A stretch of 42,733 nt of DNA from a virus, in IMG/VR virus record IMGVR_UViG_3300047666_000567, positions 1 through 42,733 of that record; one strand, written 5' to 3'. Below the pieces are notes generated by a model that was given only the letters and a program-made list of their open reading frames with translations, had not been told where the DNA came from and did no database searches. A program made the position numbers and the translations under genes. Below, in pieces: positions 1-42,733 of this stretch (position 1 is its first letter; each line of letters opens with the position of its first letter).

Positions 1-133
1 GGCCGCAAGGTTTGAACCAGACATTTCACCTTACCCTGTCCACGCCTCCGCCTAGCGTTAACGCGATGTGGCGGGCAACTCCACGGGGGAAAACAGCTGT
101 AAATATCCTTTCAAAAGTAGGGCGCAACTGGAA
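1..133. repeat. Left copy of terminal direct repeat
   Basis: The first 126 bases are identical to 42601-42726. The match continues to base 133 with two mismatches (127 and 132). Coding sequence runs through the join: the RHH gene ends inside the repeat and RusA begins in it. This is most simply the end overlap of an assembled circular or circularly permuted genome, with the mismatches at a read end. A true short terminal repeat is less likely. Confidence 0.9.
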
Positions 134-500
134 GGTTTCGGCAGCTTCGGACCTGAAAAATCAGGTAGGGATGCCATCGAAGGTGATAAATAAAGACGGC
201 AAATGGGTTACGGTTGTCCGTCCATGTTATTGGCGGGCTGACATCCTCATATCATCGCTTCAGACAGATTGTGATTTGGACAATTTGCTCAAAGGAATTC
301 TTGACGCGCTCGGCGCTGCAGGGAAAACGCCGGACGATCGGTATCTGGTAGATCTGAGAATTCGGTTTCACGGCGGAAACGCCATTAAAATAGCAGTCAA
401 ACAGGAAGAATTGTCAAAATGGGCAACGATCAAACAAACTTCGAGATCACTGATGAAGAAACTGGGGAAGTCTTCCCAATCAACGCGGTCTCTCTTGTAA
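12..500 (+). CDS. rusA: RusA-family Holliday junction resolvase
   Basis: Predicted 162-residue RusA-type endodeoxyribonuclease that would resolve four-way junctions left by phage recombination or replication. The N-terminal PPPSVNAMWR segment (residues 12-21) is the usual RusA opening. The acidic metal-binding motif DLDNLLK spans residues 88-94 and is followed by TPDDRYL (107-112), matching the family's three aspartates and conserved lysine. The start is a TTG overlapping the TGA of the upstream RHH gene; the first ATG (66) would remove the conserved N-terminal motif. The Shine-Dalgarno is poorly spaced, so translation is probably coupled. The last 27 codons overlap the next gene. It fits functionally with the ERF, exonuclease and ATPase genes of the leftward operon. 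Confidence 0.88.
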   Translation: MNQTFHLTLSTPPPSVNAMWRATPRGKTAVNILSKVGRNWKVSAASDLKNQVGMPSKVINKDGKWVTVVRPCYWRADILISSLQTDCDLDNLLKGILDALGAAGKTPDDRYLVDLRIRFHGGNAIKIAVKQEELSKWATIKQTSRSLMKKLGKSSQSTRSLL

Positions 501-1639
501 GCAACGTGCGCGACGTTCTGATGTCTCGCCGTCGCAATCAACAGGAAGCGCGCGTCTGGGGCGACCTGAGTGAGGAACAACAGCAGGATGAGATCACTGC
601 CATTCAAATGCTGGCCAGCGATCTGGTTGGCAAAGTGGTTGAGGTTGTCGCCACTCGTGGCCTGACTTGCGCTCACGTCGAGGTCAATAAATTTGCGGTC
701 GACGTCGAGAAAGGTGAGGTTGTTATCACGTCAAAAGGCTATGCCAGCGATGAAATGCTGGTGGATCTGGCTCACTCAAAGGGCAAAACTGCAAAGTTGA
801 CGATCGTTGATGTTCGTCAATTCAATGAAAAGTCCACGCTCATGGTCGCGGACAAGGATCAGGGCAATATGTTCCCGGATCAGGATGAACCTGATCCTGA
901 GGCAACGGCAATATCTGATGCGCTCAAAAAGGCTCGGACAGAAAAAGACATTGCTGATGAGCAATTTAATGCTGAGGTGGCTGCCGAAATGGATGCGGAT
1001 CTGGACGGGATGGATGAGCCTGATGATCTGCATGAACCTGAGGCTGAGAATGATGGAGATGTTTATATTGTTGAATACAGCTCTGGATGGGACTCGCGTG
1101 AGAGTGGTTACGGGCAAGGCCTTAACCCGTTCTTTGGTAGCGGTGGCACAGAGCAGCAATTTAACGACTGGGACGACGGCTGGCGCGCGTGTGACGGTAT
1201 GTCAGGCATGATTGATGTCGACCCTGCGCTCGGTCTGCCTGTTGATGATACACCGGATGTTGAGCCTGAGGTTGAATCGGATCCGGTGCCTGAAGCTGAT
1301 CCTGAACCTGAAGTCGAGCAGGTAGAGGATGCCGCGCCTGAAGTGTCGGATGAGCCTTATCTGGGCGGGTTAACGCCGCGTGCACATGGCCAGCAAGCGA
1401 TGGTTAAGGGTGACGGTCCAGACGATAACCCGTTCGACGGCGGGACTGATGGCCACGCGTCTTGGGCTGTTGGTTATGAGGACGCAGCTGAGGAAATTGA
1501 GGGCCTGGTTGAAACTGGTCGCAAGGCCGGCGCTGCAAACGAACCCAAAAAGTCCTGCCCTTGGAAAAAGGGGACCGATGGCGAAAGGTTCTGGCTCAAA
1601 GGTTGGTCTGAGGGGATGCAAACTCAAGCCGGCGCTTGA
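419..1639 (+). CDS. Acidic protein with three Rmf/CrpP-like repeats
   Basis: 406-residue protein with an unrecognised N-terminal domain (about 1-150), then Asp/Glu/Pro-rich linkers (about 150-220 and 265-315) separating three related units at roughly 227-262, 320-358 and 366-401. The third (G-x2-AG, then SCPW, then FWLKGW and EGM) has the pattern of ribosome modulation factor / CrpP. The first two keep G, NPF, GT and W-x2-G(W/Y). Rmf binds and inactivates ribosomes in dimers, and CrpP-type proteins have been linked to drug modification; neither function is shown here. The high negative charge also leaves a DNA-mimic role open. It overlaps rusA by 82 bases and is followed by a terminator, so it ends the first early transcript. 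Confidence 0.75.
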   Translation: MGNDQTNFEITDEETGEVFPINAVSLVSNVRDVLMSRRRNQQEARVWGDLSEEQQQDEITAIQMLASDLVGKVVEVVATRGLTCAHVEVNKFAVDVEKGEVVITSKGYASDEMLVDLAHSKGKTAKLTIVDVRQFNEKSTLMVADKDQGNMFPDQDEPDPEATAISDALKKARTEKDIADEQFNAEVAAEMDADLDGMDEPDDLHEPEAENDGDVYIVEYSSGWDSRESGYGQGLNPFFGSGGTEQQFNDWDDGWRACDGMSGMIDVDPALGLPVDDTPDVEPEVESDPVPEADPEPEVEQVEDAAPEVSDEPYLGGLTPRAHGQQAMVKGDGPDDNPFDGGTDGHASWAVGYEDAAEEIEGLVETGRKAGAANEPKKSCPWKKGTDGERFWLKGWSEGMQTQAGA

Positions 1640-1716
1640 CCTCAAGATGATCCGCGGGCTATGACTTTCGGGTAGGGACCGTTTGTCTTGCCCAAGTCAT
1701 TGCCCCTTCTGTTGGA

Positions 1717-1747
1717 CCCCACGTTGTTTACTCAGCGTGGGGTTTTT
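1717..1747 (+). terminator. Rho-independent terminator
   Basis: An inverted repeat (CCCCACGTTG paired with CAGCGTGGGG, one G-U pair, six-base loop at 1727-1732) is followed directly by five T. It lies 77 bases after the stop of the Rmf-repeat gene and closes that transcription unit. Confidence 0.85.
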
Positions 1748-1749
1748 CC

Positions 1750-1778
1750 TTGCGCGGCTTCAAATTACCACCTACAAG
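1750..1778 (+). promoter_or_regulatory. Possible sigma70-type promoter
   Basis: TTGCGC (1750-1755) and TACAAG (1773-1778) are separated by 17 bases and sit just after a terminator and before the next gene. The match to consensus is moderate and rests on position and spacing. Confidence 0.35.
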
Positions 1779-1799
1779 AAAGTGGAAAGCGAGGGCAGG

Positions 1800-2006
1800 A
1801 TGGAAAAAGATGATGAGACAGTTCTTGGATTTTTTGCAGGTAGAGGCAATGACCTTTGGACCCCGGCTATTTTTTACAGTCATGGGCTTTCGTTTGAGAT
1901 GGCTTCTCGTGCTTGCGAGAGGCTCCGCTTGCGCGGCCTCCTAAAGCGGTTTGATCTGTGCGGTAGGTTTGTCTACGGCATTACACCAAGGAAGGGTAAG
2001 ACATGA
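1800..2006 (+). CDS. Small winged-helix-like protein
   Basis: 68-residue protein. ATG at 1800 is chosen because GGCAGG lies just upstream; the longer frame runs back through the terminator hairpin. The pattern LWTPAIFYSHGLS, then ASRACERLRLRGLL, then GRFVYGIT resembles a compact winged helix: helix-turn-helix followed by a short beta wing. DNA binding, perhaps regulating the replication genes, is inferred. Its stop overlaps the next start (ATGA), so the two are probably co-translated. No precise family is recognised. Confidence 0.7.
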   Translation: MEKDDETVLGFFAGRGNDLWTPAIFYSHGLSFEMASRACERLRLRGLLKRFDLCGRFVYGITPRKGKT

Positions 2007-2221
2007 TGGACGCGATGGAATTTATGGAACCGCCTGCACTAAGCCCCGAAACACTTGAGGCGATGCGGAACGCGCAAGATATGGCAGACGCAATAGCCCT
2101 ATCGTTTGCTCTACCTAACCTGCGCCGCCCCGTGGTTGTCGGCATCGACTTAGCGAAAGGTGACAGTTGGACTGCCGCCATGTCTGAAATGTGGTTGGTA
2201 GCCAAGGGGGGCAAGCAATGA
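2003..2221 (+). CDS. Hypothetical small protein
   Basis: 72 residues, rich in Met and acidic residues in its first half, with a VVVGIDLAKGD segment (about 44-54) that recalls the start of an RNase H-like strand but is far too short for such a domain. ATG at 2003 overlaps the preceding TGA, and its own stop overlaps the following ATG at 2218, so it is embedded in a tightly coupled operon leading to the replication initiator. Function unknown. Confidence 0.6.
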   Translation: MMDAMEFMEPPALSPETLEAMRNAQDMADAIALSFALPNLRRPVVVGIDLAKGDSWTAAMSEMWLVAKGGKQ

Positions 2222-2613
2222 TGAACGCCATAGATCTGGCGGTCCAAAAAGGGGCCGATAACCGCAACGCGGTTTGGAATTTTTTTCGCGACAATCCGTG
2301 CCACACGCAGTCGGAATGCTCCAAGGTGTTGGGTATGTCGGCAAAAACCGTTGGGGCTCACTGCAAGGCTATTCGGGGCGGCTGGCGGCCAGCAGGATAC
2401 ATTGTTGAGCCTGAGCGCGTTATACAGCGCCTTGCATCGCCTGAGGCCTTCTTTGTGGCCACATCAAAGGTTAATCCTGAGGTGGATGGGCGCATGTGGT
2501 TTGCTCAAGGTATTCTTGATGGGATGTCATATCAGGACGCCATTGTGTTTGGTGAGTGTCAGGCGGCGCGCCATCCTATTTATGGATGCAGTCCTGTTTT
2601 GAGAGATAGCTGA
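2218..2613 (+). CDS. Helix-turn-helix protein
   Basis: 131 residues. The ATG at 2218 overlaps the previous stop (ATGA) and is preferred to an upstream in-frame start at 2191 that would overlap by 31 bases. A likely HTH lies at about residues 25-55: cysteine-containing CHTQSECSKVL, a turn, then MSAKTVGAHCKAIR. The C-terminal half carries no motif I know. Its position directly before the O-like initiator suggests a role in replication or early regulation; this is inference. Confidence 0.65.
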   Translation: MMNAIDLAVQKGADNRNAVWNFFRDNPCHTQSECSKVLGMSAKTVGAHCKAIRGGWRPAGYIVEPERVIQRLASPEAFFVATSKVNPEVDGRMWFAQGILDGMSYQDAIVFGECQAARHPIYGCSPVLRDS

Positions 2614-2614
2614 T

Positions 2615-3502
2615 ATGAGCGGGTTTCTGCTTTGCCAGCGAGATAGGTTTGCGCACCACCTATTCTCAAGTCAAAAGTTTTGCCGTGGCTACGCTTGGGA
2701 TTGGATGGTGGCTCAGGCTGCATTTAAGGCTCACACGATCGACATAAAAGGAAAGTCGGTACACATCGATCGAGGGCAGTTTACGGCGTCTGTCAGGTTC
2801 ATGGCGACGGCTTGGGGGTGGCAAAAATCGTCAGTTTCGCGGTTTCTTACCCGTCTTGAAACCGAGTCGATGATCGGGACGGAAAGCGGGACAGGACAGA
2901 TGGTTGTAACTATAAGAAATTACAGCATTTATCAGGATGGATCATCAGGGGGCGGGACAGACATCGGTACAGTAAGTGGGACAGGAGCGGGACAGGAGCG
3001 GGACAAAATAGAAACAAGGGTAAACAAAGGGAAAGAAAAGAAAGAGAGATTAAGCCCGTCCGAGTTGTCGCCTCTCTTTGGGGGGCAGGAAAAAAAACGG
3101 GCTCCAGCTAAGCCAAAACAGGCTTCAGTGCGGGATAGGCTGATCGAGGTCGCTTCACCTGAGGCTGTCGATAGCTATCTTCAATTCAGGACGGGGACCA
3201 AAGCAAAAGGCACAAGCGATCGAGCTGCTTCATTGCTTCTCAAGCAGATGGTCGCGATACGTGATCAAGGCGGGGATGTTGACGAAGCTCTTGATATAGC
3301 TCAACTTCAGGGTTGGCAGGGATTGAACGCTGACTGGTATTTCAAAATTAAAGGGCAAGACAATGGCAAACCAAATTCAAACAATAGCGCCGGCAACCGT
3401 CGAGGACTGGCAGGCTCAACAAGCGCAGATGAGATTGCAGATCGAGCAATTCGATACGCAAATGACCGCGAGGCGAAGCGCAGAGCTGATCGGGATGCTT
3501 GA
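2615..3502 (+). CDS. Lambda O-like replication initiator
   Basis: 295 residues. The N-terminal ~100 residues match the winged-helix region common to phage O / DnaD-like initiators: DRGQFTASVRFMA, then WGWQKSSVSRFLTRLE, then MVVTIRNYSIYQ. A low-complexity Gly/Thr and Lys/Glu-rich linker (about 105-155) follows, then a helical C-terminal domain ending in a charged tail. As in lambdoid phages, the linker is encoded by repeated DNA (2886-3006) that looks like an iteron cluster, so the protein probably binds inside its own gene. The start has a 1-base gap from the preceding TGA. The last 140 bases overlap the next gene. No polymerase or helicase is encoded nearby, consistent with recruiting host factors. 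Confidence 0.75.
   Translation: MSGFLLCQRDRFAHHLFSSQKFCRGYAWDWMVAQAAFKAHTIDIKGKSVHIDRGQFTASVRFMATAWGWQKSSVSRFLTRLETESMIGTESGTGQMVVTIRNYSIYQDGSSGGGTDIGTVSGTGAGQERDKIETRVNKGKEKKERLSPSELSPLFGGQEKKRAPAKPKQASVRDRLIEVASPEAVDSYLQFRTGTKAKGTSDRAASLLLKQMVAIRDQGGDVDEALDIAQLQGWQGLNADWYFKIKGQDNGKPNSNNSAGNRRGLAGSTSADEIADRAIRYANDREAKRRADRDA
2886..3052. other. Putative replication origin: iterons plus A-rich tract
   Basis: Five copies of an 11-base unit G(C/T)GGGACAGGA begin at 2886, 2952, 2976, 2987 and 2998; the last three are head-to-tail with an exact 11-base period, and the copies at 2952 and 2998 are degenerate at their ends. They are followed at about 3004-3052 by a strongly purine-biased, A-rich stretch suitable for unwinding. 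Location inside the O-like gene matches the lambda arrangement. Function is inferred. Confidence 0.5.
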
Positions 3503-3854
3503 AACTGCATCAGCCAAAATTGACCGGTTCGGGTGGGATCGCATGGCTGACGTTCTCAAGGATCAACTGACCTCGGACTGGTGCCGGGTTCTTGAGGTTT
3601 TCACTCTGGCTGATGTCAGCGCCGGCGTCGATGCTGTCTTCGATGATGCTGGCGGCAAGCTGCGATCGATCAATGAATTTCAGGTCAAGGCTCAGATCCT
3701 CATAGCTCATGGCAAAATCTGCGCCTTGCTGCCAAAACGCGGGGCTCAGGCGCATGTGCCAATCGTTCTCGATGATGCTGAGCGGGCTCGGCGCGCGGCT
3801 GTTGCTGATGAGCTTGGGATGGGTCTGAAGCGCATACCAAAGGGGGCAATCTGA
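3363..3854 (+). CDS. Putative replication protein in the lambda P position
   Basis: 163-residue, largely helical protein. ATG 3363 is supported by AAGGG at 3351-3355, seven bases before the start, although this makes the gene overlap the O-like gene by 140 bases in another frame. Residues around 65-125 (WDRMADVLKDQ, WCRVLEVFTLADV, INEFQVKAQILIAHGKICALLP) look like a folded helical domain, with a basic C-terminus. By position it may be a helicase loader, but no Walker motif or clear homology is seen, so only the coding call is firm. Its stop overlaps the next start. Confidence 0.6.
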   Translation: MANQIQTIAPATVEDWQAQQAQMRLQIEQFDTQMTARRSAELIGMLETASAKIDRFGWDRMADVLKDQLTSDWCRVLEVFTLADVSAGVDAVFDDAGGKLRSINEFQVKAQILIAHGKICALLPKRGAQAHVPIVLDDAERARRAAVADELGMGLKRIPKGAI

Positions 3855-4057
3855 TGGATAATAATAAAATTCAAGATTTTGCGGACACAATAAATGCGCA
3901 GAACGCTTTGGCTGAGTTAAATCGGCGCGGGTTTGGTGTTGATGTTTCTGACGGTGTGGAAACTCACGTCGAGGTTTATTTCGAAGACGGCGTTGTCCAC
4001 GTCACGGAACAATATGAAATTGTAGACGGCGCGACCAACGACAAGGAGGGCAGTTAG
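3854..4057 (+). CDS. Hypothetical small acidic protein
   Basis: 67 residues, acidic. The second half alternates hydrophobic residues (HVEVYFEDGVVHVTEQYEIV), suggesting a short beta sheet. The start overlaps the preceding stop (TGATGG context), and the next gene starts immediately after its TAG. Unrecognised; co-transcribed with the replication genes. Confidence 0.6.
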   Translation: MDNNKIQDFADTINAQNALAELNRRGFGVDVSDGVETHVEVYFEDGVVHVTEQYEIVDGATNDKEGS

Positions 4058-4240
4058 ATGGAAACAAAAGCTGAAACAGTGCGGGCCGCTGACGCATGGT
4101 ATCACGCAGATCAAGAACGGATTGCTCGCGAGGCTGGGATGAGCGTGCGTGACTACCGCAACAAGGCCGAAAGTGTCCGCGCACGCATTGCCCGCGATCC
4201 TGTTGGATATCGCAACGAATTCAAATCAGATAAGGGTTAA
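4058..4240 (+). CDS. Hypothetical small charged protein
   Basis: 60 residues, helical and highly charged (ADAWYHADQERIAREAG, SVRDYRNKAESVRARIARD). ATG directly abuts the previous TAG, with GGAGGGC upstream at 4045-4051 as ribosome binding site. No family recognised. Part of the replication-region operon. Confidence 0.6.
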   Translation: METKAETVRAADAWYHADQERIAREAGMSVRDYRNKAESVRARIARDPVGYRNEFKSDKG

Positions 4241-4242
4241 AA

Positions 4243-4344
4243 TTGATTGGCTTCATCACTTCATTGGTCGCGCTGGCTGTCCTCGTCTGGTGGATCGTGC
4301 CTTGGCTGCAGCGCGGCGACATCGACAATATCGGCAAATGGTGA
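4243..4344 (+). CDS. Tiny single-span membrane protein
   Basis: 33 residues from a TTG start at 4243. AAGGG at 4232-4236 lies six bases upstream, which supports translation. Residues 2-21 form one hydrophobic segment (IGFITSLVALAVLVWWIVPW), followed by a short polar tail QRGDIDNIGKW. The gene follows the preceding stop by two bases. It could act on the host membrane or simply accompany early takeover; function unknown. Confidence 0.55.
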   Translation: MIGFITSLVALAVLVWWIVPWLQRGDIDNIGKW

Positions 4345-4348
4345 CGTA

Positions 4349-4377
4349 TTGACAGCCTGTGCGCCTGCGGAATAGCC
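4349..4377 (+). promoter_or_regulatory. Possible promoter of the secreted-protein gene
   Basis: A perfect TTGACA at 4349-4354 is followed after 17 bases by a weak -10 (ATAGCC at 4372-4377). It lies directly after the tiny membrane gene and upstream of a repeat cluster. A weak -10 beside operator-like repeats could indicate activator dependence. Confidence 0.4.
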
Positions 4378-4383
4378 TGACCC

Positions 4384-4413
4384 AGGTTAGAGACAACCTA
4401 CCTTAGGTTAGAG
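4384..4413. promoter_or_regulatory. Operator-like direct and inverted repeats
   Basis: AGGTTAGAG occurs at 4384-4392 and again at 4405-4413, exactly 21 bases apart (two helical turns). Between them AACCTA (4395-4400) and TAGGTT (4404-4409) form a perfect inverted repeat. This is the layout expected for cooperative binding of a dimeric regulator just ahead of the gene at 4438. Confidence 0.5.
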
Positions 4414-4437
4414 TTTGAACCCTTATGGAGATTCTTG

Positions 4438-4746
4438 ATGAAGAAAATTATGATGATTGCCGGAATTGTTGGCGCCCTTGCGATGAGTTCGATGGCGGCT
4501 ATGGCTGCATCTGAGCCACTGGTTGAGATTGATGTGATGCTCGATGTTGGCGACGGTTTTGATGTAATGGCCGCGATGCCTGAATTCACACCATTGATCG
4601 ACGTCCTGCCCGCTGATGCCCACATTGCCCGCAATGATGCCCGACAACGTGAAAGCCATGCAGCGCCGTCCGGTGCCTTTATGCTTGCGCAATCCAGCGT
4701 CCTGCCTGATGATGCCTTATCTGGCGGTGATGGTCGTTTCATTTGA
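4438..4746 (+). CDS. Small secreted (signal-peptide) protein
   Basis: 102 residues. ATG at 4438 has GGAG at 4427-4430, seven bases upstream. The N-terminus is a classic Sec signal peptide: two lysines, a hydrophobic core (IMMIAGIVGALAMSSM) and cleavage expected after AAMAA near residue 23. The mature part of about 78 residues is acidic in its first half, has no cysteine and matches no family I know. Its own TTGACA, operator-like repeats and terminator make it an independent unit, as in phage morons that alter the host envelope; that role is inferred. Confidence 0.65.
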   Translation: MKKIMMIAGIVGALAMSSMAAMAASEPLVEIDVMLDVGDGFDVMAAMPEFTPLIDVLPADAHIARNDARQRESHAAPSGAFMLAQSSVLPDDALSGGDGRFI

Positions 4747-4773
4747 TCAGATAATTTCCTCCCTGGAAAACTC

Positions 4774-4808
4774 AGCCTCGCCAGTTAGTTCTGAGCGGGG
4801 CTTTTTTT
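4774..4808 (+). terminator. Rho-independent terminator
   Basis: AGCCTCGC (4774-4781) pairs with GCGGGGCT (4795-4802) over eight base pairs including one G-U, with a 13-base loop and a seven-base T run ending at 4808. It closes the secreted-protein unit. Confidence 0.8.
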
Positions 4809-4902
4809 ATTGAGCACCACCTGTAGGGTCTTGTTTATATAGTCATGGACATTGTGCGCATCTAAAAACTCAGGTTATTGGGCACCACCTTTTTATGTCT
4901 TG
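4807..4902. repeat. Two direct repeats in the intergenic region
   Basis: TTATTG(A/G)GCACCACCT occurs at 4807-4822 and 4875-4890 (15 of 16 identical), each followed after five or six variable bases by GTCTTG. Copies are 68 bases apart, between a terminator and the next operon. They may be binding sites or duplicated promoter elements. The remainder of 4809-5018 shows nothing else I can support. Confidence 0.5.
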
Positions 4903-5018
4903 ATCTGCGCGGCGATGTCGCGTTATGGTGACGCACTGAGGATCGATAGGAACATCCGCACGTGAGGTATGTCTGGATGCAATTTCCAGCCTCAACCCAC
5001 AACAGAAAAGGGCAAGAC

Positions 5019-5258
5019 ATGACCGATACAGCTTTCCAAAAAGAAATGGACGAAAACCGTCTAAATCGTCAAGTGCATGACTTCTTTGAGCGATGGGCGC
5101 CCAAGGATCCGCAAGAAGTTTCAGAGTTCCACATGGAGTTTAATAGCCTCACGCGTTCCATCTATGCGGACATGCAAAAGCCTGTAACCGCCTGCCTTGA
5201 AAACGTGTTGCGCGCCACCTCCATGCCGCCAATGTTCATCAAGCCAACGGGGGCATAG
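5019..5258 (+). CDS. Hypothetical small protein
   Basis: 79 residues, acidic and helical (VHDFFERWAPKD, VSEFHMEFNSLTRSIYADM). Start at 5019 is preferred over an earlier in-frame ATG because AAAGGGCAAGAC precedes it; the same leader sequence is used by several other genes of this phage (37805, 38775, 42341). It begins an operon that runs through the small genes after it. No family recognised. Confidence 0.65.
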   Translation: MTDTAFQKEMDENRLNRQVHDFFERWAPKDPQEVSEFHMEFNSLTRSIYADMQKPVTACLENVLRATSMPPMFIKPTGA

Positions 5259-5260
5259 AC

Positions 5261-5530
5261 ATGACTGATTTTAATAAATGGTACGAAAAGACAAACCCAG
5301 ATCTCGAACCATACCTTGTAAGCATATTCGAAGAATTGCGGATGGCTTACGAGGCAGGCGCGGCATCGACGGTCGGAACCCTGCGCGATGAGTTTGCGGG
5401 TAAGGCTTTGGCTGGTTTCTGCACCGACTATACGGGGCGCGCTGAACAGGCCGATTCTATTATTTATTTAGTCGTGCCTCACGTCTACCGCATAGCCGAC
5501 GCAATGCTAGAGGCACGCAAACATGACTGA
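5261..5530 (+). CDS. Hypothetical protein
   Basis: 89 residues with aromatic N-terminus (FNKWYEKTNP) and helical remainder. Starts two bases after the preceding stop. Its C-terminal eight bases overlap a tiny membrane gene in another frame. No recognised domain; early region accessory protein. Confidence 0.65.
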   Translation: MTDFNKWYEKTNPDLEPYLVSIFEELRMAYEAGAASTVGTLRDEFAGKALAGFCTDYTGRAEQADSIIYLVVPHVYRIADAMLEARKHD

Positions 5531-5621
5531 AATAAAAGAATTCATCGGTGATCTGATCGGACTCGCCTGCTTGATCCTCATGGTTTACGGGATGCTGTTT
5601 ATCGGCACGGTGTGGGGTTGA
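5523..5621 (+). CDS. Tiny single-span membrane protein
   Basis: 32 residues, beginning MTEIKEFIGDLIG and continuing as one hydrophobic span (about residues 9-31, including LACLILMVYGMLFIG). It overlaps the previous stop by eight bases and the next gene's TTG start, suggesting coupled translation. Similar in size and topology to the 33-residue protein at 4243 and the 24-residue one at 32923. Function unknown. Confidence 0.5.
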   Translation: MTEIKEFIGDLIGLACLILMVYGMLFIGTVWG

Positions 5622-5821
5622 AGGCGCGCTCGTGTAGCGTTTGCGATCGCGCTCTGAACCATAGGAACCTGTCAGGTATCTGCATAATTTGCATCAGGGC
5701 TCCTGCCAAGGTGAGGGACGGATGCAAACGCGTCGTCGCTGGCAAGTCGATCAATAACAAGGGGGCTGAGATTGATAATTTAGTCACAATGCCCCTGTTT
5801 CCTTGGGAGGTGTCGGCGTGA
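5618..5821 (+). CDS. Small zinc-ribbon protein
   Basis: About 67 residues from TTG at 5618, which overlaps the previous stop as TTGA (the same device as rusA); a GTG at 5612 is the alternative. Two CxxC knuckles, CSVC and CIIC, about 15 residues apart in the first third, predict a zinc ribbon. The C-terminal part is short and basic. Probably a nucleic-acid or protein-binding accessory factor. It is followed by another zinc-ribbon gene with an overlapping GTGA start. Confidence 0.6.
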   Translation: MKARSCSVCDRALNHRNLSGICIICIRAPAKVRDGCKRVVAGKSINNKGAEIDNLVTMPLFPWEVSA

Positions 5822-6090
5822 GCGATCTGTTTGAGGGGATGCCCTACGTTTACAAGAGGCGGGCCGCGCTGCCTGCCATTTGTTACAGGTGCATCACGCA
5901 CAACACTGTTTATTCTACACCAAATACCTGCCCTGATTGCGTAAAGTATGTGAGTGACCTTCACGTCAAATGGGCAAGGCTGCGCAACCTGATCTGCGGT
6001 GGCGGGCCGGGTGTTCGCAAGCATCGGGCTGAGCTGATGCGGGTCAATCATGCAATTATGGCAATGCAGACTACAACGGAGGACAAATAG
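5818..6090 (+). CDS. Zinc-ribbon protein
   Basis: 90 residues from GTG 5818, overlapping the previous TGA. CYRC (about residues 22-25) and CPDC (about 38-41) form a CxxC-x12-14-CxxC zinc-binding site. The C-terminal half is helical and basic (WARLRNLICGGG, RKHRAELMRVNHAIM). Paired zinc ribbons in overlapping genes suggest a joint function, but none is known. Confidence 0.65.
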   Translation: MSDLFEGMPYVYKRRAALPAICYRCITHNTVYSTPNTCPDCVKYVSDLHVKWARLRNLICGGGPGVRKHRAELMRVNHAIMAMQTTTEDK

Positions 6091-6351
6091 ATGTTTTTAA
6101 GGCTCACGCAAAAACTAAACGGACCCGCGCAATTAAGAACAGTTTGGGTTCAATCTGCTCATATTGTGGCAATCTATCCAGACGATGCTGGCAACGGCTG
6201 TTACCTTGAGTTGGTATCAAGCTCTCATCCTGATGAAAAGTTTATTCAAGTTTTGGAGGATGCCGATCAGATCGCCCAGAGTATTGGACCTTGGCGTGGT
6301 TTTGCCCCCGTGCCAAGTCTTTTGAATACAGCACCAACGGAGGGCGAATAG
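6091..6351 (+). CDS. Small beta-rich protein, FlbD-like pattern
   Basis: 86 residues. The order LRLTQ, NG, VWVQSAHIVAIYPD, CYLELVSSS, EKFIQVLEDADQIAQSI follows the strand-strand-strand-helix pattern of FlbD-like and related small phage proteins, in which a ligand or partner is bound by a small sheet. The resemblance is by pattern only. Starts directly after the preceding TAG. A nine-codon reading frame (6352-6381) separates it from the methyltransferase. Confidence 0.6.
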   Translation: MFLRLTQKLNGPAQLRTVWVQSAHIVAIYPDDAGNGCYLELVSSSHPDEKFIQVLEDADQIAQSIGPWRGFAPVPSLLNTAPTEGE

Positions 6352-6377
6352 ATGGGGCATATGAGTGAGTTGACCAC

Positions 6378-7055
6378 ATGAGCGACTGGCCCTTCGGACT
6401 CCTGCGCGAACACTCGCATGGCGTGATATACGCAGATCCGTGCTGGCATTTTGAAGGCTATAACGCGGCTGGATCTGGCGTCCCTCAGCGCGCGGATGAA
6501 CAGCATTACAGCACAATGACCGTCCAACAGCTGGCCACGCTGCCAGTGGGCCGCCTTGCTGCAAACGACTGTGCCCTGTTCATGTGGTCGACCAGTTCGC
6601 ACACGCCTCAGGCGTTCTGGCTGGCTGATCAATGGGGCTTTAAGTTTGCATCTAAGGCGTTCACTTGGGCCAAGCTGAACAAGAACGCTGAATTGAACCA
6701 TCAAAACTTGATCAATAAAGCTCTCGGATCTAATGCTGACTACTGGCATGATCTGGTTGATGAGGGTGTGTACGATCTTTCTTTAGGAGACGATCGCCAT
6801 TGGTTCATGGGCATGGGTCATAGCAGTCGGCGAAATACTGAGGACTGTTGGTTGTTCACTAAGGGGCAACCTAAACGCATGGACAAAGGGGTGCGTGAGC
6901 TTATCGTCGCCCCAGTCCGGGAACATTCAAGGAAACCAGATGCAGCGTATGAGAGAATTGAGCGGCTTTTTCGGGGGCCTCATTGCGAATTGTTTGCCAG
7001 ATCCAGTCGAGCCGGCTGGTCCAGTTGGGGAAACGAAACCGATAAATTTGAATAG
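6378..7055 (+). CDS. MT-A70 family adenine N6-methyltransferase
   Basis: 225 residues, usual length for phage MT-A70-type DNA adenine methyltransferases. VIYADPCWHF (residues 16-25) holds the catalytic motif, normally DPPW, here DPCW. Later family blocks are present: ALFMWSTSSHTPQAFWLADQ, FTWAKLNKNAE, GMGHSSRRNTEDCWLFTKG and the C-terminal REHSRKPDAAYERIERL followed by ELFARSSRAGW. It would transfer a methyl group from S-adenosylmethionine to adenine in phage DNA, probably giving protection from restriction. The substitution of the second proline is unusual, and activity should not be taken for granted. It lies just upstream of probable anti-defence genes. Confidence 0.85.
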   Translation: MSDWPFGLLREHSHGVIYADPCWHFEGYNAAGSGVPQRADEQHYSTMTVQQLATLPVGRLAANDCALFMWSTSSHTPQAFWLADQWGFKFASKAFTWAKLNKNAELNHQNLINKALGSNADYWHDLVDEGVYDLSLGDDRHWFMGMGHSSRRNTEDCWLFTKGQPKRMDKGVRELIVAPVREHSRKPDAAYERIERLFRGPHCELFARSSRAGWSSWGNETDKFE

Positions 7056-7083
7056 CCTGTTCAGTGGCGCGACTGGGTTTGCG

Positions 7084-7287
7084 ATGGAGCGCGATGGTTT
7101 GCTAAATGTCGACACTATATCGGATAACAAAATAAGCTGCATGATCTTTGGCCTTGAGTTGAACGGGATCAGGGTTTTAGGCGCCTGCGAAGAAAGTGGA
7201 TGCGATTGTCTTGAGCAAGGATTCAAAGCTGCCCTGCCTGATGCGCGCGTTGTTGAAGTTGACATAAAGATCATAGCGGGGGATTAA
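7084..7287 (+). CDS. Hypothetical small cysteine-containing protein
   Basis: 67 residues from ATG 7084. A TTG at 7048 overlapping the methyltransferase stop would give 79 residues, and neither start has a strong ribosome binding site. The sequence contains CMIFGLELNGIRVLGACEESGCDCLEQGF, whose CxxxxGCDC cluster could bind metal, then a strand-rich end. Unrecognised. Placed between the methyltransferase and the Tad2-like gene. Confidence 0.5.
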   Translation: MERDGLLNVDTISDNKISCMIFGLELNGIRVLGACEESGCDCLEQGFKAALPDARVVEVDIKIIAGD

Positions 7288-7333
7288 ATAATCTGCCCCA
7301 GTGAGCGGTGGGCACTTGCGAAAAACACTCACA

Positions 7334-7375
7334 CCTGAGGGGCGAGGTTTTGATATCCTATCTCGCTGCCTCAGG
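7334..7375 (+). promoter_or_regulatory. Long stem-loop in the leader of the Tad2-like gene
   Basis: CCTGAGG (7334-7340) pairs with CCTCAGG (7369-7375), and inside it GGCGAG pairs with CTCGCT across one bulged base, making about 13 pairs with a 15-base loop. No T run follows, so it is more likely a 5' leader structure than a terminator. The ribosome binding site (AGAGGG, about 7387-7392) lies outside it. Confidence 0.5.
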
Positions 7376-7400
7376 AACAATTCAAACAGAGGGAAAAGAC

Positions 7401-7916
7401 ATGAAAAGTCTATATTTCGGCACTAAACAGATCATCGCTACGGCAATGACACGTCTTGCCTACAATCAATATCGCAAATGGGATCTGCCATCAGATGAGG
7501 ACGGCACGGATGCTGGCTATCTGGTCGAGTATCTCGACGGTGGCGCCTCAAACGACGATCGTCATGACGGTTATATCTCGTGGTCGCCGGCTGATGTTTT
7601 TGATCGAGCTTATCGCGCAAGTGGATCTATGACGTTTGGCCACGCGATTGAAGCCATGCAGCTTGGCCACAAGGTTGCGCGCGCCGGTTGGAACGGCAAG
7701 GGGATGTGGATCGCCATCACGCCAGGATCATCGTTTGCGGCTAACTTTGCAAAGGCTGGCCACGCGGCGGTTCATCGCGCTGCTGAGCTGGATGGTGTGG
7801 ACCCTGTGATCAATCTCCTTGCGCATATCGACATGCGGGCCGCTGATGGATCAATGGTTGTGGGCTGGCTTGCCTCTCAGACTGACATGCTGTCGAGCGA
7901 TTGGGGGATCGTATGA
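7401..7916 (+). CDS. Tad2-like (DUF2829) candidate anti-Thoeris protein
   Basis: 171 residues, start at 7401 supported by AGAGGG upstream. The C-terminal part (about 76-171) follows the DUF2829/Tad2 pattern: MTFGHAIEAMQLGHKVARAGWNGKGMWI, ITPGS, HIDMRAADGSMVVGWLASQTDMLSSDW. Tad2 sequesters the cyclic ADP-ribose isomer that activates Thoeris effectors. The N-terminal part (1-72: AMTRLAYNQYRKWDLP, GYLVEYLDGG, GYISWSPADVFDRAYR) is a separate small domain I have seen described only as hypothetical phage protein, so this is a two-domain version. Translation is coupled to the next gene by ATGA. Family call strong; defence role inferred. Confidence 0.75.
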   Translation: MKSLYFGTKQIIATAMTRLAYNQYRKWDLPSDEDGTDAGYLVEYLDGGASNDDRHDGYISWSPADVFDRAYRASGSMTFGHAIEAMQLGHKVARAGWNGKGMWIAITPGSSFAANFAKAGHAAVHRAAELDGVDPVINLLAHIDMRAADGSMVVGWLASQTDMLSSDWGIV

Positions 7917-8146
7917 TGGGCTCAACTAAAGGTTTGGAAGCTACTCATAAGGTTGAGATTGATCACATCCTGCAGTTCTTTTCATATCTTCACCTTCCTG
8001 CGCACCTTCAGGAAGTCAGCGCGCCGTTTGCTGCACTTGCTGCCGCGATCGTTGATACAACACCTTGCAACCCTGAGAGGACGGTGGCGCTGCGCAAGCT
8101 GCTTGAATCCAAGGATGCTGCGGTGCGGGCGTTCGTCTGTAAGTGA
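7913..8146 (+). CDS. Acb2/Tad1-like cyclic-nucleotide sponge candidate
   Basis: 77 residues, start overlapping the previous stop. The pattern FFSYLHLP, APFAALAAAIVDTTPCNPERTVALRKLLESKDAAVRA agrees with the helical hairpin of the Acb2/Tad1 family: a Y-containing start, a long helix, P-x2-ER-x-A-L-x-KL, and a final Ala-rich helix. Those proteins bind CBASS cyclic nucleotides or Thoeris signal molecules and block defence. Some usual conserved polar positions are altered, so ligand preference cannot be predicted. Tandem placement after a Tad2-like gene strengthens the call. Confidence 0.6.
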   Translation: MMGSTKGLEATHKVEIDHILQFFSYLHLPAHLQEVSAPFAALAAAIVDTTPCNPERTVALRKLLESKDAAVRAFVCK

Positions 8147-8334
8147 GCAAGATCGTTGATCAGATCATAGAAGACCTCAACCGCTGCAAAACGGTGGTTG
8201 AGGTTAATGTGACAGCCAAACATTATGGCGATATGGTGAAGGCAATGGACATCGATCCCAAGCTAAGGGTTCGTGCTATTCATATTCGCAACCTGGCGAC
8301 CTATATGCGTAGTGGTCTGATGAGGAAGAAATGA
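8143..8334 (+). CDS. Hypothetical small protein after anti-defence pair
   Basis: 63 residues from GTG 8143, overlapping the preceding TGA, and itself overlapping the small terminase start at 8331. Helical and basic towards the end (HYGDMVKAMDIDPKLRVRAI, NLATYMRSGLMRKK). No family recognised. Because it is coupled to two probable anti-defence genes it may share that job, but it could equally be a packaging accessory. Confidence 0.55.
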   Translation: MSKIVDQIIEDLNRCKTVVEVNVTAKHYGDMVKAMDIDPKLRVRAIHIRNLATYMRSGLMRKK

Positions 8335-8825
8335 TGTTTGACGGGCAGAAAAAGCAGACTGAGGGCAAGGGCAAGGATGGTCGGTTCCTACCTGAAAACA
8401 AGTTCTGGCGACATCCTAACAATGCTGGCCGGCCTCGTATCATCGCGAATGAGGATGATCTTCGTGAGGCGTGCTATTCATATTTTGACTGGGTAGACGA
8501 TAACCCGCTCTATGAAATGAAGATTTTCGGCACTGGGCTCAAGACCATGCTGGAACACCCTCGCGCTATGACCCTGCGCGGTCTGACCTCACACATTGGC
8601 ATAGGGCGGCGCACTTGGGATGATTACCGCGGCCGGGATGAATTCAAGGAAGTCTGCGCGATGGTCGAGGATGTGATGTTCGATCAGAAGTTTGCTGGTG
8701 CTGCAGCTGGATTGTTTAATGCTTCAATCATCGCGCGGGATCTGGGCTTGGCTGATAAGAGTGAAGTCGAGGGCAATTTGGTAATCGAAGTGGTGGACAG
8801 TTATGAAGATAACGATCCCGAATAA
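8331..8825 (+). CDS. terS: Terminase small subunit, P22 gp3-like
   Basis: 164 residues. The body (about 32-150) contains the blocks GRPRIIANEDDLREACYSYF, WVDDNPLYE, RAMTLRGLTSHIGIGRRTWDDYR, FKEVCAMVEDVMFDQKFAGAAAGLFN and IIARDLGLADKSE, typical of P22-type gp3 DNA-packaging subunits that recognise the packaging site and form a ring. The ATG at 8331 overlaps the previous stop. The 3' end overlaps the large subunit by 23 bases. Agrees with headful packaging of a circularly permuted genome. Confidence 0.88.
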   Translation: MMFDGQKKQTEGKGKDGRFLPENKFWRHPNNAGRPRIIANEDDLREACYSYFDWVDDNPLYEMKIFGTGLKTMLEHPRAMTLRGLTSHIGIGRRTWDDYRGRDEFKEVCAMVEDVMFDQKFAGAAAGLFNASIIARDLGLADKSEVEGNLVIEVVDSYEDNDPE

Positions 8826-10182
8826 CTGGTCTGCGCGCCATTACCAAAAGAACACATTTAACAATTTTGGATATGGCAAGCCCTATCAGAGGGCTGCTTG
8901 TGTTTGGCATCGGCGGGCTGGCAAGGACTCGATGGGGCTTAACCTGACTGCGCGTGAAATGTTTAAGCGCGTCGGGACCTATTGGCATTTGTTTCCTGAG
9001 CAGGCGCAAGCGCGCAAGGCGATCTGGAACGGTGTGGACAAGAAAGGCCGTCGCATTTTAGATCAAGTATTTCCAGGCTTTCGCAAGTCCATGCAGACGC
9101 GCAAGCCATCCGGTATTGTCCAGCGCGTGAGCGGTCAAGAAATGCTGATCGAGCTGGTAAACGGTTCAATTTGGCAGATGGCGGGCTCAGACAACTATGA
9201 CAGCCTAGTAGGTTCAAACCCTGTTGGCGTGGTGTTCTCGGAATACTCGATCGCTAATCCACTGGCATGGGATTACATCCGGCCTATCCTGTTGGAAAAT
9301 GGTGGATGGGGTCTGTTCATCTACACGCCGCGGGGCAGGACGCACGGATATAAGCTGTTTCAAATGGCTCTAAAGAATGACGCATGGATAGCTGAGAGAC
9401 TGGCTTATCGTGACACTGGCGTCCTATCTGAAGCGGATATTCAATCTGAAAGGGATGCTGGAATGTCGGAAAACAAAATCTTGCAAGAGTATGGCTGTGA
9501 CTTCGAGGCTGAAAATGATGATCAGTTGATCACTTCCAAGTCTGTGACCAACGGCCAGAATACTAAGGCTGTTTCGCATATGTCAGATCCTATGATCTTG
9601 GGTGTCGACGTTGCGCGCTTTGGTGACGACAAGTCTGTGATCTATCCTCGGCGCGGGCGTGACGCTCAGTCCATGCCTATCGAGGTCTATTCCAAGCTGG
9701 ATACAATGCAGTTCGCTGCGCGCGTGGCTGAAGCGATCAAGAAATATAGGCCTGACGGTGTTTTCATTGACCTGGGCGGCATTGGCGCCGGTGTTGTCGA
9801 TCGATTGATCCAGCTGAACCATGACGTGATTGGTGTGAATTTTGGCGGCACTGCAGATCGCTGGTCTCCGGGGATGTCACTGACTGCAAACAAGCGTTCT
9901 GAAATGTGGACAATGCTGCGTGACGCTCTGAAGTCTGGCCTTGCCATCCCTGATGATCAACGTCTGGAATTTGAGCTACTGGCGCCCAACTATACTTATG
10001 ATCAAAATAACGCTATCTTGCTTGAAAAGAAGAAGGATATGAAGAAGCGAGGGCTACAATCGCCTGATATTGCGGACGCGCTGGCTTTGACCTACGCTTA
10101 TCCTGTCGAAGCTCAGGCCTTGTACGATGAAGCTGAGGAACAAAGTGATGAAGAATATGACCCATTTGGATGGAGTAAATAA
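8803..10182 (+). CDS. terL: Terminase large subunit
   Basis: 459 residues. Packaging motor: N-terminal ATPase with Walker A HRRAGKDS (36-43) and Walker B/coupling region GVVFSEYS, then a C-terminal RNase H-like nuclease with acidic positions D269 in GVDVARFGDD, D323 in FIDLGG and D422/D425 in DIADALALTY. It cuts the concatemer and pumps DNA into the procapsid. The start ATG lies inside the small subunit's end, in another frame. It is followed after two bases by a 57-residue gene and then the portal. Confidence 0.93.
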   Translation: MKITIPNNWSARHYQKNTFNNFGYGKPYQRAACVWHRRAGKDSMGLNLTAREMFKRVGTYWHLFPEQAQARKAIWNGVDKKGRRILDQVFPGFRKSMQTRKPSGIVQRVSGQEMLIELVNGSIWQMAGSDNYDSLVGSNPVGVVFSEYSIANPLAWDYIRPILLENGGWGLFIYTPRGRTHGYKLFQMALKNDAWIAERLAYRDTGVLSEADIQSERDAGMSENKILQEYGCDFEAENDDQLITSKSVTNGQNTKAVSHMSDPMILGVDVARFGDDKSVIYPRRGRDAQSMPIEVYSKLDTMQFAARVAEAIKKYRPDGVFIDLGGIGAGVVDRLIQLNHDVIGVNFGGTADRWSPGMSLTANKRSEMWTMLRDALKSGLAIPDDQRLEFELLAPNYTYDQNNAILLEKKKDMKKRGLQSPDIADALALTYAYPVEAQALYDEAEEQSDEEYDPFGWSK

Positions 10183-10184
10183 AA

Positions 10185-10358
10185 ATGTGTAGCGCGCCTG
10201 ACATCCCTGAAGCCAAGCAGTTTCAGCAGTCACAATCTCCCGTTTACCGCGATCGAGCGGAAACCCCGACACAAGGTCGACGGGGTACGATGCTCACTGG
10301 CGGGGCCGGTGTTCAATCATCTGCACCGACAATGAAAAAAACCATGTTGGGGGCTTAA
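10185..10358 (+). CDS. Small virion-region protein between terminase and portal
   Basis: 57 residues, starting MCSAPDIPEAKQFQ, with a Gly-rich end GRRGTMLTGGAGV and KKTMLGA at the C-terminus. Small proteins with a G(R/K)xxT-x-LTG and KT-x-LG ending sit next to the portal in many podophages, but their role is not established to my knowledge. It fills the gap exactly, ending one base before the portal ATG. Probably a head or connector accessory. Confidence 0.65.
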   Translation: MCSAPDIPEAKQFQQSQSPVYRDRAETPTQGRRGTMLTGGAGVQSSAPTMKKTMLGA

Positions 10359-12026
10359 ATGTCTGACTCTGATCGCGAGTTGTTGTCTGCTCTGCGTCGT
10401 CGCCGTGTGGGGATGGATGCGGAATATGAACAATGGGAACCGCATTTTCGCGAATTGCGTGATGCTATTCAGCCGGCGCGCGGTCGGTTCAGCCTTGGCG
10501 AAAACCGTTTTTCTTCTACGATCAATAAAAGGATCATCGACTCGTCTGGGCGCAAGGGCCTGCGGACGTTAAAGTCTGGTCTCATGGCTGGTATGACGTC
10601 TCCATCACGTCCCTGGTTCAAGCTGGGGCTGCACAACGATTCAAACAAAGATGATCCTGATGTGAAGGCATATCTTCACGAAGTACAGAAACGGATGTAT
10701 TCTGTTTTGCGCGGGTCAAACATCTATCGGACGCTGGACGCCTGCTATGGTGACTTGGGGATGTATGGGACATTTGGTGGTCTGATCGTTGGCAGTTTTG
10801 ATAACGTGATCCACTCTCATTCTTTTCCTATGGGTCTTTACCGGATCGCAGAAAATGAGGATGGCGCTGTCGATGTCCTGCATTGGGATATTCGCATGAC
10901 CGTGGCTCAGGTCGTGTCTAAGTTTGGCCTTAAAATGTGTTCTATCTCGGTCCAGAACCGATACAAAAACAACGATCTGCACTCATATGTTGACGTGATG
11001 GCTGCGGTCGAGGTGCGGCGTGAGCGTGATCCGATGTCACCTCTTGCCATCGATAAGCCTATCGGCGCGTTTTACTGGGAAAAGAACCGTCACGACGGAT
11101 TTTTGCAGATCGGTGGTCACGGGACCAATGGCATTTTGGGGCCACGCTGGGAACGTGTTGAGGGCGAGTCTTGGGCCACGTCGAGTCCGGGCATGGATGC
11201 GCTCGGTGATTGCGTCCAGCTGCAGCAACAGCATAAAGACAAAGCAATAGCGATTCAGATGTCTTACAAGCCAGCCATGCAAGGGCCTGCAGGCTTCAAA
11301 AAACACTTCAGGAACGTGCCCGGTGGCGTCACTACGGTTGCCACAACCGACATGGCCAAGGGTGGTTTGCGCCCTACGCATGAAGTTCGTCCTGACATTC
11401 AGGGTCTTTTGATGGACATAAACGAGACGCGCGGTCGGATTGATGAATCGTTCTACGTCGACTTGTTTCGGATGGCTTCTCAGCAAGGGGTTGATGGCGT
11501 TAAAAACGTGACAGCAACGGCTATTGCTGAAATGCATGAAGAAAAGCTGATCGCGCTTGGTCCGGTCTTGGAAAGCCTTGATCACGGGCTTCTAACGCCA
11601 ATCATTGAGGCGACGTTCCACTACATGCAAGAGGCCAACATCCTGCCTGAGGCTCCTGAGTCTCTGAATGGCCAGCCTATCAAGGTCGAGTTTATCTCTC
11701 TCTTGGCTCAGGCTCAAAAGGCAATCGGCCTTGCATCGATTGAACGCACAATCGGCTTTATTGGATCTCTTGCTCAGCTCAAGCCTGAAGCATTGGACAA
11801 GCTCGATGCTGATGCAACGGTGGATGAATTTGCTGATCAGGTTGGTCCGCCTCCTGGCATTATCCTCACGACAAAGCAGGCTGAGGAACGTCGGCAGGCG
11901 CGCGCTCAACAGCAACAGCAACAGATGATGATGGAACAAGCTGAGCCAATGGCAAACGCTGCAAAGCTCATATCTGAAGCCAATCAGCGTGGCTCTGCAG
12001 GCTTGGCGCAAGGTGGTATTGAATGA
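10359..12026 (+). CDS. Portal (head-to-tail connecting) protein
   Basis: 555 residues, the usual length for the podovirus head-tail connector family. Features: LRDAIQPARGRFS near the N-terminus, KGLRTLKSGLMAGMTSPSRPWFKL, YGDLGMYGTFGG, the wing region, and the C-terminal TKQAEERRQARAQ stretch rich in glutamine. Twelve copies would form the ring through which DNA enters and to which the tail attaches. It sits between terminase and a Bbp19-like protein and overlaps the latter's start by ATGA. Confidence 0.93.
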   Translation: MSDSDRELLSALRRRRVGMDAEYEQWEPHFRELRDAIQPARGRFSLGENRFSSTINKRIIDSSGRKGLRTLKSGLMAGMTSPSRPWFKLGLHNDSNKDDPDVKAYLHEVQKRMYSVLRGSNIYRTLDACYGDLGMYGTFGGLIVGSFDNVIHSHSFPMGLYRIAENEDGAVDVLHWDIRMTVAQVVSKFGLKMCSISVQNRYKNNDLHSYVDVMAAVEVRRERDPMSPLAIDKPIGAFYWEKNRHDGFLQIGGHGTNGILGPRWERVEGESWATSSPGMDALGDCVQLQQQHKDKAIAIQMSYKPAMQGPAGFKKHFRNVPGGVTTVATTDMAKGGLRPTHEVRPDIQGLLMDINETRGRIDESFYVDLFRMASQQGVDGVKNVTATAIAEMHEEKLIALGPVLESLDHGLLTPIIEATFHYMQEANILPEAPESLNGQPIKVEFISLLAQAQKAIGLASIERTIGFIGSLAQLKPEALDKLDADATVDEFADQVGPPPGIILTTKQAEERRQARAQQQQQQMMMEQAEPMANAAKLISEANQRGSAGLAQGGIE

Positions 12027-12373
12027 GCGATCATGAGTTAAATGCCTTTGAAAAGGTAGCGCAGACGCAGGAACGAAACCTCTTGGCTGCGTGGCGCGCG
12101 ATGCTGGAACATGAAGCCGGCCGGCTGGTACTTCATTCGATCTTGGATAAGGCTGGGATTGCCAAGGTTGGGCCGGATATGTTTGCGTTTTTTGACAGCT
12201 CGTCAGATGCGCTACTTCGCGGCCGACAACAGATGGGGGCTGAGATTTTAGAGGTTTTTGTCCACTCAAACGCTCCTGAGGCCTATTACGTCATGCTGAA
12301 AGAGGCAGACATTCGATCTGAAATGTTGTCTACCGCTTACATTACTGCTGAAACAGAAGAAGATGAGGACTAG
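12023..12373 (+). CDS. Bbp19-like phage protein
   Basis: 116 residues with the Bbp19 pattern: GRLVLHSILDKAGI, a short aromatic segment, ALLRGRQQMGAEILEVFVHSNAPEAYYVMLKEAD. The family was named from Bordetella phage BPP-1 and lies, as here, between portal and scaffold or capsid genes. Likely a head-assembly accessory; its exact task is unknown to me. Acidic C-terminal tail. Confidence 0.75.
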   Translation: MSDHELNAFEKVAQTQERNLLAAWRAMLEHEAGRLVLHSILDKAGIAKVGPDMFAFFDSSSDALLRGRQQMGAEILEVFVHSNAPEAYYVMLKEADIRSEMLSTAYITAETEEDED

Positions 12374-12376
12374 AAA

Positions 12377-13096
12377 ATGAACATCAAGGATTTACTGCTC
12401 AAGTATCGGCTGCCTTTTTTTGCGCCTGAGGGTGAGGGTGCGCCTGCCGCTGCTCCGGCTCCGGCTGCCGCTCCTGTTGCTGCTGCGCCATCTGCTCCCG
12501 CGGCTGAACCTGCTGCACCTGCCGCGGGCGATCCGCCTGCCGCGCCTGCCGACCCAAATGCAGGCGATTTACCTGCTGCTGAAGATCCACCTGAGGACAC
12601 AAGCGAGGGTGATGAACCTGACGCCAGTGCCTTTAAGATGGATGCCCCTGAGGGCATGGAGAATTTCCAAGGTGAGTTCGATACGTTCTCGTCTGACGCG
12701 ACTGACTGGATGAAGTCTAACCCCGACGCTACGCCGGCTGATGCCCTGAAATGGGCTGCAGGTCGACAAGCTGAAGCGGTTGGAACCCAAGCCCAGACAC
12801 AGCGTGAGACGCAGGAAACTCGTGTTCAAGGTTGGGAGGCGACGATGAGAGCTGACAAGGAATTTGGCGGCGACAATCTGGATGCTAACATGGCGATAGC
12901 TAAGCGCGGTCTTGAAGCGTTTGGTGATCCTGAGCTTATGACCCTTCTTGAAGAGTCCTCGCTTGGATCGCATCCCGCTATGATGAAATACGCGATCAAG
13001 GCAGGCAAGTCCGTGTCGGATACGCCTGTAATTAAAACAAATGACGGATCGGCTCGGAAAACTCTGGGTGAATCCCTCTACGGTAAAAAGGACTAA
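12377..13096 (+). CDS. Scaffolding protein
   Basis: 239 residues. After a short start (MNIKDLLLKYRLPFF) comes an Ala/Pro low-complexity stretch (about 18-75), then an acidic linker and a helical body containing GMENFQGEFDTFSSDATDW and WEATMRADKEFGGDNLDANMAI, with a Lys-containing C-terminus (SLYGKKD). This architecture and position just before the capsid gene are typical of podovirus scaffolds, which shape the procapsid and leave. The low-complexity region also opens long spurious frames on the other strand. Confidence 0.8.
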   Translation: MNIKDLLLKYRLPFFAPEGEGAPAAAPAPAAAPVAAAPSAPAAEPAAPAAGDPPAAPADPNAGDLPAAEDPPEDTSEGDEPDASAFKMDAPEGMENFQGEFDTFSSDATDWMKSNPDATPADALKWAAGRQAEAVGTQAQTQRETQETRVQGWEATMRADKEFGGDNLDANMAIAKRGLEAFGDPELMTLLEESSLGSHPAMMKYAIKAGKSVSDTPVIKTNDGSARKTLGESLYGKKD

Positions 13097-13101
13097 AGAC
13101 T

Positions 13102-14127
13102 ATGGCTGAACTAGGTCTACTGAACCCGTCGCTGGTTGATGTGCTTTCTCGCACAGATCCAGACGGCAAAATCTCGCAGATCATTGAGATTGCTGAGCAA
13201 AGCAACCCAATCCTGCAGGACGCTGTTTTTACTCAGTGTAATGACGGCACAACCCACCAACATACGATCCGTAACGGCTATCCTGAGCCGGTCGAGCGCA
13301 AGTTCAACGAATTCGTGCCTTCTACCAAGTCTGAAACGTCCATCATTCGTGACATTCCAGTACAGTTTGAAGCGTTTCCTTGGGTCGACAAAGCTCTGGC
13401 CGATATTCGTGGCAATGCTGCTGCGTGGCGCGCGTCTGAGCAGGTTGCGGTGTCTATGGGCTTTGCGTCTCGGATTGCTCGTAACGTGGTCTATGGCTCT
13501 GACGAAGTGGGCTCGACCTTCATTGGCCATGAAGAACGCTATTCTGACTTTGCAGCTCCATCGGGTCGCAATCTCTTTAACGGCGGCGGCGTAGGGTCTG
13601 ACAACACATCGATTCTTGCAATTACTTGGGGGCCGCGCGGTTCGCAGATGATCTATCCTGAAGGGTCTGCGGCTGGTTACACCCACAAGGATTTGGATGA
13701 GCAAGTTCGTCAAAACGGCAATAGCTCCATGATGGTCTACATGGATCACAACAAATGGGACACTGCTTTGACCCAGGGTGATTGGCGTTCTGGTGGTCGT
13801 ATTGCAAACATCGATGTCTCTGCTCTGACCAAAGATGCGGCAAGCGGTGCTGATCTGCTCGACCTGATGATCGATCTTGAGGAATCTTTGGACACCTCTG
13901 CGGCCATCGGTATCGACATGACCAGTGGCGAATTGGTTCGCGGCAAAACTGTGTTTTATGTGAGCCGTACTGTTGCTAAGTTCTTCCGCAAGCAAGCCTT
14001 GAGCAAGACAAACAACACGCTCCGTTACGAAGAAGTCGCTGGTAAGCGTTGCACCATGTGGGGCGATTATGAGGTCAAGCGTCTGGATGCTATCTCTGAC
14101 GCTGAAGCTGCGGTCGCCTTCAGCTAA
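13102..14127 (+). CDS. Major capsid protein, BPP-1-like
   Basis: 341 residues. The pattern resembles the capsid subunit of BPP-1-like podoviruses: SLVDVLSRTDPDGK, IIEIAEQSNPILQDAVF, HTIRNGYPEPVERKFN, a long helix region around 85-125 (VDKALADIRGNAAAWRASE), then GWGPRGS-like core strands and a C-terminal KRCTMWGDYEVKRLDAI. Expected to adopt the HK97 fold. Preceded by the scaffold with a five-base gap and followed by a hairpin that may reduce expression of downstream genes. Confidence 0.9.
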   Translation: MAELGLLNPSLVDVLSRTDPDGKISQIIEIAEQSNPILQDAVFTQCNDGTTHQHTIRNGYPEPVERKFNEFVPSTKSETSIIRDIPVQFEAFPWVDKALADIRGNAAAWRASEQVAVSMGFASRIARNVVYGSDEVGSTFIGHEERYSDFAAPSGRNLFNGGGVGSDNTSILAITWGPRGSQMIYPEGSAAGYTHKDLDEQVRQNGNSSMMVYMDHNKWDTALTQGDWRSGGRIANIDVSALTKDAASGADLLDLMIDLEESLDTSAAIGIDMTSGELVRGKTVFYVSRTVAKFFRKQALSKTNNTLRYEEVAGKRCTMWGDYEVKRLDAISDAEAAVAFS

Positions 14128-14132
14128 TACTA

Positions 14133-14156
14133 GGGCGCGCCATTCCCGGCGCGCTC
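14133..14156 (+). terminator. Hairpin after the capsid gene
   Basis: GCGCGCC (14135-14141) pairs with GGCGCGC (14148-14154), extended by a G-U and a G-C pair, with a six-base loop. The following TTT is short, so this is probably a leaky terminator or an mRNA-stabilising end that keeps capsid output above the genes after it. Confidence 0.55.
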
Positions 14157-14190
14157 GTTTACCTTCTATCGTTCAAGAAAGGACGAACAC

Positions 14191-14613
14191 ATGAAAGACG
14201 TACAAGCGGAATTTTCGGCGGCACAGGCTATTACAGCTACTGCAGCGTCGACTAATTTCATCAATTTGGGCTTGCCCAAAACTGCACCGGGCGCGCCTGC
14301 TGCGACAAAGCGTGACCTTGGTACTCATCAGGCTCTTGAGATCCAAGTTGTTGAGGCGTTTGGAACCCTTACGTCGCTCACGGTCAATGTTGAAATGGAC
14401 GACAATAGCTCGTTCAGTTCGCCAAAAACTGTGGCGACAACTGGCGCAATCCCCTTGGCAAAGCTGACTCTTGGCGCGATCTTGCCAATTTCTCAGCTGC
14501 CTCTTGGCTCTGATGAACAGTATCTCCGCCTTAACTATGTTGTGGCTGGTACTGATGCGGATGCTGGCAAGATCACATCCGGCCTCGTAACTGGGTCTGT
14601 TAAGCATGTCTAA
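14191..14613 (+). CDS. Bbp16-like capsid decoration (cement) protein
   Basis: 140 residues, start preceded by GAAAGGA. Beta-rich sequence (NFINLGLPK, ALEIQVVEAF, SLTVNVEMDDNSSF, LPLGSDEQYLRLNYVVAG, ITSGLVTG) fits the Bbp16 family from Bordetella phage BPP-1, whose member coats the capsid. Placement directly after the capsid gene agrees. Its end overlaps the next start by eight bases. Confidence 0.75.
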   Translation: MKDVQAEFSAAQAITATAASTNFINLGLPKTAPGAPAATKRDLGTHQALEIQVVEAFGTLTSLTVNVEMDDNSSFSSPKTVATTGAIPLAKLTLGAILPISQLPLGSDEQYLRLNYVVAGTDADAGKITSGLVTGSVKHV

Positions 14614-15022
14614 GACTGAAACCGCTTGGGTTAAACCAACTGGCCGTGGCCAGATGCCAAGCGGACGATGGGCTGATGAGGGCGGTGCGCCTTTTGAGGT
14701 TACTGAGGCGGCGTTCTCTAAGCGTTGGATGCAGCCTTTGACCCCTAAAGAGGTCAAGTCTCTGCTTCGCGCTGCCAAAGATGGCGCGGCCAGCAACGTG
14801 GATCTGTCTGCGGATCTTGAGGAAGCAAACGAGGCGATCGTCGCTTTGAAGGCTGAATTGAGTGCAATGACAGATCAGCGTGATAAGATGTCTGCAGCCG
14901 GTCAAGAGCTTACGGCTCAACTTGCTGCTAAGGTCGATGTTGAGATCAAGGCCCTCAATGCTGACAAGGCCAAGGCCAAAGCTCCGCCCACAAACAGTAT
15001 CGCGGGCGATGCCAAAAAGTAA
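14606..15022 (+). CDS. Head accessory protein with coiled coil
   Basis: 138 residues. The N-terminal part carries AWVKPTGRGQMPSGRWADEGG and a helix, followed by a probable coiled coil (about 65-125: DLSADLEEANEAIVALKAEL, RDKMSAAGQELTAQLAAKVD) and a Lys/Ala tail. Located between decoration and tail tube genes and followed by a terminator, so probably a virion assembly factor. No family recognised. Confidence 0.65.
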   Translation: MSKTETAWVKPTGRGQMPSGRWADEGGAPFEVTEAAFSKRWMQPLTPKEVKSLLRAAKDGAASNVDLSADLEEANEAIVALKAELSAMTDQRDKMSAAGQELTAQLAAKVDVEIKALNADKAKAKAPPTNSIAGDAKK

Positions 15023-15029
15023 GCAACCT

Positions 15030-15056
15030 GGGCCGCCCTTCGGGGCGGTCCTTTTT
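15030..15056 (+). terminator. Rho-independent terminator
   Basis: CCGCCC TTCG GGGCGG (15033-15048) is a perfect stem with a stable UUCG tetraloop, lengthened by a G-U and two G-C pairs, and followed by five T (15052-15056). It separates head genes from tail genes. Confidence 0.9.
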
Positions 15057-15071
15057 CCATAGGGGTTAAAA

Positions 15072-15680
15072 ATGCCGTCCAAGGTTCAAATCTGCAATCG
15101 TGCGCTGTCCACCTATTTGGGCCTTGCGCGCATAACTTCGCTCACTGAGGGAACGCCTGAAGCTGAGCAATGTCAGATCCATTATGATGACACTGTGCAG
15201 TCTTTGCTTGAATCGTTCTGGTGGAGTTTTGCGACTGAACGCCAGATCCTTGCTGAGCTTACCAATGATCGAACAACCGAATGGAATTATAAATACGTGA
15301 TGCCCGCCACTGCGATCGATATTCACTGGGTAAACAATGCTCAGGCGGCTCGATACCTCAAAGAAGCGGGCGAGAACCCTGACACGCCAAGGGAGATCAC
15401 TGCCAGCCACATTTATTGCGATGTCGAGCTGGCAACATGCGAGTTTACGTCTGGCGTGGTTGACGTGTCTCAGTTCTCTCAATCCTTTGCTGATGCGTTG
15501 TCTGCCGCGATTGCTGCCAATATCGCGATGCCTCTCACTGAGGATCTGAAGCGCGCTCAAAACGCTATGAGCCAAGCTGAGGACAAGCTGGACAAGGCAA
15601 TGGTTCACGATGAACAGCAAGTGCCGCCAGCCACCTACGGGACGATACCTGAGAGCTTAAAAATTCGGGGGATTACCTGA
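15072..15680 (+). CDS. Tail tubular protein A (adaptor)
   Basis: 202 residues, close to T7 gp11. Features: SKVQICNRALSTYLGLARI, ITSLTEGTPEAEQC, HYDDTVQSLLESFWWSFATER, then PATAIDIHWV and a helical C-terminus. Such proteins form a ring below the portal and join it to the nozzle. The last base of its stop is shared with the next start (TGATG). Confidence 0.88.
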   Translation: MPSKVQICNRALSTYLGLARITSLTEGTPEAEQCQIHYDDTVQSLLESFWWSFATERQILAELTNDRTTEWNYKYVMPATAIDIHWVNNAQAARYLKEAGENPDTPREITASHIYCDVELATCEFTSGVVDVSQFSQSFADALSAAIAANIAMPLTEDLKRAQNAMSQAEDKLDKAMVHDEQQVPPATYGTIPESLKIRGIT

Positions 15681-17719
15681 TGCCTACGGCTCGTTTTCAA
15701 CCTTCATTTGCAGCGGGTGTTCTTGGTCCAGGCTTGCATGGCCGAATTGACATTGCAAAATATGACGTCGCTCTCAAGGTCGGCAAAAACGTGTTTGTTC
15801 ATGCTCATGGCGGGGTGTCCAATCGCGCCGGGACTGAGTTCATTGGCGAGGTTATGGACAGCGCAAAAGTTCACACGCTGATCCCCTTCACTCGCGATGA
15901 TGATGAAAATTACATCATGCTCATGGGTGACACGGTGATGAAAATTATTGAAGCTGGCGCGTTTGTTCAAAGCGGTGGATCTGACTACGCTCCGGCAACA
16001 CCTTTTGCATCGGCGTCATTGCTCCTTTTGGACTATGTGCAGTCGATCGACGTCATGTTTTTTGCCAGTCATGGATATTTTCCTCAGCGTATGCAGCGGA
16101 CTGGGGCGACGTCTTGGACGTTTGGAAACCTGCCTATTGATCCGGTTATTGCTGCCCCTACAAGCGTAAGCGTTACGCCGGCAAACACTGCGTCTGAAAC
16201 CTTCACTTACAAGGTGAGCCCAGTAACGGGTGGCGTCGAGGGTTTTACCGCTGCTGAGGTAACAATTTCAAACGGGACCGCGCTGTCTGGCGACGGTGAG
16301 CAGAACGTCATTGCATGGGCTGGATCTGCTGATGAGTACAATGTTTATCGTGAGCGGAATGGCGTTTTTGGGTTTATTGGATTTACTGAGGACACTGAAT
16401 TTACTGACGATAATATCAGTGCTGACCTTCAAACCACACCGATTGTCGCGGCTGATTTGTTTAACACCTCAAACGATTACCCTGCTCACGTCACACTTTT
16501 TCAGCAACGGCTTTGCTACGCCAACACCATAAACCAGCCTGAGACTGTTTTTATGAGTCAGACGGGCAATTTTGTTAACTTCACCAAGTCAAGGATCACG
16601 CGGGCAACTGACCGGATCGAGATTGATTTGAGCGGTCAACAGGTCAACCGGATCAACTCGATGCTGCAGCTGCGTGAGTTGTTGGTGTTTTCGTCTGCGG
16701 GTGAGTTCTCCATCACTGGGCCCAACGGGGGGATGAGCGCGACCAATCCAGTTCAAACGCAATATGGGTATTCGGGTGCGGCAAAAATCAGGCCTCTTGT
16801 GGTCGAGGATACCGCCCTGTTCGTTGATCGGACTGGTCGATCGGTTCGGGATCTGCGCTATGCCTTTGAGCAAGATGGTTACTCTGGAAATGACCTGACG
16901 ATTTTTGCCAGCCACTTCTTTGATGGTCGGCAGATCAAAGGTTGGTGCTATGCCAAAAGCCCTTATTCGGTGATCTGGACGTATCTCGACAACGGCAAAT
17001 TGTTGTCGTTCACCTACAAGCGTGAACATCAGGTTTGGGCGTGGTGTGAGCATGACATAGGTGGTGAGGTTGAAAGCATTGCCTCAATCCCTGAAGGCAA
17101 TCAGGACGCGGTTTATATGATCGTAAAGCGGACAATCAATGGTGTTTTGAAACGGTATGTCGAGCGGCTTCATTCGCGTGAGTTTGACATCGATGCGCCT
17201 GAGGATTGTTTTTTTGTGGACTGCGGGATTACTTATTCTGGCGCGGCCACCACCACCATATCAGGCCTTGGCCACCTTGAGGGCGAAACCCTTGTGGCGC
17301 TGGCTGATGGTGACGTTGTTCCTGGCCTCGTTGTGTCGTCTGGTAGCGTCACTCTGCCCAGTGCCGCCACCAAGGTTCACATTGGGTACGGATACACCTC
17401 TGAGATTGAAAACCTTCCGCCTGCGATCGACCTGCAGGACGCTGGATCAGCGCGCGGTCGGCCAATCAAAGCCAATAAGTTATTTTTGCAGCTGGAAAAA
17501 ACGCGCGGTATTGAGGCCAGCACGTCCGGTCGATCCAAGTTTGCTAAGTTTACTCAAACTGCATCTGACTTGGCTTTGAGTATCCCCTTGTTTACGGGGA
17601 TGATATCCATCCAGCTTTACCCTGAGTGGAACAAGGACGGGACAATCGTTGTGCGGCAAACCTTTCCGCTGCCTATGACTGTCTTGGGGATCTCCCCTGA
17701 GCTAACGATTGGCAGGTAG
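15680..17719 (+). CDS. Tail tubular protein B (nozzle)
   Basis: 679 residues, beta-rich. N-terminal PSFAAGVLGPGLHGRIDIAKY and GGVSNRAGTEFIG are hallmark blocks of the T7 gp12-like/podovirus nozzle family. Later blocks LFQQRLCYANT, MSQTGNFVNF and VVEDTALFVDRTGRSVRDLRY are also family-typical. Six copies would form the distal tube where fibres attach and DNA leaves. Downstream genes are the internal virion proteins, in the T7 order. Confidence 0.9.
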   Translation: MPTARFQPSFAAGVLGPGLHGRIDIAKYDVALKVGKNVFVHAHGGVSNRAGTEFIGEVMDSAKVHTLIPFTRDDDENYIMLMGDTVMKIIEAGAFVQSGGSDYAPATPFASASLLLLDYVQSIDVMFFASHGYFPQRMQRTGATSWTFGNLPIDPVIAAPTSVSVTPANTASETFTYKVSPVTGGVEGFTAAEVTISNGTALSGDGEQNVIAWAGSADEYNVYRERNGVFGFIGFTEDTEFTDDNISADLQTTPIVAADLFNTSNDYPAHVTLFQQRLCYANTINQPETVFMSQTGNFVNFTKSRITRATDRIEIDLSGQQVNRINSMLQLRELLVFSSAGEFSITGPNGGMSATNPVQTQYGYSGAAKIRPLVVEDTALFVDRTGRSVRDLRYAFEQDGYSGNDLTIFASHFFDGRQIKGWCYAKSPYSVIWTYLDNGKLLSFTYKREHQVWAWCEHDIGGEVESIASIPEGNQDAVYMIVKRTINGVLKRYVERLHSREFDIDAPEDCFFVDCGITYSGAATTTISGLGHLEGETLVALADGDVVPGLVVSSGSVTLPSAATKVHIGYGYTSEIENLPPAIDLQDAGSARGRPIKANKLFLQLEKTRGIEASTSGRSKFAKFTQTASDLALSIPLFTGMISIQLYPEWNKDGTIVVRQTFPLPMTVLGISPELTIGR

Positions 17720-17724
17720 GGACA

Positions 17725-18189
17725 ATGAGCGTTTTAATCCGTGATCTTCAAAAAGACGATTTGACTGTAATGGCAGAAATGATCCGACCTATGGATCGGT
17801 TTGAATTCGGCTTGATGTCTGACGGCCAAAGCGTAGAGGAATGTTTGCAGCATATGTTGCGACGTTCACGCCGAGCCCGTGCCGCATATTTTGACGGTAA
17901 GCTGATCGCCGTTTATGGCGTCCTGAGTCCTACCATGATGTCGATCGGCGGAAACCCTTGGATGGCTGCAACTGACATGATTGATCGCTCTGATGTCCGA
18001 CGTTTATTTATTGAGCGGACGCGCTCTGAGTTGGCGTGGCTCTCTGAGGGTTTTTCCTTGCTTTGGAATATCGTATCTGTTGAGAATTCCATAGCGATAC
18101 GCTGGCTGAAGTGGGTCGGTTTTACTTTTGATGGCACTGAGTATGACATTCGTGGCCATCGTTTTCTCAAATTCCAAATGGAGGAATAA
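17725..18189 (+). CDS. Gp13-like internal virion protein, GNAT-like
   Basis: 154 residues. The pattern IRDLQKDDLTVMAEMIRPMDRFE, a sheet containing AAYFDGKLIAVYGVLSP, PWMAATDMI and the C-terminal NSIAIRWLKWVGFTFDG matches T7 gp13-type proteins, which share an acetyltransferase-like fold. In T7 the protein aids assembly of the internal core; acetyl transfer is not established. Order nozzle, gp13-like, gp14-like, gp15/16-like is kept here. Confidence 0.8.
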   Translation: MSVLIRDLQKDDLTVMAEMIRPMDRFEFGLMSDGQSVEECLQHMLRRSRRARAAYFDGKLIAVYGVLSPTMMSIGGNPWMAATDMIDRSDVRRLFIERTRSELAWLSEGFSLLWNIVSVENSIAIRWLKWVGFTFDGTEYDIRGHRFLKFQMEE

Positions 18190-18192
18190 CGA

Positions 18193-18798
18193 ATGTGTAT
18201 TGATCCGGTAACTGCTGCGGCTCTTATTTCGAGCGCGACTGCCTCTGTCGGCGCGGCAACGGCCAGTGCTGTCGCGGCGACGGGAATGACGGCGGGTACG
18301 CTCGGCACGATCGCCAGTGTCGGCGGTGGTATAATCTCAGCATATTCCCAAGTTCAGAATTCCAAGGCTCAGGCTGCGGCTGCCACTCGGACGGCTCAAG
18401 CTCAAGACGTGGCGGCTTTGCAGGCGATTGAGCAAGGTGAGCAGGAAAGTGACAAGCGACGTCGTTCTGGCGCTGCATTGCAGGCTGAAAACACAGTGGG
18501 CATGGCGGCCAATGGGGTCGACGTTGGAAGCGCGCAAGCTCTCGACGTTCTTGATGATGGTCGTTTCCTGATTGAAGAAGATGCGTTCACAATTCGCGAA
18601 AACTCTCGTCGCTCAGGGACGGGCATGGCTCAGGCTGCAGCGAATTCTAGGGCTGAAGCTCAGACTGCAAGGTCTAATGCCACCTTTGCGCCTATCAAAA
18701 CCATGCTGACAACTGCGGCCACGGTCGGAAACAAGTATTCGTCTTGGGTTCCTGAAGCGCGCACTGCGGCTGGTCAAGGTTCTGGGGGGTACGCATAA
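18193..18798 (+). CDS. Gp14-like internal (ejection) virion protein
   Basis: 201 residues. Begins MCIDPVTAAALISSATASVG with Ala/Gly-rich hydrophobic helices (about 8-52), then a long Ala/Gln helix and NGVDVGSAQALDVL, as in T7 gp14-like internal proteins. The family forms an outer-membrane conduit during genome ejection; that role is inferred. Its stop overlaps the next start by one base (TAATG). Confidence 0.75.
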   Translation: MCIDPVTAAALISSATASVGAATASAVAATGMTAGTLGTIASVGGGIISAYSQVQNSKAQAAAATRTAQAQDVAALQAIEQGEQESDKRRRSGAALQAENTVGMAANGVDVGSAQALDVLDDGRFLIEEDAFTIRENSRRSGTGMAQAAANSRAEAQTARSNATFAPIKTMLTTAATVGNKYSSWVPEARTAAGQGSGGYA

Positions 18799-20975
18799 TG
18801 GTCGCCATCATTCGCAGTCAGCAATCTAATACGGTTGAGCAAGCCACAAACCCTGTGGCGGTGCGCGCGTCACAAACTGCGCTCGGCGGCTTAGGTGAAG
18901 GCCTGAACCAGGTCGGCGGGATGTTCGACAATTTTCAGGAAGAAATTGACACTGCTGATGCCAAAGCTGCGGACTCGGCCTATTCTGATCTGATCCGTAG
19001 TGAGCTTTATGATGATCAAACTGGCTTCATGTATGCTCAGGGTGGCGATGCAGTAAATCGCCGCAATGATGTGGCCACACGGATCGAGGACGCTCAAACG
19101 AGAATTCTTGGCGATCTGAGCCCGTCTGCTCGGCGCGCTGCGTCTTCAGCAATGGGCGCGCGGTATCAACGGGCGCTTCAGAATGTCGACGTTTACACGG
19201 CGGGGCAACGTCAGGGCTACATGAACGATGCCTCAAGTGCGCGCGTTCTTTCAACGGTTCAGGACGCAATTTATAACCCGGATCAAATTGCTCAATCTTT
19301 GAAGACGGTAAACCAAGAAATAACGGACATGGCTGAACGTGGGGGATGGCCAACTGAGAAAACGGACTTGGCGCGCCGTGATGCTGAAACTCAAATTCAT
19401 TCTGGGATTATCACTCGGCTTGAAACCGCTGCGCCTGATGCTGCCCTTCAATACCTGCGCGACAATCGCGAGAGAATGTCTGGCGATGAGGTGGCGCGTC
19501 TTGAGGGCATTTTGGTCCCTCGCGTTCGTGAAATGGCTGGCCGGAGTCTAGGCGCTGCTGCTGCAGGTTCTCCGAATTCCTCAGAATACATCATGTATGA
19601 AAACAGTGGGGCCATTCGCAATGATCCTTTGAGCGATCGCCTGACTGCGGCTTTTGACTTCCTTCCTGCGCTTGGCGTTCGGATGTCGGTTGTTTCTGGG
19701 GGGCAGGAAAGCGTTGCTGAGTTGACTGCTGAGGGTCGCGCACAAGGTCTGTCTGGCACTGCCCTGCAGGAATTTATTGATGCTGCCAATACCGGATCAA
19801 CACGTCACAATCACGGCGATTCCGTCGATGCTGACTTCCTGCTGCCTGATGGCACAAAGCTAGTTCCAAGCAATCCTGACCACCTTCCTATTCTGCAGCA
19901 AATTGTTCGCCGCGCTCAAGCAAACGGCCTGACCGGATTTGGTGAGGGTGCGGATTACATGGGCGAGGGGCGAATTCATTTGGGTTATGGAACGGCGGCC
20001 ATTTGGGGGGCGAACGGTAATGGCGCAAATGCTTCTGCTTGGCTCACTGCGGCTCTGGGGGATGCGAGTGAATTGGAAGATCTACCGGCAACTGGCGGTG
20101 GATTGGAAAGCCTGATCAATGAGCCCGACCCCACCACGCGGGCCGCGGCTATCGCTGAATACAATCTGCTCACCGGGGTTCGTGAGCGACAAAGTGAAAT
20201 TCAGCGCGATGCTGTCACTGAGCGGGTTGCTGCGGACATTACGCGCGGGGCGTCAACTTCTGAGTTATCATCTGCGGACATCGATGCGTTGGGGCCTACT
20301 GGATACAGGGCAATGCAGCAATATGAGCTGAGTATTGCAACAGGTCGGCCAATCGTTACGGATAATGAAATGTATGTCGAGTTGTTTGATATGCTCAGCT
20401 CAAGACCTGCAGACTTCATGCTGGAAAGGCCTGCCGATTGGATCGACAAACTTGATCAAGGCGATTGGGAATACTTCGTTAAACTTCGCGCCGATATGAT
20501 TTCCGGGACGCGTCCAGCCGCGGGCGAAACCGGATCTCCGCCTATCTCGACCCTGCGCACGGCTGCAAGAACTGCGCTTGAGTCTGCAGGTATCAGTGAT
20601 GATGCTGATAAGAGCGCAGCGTTTGAGCGTGAATTGCTGCAATGGGCCACTCAGAACCCTGCACTGGCGCGCGACCCTATGCAGCTCAACACCCGAGTAA
20701 ATCAAATGCTTATTCCAATCGTCATTGACCCTACCGGAATGAGAAACAAACAATCTGGCCCGCTTTTTGCAATGGATTATGACGGGGCTGCGATCGATCC
20801 TGATGACGATGTGACGCCTGGTATGCTGCGGGATGGTTCGCTCAAGATCAATGGTGTAACCGTTACGAACGACATGATTGAATTGTTTGCCAACGGCTTT
20901 AATGATCGTTTCCAGCGCGCGCCGGATGTTCGGGAATTGGTTGAGGGCCTAACCGCATCGGGGCTTTACGAATGA
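18798..20975 (+). CDS. Internal virion protein with M15-type peptidase domain
   Basis: 725 residues, position of T7 gp15. The N-terminal ~250 residues are helical. A peptidase domain (about 285-410) follows, with metal-site pattern H337-x2-G340-x3-D344 (RHNHGDSVDADF) and H394 in RIHLGYG, as in VanY/M15 D-Ala-D-Ala or L-Ala-D-Glu peptidases. Such an enzyme would cut peptidoglycan locally as the ejection tube crosses the wall. In T7 the wall enzyme is a transglycosylase in gp16, so chemistry and host protein differ here. The C-terminal half is helical, without known motifs. The stop overlaps the next start by ATGA. Confidence 0.75.
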   Translation: MVAIIRSQQSNTVEQATNPVAVRASQTALGGLGEGLNQVGGMFDNFQEEIDTADAKAADSAYSDLIRSELYDDQTGFMYAQGGDAVNRRNDVATRIEDAQTRILGDLSPSARRAASSAMGARYQRALQNVDVYTAGQRQGYMNDASSARVLSTVQDAIYNPDQIAQSLKTVNQEITDMAERGGWPTEKTDLARRDAETQIHSGIITRLETAAPDAALQYLRDNRERMSGDEVARLEGILVPRVREMAGRSLGAAAAGSPNSSEYIMYENSGAIRNDPLSDRLTAAFDFLPALGVRMSVVSGGQESVAELTAEGRAQGLSGTALQEFIDAANTGSTRHNHGDSVDADFLLPDGTKLVPSNPDHLPILQQIVRRAQANGLTGFGEGADYMGEGRIHLGYGTAAIWGANGNGANASAWLTAALGDASELEDLPATGGGLESLINEPDPTTRAAAIAEYNLLTGVRERQSEIQRDAVTERVAADITRGASTSELSSADIDALGPTGYRAMQQYELSIATGRPIVTDNEMYVELFDMLSSRPADFMLERPADWIDKLDQGDWEYFVKLRADMISGTRPAAGETGSPPISTLRTAARTALESAGISDDADKSAAFERELLQWATQNPALARDPMQLNTRVNQMLIPIVIDPTGMRNKQSGPLFAMDYDGAAIDPDDDVTPGMLRDGSLKINGVTVTNDMIELFANGFNDRFQRAPDVRELVEGLTASGLYE

Positions 20976-23900
20976 ATACTCTTTTTGGCGAAAACCTATT
21001 TGCAAAGCATTTTGACGCGATGGAGCAACGGCAAGCTCAACAGCGCAGCACTCAGCTCGTTTTGGCCACGCCTGAGCCTGAAGCTACAACTGAGGCCCTG
21101 AACCTTGGTAATGAGCTGGGGATACCACCTCAGGCGGTGCAGGGCGCGCCGGAAACCTTTCGCACACAAGCGCAGCAACTTCGCAGTACAACGGCACTGA
21201 GGGGCGCGCCATTGATCAGCGATTGGCTGGGTGACACGATCAACGGATCGATCGCCAAGGATGATCTGGAAAACCTGACGTGGTGGGAGAAGTCGCTTCC
21301 TGCAATCGGCGACTTTGCCTTGAGGCAGGTTGGCGAGGATGAAGACGATAAATTCAGAAATGAAGGCATTCTGAGCCTTGCGGGTCGACGCGGCCAAGAG
21401 CTTGCTGCCGGCTTGACTAACATGCTGGCGGGCATTCCTGAGGGCGCTGCAATCCTTGGTGCCCTGAATGATCGGTTTGATCGATCGTCTGCTGATTATA
21501 CCGATGCTTTAGCGGTAACAACTGAGGCTGAGGGCCAGATGCTCACGGCGCGCATTGCTGAAATTGAATCCACGCTCAACCCGACTGAACGTCCTGCTCG
21601 TGAGGATCGACTGAATTCAAACCAGAAGGACGTTTTGGAAGCGGAATTTGTCCGTCTTATTCAGCGGCAAAACCAACTTGGGCTCATGGCTGGATCTGGT
21701 GGCGTTGACGCGATGCGAGAGGACGCATCCGCTCAGCGCGCTGCCGGGCTCGGTCCTGATGGCGAAGTGGTTCCGGCTGCAGATCGTCCAATTTTTGCTT
21801 ATGGCGATGTTGTCCGGGAGGCTTCGGCCTCATTGGTTGGCGTTGCGCCTGAGGATAACAGCCTCGGTTCTTTGCTTTCTGAGGGCGCGGGTAGCCTTAT
21901 TGGTATCATCGCGGCCACGTTGGTTGGTGGCGTTCCTGCCGGTATGGGCGTCGGCGTTTCGGCGGGGGCATCGGGGCAGTATGAGGAAGCCATTTCCTTT
22001 GGGGCAAGTGAGGAAGATGCTTTGCGCTCTGCTGGTCTTGGCGGCCTCATCGGTGCCACTGAAATTATTCCTATCGGTCGCGCTTTGGACATCCTCCCGT
22101 CTGGCATTAAGTCGCGGCTTTCCGGTATCATTGGCGCGCGGCTGGCAAGCGTTTTCAGTTCAGGTGGTGAAGAAGCGGTTCAGGAAGCGTTGGCGACGAT
22201 CGCAAGCAATATGGTTGCGGCTGGGGTTTATGATCCTGAGCGTGGAATTCTGGACGGTGCGGGGACTGCGGCTTTAGTTGGCGCGATCCTCGGTGGCGGT
22301 CTGGGCGGCACGGTTGGCACGTCACAACCAAACGTCCGTCTGATGTCTGACATTGTTGCTGCGGCAACGGCTGGCAATACTGCTGGCGTCATTGATCAGA
22401 TTGATGAAATGGCTGGTGCCTCCCAGGTTCGTGAGCGGTCGCCTGAGCGTTTCCAGCAAGCTCTGGAAGCTGCGGGCGTCGACGGGCAACCTCTCTATGT
22501 GCCGGCTGAAGGTCTGCAAGAATACTTTCAAGCCAAGGACATCACTCTTGATGATGAGACGTTGCGCGCTTGGGGCATTGAGCCCGATGATTATGCTGAA
22601 AAGCTGGCAAGCGGTGGTGATATTACGGTCCCTGTTTCGACGTATGCCACGCGAATTCAAGGCACTGAGGACGCTGCATGGTTCCGCGATAACGCGACAT
22701 TTACTGCGGATGAAATGTCTGTTTCTGAAGCTGCTGACTTTAATGCAAGCGTGGCTGAGACGATGGAGCAGGCGTTCGCTGAAGCTGAAACTGCGCGTCT
22801 ATCTGAGGCAGAAACGCGGGCAGATGATGTCCAGATTTATGACCAAGTGTTTTCTGACCTGCGCGCGGCCGGGCGGTCGCCTGACGTAGCCAAAAATGAA
22901 GCGACTGTCTGGTCTTCGTTCTGGCGGACAATGGGTGAGCGTTATGGCGAAACTGCGCTCAGCTTGGCGCAATCGATGGGCGTCCAGATCCGCGGGCCTC
23001 AAACGCCTGAGGTGGCGCGACGTCGTGACCAGACTGACCGGATGCTCAACACGCTGCGGTCGCGCGGTGAAAAGGCTTTGCGTCCGACTGGCATGGGCAT
23101 CCTTGATTTTGTGCGCGACATGGGCGGCGTTCGGGATCTGGGTGGTGACGTCGAGTCGATGGATGCGCCAAAAGGGATCGTGTCTGAAACGCGGGCTCAG
23201 GGGATCGAGCGTCAAAGCCAGCCTGATCTGAGCGGATCTACTGACTTCACGGGGCGCGGCGTCGGCTTGGATGAAATTGGCCGCGCGATGATCGAGGCCG
23301 GATATTTCCCTGAGTTTGCGGGTGGTGCTGACATCCAGGCTGACGGGACTGTAGTGGATGAAGCTGCGATCGCTCTCGATGCTATTTCTGAGGCCATTGG
23401 TGGGCGTGAGCGTTATATCGAGGGGGAAGGTCCAGATGCGGATCTGACTGCGTTCTCAGAACAGCTCAGTGAGCAGGGCATAGATATTTCGATGTCCAAT
23501 GACGACATCATGGCTGCGCTCAAGGATGGGCAACCGGGTGGGCAAAGTGGGCAGGATGGGCAAACCTATGACCAGAACGGCCAGCTAATTACCGACACGC
23601 CTGAATTCCGCGCGTGGGCTGGGACTGATGAAGTCCTTGATCCTGATGAGGTTAATTTTCAAGACTTCACTGGTCCGGGGCCTTGGGTGATGCGGTCGTT
23701 TCATGGCACTACGCACCAATTTGAGGAATTTGACGCATCTATTAAAGGCACAAAAGAAGGCCAGTTTGGGGCGGTTAACTATTTTACAACCTCTGAGGCC
23801 GATGCGTCCGGCAACTATGGTGCGAATGGCCCTGATCTGACTAACCGCATTGAGAATATGCAAGAGCGTGCAGAAGGCAATCTTGAGTCAGCCCTTGAAG

Positions 23901-26900
23901 GATTGACTGATGAGGATGCCATTATCGAAGCGGCAGAAGATTGGGTCGCTGAAAATTATCCTGACTTTGATACGGGATCGCTAGATCAGCCAACATCAGA
24001 GGATATGGATGAGGCGGTTGATGGCAATGTTCTGCCCGTGGCGCAGTATTATGCGCGTCAAATTTCCAGTTTATTGAATGGCGGCGAAGAAACGGTTCTT
24101 GAGGTATTCGTTCGCACAGAAAAACCGTTTGTTGTTGGCGGTGACAATTCACCGTTCATGGAATTTGTTGATTTTAAGGGGCTGGAAGGTCGCGCCATTG
24201 ATCAAGTCGCAGATAATGAAGGCATTACTGCGCAAGAAGTGATGGATGCGCGCGATGATTATGAAGACCAGATTGATGAGGCTCGATGGGATTTAGAGTC
24301 CGAAACTGAGAACCCCTTAATATCTGCAGTTCAAGATGTTGCAGCTCGTTATGATCTTGATGCCTCTGATTTAATGGCTGATCTTTCTGAAATTGCCTCT
24401 GAGGGTGCGGACCATAGCACGCTTGAAAAGATCATGCGCGGCAGCAAAGGTCTGATGTACGCTGAAGATCCGGAAACTGGCGACACTATTGGCTACCAAG
24501 TGCTTGCTGAAATTATCGAGGCGCTGGGTTTTGACAGCATTATCCTGAAAAATGCAGATCAGCGTTTTGAGAATATGGACATCGATCCCGATACTGCTCA
24601 CGTCCATGTTTTTGACAGTCACAACACCAACATCAAGTCGGTCGACAATCAAGGCACGTTCGACGCGAACGATCCGCGGATACTGTTTCAACAGGACGGG
24701 CCTGAACAGCCTCTTGCTGTGGCTCACAACATCAGTGCGCGGGGCCTGCAGATCGCGGATGGCCTTGGTGGGCTTGCTGCGCCCTCTTTGGGCGTGGTTC
24801 GCGCTGACATCGGGCCTCTGGATGGCTTTGGGGAGATCACGCTGATCGCTGGTCCTGAGTTGGCAGATCCAAAACAGTCCGGCGTCCGGGCGTTTAATGC
24901 TGATGTGTACTCAGTGCGCCAGCCACGCGCGCTCACTGCGATCACGAAAAAAGACAAGGCCACGATCGAGAAGCGTCTGGACCCTGCAGCTGAGGAATTG
25001 GGCGGGCGTTTTTACGATCTGGACACCAATGACTTTGAGCGCGGTGGCCTGACGTATCTGGCGGATCAGCCTGAGGTCAAGCTGGCCTATCTGCGCGATC
25101 AGGGTATCTCGTTTCGCGTTCCTATGACAAAGCTGCCTGAGGTTCCCAAGGATCTGAGGCGGATCGTTTCGGGGCAGATCTTCGAGGTTCGCAAAGACCC
25201 AAAAATGATGGCGGCAATTACGGATCACTTTGGCCGATTGGCTGATGAGTTGATTGAGCGGCTTCCTGAAAAGTTCTCTGACCGTCCATCGACCCCGTAT
25301 TTTGAGGCTGACGGCACGCCGGAAACCAATCAATTTAATCGACTGGTCAACAACATTGCGACATCAAAGGGGGCTCGAAAGCCTGATTACTTTGCGGCGC
25401 GCTCGGCTCTGGCCAAAAAGATCGAAGCCACAAATACACGACAAAGCGACTTCCTTGGATGGGTGGAGGATCAGTTTTCTGGAAACACTGGCGGCCTGTT
25501 CTTTGAAAAGCCAAACGGCAGGCGGGTGCCTTACGATCTGGATGAGCTGGTGCGTTTCATGCGCGGCAAGGTGCGTGATGCTGAGGGCTTCAATTTTGGG
25601 ATCGGGAATATCCGCTCAAACATGGCGCGCGAATTCACAAGCATAAGCCAGGTCAAGGGCGCTCGATCTGACATCGTGACAAAGGCTGAATTCGAGGTTG
25701 TCAAAAAAGAGGTCGGGGCTGAATTCGAGGCGCTGATGGATAGGTTAAAGCCACACCTTCATGGGTCAGATGGATATGGGCATTTCAATCGGGCGTCTGA
25801 GTTTCTTGGCGATATGGCCAAGGGCAACATGCGTGAATGGGCCGGCGATAACATGGTCGCGCCTTTAACGCCTGAGCTGACAACTGACATTCGATCGTTC
25901 CTTTCCAAGCTCAAGGTTCTGCCGACTGAGTATTTCGAGGTGAAAATGCAGCGGGCAGTCAACCTGTCTGAGTTTTCCACGGCTCTGGTTCCCAAGTCCG
26001 CAAGTCCTGAGACTGTAAAGCTGCTGAAAAGCCACGGGATACAGGTCCGCCGATACGATGGAAGCGGTGACACGGGGCGGGCTGAAGCAATGGCTGCGCT
26101 CAATCCTAAGACGTTTTTCCAGCGTGAGGATAAAGGACCGCGCGGGTCGATCATCCTGCCAAGGGGCGGTCTGACTGAGGGCGAAACCGTCATTAACCTG
26201 TTTGAGAGTGCAAACCTGTCGACGTTCCTTCACGAGTCCGGTCACTTCTTTCTGGAAGCGTTTACTCAAATGGCCACCTCGCCTAATGCGCCTCAAGCAA
26301 TGCGCGATGATCTGAACGTGATCCATAAATTTTTGGGTGTTGAGGATGGGTTCAGCCTTGTCCGGGATCAGCATGAAACTTGGGCGCGCGGGTTTGAGGC
26401 GTATCTGATGGAGGGCAAAGCTCCATCGCTTGAGTTGGCGTCGTCGTTTGCTCGGTTCAAAACGTGGCTGTCACGTATCTACAAGTCGATCGCCGGTTTG
26501 AACGTAAAGCTCACGCCTGAAATTCGTGAGGTCATGGATCGGATGCTGGCAACGGATTCTGAGATCGCGGCCATGCGCTCTGATTTGGGCATGAAGCCAC
26601 TGTTCACTGATGCGGCGCCGGTCGGGATGTCTGACGCTGACTTTGCCACCTATCAGCGCATGGCGCGGCGTAGCGTCGAGCAAGCTGAGGCCTCACTGAT
26701 GAACCGGACGATGGAAAAGGTTCGTCGTGAAACTCAGGCATGGTTCAAAGAAGAAAAGGAATCCGTTCGCGTCGAGGTCGAGGCCAGCGCGAACCGGATG
26801 CCAGTTTATCGCCTGACCGAATTGGCAACCAATCAAAAGATGCTGGGCGATACTGATGAGGCGGTTCCTGACATTCAGATCGATCGTGATCAGCTGGTCG

Positions 26901-29900
26901 AGCAGTTTGGTGAAGGTGTGATCGCTGAGCTAAGCCGTGCACGTATCGGCGGCCGGCGCGCGATCTATACCAAGGGTGGTGAAAGCCCGGGCATGGTTGC
27001 GGAAATGTTTGGGTTCTCGACTGCGCTTGATATGGTCGAGGCGCTTCAGAACGCTGGCAAGCGCAAGGAATTTATTGCCACTGAAGTCGATCGCGTAATG
27101 ACAAGCCGGCACGGTGATCCGCTCAATGATGGATCGATCGAGGAAGCTGCGGCGCTGGCCGTCCACTCAGATCAACAATCTGCGATGGTAACGGCTGAGG
27201 CGCGGGCGATTGCCAAGCGTCTGGGCCGCCCTACGCGCGACATAAAGGCCAAGGTTTACGTTGCTAGGGCGCGCGACATGCTGGGCCGGATGTCAGTGCG
27301 TGAGGCGTCTCGTCCTGCCTCCTTCTTGCAGGCTGAACGTCGCGCTGCCAAAACTGCAGAACAAGCGTTTGCTCGGGTCGCGCGCGGGGGCAAGAACGTC
27401 GAGCCTGCCTTGGCTGCAGCGATGCAGGCAAAGGAACAACAGATCCTCAACGGGTTCCTCTATCGTGAGGCGCGCGACTTTGAGACATTGTTGAATCGCG
27501 GGCGCGACCGGATGCAGTCTTATTCCAAGGCAACGGTGCGCGCCAAGGTTGGGCTTTCCTCTGTCGATCCTGTGACTGGTGATATTGTCGCTGGTCATAT
27601 TGAGCAGATCGATGCGCTGCTTGATCGTTTTGACTTCAGGTCCAGATCCAAAAAGCAGATCGAGAATAACGAGGCGCTGCGCAGCTACATCGATCGCATG
27701 ATTGCTGACGGGCGCGGTGATGAGCTTTCCATAGATCAAAAGTTTGTGGATGGCAGTTTGCGGACTCACTACTCTCGTTTGTCAGTGAATGATCTGAATG
27801 GTCTGTTTGATACGATCGCCAACATCGATCACATGGGCCGGCGCCGTGCTGTCTTGGTGGATCGTGCGCGACGTCGTGATCTGAATGAGGTCGCGTCTCG
27901 TGTTTCTATGTTGGTTCGTGAGCGGTTTGGATCTGACAAGCTGGACAAACAAAGTGGCCAAGCCAAAAACTTCTTCAATCTTTTGCTGCGGGTCGACACT
28001 ATTTCTGCAGACATCGACAAGTCTGAAATGGGTGACTTTTATGACGCCATCAAGCGACCTTTGGATGAGGGTGCAAGCCTTGAACAGCGGATGAATTCCG
28101 AGTCTGCGGTGCGGGTCGATGAGATCTTCAGCGCGTATTCATCAAAGGAAAAGGCCACCTTTAACAAGCCTGTTTCTGTGCTTGGCGCAAACGGACACCC
28201 TTGGACAAAGCAACAGATTTTGTCGGTCGCCCTGAACACTGGCAACGCCTCAAACCGTGTCCGGGTTCTTGATCGACGGGTTGAAAAGTCCGTTCGCCTG
28301 ACTGAGCCTCAGCTTGATGCTTTGCTTGGCACAATGGAGAAAAAAGACTGGGATTTTGTTCAGTCGGTTTGGGATTATGTTGACGGATTCAAAAAGCAAT
28401 CCTTTGACACCGCTGAGCGAATGACCGGCGTAAGGCCAAAGTCACAAGACGCGCAAGCCTTCACCAATGTTCATGGCTCGTATCGCGGTGGATACTATCC
28501 GGTTTCCTATGATCCATCGAAGTCTCAAGCTGCTGCGCGCGATGTCGACAGCACGCTGGACGACATGATGTCGACGGGTCGGGGCTCTGCGGCCAAGGTT
28601 GCGGACGGGTTTACAAAGGATCGCGCTGCGAACGGTGGCGGCCGGGCTTTGAATTACGACTTCTCAGTAATGATGAAACACACGCGCGACACTACTCGAC
28701 TGATAGCAATGGGCGAACCTGTGCAGAACGCGCGCCGGATCTTGGGCCATGCTGGGGTCAATGCAGCTTTTCGAGAGGGTGGCGTTTCAAACCTGCTATC
28801 CACGCTCGATCTGTTCCTGCAAGACATCGCGTCTGGGCCTCTTTACAATAACGATGCCATCAATTCCGTGTCTCGAATAATCAAAAACAACTTCACCATG
28901 TCGAGGCTGTCTTTTAACTTCAAGACGGTTGCCCTGCAGGTCACTGGTTTAGGCCAGTCTGCTGCGGTCATTGGTAAGATGAACATGGTCAAGGGTCTGG
29001 CCGAATACACTCGGCGCCCAATCGACATCAAAAACGAGGTCATGGCGAAGTCACCATTCATGGCCGAACGTCAGACTACTTTTCAAAAAGACGTTTACGA
29101 CATGGCAGACGAGATGAGGCAGGCGTCACCAATCGCGAACAAGCGGCGCCAAACGCAAGAGCTTGTTTCCAAGGCTGGCTTTTTCGCAATGGTTAAAACT
29201 CAATTTCACGTTGTCGACATGCCCACCTGGTTGGGTGCGTATCAAGCTGAGATTAAACGCAACGGCAATGATGAAGCTAAGGCAATCCATTTTGCGGATC
29301 GCATGGTAGATCGATCGCAGGGCGGTGGCTTCATGACAGATCGAAACTCACTTGAGCGCGGGACTTTATCGAAGAACGTAAGGCAGGCTGATTTTGTACG
29401 CCTCTGGACGACACTCGGCGGCTACATGGTGACAAAGATGAACCGCATATATTTGGCAAAACAGTTTGGTTTGCGCGATATGAGTGAAGCAGAATATGCT
29501 TATCAAAAGGTTCTTGCTGCCGCAAATATGGCGTCGGATCTTGCGCTCTTGATGGTGTGGGAATCGGTCTCAATGGGCTTGATCTATGCGGGCCTTGAAG
29601 CTCTGGGCGATGGCTTTGACGATGATGAAGCTGATGAGCTGCGCAACTTTTTGATGAAAGAGACGGTCGGATCTGTTCTCGGCGGCGTTCCATTTGTGCG
29701 CGAAAGCGTCGGGGCATTTAACGGGTACGGCGCGGGCGGCGTTCTTTCATCAGCTCTTGAGATACCTGCAAACATTATGATCCAAGCCAGTCAGGGAGAT
29801 AACGATAAGCAGTTCCGGCGCGCGATTGCGGACTCTGTTGGTATCATGACCGGGATGCCAACAACTCAGACCATGCGGATTATTGAGGAATTACTGGAAG

Positions 29901-29956
29901 GCGATAAGGGGTCTATAGTTGAGGCCACCATTGGTCGGAATCCACTGACATATTGA
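20972..29956 (+). CDS. Giant polyvalent ejection protein (ART-like and zincin domains)
   Basis: 2994 residues, 21 percent of the genome, in the position of T7 gp16. Visible parts: helical start; Gly/Ala-rich hydrophobic segments (about 300-450) that could span membranes; an ADP-ribosyltransferase-like polyvalent domain (about 905-1245) opening with SFHGTTHQFEEFD and NYFTTSEA and ending with GTFDANDPRILFQQDG; a second conserved block starting NISARGLQIADGLGGLAAPS (1253 on); a zincin-like domain with HESGH at 1754-1758; and a long helical C-terminal region with a hydrophobic stretch near 2860-2880. Probably carried in the virion and injected, modifying or cleaving host proteins on entry. No frameshift is seen over 9 kb. 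Confidence 0.8.
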   Translation: MNTLFGENLFAKHFDAMEQRQAQQRSTQLVLATPEPEATTEALNLGNELGIPPQAVQGAPETFRTQAQQLRSTTALRGAPLISDWLGDTINGSIAKDDLENLTWWEKSLPAIGDFALRQVGEDEDDKFRNEGILSLAGRRGQELAAGLTNMLAGIPEGAAILGALNDRFDRSSADYTDALAVTTEAEGQMLTARIAEIESTLNPTERPAREDRLNSNQKDVLEAEFVRLIQRQNQLGLMAGSGGVDAMREDASAQRAAGLGPDGEVVPAADRPIFAYGDVVREASASLVGVAPEDNSLGSLLSEGAGSLIGIIAATLVGGVPAGMGVGVSAGASGQYEEAISFGASEEDALRSAGLGGLIGATEIIPIGRALDILPSGIKSRLSGIIGARLASVFSSGGEEAVQEALATIASNMVAAGVYDPERGILDGAGTAALVGAILGGGLGGTVGTSQPNVRLMSDIVAAATAGNTAGVIDQIDEMAGASQVRERSPERFQQALEAAGVDGQPLYVPAEGLQEYFQAKDITLDDETLRAWGIEPDDYAEKLASGGDITVPVSTYATRIQGTEDAAWFRDNATFTADEMSVSEAADFNASVAETMEQAFAEAETARLSEAETRADDVQIYDQVFSDLRAAGRSPDVAKNEATVWSSFWRTMGERYGETALSLAQSMGVQIRGPQTPEVARRRDQTDRMLNTLRSRGEKALRPTGMGILDFVRDMGGVRDLGGDVESMDAPKGIVSETRAQGIERQSQPDLSGSTDFTGRGVGLDEIGRAMIEAGYFPEFAGGADIQADGTVVDEAAIALDAISEAIGGRERYIEGEGPDADLTAFSEQLSEQGIDISMSNDDIMAALKDGQPGGQSGQDGQTYDQNGQLITDTPEFRAWAGTDEVLDPDEVNFQDFTGPGPWVMRSFHGTTHQFEEFDASIKGTKEGQFGAVNYFTTSEADASGNYGANGPDLTNRIENMQERAEGNLESALEGLTDEDAIIEAAEDWVAENYPDFDTGSLDQPTSEDMDEAVDGNVLPVAQYYARQISSLLNGGEETVLEVFVRTEKPFVVGGDNSPFMEFVDFKGLEGRAIDQVADNEGITAQEVMDARDDYEDQIDEARWDLESETENPLISAVQDVAARYDLDASDLMADLSEIASEGADHSTLEKIMRGSKGLMYAEDPETGDTIGYQVLAEIIEALGFDSIILKNADQRFENMDIDPDTAHVHVFDSHNTNIKSVDNQGTFDANDPRILFQQDGPEQPLAVAHNISARGLQIADGLGGLAAPSLGVVRADIGPLDGFGEITLIAGPELADPKQSGVRAFNADVYSVRQPRALTAITKKDKATIEKRLDPAAEELGGRFYDLDTNDFERGGLTYLADQPEVKLAYLRDQGISFRVPMTKLPEVPKDLRRIVSGQIFEVRKDPKMMAAITDHFGRLADELIERLPEKFSDRPSTPYFEADGTPETNQFNRLVNNIATSKGARKPDYFAARSALAKKIEATNTRQSDFLGWVEDQFSGNTGGLFFEKPNGRRVPYDLDELVRFMRGKVRDAEGFNFGIGNIRSNMAREFTSISQVKGARSDIVTKAEFEVVKKEVGAEFEALMDRLKPHLHGSDGYGHFNRASEFLGDMAKGNMREWAGDNMVAPLTPELTTDIRSFLSKLKVLPTEYFEVKMQRAVNLSEFSTALVPKSASPETVKLLKSHGIQVRRYDGSGDTGRAEAMAALNPKTFFQREDKGPRGSIILPRGGLTEGETVINLFESANLSTFLHESGHFFLEAFTQMATSPNAPQAMRDDLNVIHKFLGVEDGFSLVRDQHETWARGFEAYLMEGKAPSLELASSFARFKTWLSRIYKSIAGLNVKLTPEIREVMDRMLATDSEIAAMRSDLGMKPLFTDAAPVGMSDADFATYQRMARRSVEQAEASLMNRTMEKVRRETQAWFKEEKESVRVEVEASANRMPVYRLTELATNQKMLGDTDEAVPDIQIDRDQLVEQFGEGVIAELSRARIGGRRAIYTKGGESPGMVAEMFGFSTALDMVEALQNAGKRKEFIATEVDRVMTSRHGDPLNDGSIEEAAALAVHSDQQSAMVTAEARAIAKRLGRPTRDIKAKVYVARARDMLGRMSVREASRPASFLQAERRAAKTAEQAFARVARGGKNVEPALAAAMQAKEQQILNGFLYREARDFETLLNRGRDRMQSYSKATVRAKVGLSSVDPVTGDIVAGHIEQIDALLDRFDFRSRSKKQIENNEALRSYIDRMIADGRGDELSIDQKFVDGSLRTHYSRLSVNDLNGLFDTIANIDHMGRRRAVLVDRARRRDLNEVASRVSMLVRERFGSDKLDKQSGQAKNFFNLLLRVDTISADIDKSEMGDFYDAIKRPLDEGASLEQRMNSESAVRVDEIFSAYSSKEKATFNKPVSVLGANGHPWTKQQILSVALNTGNASNRVRVLDRRVEKSVRLTEPQLDALLGTMEKKDWDFVQSVWDYVDGFKKQSFDTAERMTGVRPKSQDAQAFTNVHGSYRGGYYPVSYDPSKSQAAARDVDSTLDDMMSTGRGSAAKVADGFTKDRAANGGGRALNYDFSVMMKHTRDTTRLIAMGEPVQNARRILGHAGVNAAFREGGVSNLLSTLDLFLQDIASGPLYNNDAINSVSRIIKNNFTMSRLSFNFKTVALQVTGLGQSAAVIGKMNMVKGLAEYTRRPIDIKNEVMAKSPFMAERQTTFQKDVYDMADEMRQASPIANKRRQTQELVSKAGFFAMVKTQFHVVDMPTWLGAYQAEIKRNGNDEAKAIHFADRMVDRSQGGGFMTDRNSLERGTLSKNVRQADFVRLWTTLGGYMVTKMNRIYLAKQFGLRDMSEAEYAYQKVLAAANMASDLALLMVWESVSMGLIYAGLEALGDGFDDDEADELRNFLMKETVGSVLGGVPFVRESVGAFNGYGAGGVLSSALEIPANIMIQASQGDNDKQFRRAIADSVGIMTGMPTTQTMRIIEELLEGDKGSIVEATIGRNPLTY

Positions 29957-30025
29957 TAAGAAACTATCGCTCACTGCAAAATACCGCTACCCATAAACCC
30001 AAGATCAAGATGAAAGGCAGACAAA

Positions 30026-31882
30026 ATGACAATATCTAGTGTCCTAAGGCGCGCGGGGCCATTTAACGGCAACGGTTCAACCACGGTATTTGCGCGTGAA
30101 TTTATGGTCTTGGACGCGGATCACCTGAAGGTTTACCAAACGATTGCCGGCGTAACGACTGAGGTGACGTCTGGCATTTCTAAAGATGGGATAGGAACGG
30201 ATGCTGGGAACGTCACGTTTTCGACGGCGCCTGCAATTGGAACGCAGATCACGATTTTGCGCGAGATACCTTTGGTTCAGGAGACGGACTATTCCAACCA
30301 GGGCTCGGTCGAGCCTGAGCGCGTCGAGGATGATTTCGACCTTCAAGAAATGAAAATGCAGGAGCTTTCTGAAACTCTTGGCCGAGCTTTGAGGCTGCCG
30401 ATTACAAGCTCTCTCACTAATCTTGTGATCCCAGATCCGGTTTCAGGAAAAACCATTGTTGGGAAAGCTGACGGGACTGGATGGGAGGACGGCCCAACTG
30501 CGGCGCAGATTGCTGCGGCAAACGCTGAGGCTTTAGCGGCTGCGGCGTCGGCTACGGCTGCAAGTGGTTTTTCAACGGCAGCGGGTCTCAGTGCGGACGA
30601 AGCGGCTGCGTATGCAGCGGGCTTGATCGGCGGCACTGGGGTCACAAGTGACTTTACAGTTACCGCTGCAAACGGTGGAACCGTCTTTACAATCTCGGCA
30701 CTTAGCGCGACGATCCATAGCAGTCTGGTTAATTTATCTTTTGCCTACGCTGGCGCGGCTGATGTGACTATTGCAAACCTAGCTGTATCTTCCACCTATG
30801 TTTACCTAGATAGCTCGGGCGTTTTGCAGCAACAGGGCACTACCCCTACGCGAGAAGACTGGTCACGGAAAGTCTTCTTGGTGCGTATTGCTGTGGATAC
30901 CGCTGCCGGAACAGTTATCGGGTTTGAGTATCTAAGCAATACAATCGGGCATTACTCGAACACGATACGAGATTTTTATAATACGCTGTTGGCCCAAGGG
31001 ATACCGTTTAAGCTCGGTCAAGCTATCACGGGTAACGCTGGCAATTTGAAATGGGGCGTGGGCGCTGGCAAGGCCTTTGAGCTTGGCGGTTCTGGCGATA
31101 TTCATAACCCCAACTTTGTAGATTTTGATGCAGTCGCAAACGCAGAATACACTTTGATGGAACGCACGCTGGCCGGAACTGGCGGACAGACGGACCTCGT
31201 AAAGTTCTGGGACAACGCGGGTTCGATCACGGCCTTGGGTTCAGGGACTTTTGTTGCGCACAGGCTCTACCGCTTTAGCAGCGGCAACTTTGTCATTCAG
31301 TACGGGCAGGGTAACTACGCCAATCTCGCCCTTGCAAAAGTAGGGGTATTGCAGGAAGAATATGTATTAAACCCTCTCCTAGTAAACGCGACTTTCTTTG
31401 GCTGGTGGTTCATCGGGCAAACGGCTTCAAACTCTCTCGGCGTAGATGGCCTAACGAAGTTTACAGAATACACTATCGGCGCGCAGGGCGGGAGTGCCAA
31501 CGCACTATTTGCAACGTTGGCAAGCCCTGCGTTTACGGGCGTACCTACCGCACCAACGGCAACCGCAGGGACGGACACAACGCAGTTAGCGACAACGGCT
31601 TTTGTACAAGCTGACCGTCCTGCCGTGGGAGAAGTCGGTTCGTCTGCAAAAGTTGCAAGGTATTCAGCCGTTCAACACAACATTGGCGACACGGTGTCTG
31701 GGTCATTGCTTTTTACATATGAGACTTACAGTTCTGCCGACGAGGAAGGCAATAGCTTTTCAGGTGCTTTTAGCGCAGAGACTATCGCCGCAACAGGGTT
31801 GTCGGGAACTTGGCAGTGGGAATCGGCGGGAAGTCGAACCGGAACCATAACACGGGCTGGATCAGCCTTGAGGATTTCATAA
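30026..31882 (+). CDS. Tail fibre with T7 gp17-like N-terminus
   Basis: 618 residues, start preceded by GAAAGGC. Residues 1-130 match the T7 fibre anchoring domain: VLRRAGPFNGNGSTTVFAREF, LKVYQT, DYSNQGSVEPERVEDDFD. An Ala-rich segment (about 155-205) and a beta-rich shaft follow, with the common fibre-repeat wording ASPAFTGVPTAPTATAGTDT and QLATTAFVQ (about 505-540). The C-terminal domain of about 70 residues would contact the host. The preceding 69 bases hold nothing beyond the ribosome binding site. The stop overlaps the next gene by one base. Confidence 0.88.
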   Translation: MTISSVLRRAGPFNGNGSTTVFAREFMVLDADHLKVYQTIAGVTTEVTSGISKDGIGTDAGNVTFSTAPAIGTQITILREIPLVQETDYSNQGSVEPERVEDDFDLQEMKMQELSETLGRALRLPITSSLTNLVIPDPVSGKTIVGKADGTGWEDGPTAAQIAAANAEALAAAASATAASGFSTAAGLSADEAAAYAAGLIGGTGVTSDFTVTAANGGTVFTISALSATIHSSLVNLSFAYAGAADVTIANLAVSSTYVYLDSSGVLQQQGTTPTREDWSRKVFLVRIAVDTAAGTVIGFEYLSNTIGHYSNTIRDFYNTLLAQGIPFKLGQAITGNAGNLKWGVGAGKAFELGGSGDIHNPNFVDFDAVANAEYTLMERTLAGTGGQTDLVKFWDNAGSITALGSGTFVAHRLYRFSSGNFVIQYGQGNYANLALAKVGVLQEEYVLNPLLVNATFFGWWFIGQTASNSLGVDGLTKFTEYTIGAQGGSANALFATLASPAFTGVPTAPTATAGTDTTQLATTAFVQADRPAVGEVGSSAKVARYSAVQHNIGDTVSGSLLFTYETYSSADEEGNSFSGAFSAETIAATGLSGTWQWESAGSRTGTITRAGSALRIS

Positions 31883-32097
31883 TGGCTATTCAGATAACAG
31901 AAGTAAGAAACGCCCAATCGCTTCAAGCTGACAATCTGCGAATGGAAGTTGAAATCAATCACCCAAGGTTTGGCTGGATACCTTACACGCTTAACCCGTG
32001 GGATACCGACCAGACTATTAACAACGAAGATTTGCTTGCCCTAATTGGAACGGACTTTGCTGCTTACGAAGAACCCGCCGAGCAGGTAGACTTATGA
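31882..32097 (+). CDS. Small fibre-associated protein
   Basis: 71 residues. Start at 31882 (TAATG overlap with the fibre stop) is preferred to a longer frame beginning inside the fibre gene. The core EINHPRFGWIPYTLNPWDTD followed by INNEDLLALIG is a pattern seen at the end of some tail fibres or in fibre-assembly genes. Acidic end. Probably helps fold or decorate the fibre; not certain. Confidence 0.6.
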   Translation: MAIQITEVRNAQSLQADNLRMEVEINHPRFGWIPYTLNPWDTDQTINNEDLLALIGTDFAAYEEPAEQVDL

Positions 32098-32300
32098 ACA
32101 ACACCGTCACAGCCGCCGTAGGCAGCTCCGCATTAACCTTTCCTATCTGGAGCGTGTTCTTAACTCATGGCTGGTCATTTTTAATCGCGGTGCTGGGCGC
32201 TGCGGTTCTCATCACGACGCTCTGGAAAAACATTCTGGACGTTAGGATTAAACGTAAACAGAAAGCCCTGCTTGAACTGGAACTGGAAAACCTGAAATGA
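32094..32300 (+). CDS. Putative holin
   Basis: 68 residues. One clear membrane span (about 28-45, SFLIAVLGAAVLITTLW), possibly preceded by a weaker one (about 11-24), then a basic helical tail KRKQKALLELELENLK. Its start overlaps the previous stop, and its stop overlaps the endolysin start (ATGA). Size, topology and position next to endolysin and spanins support holin function, without a specific family match. Confidence 0.7.
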   Translation: MNNTVTAAVGSSALTFPIWSVFLTHGWSFLIAVLGAAVLITTLWKNILDVRIKRKQKALLELELENLK

Positions 32301-32926
32301 AAAGATCATACGCCCATTACTCAGATGTACCCGCAAAAGATTGGCCTTGGGCTTCGTTCTCGCCCCGTGAGATCGCGTCTAAAGGTGAGGGCGCTCTCAA
32401 GACTGACAGCGGCGCAATGGACATGCTGCAAAGTCTGCGTGACGACCTTGGCCAGCCGATGTTGGTAACGAGTGCCTACCGCTCCCCCGCGCACAACAGA
32501 AGCGTCGGCGGCGCTCGTGCCAGTAAGCATATGGAGGCCACTGCGTTTGACATTCGCATGGACAACTTTGATCCCCATGTGTTCGAGGCTGCTGCGCGCA
32601 AAGCAGGGTTTTTAGGGTTTGGCTACTACCCAAAGTCAGGCTTCATGCACATCGACACCGGACCCGCTCGATCATGGGGAACCCATTGGCCCGAGACTGC
32701 AAACGACCTTCCTGTTGAGCGGCCTGTCGTGCCTGAGACTTTGGCCCAAGACAACGAAGCAAAAGCTGCTGCAGGTGTTGGCTTGTCCGGCGCTGTCGCT
32801 GTGGCTGCGGATCATTTGCCTGCTGCGGGTTCGCTGCTCGGAGGACTTGCTCCTGTGGCCCAAGCTATCGCCGTGGCTGTGGCCGCGCTGTTGATTGTCT
32901 ACCTTATCTGGAAGCGTTCACGATGA
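32297..32926 (+). CDS. M15-family endolysin with C-terminal membrane anchor
   Basis: 209 residues. Peptidase_M15 domain (about 15-130) with the zinc/catalytic set H78 and D85 in SKHMEATAFDIRM and H118/D120 in GFMHIDTG, plus SAYRSPAHN (59-67) typical of the fold. A linker follows and then hydrophobic segments, the last about 186-205 ending in KRSR. The enzyme would cleave peptide cross-bridges of peptidoglycan at lysis. The C-terminal span without an N-terminal signal suggests it stays attached to the inner membrane until released or depolarised. Translation is coupled to the holin. Confidence 0.85.
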   Translation: MKRSYAHYSDVPAKDWPWASFSPREIASKGEGALKTDSGAMDMLQSLRDDLGQPMLVTSAYRSPAHNRSVGGARASKHMEATAFDIRMDNFDPHVFEAAARKAGFLGFGYYPKSGFMHIDTGPARSWGTHWPETANDLPVERPVVPETLAQDNEAKAAAGVGLSGAVAVAADHLPAAGSLLGGLAPVAQAIAVAVAALLIVYLIWKRSR

Positions 32927-32997
32927 GGATTGATTGGGGCTTTTTGTTCTTGGTGATCGGGCTTGTGGTCGCGGGTGTCTATTTGGGGGTCACGTGA
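32923..32997 (+). CDS. Tiny hydrophobic peptide in the lysis cassette
   Basis: 24 residues (MRIDWGFLFLVIGLVVAGVY then LGVT), a single membrane span. The ATG overlaps the endolysin TGA, which argues for coupled translation. It could modulate the holin or be a small holin/antiholin itself. The small size leaves some doubt that it is a gene. Confidence 0.45.
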   Translation: MRIDWGFLFLVIGLVVAGVYLGVT

Positions 32998-33015
32998 CGT
33001 AGACACCGGCCAGGA

Positions 33016-33039
33016 TATAATGTGGCGCGACATGCGCCA
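33016..33039 (+). promoter_or_regulatory. Perfect -10 box with adjoining hairpin
   Basis: TATAAT at 33016-33021 matches the -10 consensus exactly; the best -35 is a weak GTGACG at 32995-33000, 15 bases upstream. Immediately after, TGGCGC (33023-33028) and GCGCCA (33034-33039) form a six-pair hairpin at the expected transcript start. This may give the spanin genes a separate structured message. Confidence 0.4.
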
Positions 33040-33067
33040 ACAAACATAAAAAGAAAGGTACTGCACC

Positions 33068-33133
33068 ATGAAAAAAGGAACGCGCAAGCCAACCTCGAAA
33101 CCGAAGCCGCCTAAAACAACAAAGGGTTACTAG
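33068..33133 (+). CDS. Tiny Lys/Pro-rich peptide
   Basis: 21 residues (MKKGTRKPTSKPKPPKTTKG and a final Tyr), strongly basic. AAGAAAGG about nine bases upstream is a good ribosome binding site, and its stop is directly followed by the GTG start of the spanin gene, so the spacing looks deliberate. Could bind nucleic acid or membrane, or act as a leader peptide. Function unknown. Confidence 0.5.
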   Translation: MKKGTRKPTSKPKPPKTTKGY

Positions 33134-33343
33134 GTGACTTGGCTCATGGCTAAGATATACGGTGGCGCAGCGATTGTCTTAGGGCTGGTCGCTGGCTACT
33201 TCGCAATCAGAAAAGACGCGGTGGACGATGACCGCAAGGATGCAAAGATAGAGGACCTGAAAAATGCTGAAGATATTCGCCGCCGCGCTGATACTGCTGA
33301 CGAGCGGTTGCGTGAGTTCGATGACGCAGGCTGGCGCGACTGA
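33134..33343 (+). CDS. Inner-membrane spanin (Rz-like)
   Basis: 69 residues from GTG 33134, with AAAGGG at 33121-33126 upstream; ATG at 33146 is the alternative. One N-terminal membrane span (about 5-25, MAKIYGGAAIVLGLVAGYFA), then a charged helix (DDDRKDAKIEDLKNAEDIRR) that would cross the periplasm. The outer-membrane partner starts inside this gene in another frame. Joins and disrupts inner and outer membranes in the last lysis step; short for the family but within range. Confidence 0.7.
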   Translation: MTWLMAKIYGGAAIVLGLVAGYFAIRKDAVDDDRKDAKIEDLKNAEDIRRRADTADERLREFDDAGWRD

Positions 33344-33461
33344 GGTTGCGCTCTGCGACGGGTGGCGAAAAAGTCTGCCTACACGATCACGGTCTGACAC
33401 GACGCAGACCCAAGACGAAATACAGGTAGCGATTGCGACACACGCAGCGGTCTGCCTTTAA
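33264..33461 (+). CDS. Outer-membrane lipoprotein spanin (Rz1-like)
   Basis: 65 residues, overlapping the inner spanin by 80 bases in the +1 frame. N-terminal lipoprotein signal MLKIFAAALILLTSGC with lipobox LTSGC, so Cys16 would be acylated. The mature part is short and polar. The nested arrangement is characteristic of Rz/Rz1 pairs and shows a Gram-negative host. Confidence 0.75.
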   Translation: MLKIFAAALILLTSGCVSSMTQAGATEVALCDGWRKSLPTRSRSDTTQTQDEIQVAIATHAAVCL

Positions 33462-33481
33462 CAACGGTCAAGGAGATTGAC

Positions 33482-33724
33482 ATGTCTTACTACACGGGTG
33501 CAGGTACTTACGATCTCAAAACGCACAACAACCTTCGCAAAGAGCAGACCGCCCTTTTGGTGGTCGATGCTAATAGCGGCACCGTTTCGTTGCAGGTCGA
33601 GGCGGGCGATGCTTGGATTGTGCAGGAAGCGTTTACGGCTGACGCTGTGAAGCGCGTCTTTGTCGGCGGCGGTAAATGGCAAGCGGTCATCACAGGCGAT
33701 GCCGCGTTTGAGTGGGTACCATAA
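33482..33724 (+). CDS. Hypothetical small beta-rich protein
   Basis: 80 residues with an excellent ribosome binding site (AAGGAG at 33470-33475). Beta-strand pattern (ALLVVDANSGTVSLQVEAGD, WIVQEAFTADAVKRVFVGGG, WQAVITGD). Its stop overlaps the start of the large adhesin-like gene (TAATG), so it probably belongs to that module, perhaps as a capping or assembly protein. No family recognised. Confidence 0.6.
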   Translation: MSYYTGAGTYDLKTHNNLRKEQTALLVVDANSGTVSLQVEAGDAWIVQEAFTADAVKRVFVGGGKWQAVITGDAAFEWVP

Positions 33725-35709
33725 TGCTGGGGTCCTTTGACGCCATACAAGGTGCAAGCATGGGGGTGTATGGTCGGCTTGCCGGTAGCGTCGCTCTATT
33801 AGCATACGCTGCCAACAGCATCACACCGCAGCTTGTCGCTGCCTTCAAAGAGGGGGTCTACGGTAAGAACAGTGAGCTATCCACGTTTGGTGGTGTTCTC
33901 AATCATGTCCGCAATGGCAACGCTACAATGGTTGATGCTGATGGGTTGCTGAAGTGGGCACCGCATAATCTTTTCACGTACTCTGAGGATTTATCTGGGG
34001 GATGGGATTTTCGCAGTGTAGACGTAACTTTAGGACAGGCTGACCCTGATGGCGGCACTGGCGCTATTCTATTATCTCCAACTGGTGCTGACCTAGATAG
34101 GGTTGCTTACACTTTAGGTCTTTCTGACGGCATCACTAGAACGTTAGAATTTATTTACAAGCCAGTAAACGCGCCGGGGCCAGACCTTGCCGTTACGTTC
34201 ACTGGCAACACGTCAAGCAGTCAAAATGCAGATGTAGATTTGGGTGACGGGTGGACGCTTGCATCTTGGGAAGTTGTTGATGTTGCACAATTTCGTATTT
34301 TCCTGTCTGACGATATAGTGTTTTACGCTCCTAGATTTTACCGCAGCGACTTGGGCGGCATGGTCAACAATCCAGCAACAGGTGACAGCTACGTCCCAAC
34401 GACTGATGCTGTGCGTTACTTGCCTCGTGAAAACCACCACGTTTACAGTGGGTCTTCATGGGTCAAAGAAGGCTACCTGCATGAACCTGAAGCGGCGACT
34501 AATTTACTTTTGAACACCGGCACACTGTCCACGCAGAATGTTACAGTCACAGCAGTGCCAAACACGTTGCACTTCACGGGCACAGGCACAGTCACGCTTT
34601 CAGGCACATCTACGGACGGGCCGTTGGTTGGCACTGGAACGGGTGAGAACAACCGTGTAAACCTGACGTTTACCCCTAGCGCGGGAACTCTGACACTTAC
34701 GGTATCTGGTACAGTTACAAACGCTGACTTGGTTGCGGACCCGTTTGTTTCATCTCACATCGCCACGGCTGGCTCTACAGTCATACGCGCTGCGGATACT
34801 CTCCCGCTGCCTATCGCGAACATTCCTTATCCTGAGCCTGTTGTTATTGGGCCTGAGTTGGTGACGAATGGTTTAGACCCAGTGACAATTGCAGGGTGGA
34901 GTGCGTTTTATGTTGGTGGATCGCAGGACGACAGTAAGTTAACGGCAGAGGGCGGTGTATTTAATGTAGACGCGTCAAGTGGGAACGTAATTGCCGAGCA
35001 GGGCGTGGCTACTTCAATAGGTAAAACATACCGATTTGAGGTAGATGTTACCGCGATTGGGGCTGGGAACCGCTACTGGATACAAAAGTCTGACGTGGCC
35101 CTGACTAACGGAACTACTTTGCTAGGTCCGTTTTCCTCTGCCGGTAGTCACACTGTTGTATTTGTAGCCTCGGCTACAACAACTTATGTCCAGATACATT
35201 TTGACAATTTAGGTGCGGAGACAGGCAGCTTTAATGATGTATCCCTCAAAGAAATCAACCCCCTCGCAGTGTCCTTTGGTTATAAGGCGCTTGTGACGTA
35301 TGCTGATGAAAATCAGTCAATTACAGGTAAATTCTTTGGGTGGGAGGACACTGCAAATGACAGAATAACAAATTACCTTCAAACACAGGGCGGCCTAGTA
35401 GGTTTAATGTTGTTTAGGCAAAGCGCAGGTGACGGCAATGTTGACGTTAGCAGTGCTTCTGACGCATACTCCCCCGGCATCAACGTGCCTATGTCCATTG
35501 CATCACGCCACGGGTCAACTTTCATCAACGGTGCGGTAGACGGAACTGCACTGACAGCCGACACAACGCCAACGGCTTTCCCTGATCTATCCACAACGGA
35601 CCTTATCATTGCACCTTCAGGCGGGCCGCAAGTAATCCAAGAGTTTATCATGTGGGGTGGTACGACGGGTGACATTGGCGATGCTGGGATCGCGGAGACA
35701 AGCGCATGA
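33724..35709 (+). CDS. Large tail adhesin / receptor-binding protein
   Basis: 661 residues, ATG at 33724 overlapping the previous stop. After a hydrophobic N-terminal stretch (about 18-40), the block WAPHNLFTYSEDLS (about 80-93) begins a run of jelly-roll-like carbohydrate-binding modules common in phage tail proteins. Similar beta-rich units recur (WDFRSVDVTLGQ, WSAFYVGGSQDDS, YRFEVDVTAIGAGNRYWIQ, TTYVQIHFDNLG). Rich in Thr, Ser and Gly, low in Cys. With the two genes after it, it forms a second host-contact module separate from the T7-type fibre. Sugar specificity cannot be read from the sequence. Confidence 0.65.
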   Translation: MLGSFDAIQGASMGVYGRLAGSVALLAYAANSITPQLVAAFKEGVYGKNSELSTFGGVLNHVRNGNATMVDADGLLKWAPHNLFTYSEDLSGGWDFRSVDVTLGQADPDGGTGAILLSPTGADLDRVAYTLGLSDGITRTLEFIYKPVNAPGPDLAVTFTGNTSSSQNADVDLGDGWTLASWEVVDVAQFRIFLSDDIVFYAPRFYRSDLGGMVNNPATGDSYVPTTDAVRYLPRENHHVYSGSSWVKEGYLHEPEAATNLLLNTGTLSTQNVTVTAVPNTLHFTGTGTVTLSGTSTDGPLVGTGTGENNRVNLTFTPSAGTLTLTVSGTVTNADLVADPFVSSHIATAGSTVIRAADTLPLPIANIPYPEPVVIGPELVTNGLDPVTIAGWSAFYVGGSQDDSKLTAEGGVFNVDASSGNVIAEQGVATSIGKTYRFEVDVTAIGAGNRYWIQKSDVALTNGTTLLGPFSSAGSHTVVFVASATTTYVQIHFDNLGAETGSFNDVSLKEINPLAVSFGYKALVTYADENQSITGKFFGWEDTANDRITNYLQTQGGLVGLMLFRQSAGDGNVDVSSASDAYSPGINVPMSIASRHGSTFINGAVDGTALTADTTPTAFPDLSTTDLIIAPSGGPQVIQEFIMWGGTTGDIGDAGIAETSA

Positions 35710-35855
35710 AGGTTTCATTGTTGGATCATAGAAAAGTTCAGGGCCTGCACAACTTCACTCCTTTGATGCCCCGTGTTTACAAATTTGGTGATTTAATCAG
35801 GGTTCATTGGCTCTATTGGCAAGTTCGGATCTACATTAAAGGGGCTGCGTTATGA
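35706..35855 (+). CDS. Small hypothetical protein in adhesin module
   Basis: 49 residues, basic and aromatic (VYKFGDLIRVHWLYWQVRIY). Both ends overlap neighbours by ATGA (with the adhesin stop and with the start at 35852), which strongly suggests a real translated gene. Unrecognised; could be an assembly factor for the adhesin. Confidence 0.55.
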   Translation: MKVSLLDHRKVQGLHNFTPLMPRVYKFGDLIRVHWLYWQVRIYIKGAAL

Positions 35856-36367
35856 TTGACCCAACAGAACACCTGATCATCGACGGTGTTCGTATCTACG
35901 CGGTCATGGATCGGGGAAGTCTCTGGTGCATGGTTCGAGCAACAGACAAAGCTACGTTTGATGCTTATGCTTTGGCAGTCAAGCTCAAGGTTTACACCAA
36001 CCCAGCGCAGGATGAGGTGCTAGATGAGGAAGGCAACGTGGTTACAGCCGCTGTGCCTGCCTCTGGGCCTCTTATCTCTGCACCTGACGTCACTATCACA
36101 GAGATAGGCTCACACGTCCTCACGGCTGGCGTTTATGATGCTGATGGCAACGAGACCACCGCCCCAGTGTTAGACACAAGGTATCACGCAAACTTCTGGC
36201 TTGGTCCTGCAACTGTGGCTCGTGGTGAGTGGATGCAGTGGGCTACGCTCTGGACGCATTACGGTGCTGCAATCGTGGCTAATGCACAAGAAGACGGGAC
36301 AGCCATGCGGGGGATTGAGTTGATTGATCCCGCAACTGTTGCTCAACCTGTGAACGTGTTGTTGTAA
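35852..36367 (+). CDS. Hypothetical tail-associated protein
   Basis: 171 residues. Two-part sequence: an N-terminal segment with IDGVRIYAVMDRG and MVRATDKATFDAYALAVKL, then an Asp/Glu/Val linker and a C-terminal part with TRYHANFWLGPATVARGEWMQWA. Last gene of the rightward late region, followed by two hairpins. Likely part of host contact or fibre assembly by position only. Confidence 0.6.
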   Translation: MIDPTEHLIIDGVRIYAVMDRGSLWCMVRATDKATFDAYALAVKLKVYTNPAQDEVLDEEGNVVTAAVPASGPLISAPDVTITEIGSHVLTAGVYDADGNETTAPVLDTRYHANFWLGPATVARGEWMQWATLWTHYGAAIVANAQEDGTAMRGIELIDPATVAQPVNVLL

Positions 36368-36378
36368 ATCTCAATCAT

Positions 36379-36411
36379 GCGTGTGCTTCTCCATTGGTTT
36401 GTAGCACACGC
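36379..36411. terminator. First hairpin of the convergent junction
   Basis: GCGTGTGCT (36379-36387) pairs perfectly with AGCACACGC (36403-36411) across a 15-base loop. No T run follows on the plus strand. It precedes a canonical terminator by six bases and may stabilise the late message end. Confidence 0.5.
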
Positions 36412-36417
36412 CAATCT

Positions 36418-36460
36418 TGTACCCCTTCAGGTGATAACACCAAAAGGGGTACATTTTTTT
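36418..36460. terminator. Strong bidirectional terminator
   Basis: TGTACCCCTT (36418-36427) pairs with AAGGGGTACA (36444-36453), with an inner GGTG/CACC stem, followed by seven T on the plus strand. It ends rightward late transcription and, lying just after the stop of the leftward ATPase gene, also serves that operon. Confidence 0.88.
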
Positions 36461-37805
36461 AAGCTCGATCGTTTTCAAACATTGATCCGGTCGGCGCTGG
36501 TTTTTTGGTTTCAGGCTGATCGACTGGATTTTTTTTGGTTGTCGATGCGGGCTCAAGCTGTTGGCCCTTTACGTGGCCGTCTTCAAGAACAAAACCTACT
36601 GTTCCATTGCTGTCTACGCGCTCGATCCAAATTTGATAGTCGTGGGCGTCTGCCATTTCAGACAGCGTTTTCAGCGCGTCTTGGTCGAGCAGGCTGCCGT
36701 CGCGGACCCGGATAACCTTCAGTGTAGGGTTCAGGGCCATTGCAATCCCGATTGACGCCTGAAGTTGCTGGGCATCACTGGCCTGGTTGAACGGTACGCC
36801 ATCGAGATACACGGCGCCGTCTTGGATGCTGAGTCCATCGATGGGCATTTTGGCGCTGGCGATTGCTGCCTGTGCGTCTTTTTTGATCTTATCAATGTTG
36901 GCCGTCATGTCGGTTGCTTTTTCGGTTGCGGCTTTGGCACCTTCGGCCTGCTGATCTCGGCGTATGGCTCTGTTTACCATGTCGTTCACCTCAGATGCGC
37001 CGCGGATCTTGTCCATGATTTCTTTGGTGTCGATCTTATCCATGCTGGCTTTTATTTTGAGCAGGTTTTCTTCGGCAATGGTTCTTTCTTTTATGCGCAA
37101 CCGGATCTGTTCCTGAAGCGTTTCTATGTCTGCAAAAATTTTATCCATATTGGTTTTTGCCCATGCGCGCGCGGCATCAGTGGCGTCCACGTCCAAATTA
37201 TGATCCTGAGCCTTCTCCAAGCTGTCGGAAAGGCCTTGCACGTCAACGCGGATCGGGATGTCTTTGGGCAGGTCTTTGGACAATTCCTCAGCTGACGATC
37301 TGGCCGTGTTTGCGTCACGGTTGTATTCCGTCCGGCGCGCGTAAAGCGTCTTGATGTCTTCCTCGGCCCGGATAAAGTCGAATCCCGGCACAAGGCTGCG
37401 CAGGGATAGAACCTGCTCGGCGTCCTTCATGCGCGTGAAAGCCAATGGATCGAATGTCAGCTCTCCCAATAGCTTGTCGAGCATGGATTGAGGGCTCGAA
37501 AACTTGGCGCCGTCGCCATTCTCAACCGCGATCGAGGTGGTATAGCTGCCATCCTCCTGAGCGATGAATTTGCGGGTGATCTTCAGTTCTCCAAGATCGA
37601 GGCGGATGATTGCGCGTTCTTCACCTTTGCGGATCGGGGTGGTCTGGACGTTTTTGGTCCCGTCCAGTGCCCACCATATTGCGTCTAGTACGGACGTTTT
37701 GCCTTGGCCATTCTTGCCAGTGATCTGGACTAGGTTGCCATCTGGACGGATCTGAACGGCTGTCAGGCGTTTCAGGTTTTCGGCGTGTAGCTCGATGATT
37801 TTCAT
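36459..37805 (-). CDS. SbcC/RecF-like recombination ATPase
   Basis: 448 residues from the ATG at 37805, preceded by AAGGGCAAGAC; a longer upstream frame overlaps the ERF gene and lacks support. N-terminal MKIIELHAENLKRL and Walker A GKNGQGKTS (30-38) mark an SMC/RecF/SbcC-type ATPase. The middle (about 150-310) is coiled-coil-like. The C-terminal lobe contains NQASDAQQLQASIGIAMAL as signature region and KVIRVRDGSLLD as a degenerate Walker B. Many phages place such an ATPase beside ERF. Predicted to act with the exonuclease and annealing protein in DNA end processing. The start overlaps the ERF stop by ATGA. Confidence 0.8.
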   Translation of the reverse strand: MKIIELHAENLKRLTAVQIRPDGNLVQITGKNGQGKTSVLDAIWWALDGTKNVQTTPIRKGEERAIIRLDLGELKITRKFIAQEDGSYTTSIAVENGDGAKFSSPQSMLDKLLGELTFDPLAFTRMKDAEQVLSLRSLVPGFDFIRAEEDIKTLYARRTEYNRDANTARSSAEELSKDLPKDIPIRVDVQGLSDSLEKAQDHNLDVDATDAARAWAKTNMDKIFADIETLQEQIRLRIKERTIAEENLLKIKASMDKIDTKEIMDKIRGASEVNDMVNRAIRRDQQAEGAKAATEKATDMTANIDKIKKDAQAAIASAKMPIDGLSIQDGAVYLDGVPFNQASDAQQLQASIGIAMALNPTLKVIRVRDGSLLDQDALKTLSEMADAHDYQIWIERVDSNGTVGFVLEDGHVKGQQLEPASTTKKNPVDQPETKKPAPTGSMFENDRA

Positions 37806-38620
37806 GTGTCTTGCCCTTGTTGCTGTGCGGCGATGTCGCGCGCTGCTTGTGATATGCTGTCGTGGTGGCCATTGGTAATAAGCCAGCCCTTTTGTACGTT
37901 TGTCAGGCTGCCAAGCCATCCAGCGTATGCTTTTGGACCGCCTTTTGCTGATTTCCGGCCTTCGTCTACAAGGCGATCATAGTTCTCTCCTTGAGGCTGG
38001 CCGCTGTTTGAGTTTTCCTTTCCCGTGATGCTGTTATCTTCTTCCTCAGTGATCCCAAGGCATGAAATTGTGACGGTGCGCTTGCCTGTCTCGACTGCGC
38101 CCTTGGCCGCCTGTGTCAGGCTGATGGATGAGTTCGCTGCAGTGATCGGCACTGGCATATATGACCCGTGCCAAACGTATCCGTTCTGGTGGCGCAGTAC
38201 CGGGGCGACACGTAAAAAGGGGATTTTGGTCTCGATCTTCGTTTCATCGACATCAAAATCAAGGATCAAACGGTTCGCGCTCAGGATAGGTTTGACCGTG
38301 AGATAAAGGTGTTTGAAGTCAGAATAGCGATACATCAGGTTGCCGGTTTTCCCGCTCACAACTTTGTTTTTGATGATCGTCGGCATGTCAGCCATCGCCG
38401 CAAACTTGGCTTGGTTGAATTCCTCCTGCCGCTGATCTTGGATCATGGTTTTTTGCAGCTCATACATTGTCTGCATCTTGGCCGCGTCCATCGTCGGATC
38501 TTTGGCCATTTCCTGAAAAGAGGTCCAGATCGCCGCGGGTGACATCGGATCGATGCGCGGGGAAAGTGTCATATCTGTTTTTTCATCTGCCACTGCTGGC
38601 AGGCTTGTGTCGTTGTTCAT
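37802..38620 (-). CDS. erf: ERF-family single-strand annealing protein
   Basis: 272 residues from ATG 38620 (a GTG at 38629 would add three). The pattern YELQKTMIQDQRQEEFNQAKF, NLMYRYSDFKHLYLTVKPIL and GAVETGKRTVTISCLGITEE fits P22 Erf-type annealing proteins. Near the C-terminus is a helical tail with many Gln. It would anneal complementary strands produced by the RecE-like nuclease, allowing circularisation and concatemer repair. Its start overlaps the stop of a 51-residue gene (TAATG). Confidence 0.8.
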   Translation of the reverse strand: MNNDTSLPAVADEKTDMTLSPRIDPMSPAAIWTSFQEMAKDPTMDAAKMQTMYELQKTMIQDQRQEEFNQAKFAAMADMPTIIKNKVVSGKTGNLMYRYSDFKHLYLTVKPILSANRLILDFDVDETKIETKIPFLRVAPVLRHQNGYVWHGSYMPVPITAANSSISLTQAAKGAVETGKRTVTISCLGITEEEDNSITGKENSNSGQPQGENYDRLVDEGRKSAKGGPKAYAGWLGSLTNVQKGWLITNGHHDSISQAARDIAAQQQGQDT

Positions 38621-38775
38621 TATGTCCACCCATATCTAACAATTAACTGCATTGGTCCGAATGAATACACACGATCGTAGTACCTATCGAAGCTACCATC
38701 GTCGTATTCTTCGACGTGAGTTCCAAACGAAAAACACCTAAAGTCTAAATGAAAAAATGTGATTTCATGTATCAT
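38620..38775 (-). CDS. Small hypothetical protein leading the ERF operon
   Basis: 51 residues, starting MIHEITFFHLDFRCFSFG and continuing with an acidic aromatic stretch (HVEEYDDGSFDRYYDRVYSF) and GPMQLIVRYGW. Beta-rich, with two strand pairs likely. Start at 38775 is preceded by AAAGGGCAAGAC, the strongest ribosome binding site type in this genome, and its stop overlaps the erf ATG. No family recognised. Confidence 0.65.
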   Translation of the reverse strand: MIHEITFFHLDFRCFSFGTHVEEYDDGSFDRYYDRVYSFGPMQLIVRYGWT

Positions 38776-38802
38776 GTCTTGCCCTTTCGTTTCTGATGTC
38801 AG

Positions 38803-38826
38803 CTTATATCTCGCGTCAAATTAACG
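38803..38826 (-). promoter_or_regulatory. Promoter/operator region of the ERF operon
   Basis: On the minus strand CGTTAATTTGACGCG (38826-38812) is identical in 14 of 15 bases to 42373-42387 in the main divergent promoter region, and is part of an imperfect palindrome with the flanking GC. A TATAAG -10-like box follows at 38808-38803. A shared regulator is the simplest reading. Confidence 0.5.
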
Positions 38827-38834
38827 CAAGTAAA

Positions 38835-39080
38835 TTAACACCTCAGCCAGTCTTTGTATTTTGCCTGAAGTTCAAGCCATGCCTGTTGCTGAAGGCTCTC
38901 GATGTTTAATTCTGAGCGACTTTTGACCCCGCAATGGGTTTTCACCACCTCGGTCGCCTGGGTTGCGTTTGTGATCTGTGGCCATATCCCGTCGAATTCT
39001 TCGCTCAAAAATACGTGAAACCCGCCTTCATTGCAGGTCATTGCGCAAAATGACGCGATGCTCATGGGGCGTTTTGTCAT
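38835..39080 (-). CDS. Hypothetical protein
   Basis: 81 residues. Contains FCAMTCNEGGFHVFLSEEFDGIWP, VKTHCGVKSRSELN and a C-terminal WLELQAKYKDWLRC. Four cysteines, not in an obvious metal motif. ATG overlaps the preceding gene's TGA. Last gene of the upper leftward operon before the 38776-38834 regulatory gap. Unrecognised. Confidence 0.6.
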   Translation of the reverse strand: MTKRPMSIASFCAMTCNEGGFHVFLSEEFDGIWPQITNATQATEVVKTHCGVKSRSELNIESLQQQAWLELQAKYKDWLRC

Positions 39081-39271
39081 GGTGTCAATCTATGTTCTAG
39101 GTTGCGACGTTTGATGTGTTCCATCAGGTCGGCTTGCTTCGGGTTGTTGTGCCTCACGCACGTCTTGTATGAATTGAGCAGGTATTCGTCAGGCATGGCC
39201 TTGATGTAGACAATGCCGTCGTGTGACATCCATTTATCAGGCGGGACACCCTCTTGGGGGTCGTTGCTCAT
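39077..39271 (-). CDS. Hypothetical small protein
   Basis: 64 residues from ATG 39271, which overlaps the upstream stop by ATGA (an earlier in-frame ATG lies inside the neighbour). Contains MSHDGIVYIKAMPDEYLLNS and a basic tail HIKRRNLEHRL. Unrecognised; translated within the coupled operon. Confidence 0.6.
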   Translation of the reverse strand: MSNDPQEGVPPDKWMSHDGIVYIKAMPDEYLLNSYKTCVRHNNPKQADLMEHIKRRNLEHRLTP

Positions 39272-39555
39272 GGCTTGGGCTTTATGGCTGCGCGGGCCAT
39301 CGCCTGACATTCCATGTCTTCAAAAGGATTGGCCGGTTCAAAGCATGCAATTTCTGTCAGAGCCGCCTCAAGCTCCGCAATCCGTGCTTGGGATGCCTCA
39401 ATTTCGTCCGCAGCTTCATGGCAGGCTTGGCGCGACACGATGCACATAACCCCGTCTTCATTGCACTGCTGTCCACTGCGTAGCGCGTCGGTCAAGCTCG
39501 TCGGCTTGTGTGGCGTCAAGGGTGGCATTCCGTTGTAGGTGGGTAGGTCGTTCAT
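39268..39555 (-). CDS. Hypothetical protein with short coiled coil
   Basis: 95 residues. N-terminal Pro-rich segment (YNGMPPLTPHKP), then CIVSRQACHEAADEIEASQA and a short coiled coil (RIAELEAALTEIA), as in many small phage accessory proteins. Both ends overlap neighbours by ATGA. Function unknown. Confidence 0.6.
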   Translation of the reverse strand: MNDLPTYNGMPPLTPHKPTSLTDALRSGQQCNEDGVMCIVSRQACHEAADEIEASQARIAELEAALTEIACFEPANPFEDMECQAMARAAIKPKP

Positions 39556-39857
39556 GGTGTTTCCTCAAGTTCGCCGCCGCAATGTGGGCAAAGCTCTGGA
39601 ACGCCGGGCGCTCCAATCACTTCATCGCATTCTGGGCAATACAGATCATCCGCGTGCAGGGCGTCGTGTGCCTCCTGCTCGGCTAGGTGGCGCTCAATCG
39701 CGGCAGTGTTTCCGTCGGTGTTCATGATGATACTTTCTATTCTGCGCAGGATGGGGTCACAGATTGTTTTGTGGAGCTTGGACCAAATAGCTGACTCCCG
39801 TTCCTGCGCGAGTTGCATACTTTTGTGAATTGAGGTGGCGGTTTTTTGATTGCTCAT
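39552..39857 (-). CDS. Zinc-ribbon protein
   Basis: 101 residues from ATG 39857, overlapping the stop of the alpha-CTD-like gene. The first two thirds are helical. The C-terminus has CPEC (74-77) and CPHC (90-93), a classical zinc ribbon, followed by an acidic tail. Being translationally coupled to a protein resembling an RNA polymerase domain, it may work in transcription too; that is conjecture. Confidence 0.65.
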   Translation of the reverse strand: MSNQKTATSIHKSMQLAQERESAIWSKLHKTICDPILRRIESIIMNTDGNTAAIERHLAEQEAHDALHADDLYCPECDEVIGAPGVPELCPHCGGELEETP

Positions 39858-40189
39858 TGAGGAACCTCGTTTTTGTCGAGACATTCTTGCGCGATGTCGA
39901 TCATGTCTAGTCGATCCATTAAAAAATGAGGGTTTGCGATTTGCCAAAGCGCAATAGCTGCTGGTTTTGACCAGTCGCGGGACGCCTTTGGAGTTTGAAG
40001 TTTTGCGAATAAAACCAAAACGCTATCAAGGGACATGCGCCCAAAATTTGGAATTCTAAGCAATCCGGCTGGTCCTTTTGCATTAACAATGTCCAGAATA
40101 TCTTGGACTGTTTCAACTCCATAAGCATCAAGGGATCTGATTGCCCTGGCTGACATTTGAGTTTTGAGAATACTTGTTTCTGGGGTCAT
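39854..40189 (-). CDS. RNA polymerase alpha C-terminal-domain-like protein
   Basis: 111 residues from ATG 40189 (ATGA overlap with the exonuclease stop). Residues 12-64 follow the alpha-CTD pattern: MSARAIRSLDAYGVETVQDI, then LLRIPNFGRMSLDSVLVLF. Against E. coli alpha, R15 corresponds to DNA-contacting R265, G50 to G296 and S53 to S299, while N268 and K298 are replaced (R18, M52). No alpha N-terminal domain is present. The remaining ~45 residues are helical and unknown. Could bind promoter DNA or activators and redirect or block host transcription; a helix-hairpin-helix DNA-binding role in recombination is the alternative. Confidence 0.7.
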   Translation of the reverse strand: MTPETSILKTQMSARAIRSLDAYGVETVQDILDIVNAKGPAGLLRIPNFGRMSLDSVLVLFAKLQTPKASRDWSKPAAIALWQIANPHFLMDRLDMIDIAQECLDKNEVPQ

Positions 40190-41430
40190 GCTGGCACCGA
40201 GTCCAAGAAATAATCCCTGAAGTCCTCGTCGCCAATCTCGCCAATCATGTCCATCGGATACCATTCCTGATCAGGTCCGTAGATCGTCATTGCCTGAAGG
40301 AATAGTTGCTTGGCGCGCTGGATTTCAATATCAGCCTTTCGGCACAACACGCCATCGCTTTGGCTGAACGTGTGATCCTCGGCGCCGGTGGACTGCATGT
40401 CTACGCCTTCAGGGAAACGCTGCAATTTCAGCTTGCGCGCCAATAGGTTTGGGATTCCGCCTTTTTCCTGAAAGAACAGCCAAGGTTGATGCGGTGTGTT
40501 TTTGGCGCGCAATACGTCAATCAGGTTATTCTGATTGTTTTTGATGTCGCCGCGCTCAGCCTTAGTCAGCGCATCCGGTTCATCGATCACCTGCAGGTCC
40601 AGCTTTCTGATCATGCTGATCGCGATCTGATAAGCGCGCATGGACAGATAGTATTTATAGAATTGAACCTGGTCATTGATCGCCTGATTGACCTGCTTGC
40701 CATTCGAGTTGGCAAACGATTTCAGGTCCACAAAGCAATCCTGCTTCAGCTTGTCGATCCGGGCTTTCATCGGGATGCCGCTATCCGGGCAGGTCCATAG
40801 GATTGTGACTTCGGACGCGCCACCATTCACAAGGTCATGGATCTCAGGGTTTGCCTTGATCCGCTCAAGGTCGCGCATGATCTGCGTCCAGTATTTTGAA
40901 CCGATAGGCTGGCGATCGCCCAAGGCTTCCTGAAACTCAGCCAAAACGAGTGACTTGATCGGCTTGGCAAAGCCCAATTCTGCCAGACGTAGCGCGCGAT
41001 CTACGGATGCTTCGCCAGTCTTTGACTGAGGCGCGCCGTATTCCTTTAGTGCCGACTTTACGTCGGTGTCTGTCATTAACATATCCTCAAAGTCGGCCAG
41101 ATCTGGTTCGCCTGCATATCTGTGGGCAAGTGTTTCGGGCTCGAAGATCGCGACGTGATACGCGCGGCCCAAGATTTGCGCCTTGGTGTCGTCGTCGTCA
41201 TTGTCAGCGACTTCCGGGTTCATCCATGATTTTGCCCAAAACGTCGGTATGCTGATCAGGATGTTCTTGATGCCGCTGGCGCTCAGGCGGCTCAGCGCGT
41301 GATATTCTGACTCAGGCAAATTGAAATAAATTCCATCTTCACGTGATGGGTGCTGCCAAATGGACGGCTGATCACCGTCGATTGGATTTCCCTCAGTTTT
41401 TTCGGCGCGGTCTTGGTCAAATAGTCCCAT
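40186..41430 (-). CDS. RecE-like PD-(D/E)XK exonuclease (DUF3799 type)
   Basis: 414 residues. Family blocks: LSASGIKNILISIPTFWAKS (about 50-69), GRAYHVAIFEPE with H92, EVTILWTCPDSGIPMKARID with E207 and D226, and VDLKSF with D235-x-K237, the core of the PD-(D/E)XK active site. Q254 and Y258 follow in the next helix as expected. It would degrade 5' ends of double-stranded DNA to expose strands for the ERF protein. The long N-terminal part (1-40) is variable. Translation is coupled to the alpha-CTD-like gene. Confidence 0.82.
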   Translation of the reverse strand: MGLFDQDRAEKTEGNPIDGDQPSIWQHPSREDGIYFNLPESEYHALSRLSASGIKNILISIPTFWAKSWMNPEVADNDDDDTKAQILGRAYHVAIFEPETLAHRYAGEPDLADFEDMLMTDTDVKSALKEYGAPQSKTGEASVDRALRLAELGFAKPIKSLVLAEFQEALGDRQPIGSKYWTQIMRDLERIKANPEIHDLVNGGASEVTILWTCPDSGIPMKARIDKLKQDCFVDLKSFANSNGKQVNQAINDQVQFYKYYLSMRAYQIAISMIRKLDLQVIDEPDALTKAERGDIKNNQNNLIDVLRAKNTPHQPWLFFQEKGGIPNLLARKLKLQRFPEGVDMQSTGAEDHTFSQSDGVLCRKADIEIQRAKQLFLQAMTIYGPDQEWYPMDMIGEIGDEDFRDYFLDSVPA

Positions 41431-41441
41431 GTTATCGATCC

Positions 41442-41600
41442 TTAGTTTTGAAGTTCTGGAAGCAAACTTGCGATTGCTACCCGGGCAAGGTATTTTTCGT
41501 CCTTAGATGCACCATCACGCAAGGCTCGGTGCGCGATGTTTAGCGCGGCGTCACGTCTTGAAATTAGGTCGCGGTAAAACTCTAAATTTTCATTGTCCAT
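41442..41600 (-). CDS. Hypothetical small helical protein
   Basis: 52 residues from ATG 41600; an earlier in-frame start overlaps the neighbour. Helical: LEFYRDLISRRDAALNIAHR, EKYLARVAIASLL. Starts one base after the upstream TGA region and ends 12 bases before the exonuclease start. Unrecognised. Confidence 0.55.
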   Translation of the reverse strand: MDNENLEFYRDLISRRDAALNIAHRALRDGASKDEKYLARVAIASLLPELQN

Positions 41601-41601
41601 A

Positions 41602-41769
41602 TCATCTGCCTTTAATTTCTGTGGCCATTTCGTCGGCCTGTTCCTGAATCGCCTTCGCTGCCAAGCCAATCATGGTGGCCTCAACCTTTAATTTGTGAGC
41701 GGTCATGCGAAGCTGGCGCGCCTGATGCTTCAGTTCATCAATGCGCGCTTTGGTTTTGCTGGCGTTCAT
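41602..41769 (-). CDS. Hypothetical small helical protein
   Basis: 55 residues, starting MNASKTKARIDELKHQARQL and continuing as a long amphipathic helix to EMATEIKGR. The ATG overlaps the upstream TGA, which supports expression. Probably a coiled-coil partner protein. Function unknown. Confidence 0.6.
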   Translation of the reverse strand: MNASKTKARIDELKHQARQLRMTAHKLKVEATMIGLAAKAIQEQADEMATEIKGR

Positions 41770-41966
41770 GGTGTTGGTTCTTTCTTGACTGATGCGGCAG
41801 GGATTAGAACCACGTTGTCATACCACACTGGATGGTCGCGTGGGTCACACAGTCCAAGTGCGCGCTCGTCAAAATCGGGGTGGTGCTCGTCGTATGCCAC
41901 CTTTTTGGTTGCCTCGTCTTGCCGGGCCCATTTGAGGCGCTGGTCGTGTTCTGCGGCGTAAGTCAT
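41766..41966 (-). CDS. Hypothetical small protein
   Basis: 66 residues with charged N-terminal helix (AAEHDQRLKWARQDEATKKV) and HPDFDERALGLCDPRDHPVW, VWYDNVVLIPAA. Starts directly after the upstream TAA and ends in an ATGA overlap. No family recognised. Confidence 0.6.
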   Translation of the reverse strand: MTYAAEHDQRLKWARQDEATKKVAYDEHHPDFDERALGLCDPRDHPVWYDNVVLIPAASVKKEPTP

Positions 41967-42341
41967 TTATTGCCCATTCATGTGTGAGAGCGTTGCGGTA
42001 ATTGCCTGCTCGGTGGTGGTGGTTTTGTTGTTGGCTACACCAACATAAAAATCACTGTCTTCTTCACTTTCTGCCCTTTTATTTGGGCGATGATTGCTAA
42101 ATCTCACCTTAAATTTACGGTGTCCCTTGGGGTCAGTTATCACGATGTATTTTGAAAAAGTGGTTTGGGCTTCATAGACATTAACTCTGAAGCCCTCGTC
42201 CATCATTGACCTGCAAAATTGAATCCACTTTTGAACGCTGTAACCTTTTGAGACAGAGTATTCCGCACGGGCGTCCAGCTGTGACTTGGTAACATTAGCG
42301 TGGCGCAGTCTCGGGAATTTGCGATTTACTTTGTTTTTCAT
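41967..42341 (-). CDS. First gene of the leftward operon, hypothetical
   Basis: 124 residues, preceded by AGGGCAAGAAA. Very basic N-terminus (MKNKVNRKFPRLRHANVTKS), then VQKWIQFCRSMMDEGFRVNVY, a beta-like part (YIVITDPKGHRKFKVRFSN) and a polar tail with NNKTTTTEQAI. The middle looks like a small alpha-beta DNA- or RNA-binding fold, but I cannot name it. First to be expressed from the divergent promoter region, thus possibly a regulator or host-takeover protein. Confidence 0.6.
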   Translation of the reverse strand: MKNKVNRKFPRLRHANVTKSQLDARAEYSVSKGYSVQKWIQFCRSMMDEGFRVNVYEAQTTFSKYIVITDPKGHRKFKVRFSNHRPNKRAESEEDSDFYVGVANNKTTTTEQAITATLSHMNGQ

Positions 42342-42438
42342 TTTCTTGCCCTATCAATGTTTCTGTTGACCACGTTAGTTTGACGCGGTATCCCTGTCAA
42401 TACGGAACAACGTCAAAACAACGCAGAAAGGTTATAAA
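42342..42438. promoter_or_regulatory. Divergent promoter/operator region
   Basis: Only intergenic region between divergent operons. Leftward: TTGACA (42400-42395) with TAACGT (42377-42372), 17-base spacer. Rightward: TTGACC (42366-42371) with TATCCC (42389-42394), 17-base spacer. The two promoters overlap. TTTGACG (42379-42385) and CGTCAAA (42411-42417) form an inverted repeat, and CGTTAGTTTGACGCG (42373-42387) recurs near 38812. Probable target of the adjacent RHH protein. Confidence 0.55.
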
Positions 42439-42615
42439 ATGGCAGACAGTCCAAAATCGGCCCCTACATCCGGGATGGCTATCAGTGTGACAGCTGAGGA
42501 ACGGGAACGGATCAATGACCTTTGCGTAGCTGAAGGCCGGCCACGCAAGGCACAGATCATGTGGATGGTTGAACAGCGCATTGCTGAAATCAAAAAATCT
42601 GGCCGCAAGGTTTGA
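42439..42615 (+). CDS. Ribbon-helix-helix (Arc/CopG-like) regulator
   Basis: 58 residues. MAISVTAEERERINDLCVAE supplies the beta strand and first helix, GRPRKAQIMWMVEQRIAEI the second, the standard Arc/CopG fold; it would bind DNA as a dimer. Start at 42439 has AGAAAGG seven bases upstream. Its stop overlaps the TTG start of rusA in the terminal repeat, so it is the first gene of the rightward early operon. By location it is likely to control the overlapping divergent promoters immediately upstream. Confidence 0.78.
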   Translation: MADSPKSAPTSGMAISVTAEERERINDLCVAEGRPRKAQIMWMVEQRIAEIKKSGRKV

Positions 42616-42733
42616 ACCAGACATTTCACCTTACCCTGTCCACGCCTCCGCCTAGCGTTAACGCGATGTGGCGGGCAACTCCACGGGGGAAAACAGCTGT
42701 AAATATCCTTTCAAAAGTAGGGCGCACCTGGCA
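42601..42733. repeat. Right copy of terminal direct repeat
   Basis: Repeats bases 1-133 (126 exact, then two mismatches). It carries the end of the RHH gene and a partial second copy of the rusA start (TTG at 42612), so rusA should be counted once. Unique genome length is 42,600. Confidence 0.9.

Follow-up and report, generated by a model that had tools for sequence, protein, structure and literature searches.

The residues of the E. coli RNA polymerase alpha C-terminal domain (alpha-CTD) that contact UP elements and the sigma factor are well established. The host alpha-CTD is also a known target of phages, since Alt and ModA of phage T4 ADP-ribosylate Arg265, a residue crucial for UP-element binding (PMC2988021). 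Phages moreover encode such domains themselves, and databases already name this kind of protein: ORF40 of Erythrobacter phage vB_EliS-L02 is a small protein with a free alpha-CTD-like domain (PMC9127768), and gp23 of Ruegeria phage vB_RpoS-V16 contains one as well, with the sequence IPNFGRKSL, but fused to a pyrophosphatase (MazG-like) part. Functional studies of free phage alpha-CTDs were not found in the open literature searched. Here, we describe an alpha-CTD-like protein encoded in positions 1 to 42,733 of the IMG/VR record IMGVR_UViG_3300047666_000567, the whole 42,733 nt stretch being referred to as the window. It resembles the named phage proteins, including vB_EliS-L02 ORF40, in kind and not by established close kinship. 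The comparison with T4 Alt and ModA, likewise aimed at host alpha-CTD function, concerns the mode of action only, as these are enzymes without homology to it.

The gene has an intact reading frame on the minus strand, as first annotated, from the ATG at position 40189 to a stop codon at 39854, and the alpha-CTD portion of its 111 aa product corresponds to residues 1-65 (Table 1). RNA_pol_A_CTD (PF03118) was the sole Pfam family matched by the protein (28.3 bits versus a curated cut-off of 23.8, E = 1.4e-6), and it was matched at one place only in the whole record. All NCBIfam matches were to rpoA models, far below the rpoA cut-offs, and the matches to PDB sequences, individually weak, were alpha subunits throughout. 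An HMM derived from 27 alpha-CTDs of other phages, with the protein itself excluded, recovered it at an E-value of 1.2e-10 (39.3 bits). Helix-hairpin-helix Pfam families gave no match to the protein at E-values up to 1, the C-terminal extension matched no family, and no match to the alpha N-terminal domain, which serves dimerisation and core assembly, was obtained in the 111 aa, in agreement with its reported absence. Single-sequence searches of annotated phages, plasmids, IMG/VR and GTDB genomes returned nothing closely related to this exact protein, and an alignment scan of genome contigs returned no relative.

Table 1 Features of the alpha-CTD locus and its surroundings in the window.
Feature	Coordinates	Strand	Evidence and remarks
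Free alpha-CTD-like protein P0001	39854..40189	-	111 aa; Pfam, phage-family HMM, predicted model
Alpha-CTD domain, residues 5-65, tandem helix-hairpin-helix fold	39995..40177	-	Pfam, model, alignment
Hairpin LLRIPNFGRMSL, residues 43-54 (E. coli 289-300)	40028..40063	-	Sequence, alignment
C-terminal extension, residues 75-105, two predicted helices	39875..39967	-	Low confidence, pLDDT about 60-76
Exonuclease VIII-like PD-(D/E)XK protein (DUF3799), upstream neighbour	40186..41430	-	Pfam; stop overlaps alpha-CTD ATG
Zinc-ribbon protein (CPEC...CPHC)	39552..39857	-	Sequence; Pfam zinc-ribbon matches, all weak
Accessory stretch of four genes (alpha-CTD, zinc ribbon, 39268-39555, 39077-39310)	39080..40189	-	Missing there in sister phages
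Small gene	38835..39080	-	Homologue directly after exonuclease in L115 and G004
ERF-type single-strand annealing protein, same gene run	37802..38620	-	
RecF/SMC-like ATPase (phrog_1499), same gene run	36459..37811	-	

We folded the protein with AlphaFold2 on an alignment of phage relatives (A5), which yielded a model with a pLDDT of about 95 across residues 1-65. When the model was superposed on known structures, the best 34 matches were all alpha-CTDs, headed by 1z3e_B (Z 10.7, 1.3 A over 61 residues), and they were followed by the N-terminal hairpin domains of the RAD51 family as the nearest other structures (Z 8.3). The Caulobacter alpha-CTD bound to AT-rich DNA was among the matches, too (Z 9.6). 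Foldseek assigned a probability of 1.00 at an E-value of 1.4e-2; such E-values are weak by themselves, and a domain of this small size is not expected to reach significance. The model depends in part on the sequence evidence, because alpha-CTD-like relatives stood in the folding alignment. The family profile, the phage-family profile and the predicted structure thus agree on the alpha-CTD relationship proposed in the first-pass annotation, and a better match to a generic helix-hairpin-helix domain of a nuclease or ligase can be discarded because alpha-CTDs outrank the other helix-hairpin-helix domains. As judged from sequence and model, the gene product is a genuine but divergent alpha-CTD that is detached from the polymerase.

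With the bacterial domain, the protein shares the fold, the PNFGR hairpin and equivalents of R265, N294, G296 and S299 (E. coli numbering here and below). R265, G296 and S299, the residues already listed as kept, correspond to R15, G50 and S53, and an Arg at position 297 is kept as well. A plain MAFFT alignment suggested R18 as the R265 equivalent, but it misplaced helix 1; the HMM alignment and A5 both place R15 there. Besides the two substitutions noted previously, N268 to R18 and K298 to M52, we observed the changes C269 to S19, E302 to S56, D259 to K9, E261 to Q11 and E288 to G. Hence, of the UP-element contact set R265/N268/C269/G296/K298/S299/E302, only R265, G296 and S299 are kept. The protein further differs from bacterial alpha by four extra residues directly before AGLLRIPN, i.e. 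ahead of the second hairpin, and by the additional C-terminal helices. The loss of N268, K298, E302 and both acidic sigma-patch residues weakens the reading as a plain UP-element competitor; the protein may bind UP elements or sigma only weakly or not at all. The partial loss of DNA-contact residues would also fit a protein decoy, in which the protein-contact face of the domain binds a host activator, an Spx-like regulator or the phage zinc-ribbon protein instead of DNA. Consistent with such a decoy, the best fold match is the Spx-bound alpha-CTD 1z3e, tied with others, and the zinc-ribbon gene is coupled to the alpha-CTD gene, as the first-pass annotation had stated: its ATG overlaps the alpha-CTD stop codon in an ATGA at 39857-39854. 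The 287-type face is changed too, however (E288G and the four-residue insertion), and zinc ribbons were not enriched beside relatives (4/111 versus 6/197, p = 0.75), so that we consider this explanation improbable.

The search for homologues in other phages was productive, as a scan of IMG/VR with the phage alpha-CTD alignment identified 44 contigs on which small ORFs encode an alpha-CTD, either alone or in fusion, compared with 15 contigs in an earlier scan. PF03118 was matched by 21/21 proteins of the first family set. The ORFs are mostly 100-180 aa long and differ in their extensions and in the end at which the domain lies. In loci L089, L093, L096 and L099, the domain has a C-terminal fusion partner with a resemblance, judged by eye, to DUF551 (WxPIxTAPKDGT). 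In the alpha-CTD-like ORFs of loci L106, L108, L111 and L114, a long insertion separates the two hairpins; L106 and L111 adjoin DNA polymerase A-like genes, and L114 lies near an SNF2-type helicase gene. Many 'phage' matches to the alpha-CTD query in tblastn were probably bacterial rpoA genes in mislabelled records and were not counted. R265 was present in 27/27 of the other phage domains, S299 in 24/27, E302 in 25/27, N268 in 20/27 and K298 in 19/27, while positions 259 and 261 were acidic in 22/27 and 21/27, respectively; the family was picked by one strict motif, [EQ][LM]L[RC][IT]PNFG, so residue counts are biased by this motif at 288-296 and by the similarity filter overall. The search motif does not cover these seven positions and hence did not create their conservation, which is, however, favoured by the similarity filter; the conservation indicates that phages preserve the DNA-contact surface. 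Most of the 27 domains have lost fewer contact residues than the 111 aa protein, which is thus one of the more divergent members. Free alpha-CTDs could constitute a widespread class of phage host-takeover proteins occupying UP elements or sigma and activator surfaces, and the present copy would then be a variant member whose DNA and sigma contacts have been rewritten, a generalization that we consider possible but doubtful.

The main rival explanation arises from the gene neighbourhood. The stop codon of the exonuclease gene overlaps the alpha-CTD start in another ATGA (40189-40186), and the ERF and ATPase genes belong to the same gene run. The protein might accordingly be a recruited generic helix-hairpin-helix DNA-binding module that aids the exonuclease VIII-like, ERF and RecF-like proteins of this operon and plays no role in transcription. 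Such a role would be in keeping with the overlapping coupling to a PD-(D/E)XK exonuclease, the lost sigma-contact acids and the rank of the RAD51 hairpin domains directly behind the alpha-CTDs. It would also match the surroundings of some relatives, found beside a PDDEXK exonuclease (L018, L080), VRR-NUC/Hjc-like genes (L083, L085, L086), YqaJ and ERF (L021/L088), PolA (L106, L111) or an SNF2 helicase (L101, L114), the names of single genes being assigned partly by eye. Adjacency to PD-(D/E)XK genes was striking at first, but as a family trait it was not significant against further genes of the same loci: at position -1 of relatives the p-value was 0.03 raw and 0.11 with related lineages merged, and nucleases occurred within two genes in 8/81 cases versus 4/84 for control genes four to six away (p = 0.24). 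Most relatives furthermore retain the alpha-CTD-specific residues, and the partnership with the exonuclease is not conserved, as sister phages hold a different gene after it. On balance, we regard a purely recombinational role as rather unlikely. A promoter scan detected nothing above shuffled sequences.

Sister phages were found via the terminase, and no alpha-CTD was detected in any of those searched for one, although two of them, G003 and G004, have the exonuclease, ERF and ATPase genes in common with the window. A third close relative, L115, was found via the exonuclease. In L115, the end of the exonuclease, TTCTTGGACTCGGTGCCAGCATGA, is identical and is directly followed by the homologue of the small gene at 38835-39080. 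The same arrangement exists in G004, while G003 has a different gene in that slot. A zinc-ribbon homologue is present elsewhere in G004. Because L115 and G004 pass straight to the small gene, the window carries the extra four-gene stretch exactly at the overlapping stop and start codons, and the alpha-CTD gene can be considered accessory since the sister phages lack it. Its GC content is 43.8% versus 52.4%, in the lowest 0.8% of windows, for which reason a gain of the stretch here is tentatively favoured over a loss in the sisters. Absence from the sisters, low GC, the loss of several functional residues and the missing close homologue might also characterize a passenger gene that is decaying and currently serves no function; yet the frame is intact, the start/stop overlaps are precise, the fold is predicted with confidence and the equivalent of the invariant R265 is retained, which leaves a passenger very improbable. 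Small, accessory, low-GC genes absent from sister phages are typical of host-interaction genes.

We return to an effect on host transcription, giving slightly less than an even chance to a DNA-binding accessory protein that derives from the alpha-CTD, is probably made early and interferes with or redirects host transcription. The protein would be produced from the recombination operon, which is probably early, and would bind DNA through the retained Arg (R15, equivalent to R265) and the hairpin (G50, S53). The untethered copy could then occupy upstream promoter DNA or a partner of the alpha-CTD, and this occupancy would shift the promoter choice of the host polymerase. The changes N268R, K298M, E302S, D259K and E261Q suggest that the DNA preference has shifted and that the usual contact with sigma is lost, which is why we propose interference rather than normal activation. 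The location in a recombination operon and the nucleases, polymerases and helicases adjoining several relatives count against a transcriptional role, which is plausible for this copy but weaker than for the family. If true, carrying the domain as a free copy would represent a competitive route, unlike the modification of Arg265 by T4 Alt and ModA. With 44 contigs, several architectures and mostly conserved DNA-contact residues, the question is directly testable.

Some other genes of the record deserve mention. Two genes on the plus strand (15680-17719 and 17725-18189) encode T7-like nozzle and gp13-type proteins, from which we infer a podovirus-like particle. Despite this podovirus-like gene set, the large ORFs tested did not include an RNA polymerase gene; the earlier statement that the phage has no RNA polymerase of its own holds for these ORFs but less firmly for the phage, as the record is possibly an incomplete genome. 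The 2994 aa polyvalent protein encoded at 20972-29956 (plus strand) contains LPD22, a PBECR5 nuclease-like domain and a weak ADP-ribosyltransferase match and is probably injected along with the DNA. A 202 aa protein (7308-7916, plus strand) matches Tad2 (Thoeris anti-defence 2-like, PF11195, E = 7.3e-22) in its C-terminal part and has about 100 additional N-terminal residues. Finally, the 406 aa protein encoded at 419-1639 (plus strand) matches RMF (ribosome modulation factor, PF04957) in two stretches, best in the C-terminal one, which is unusual for a phage protein.
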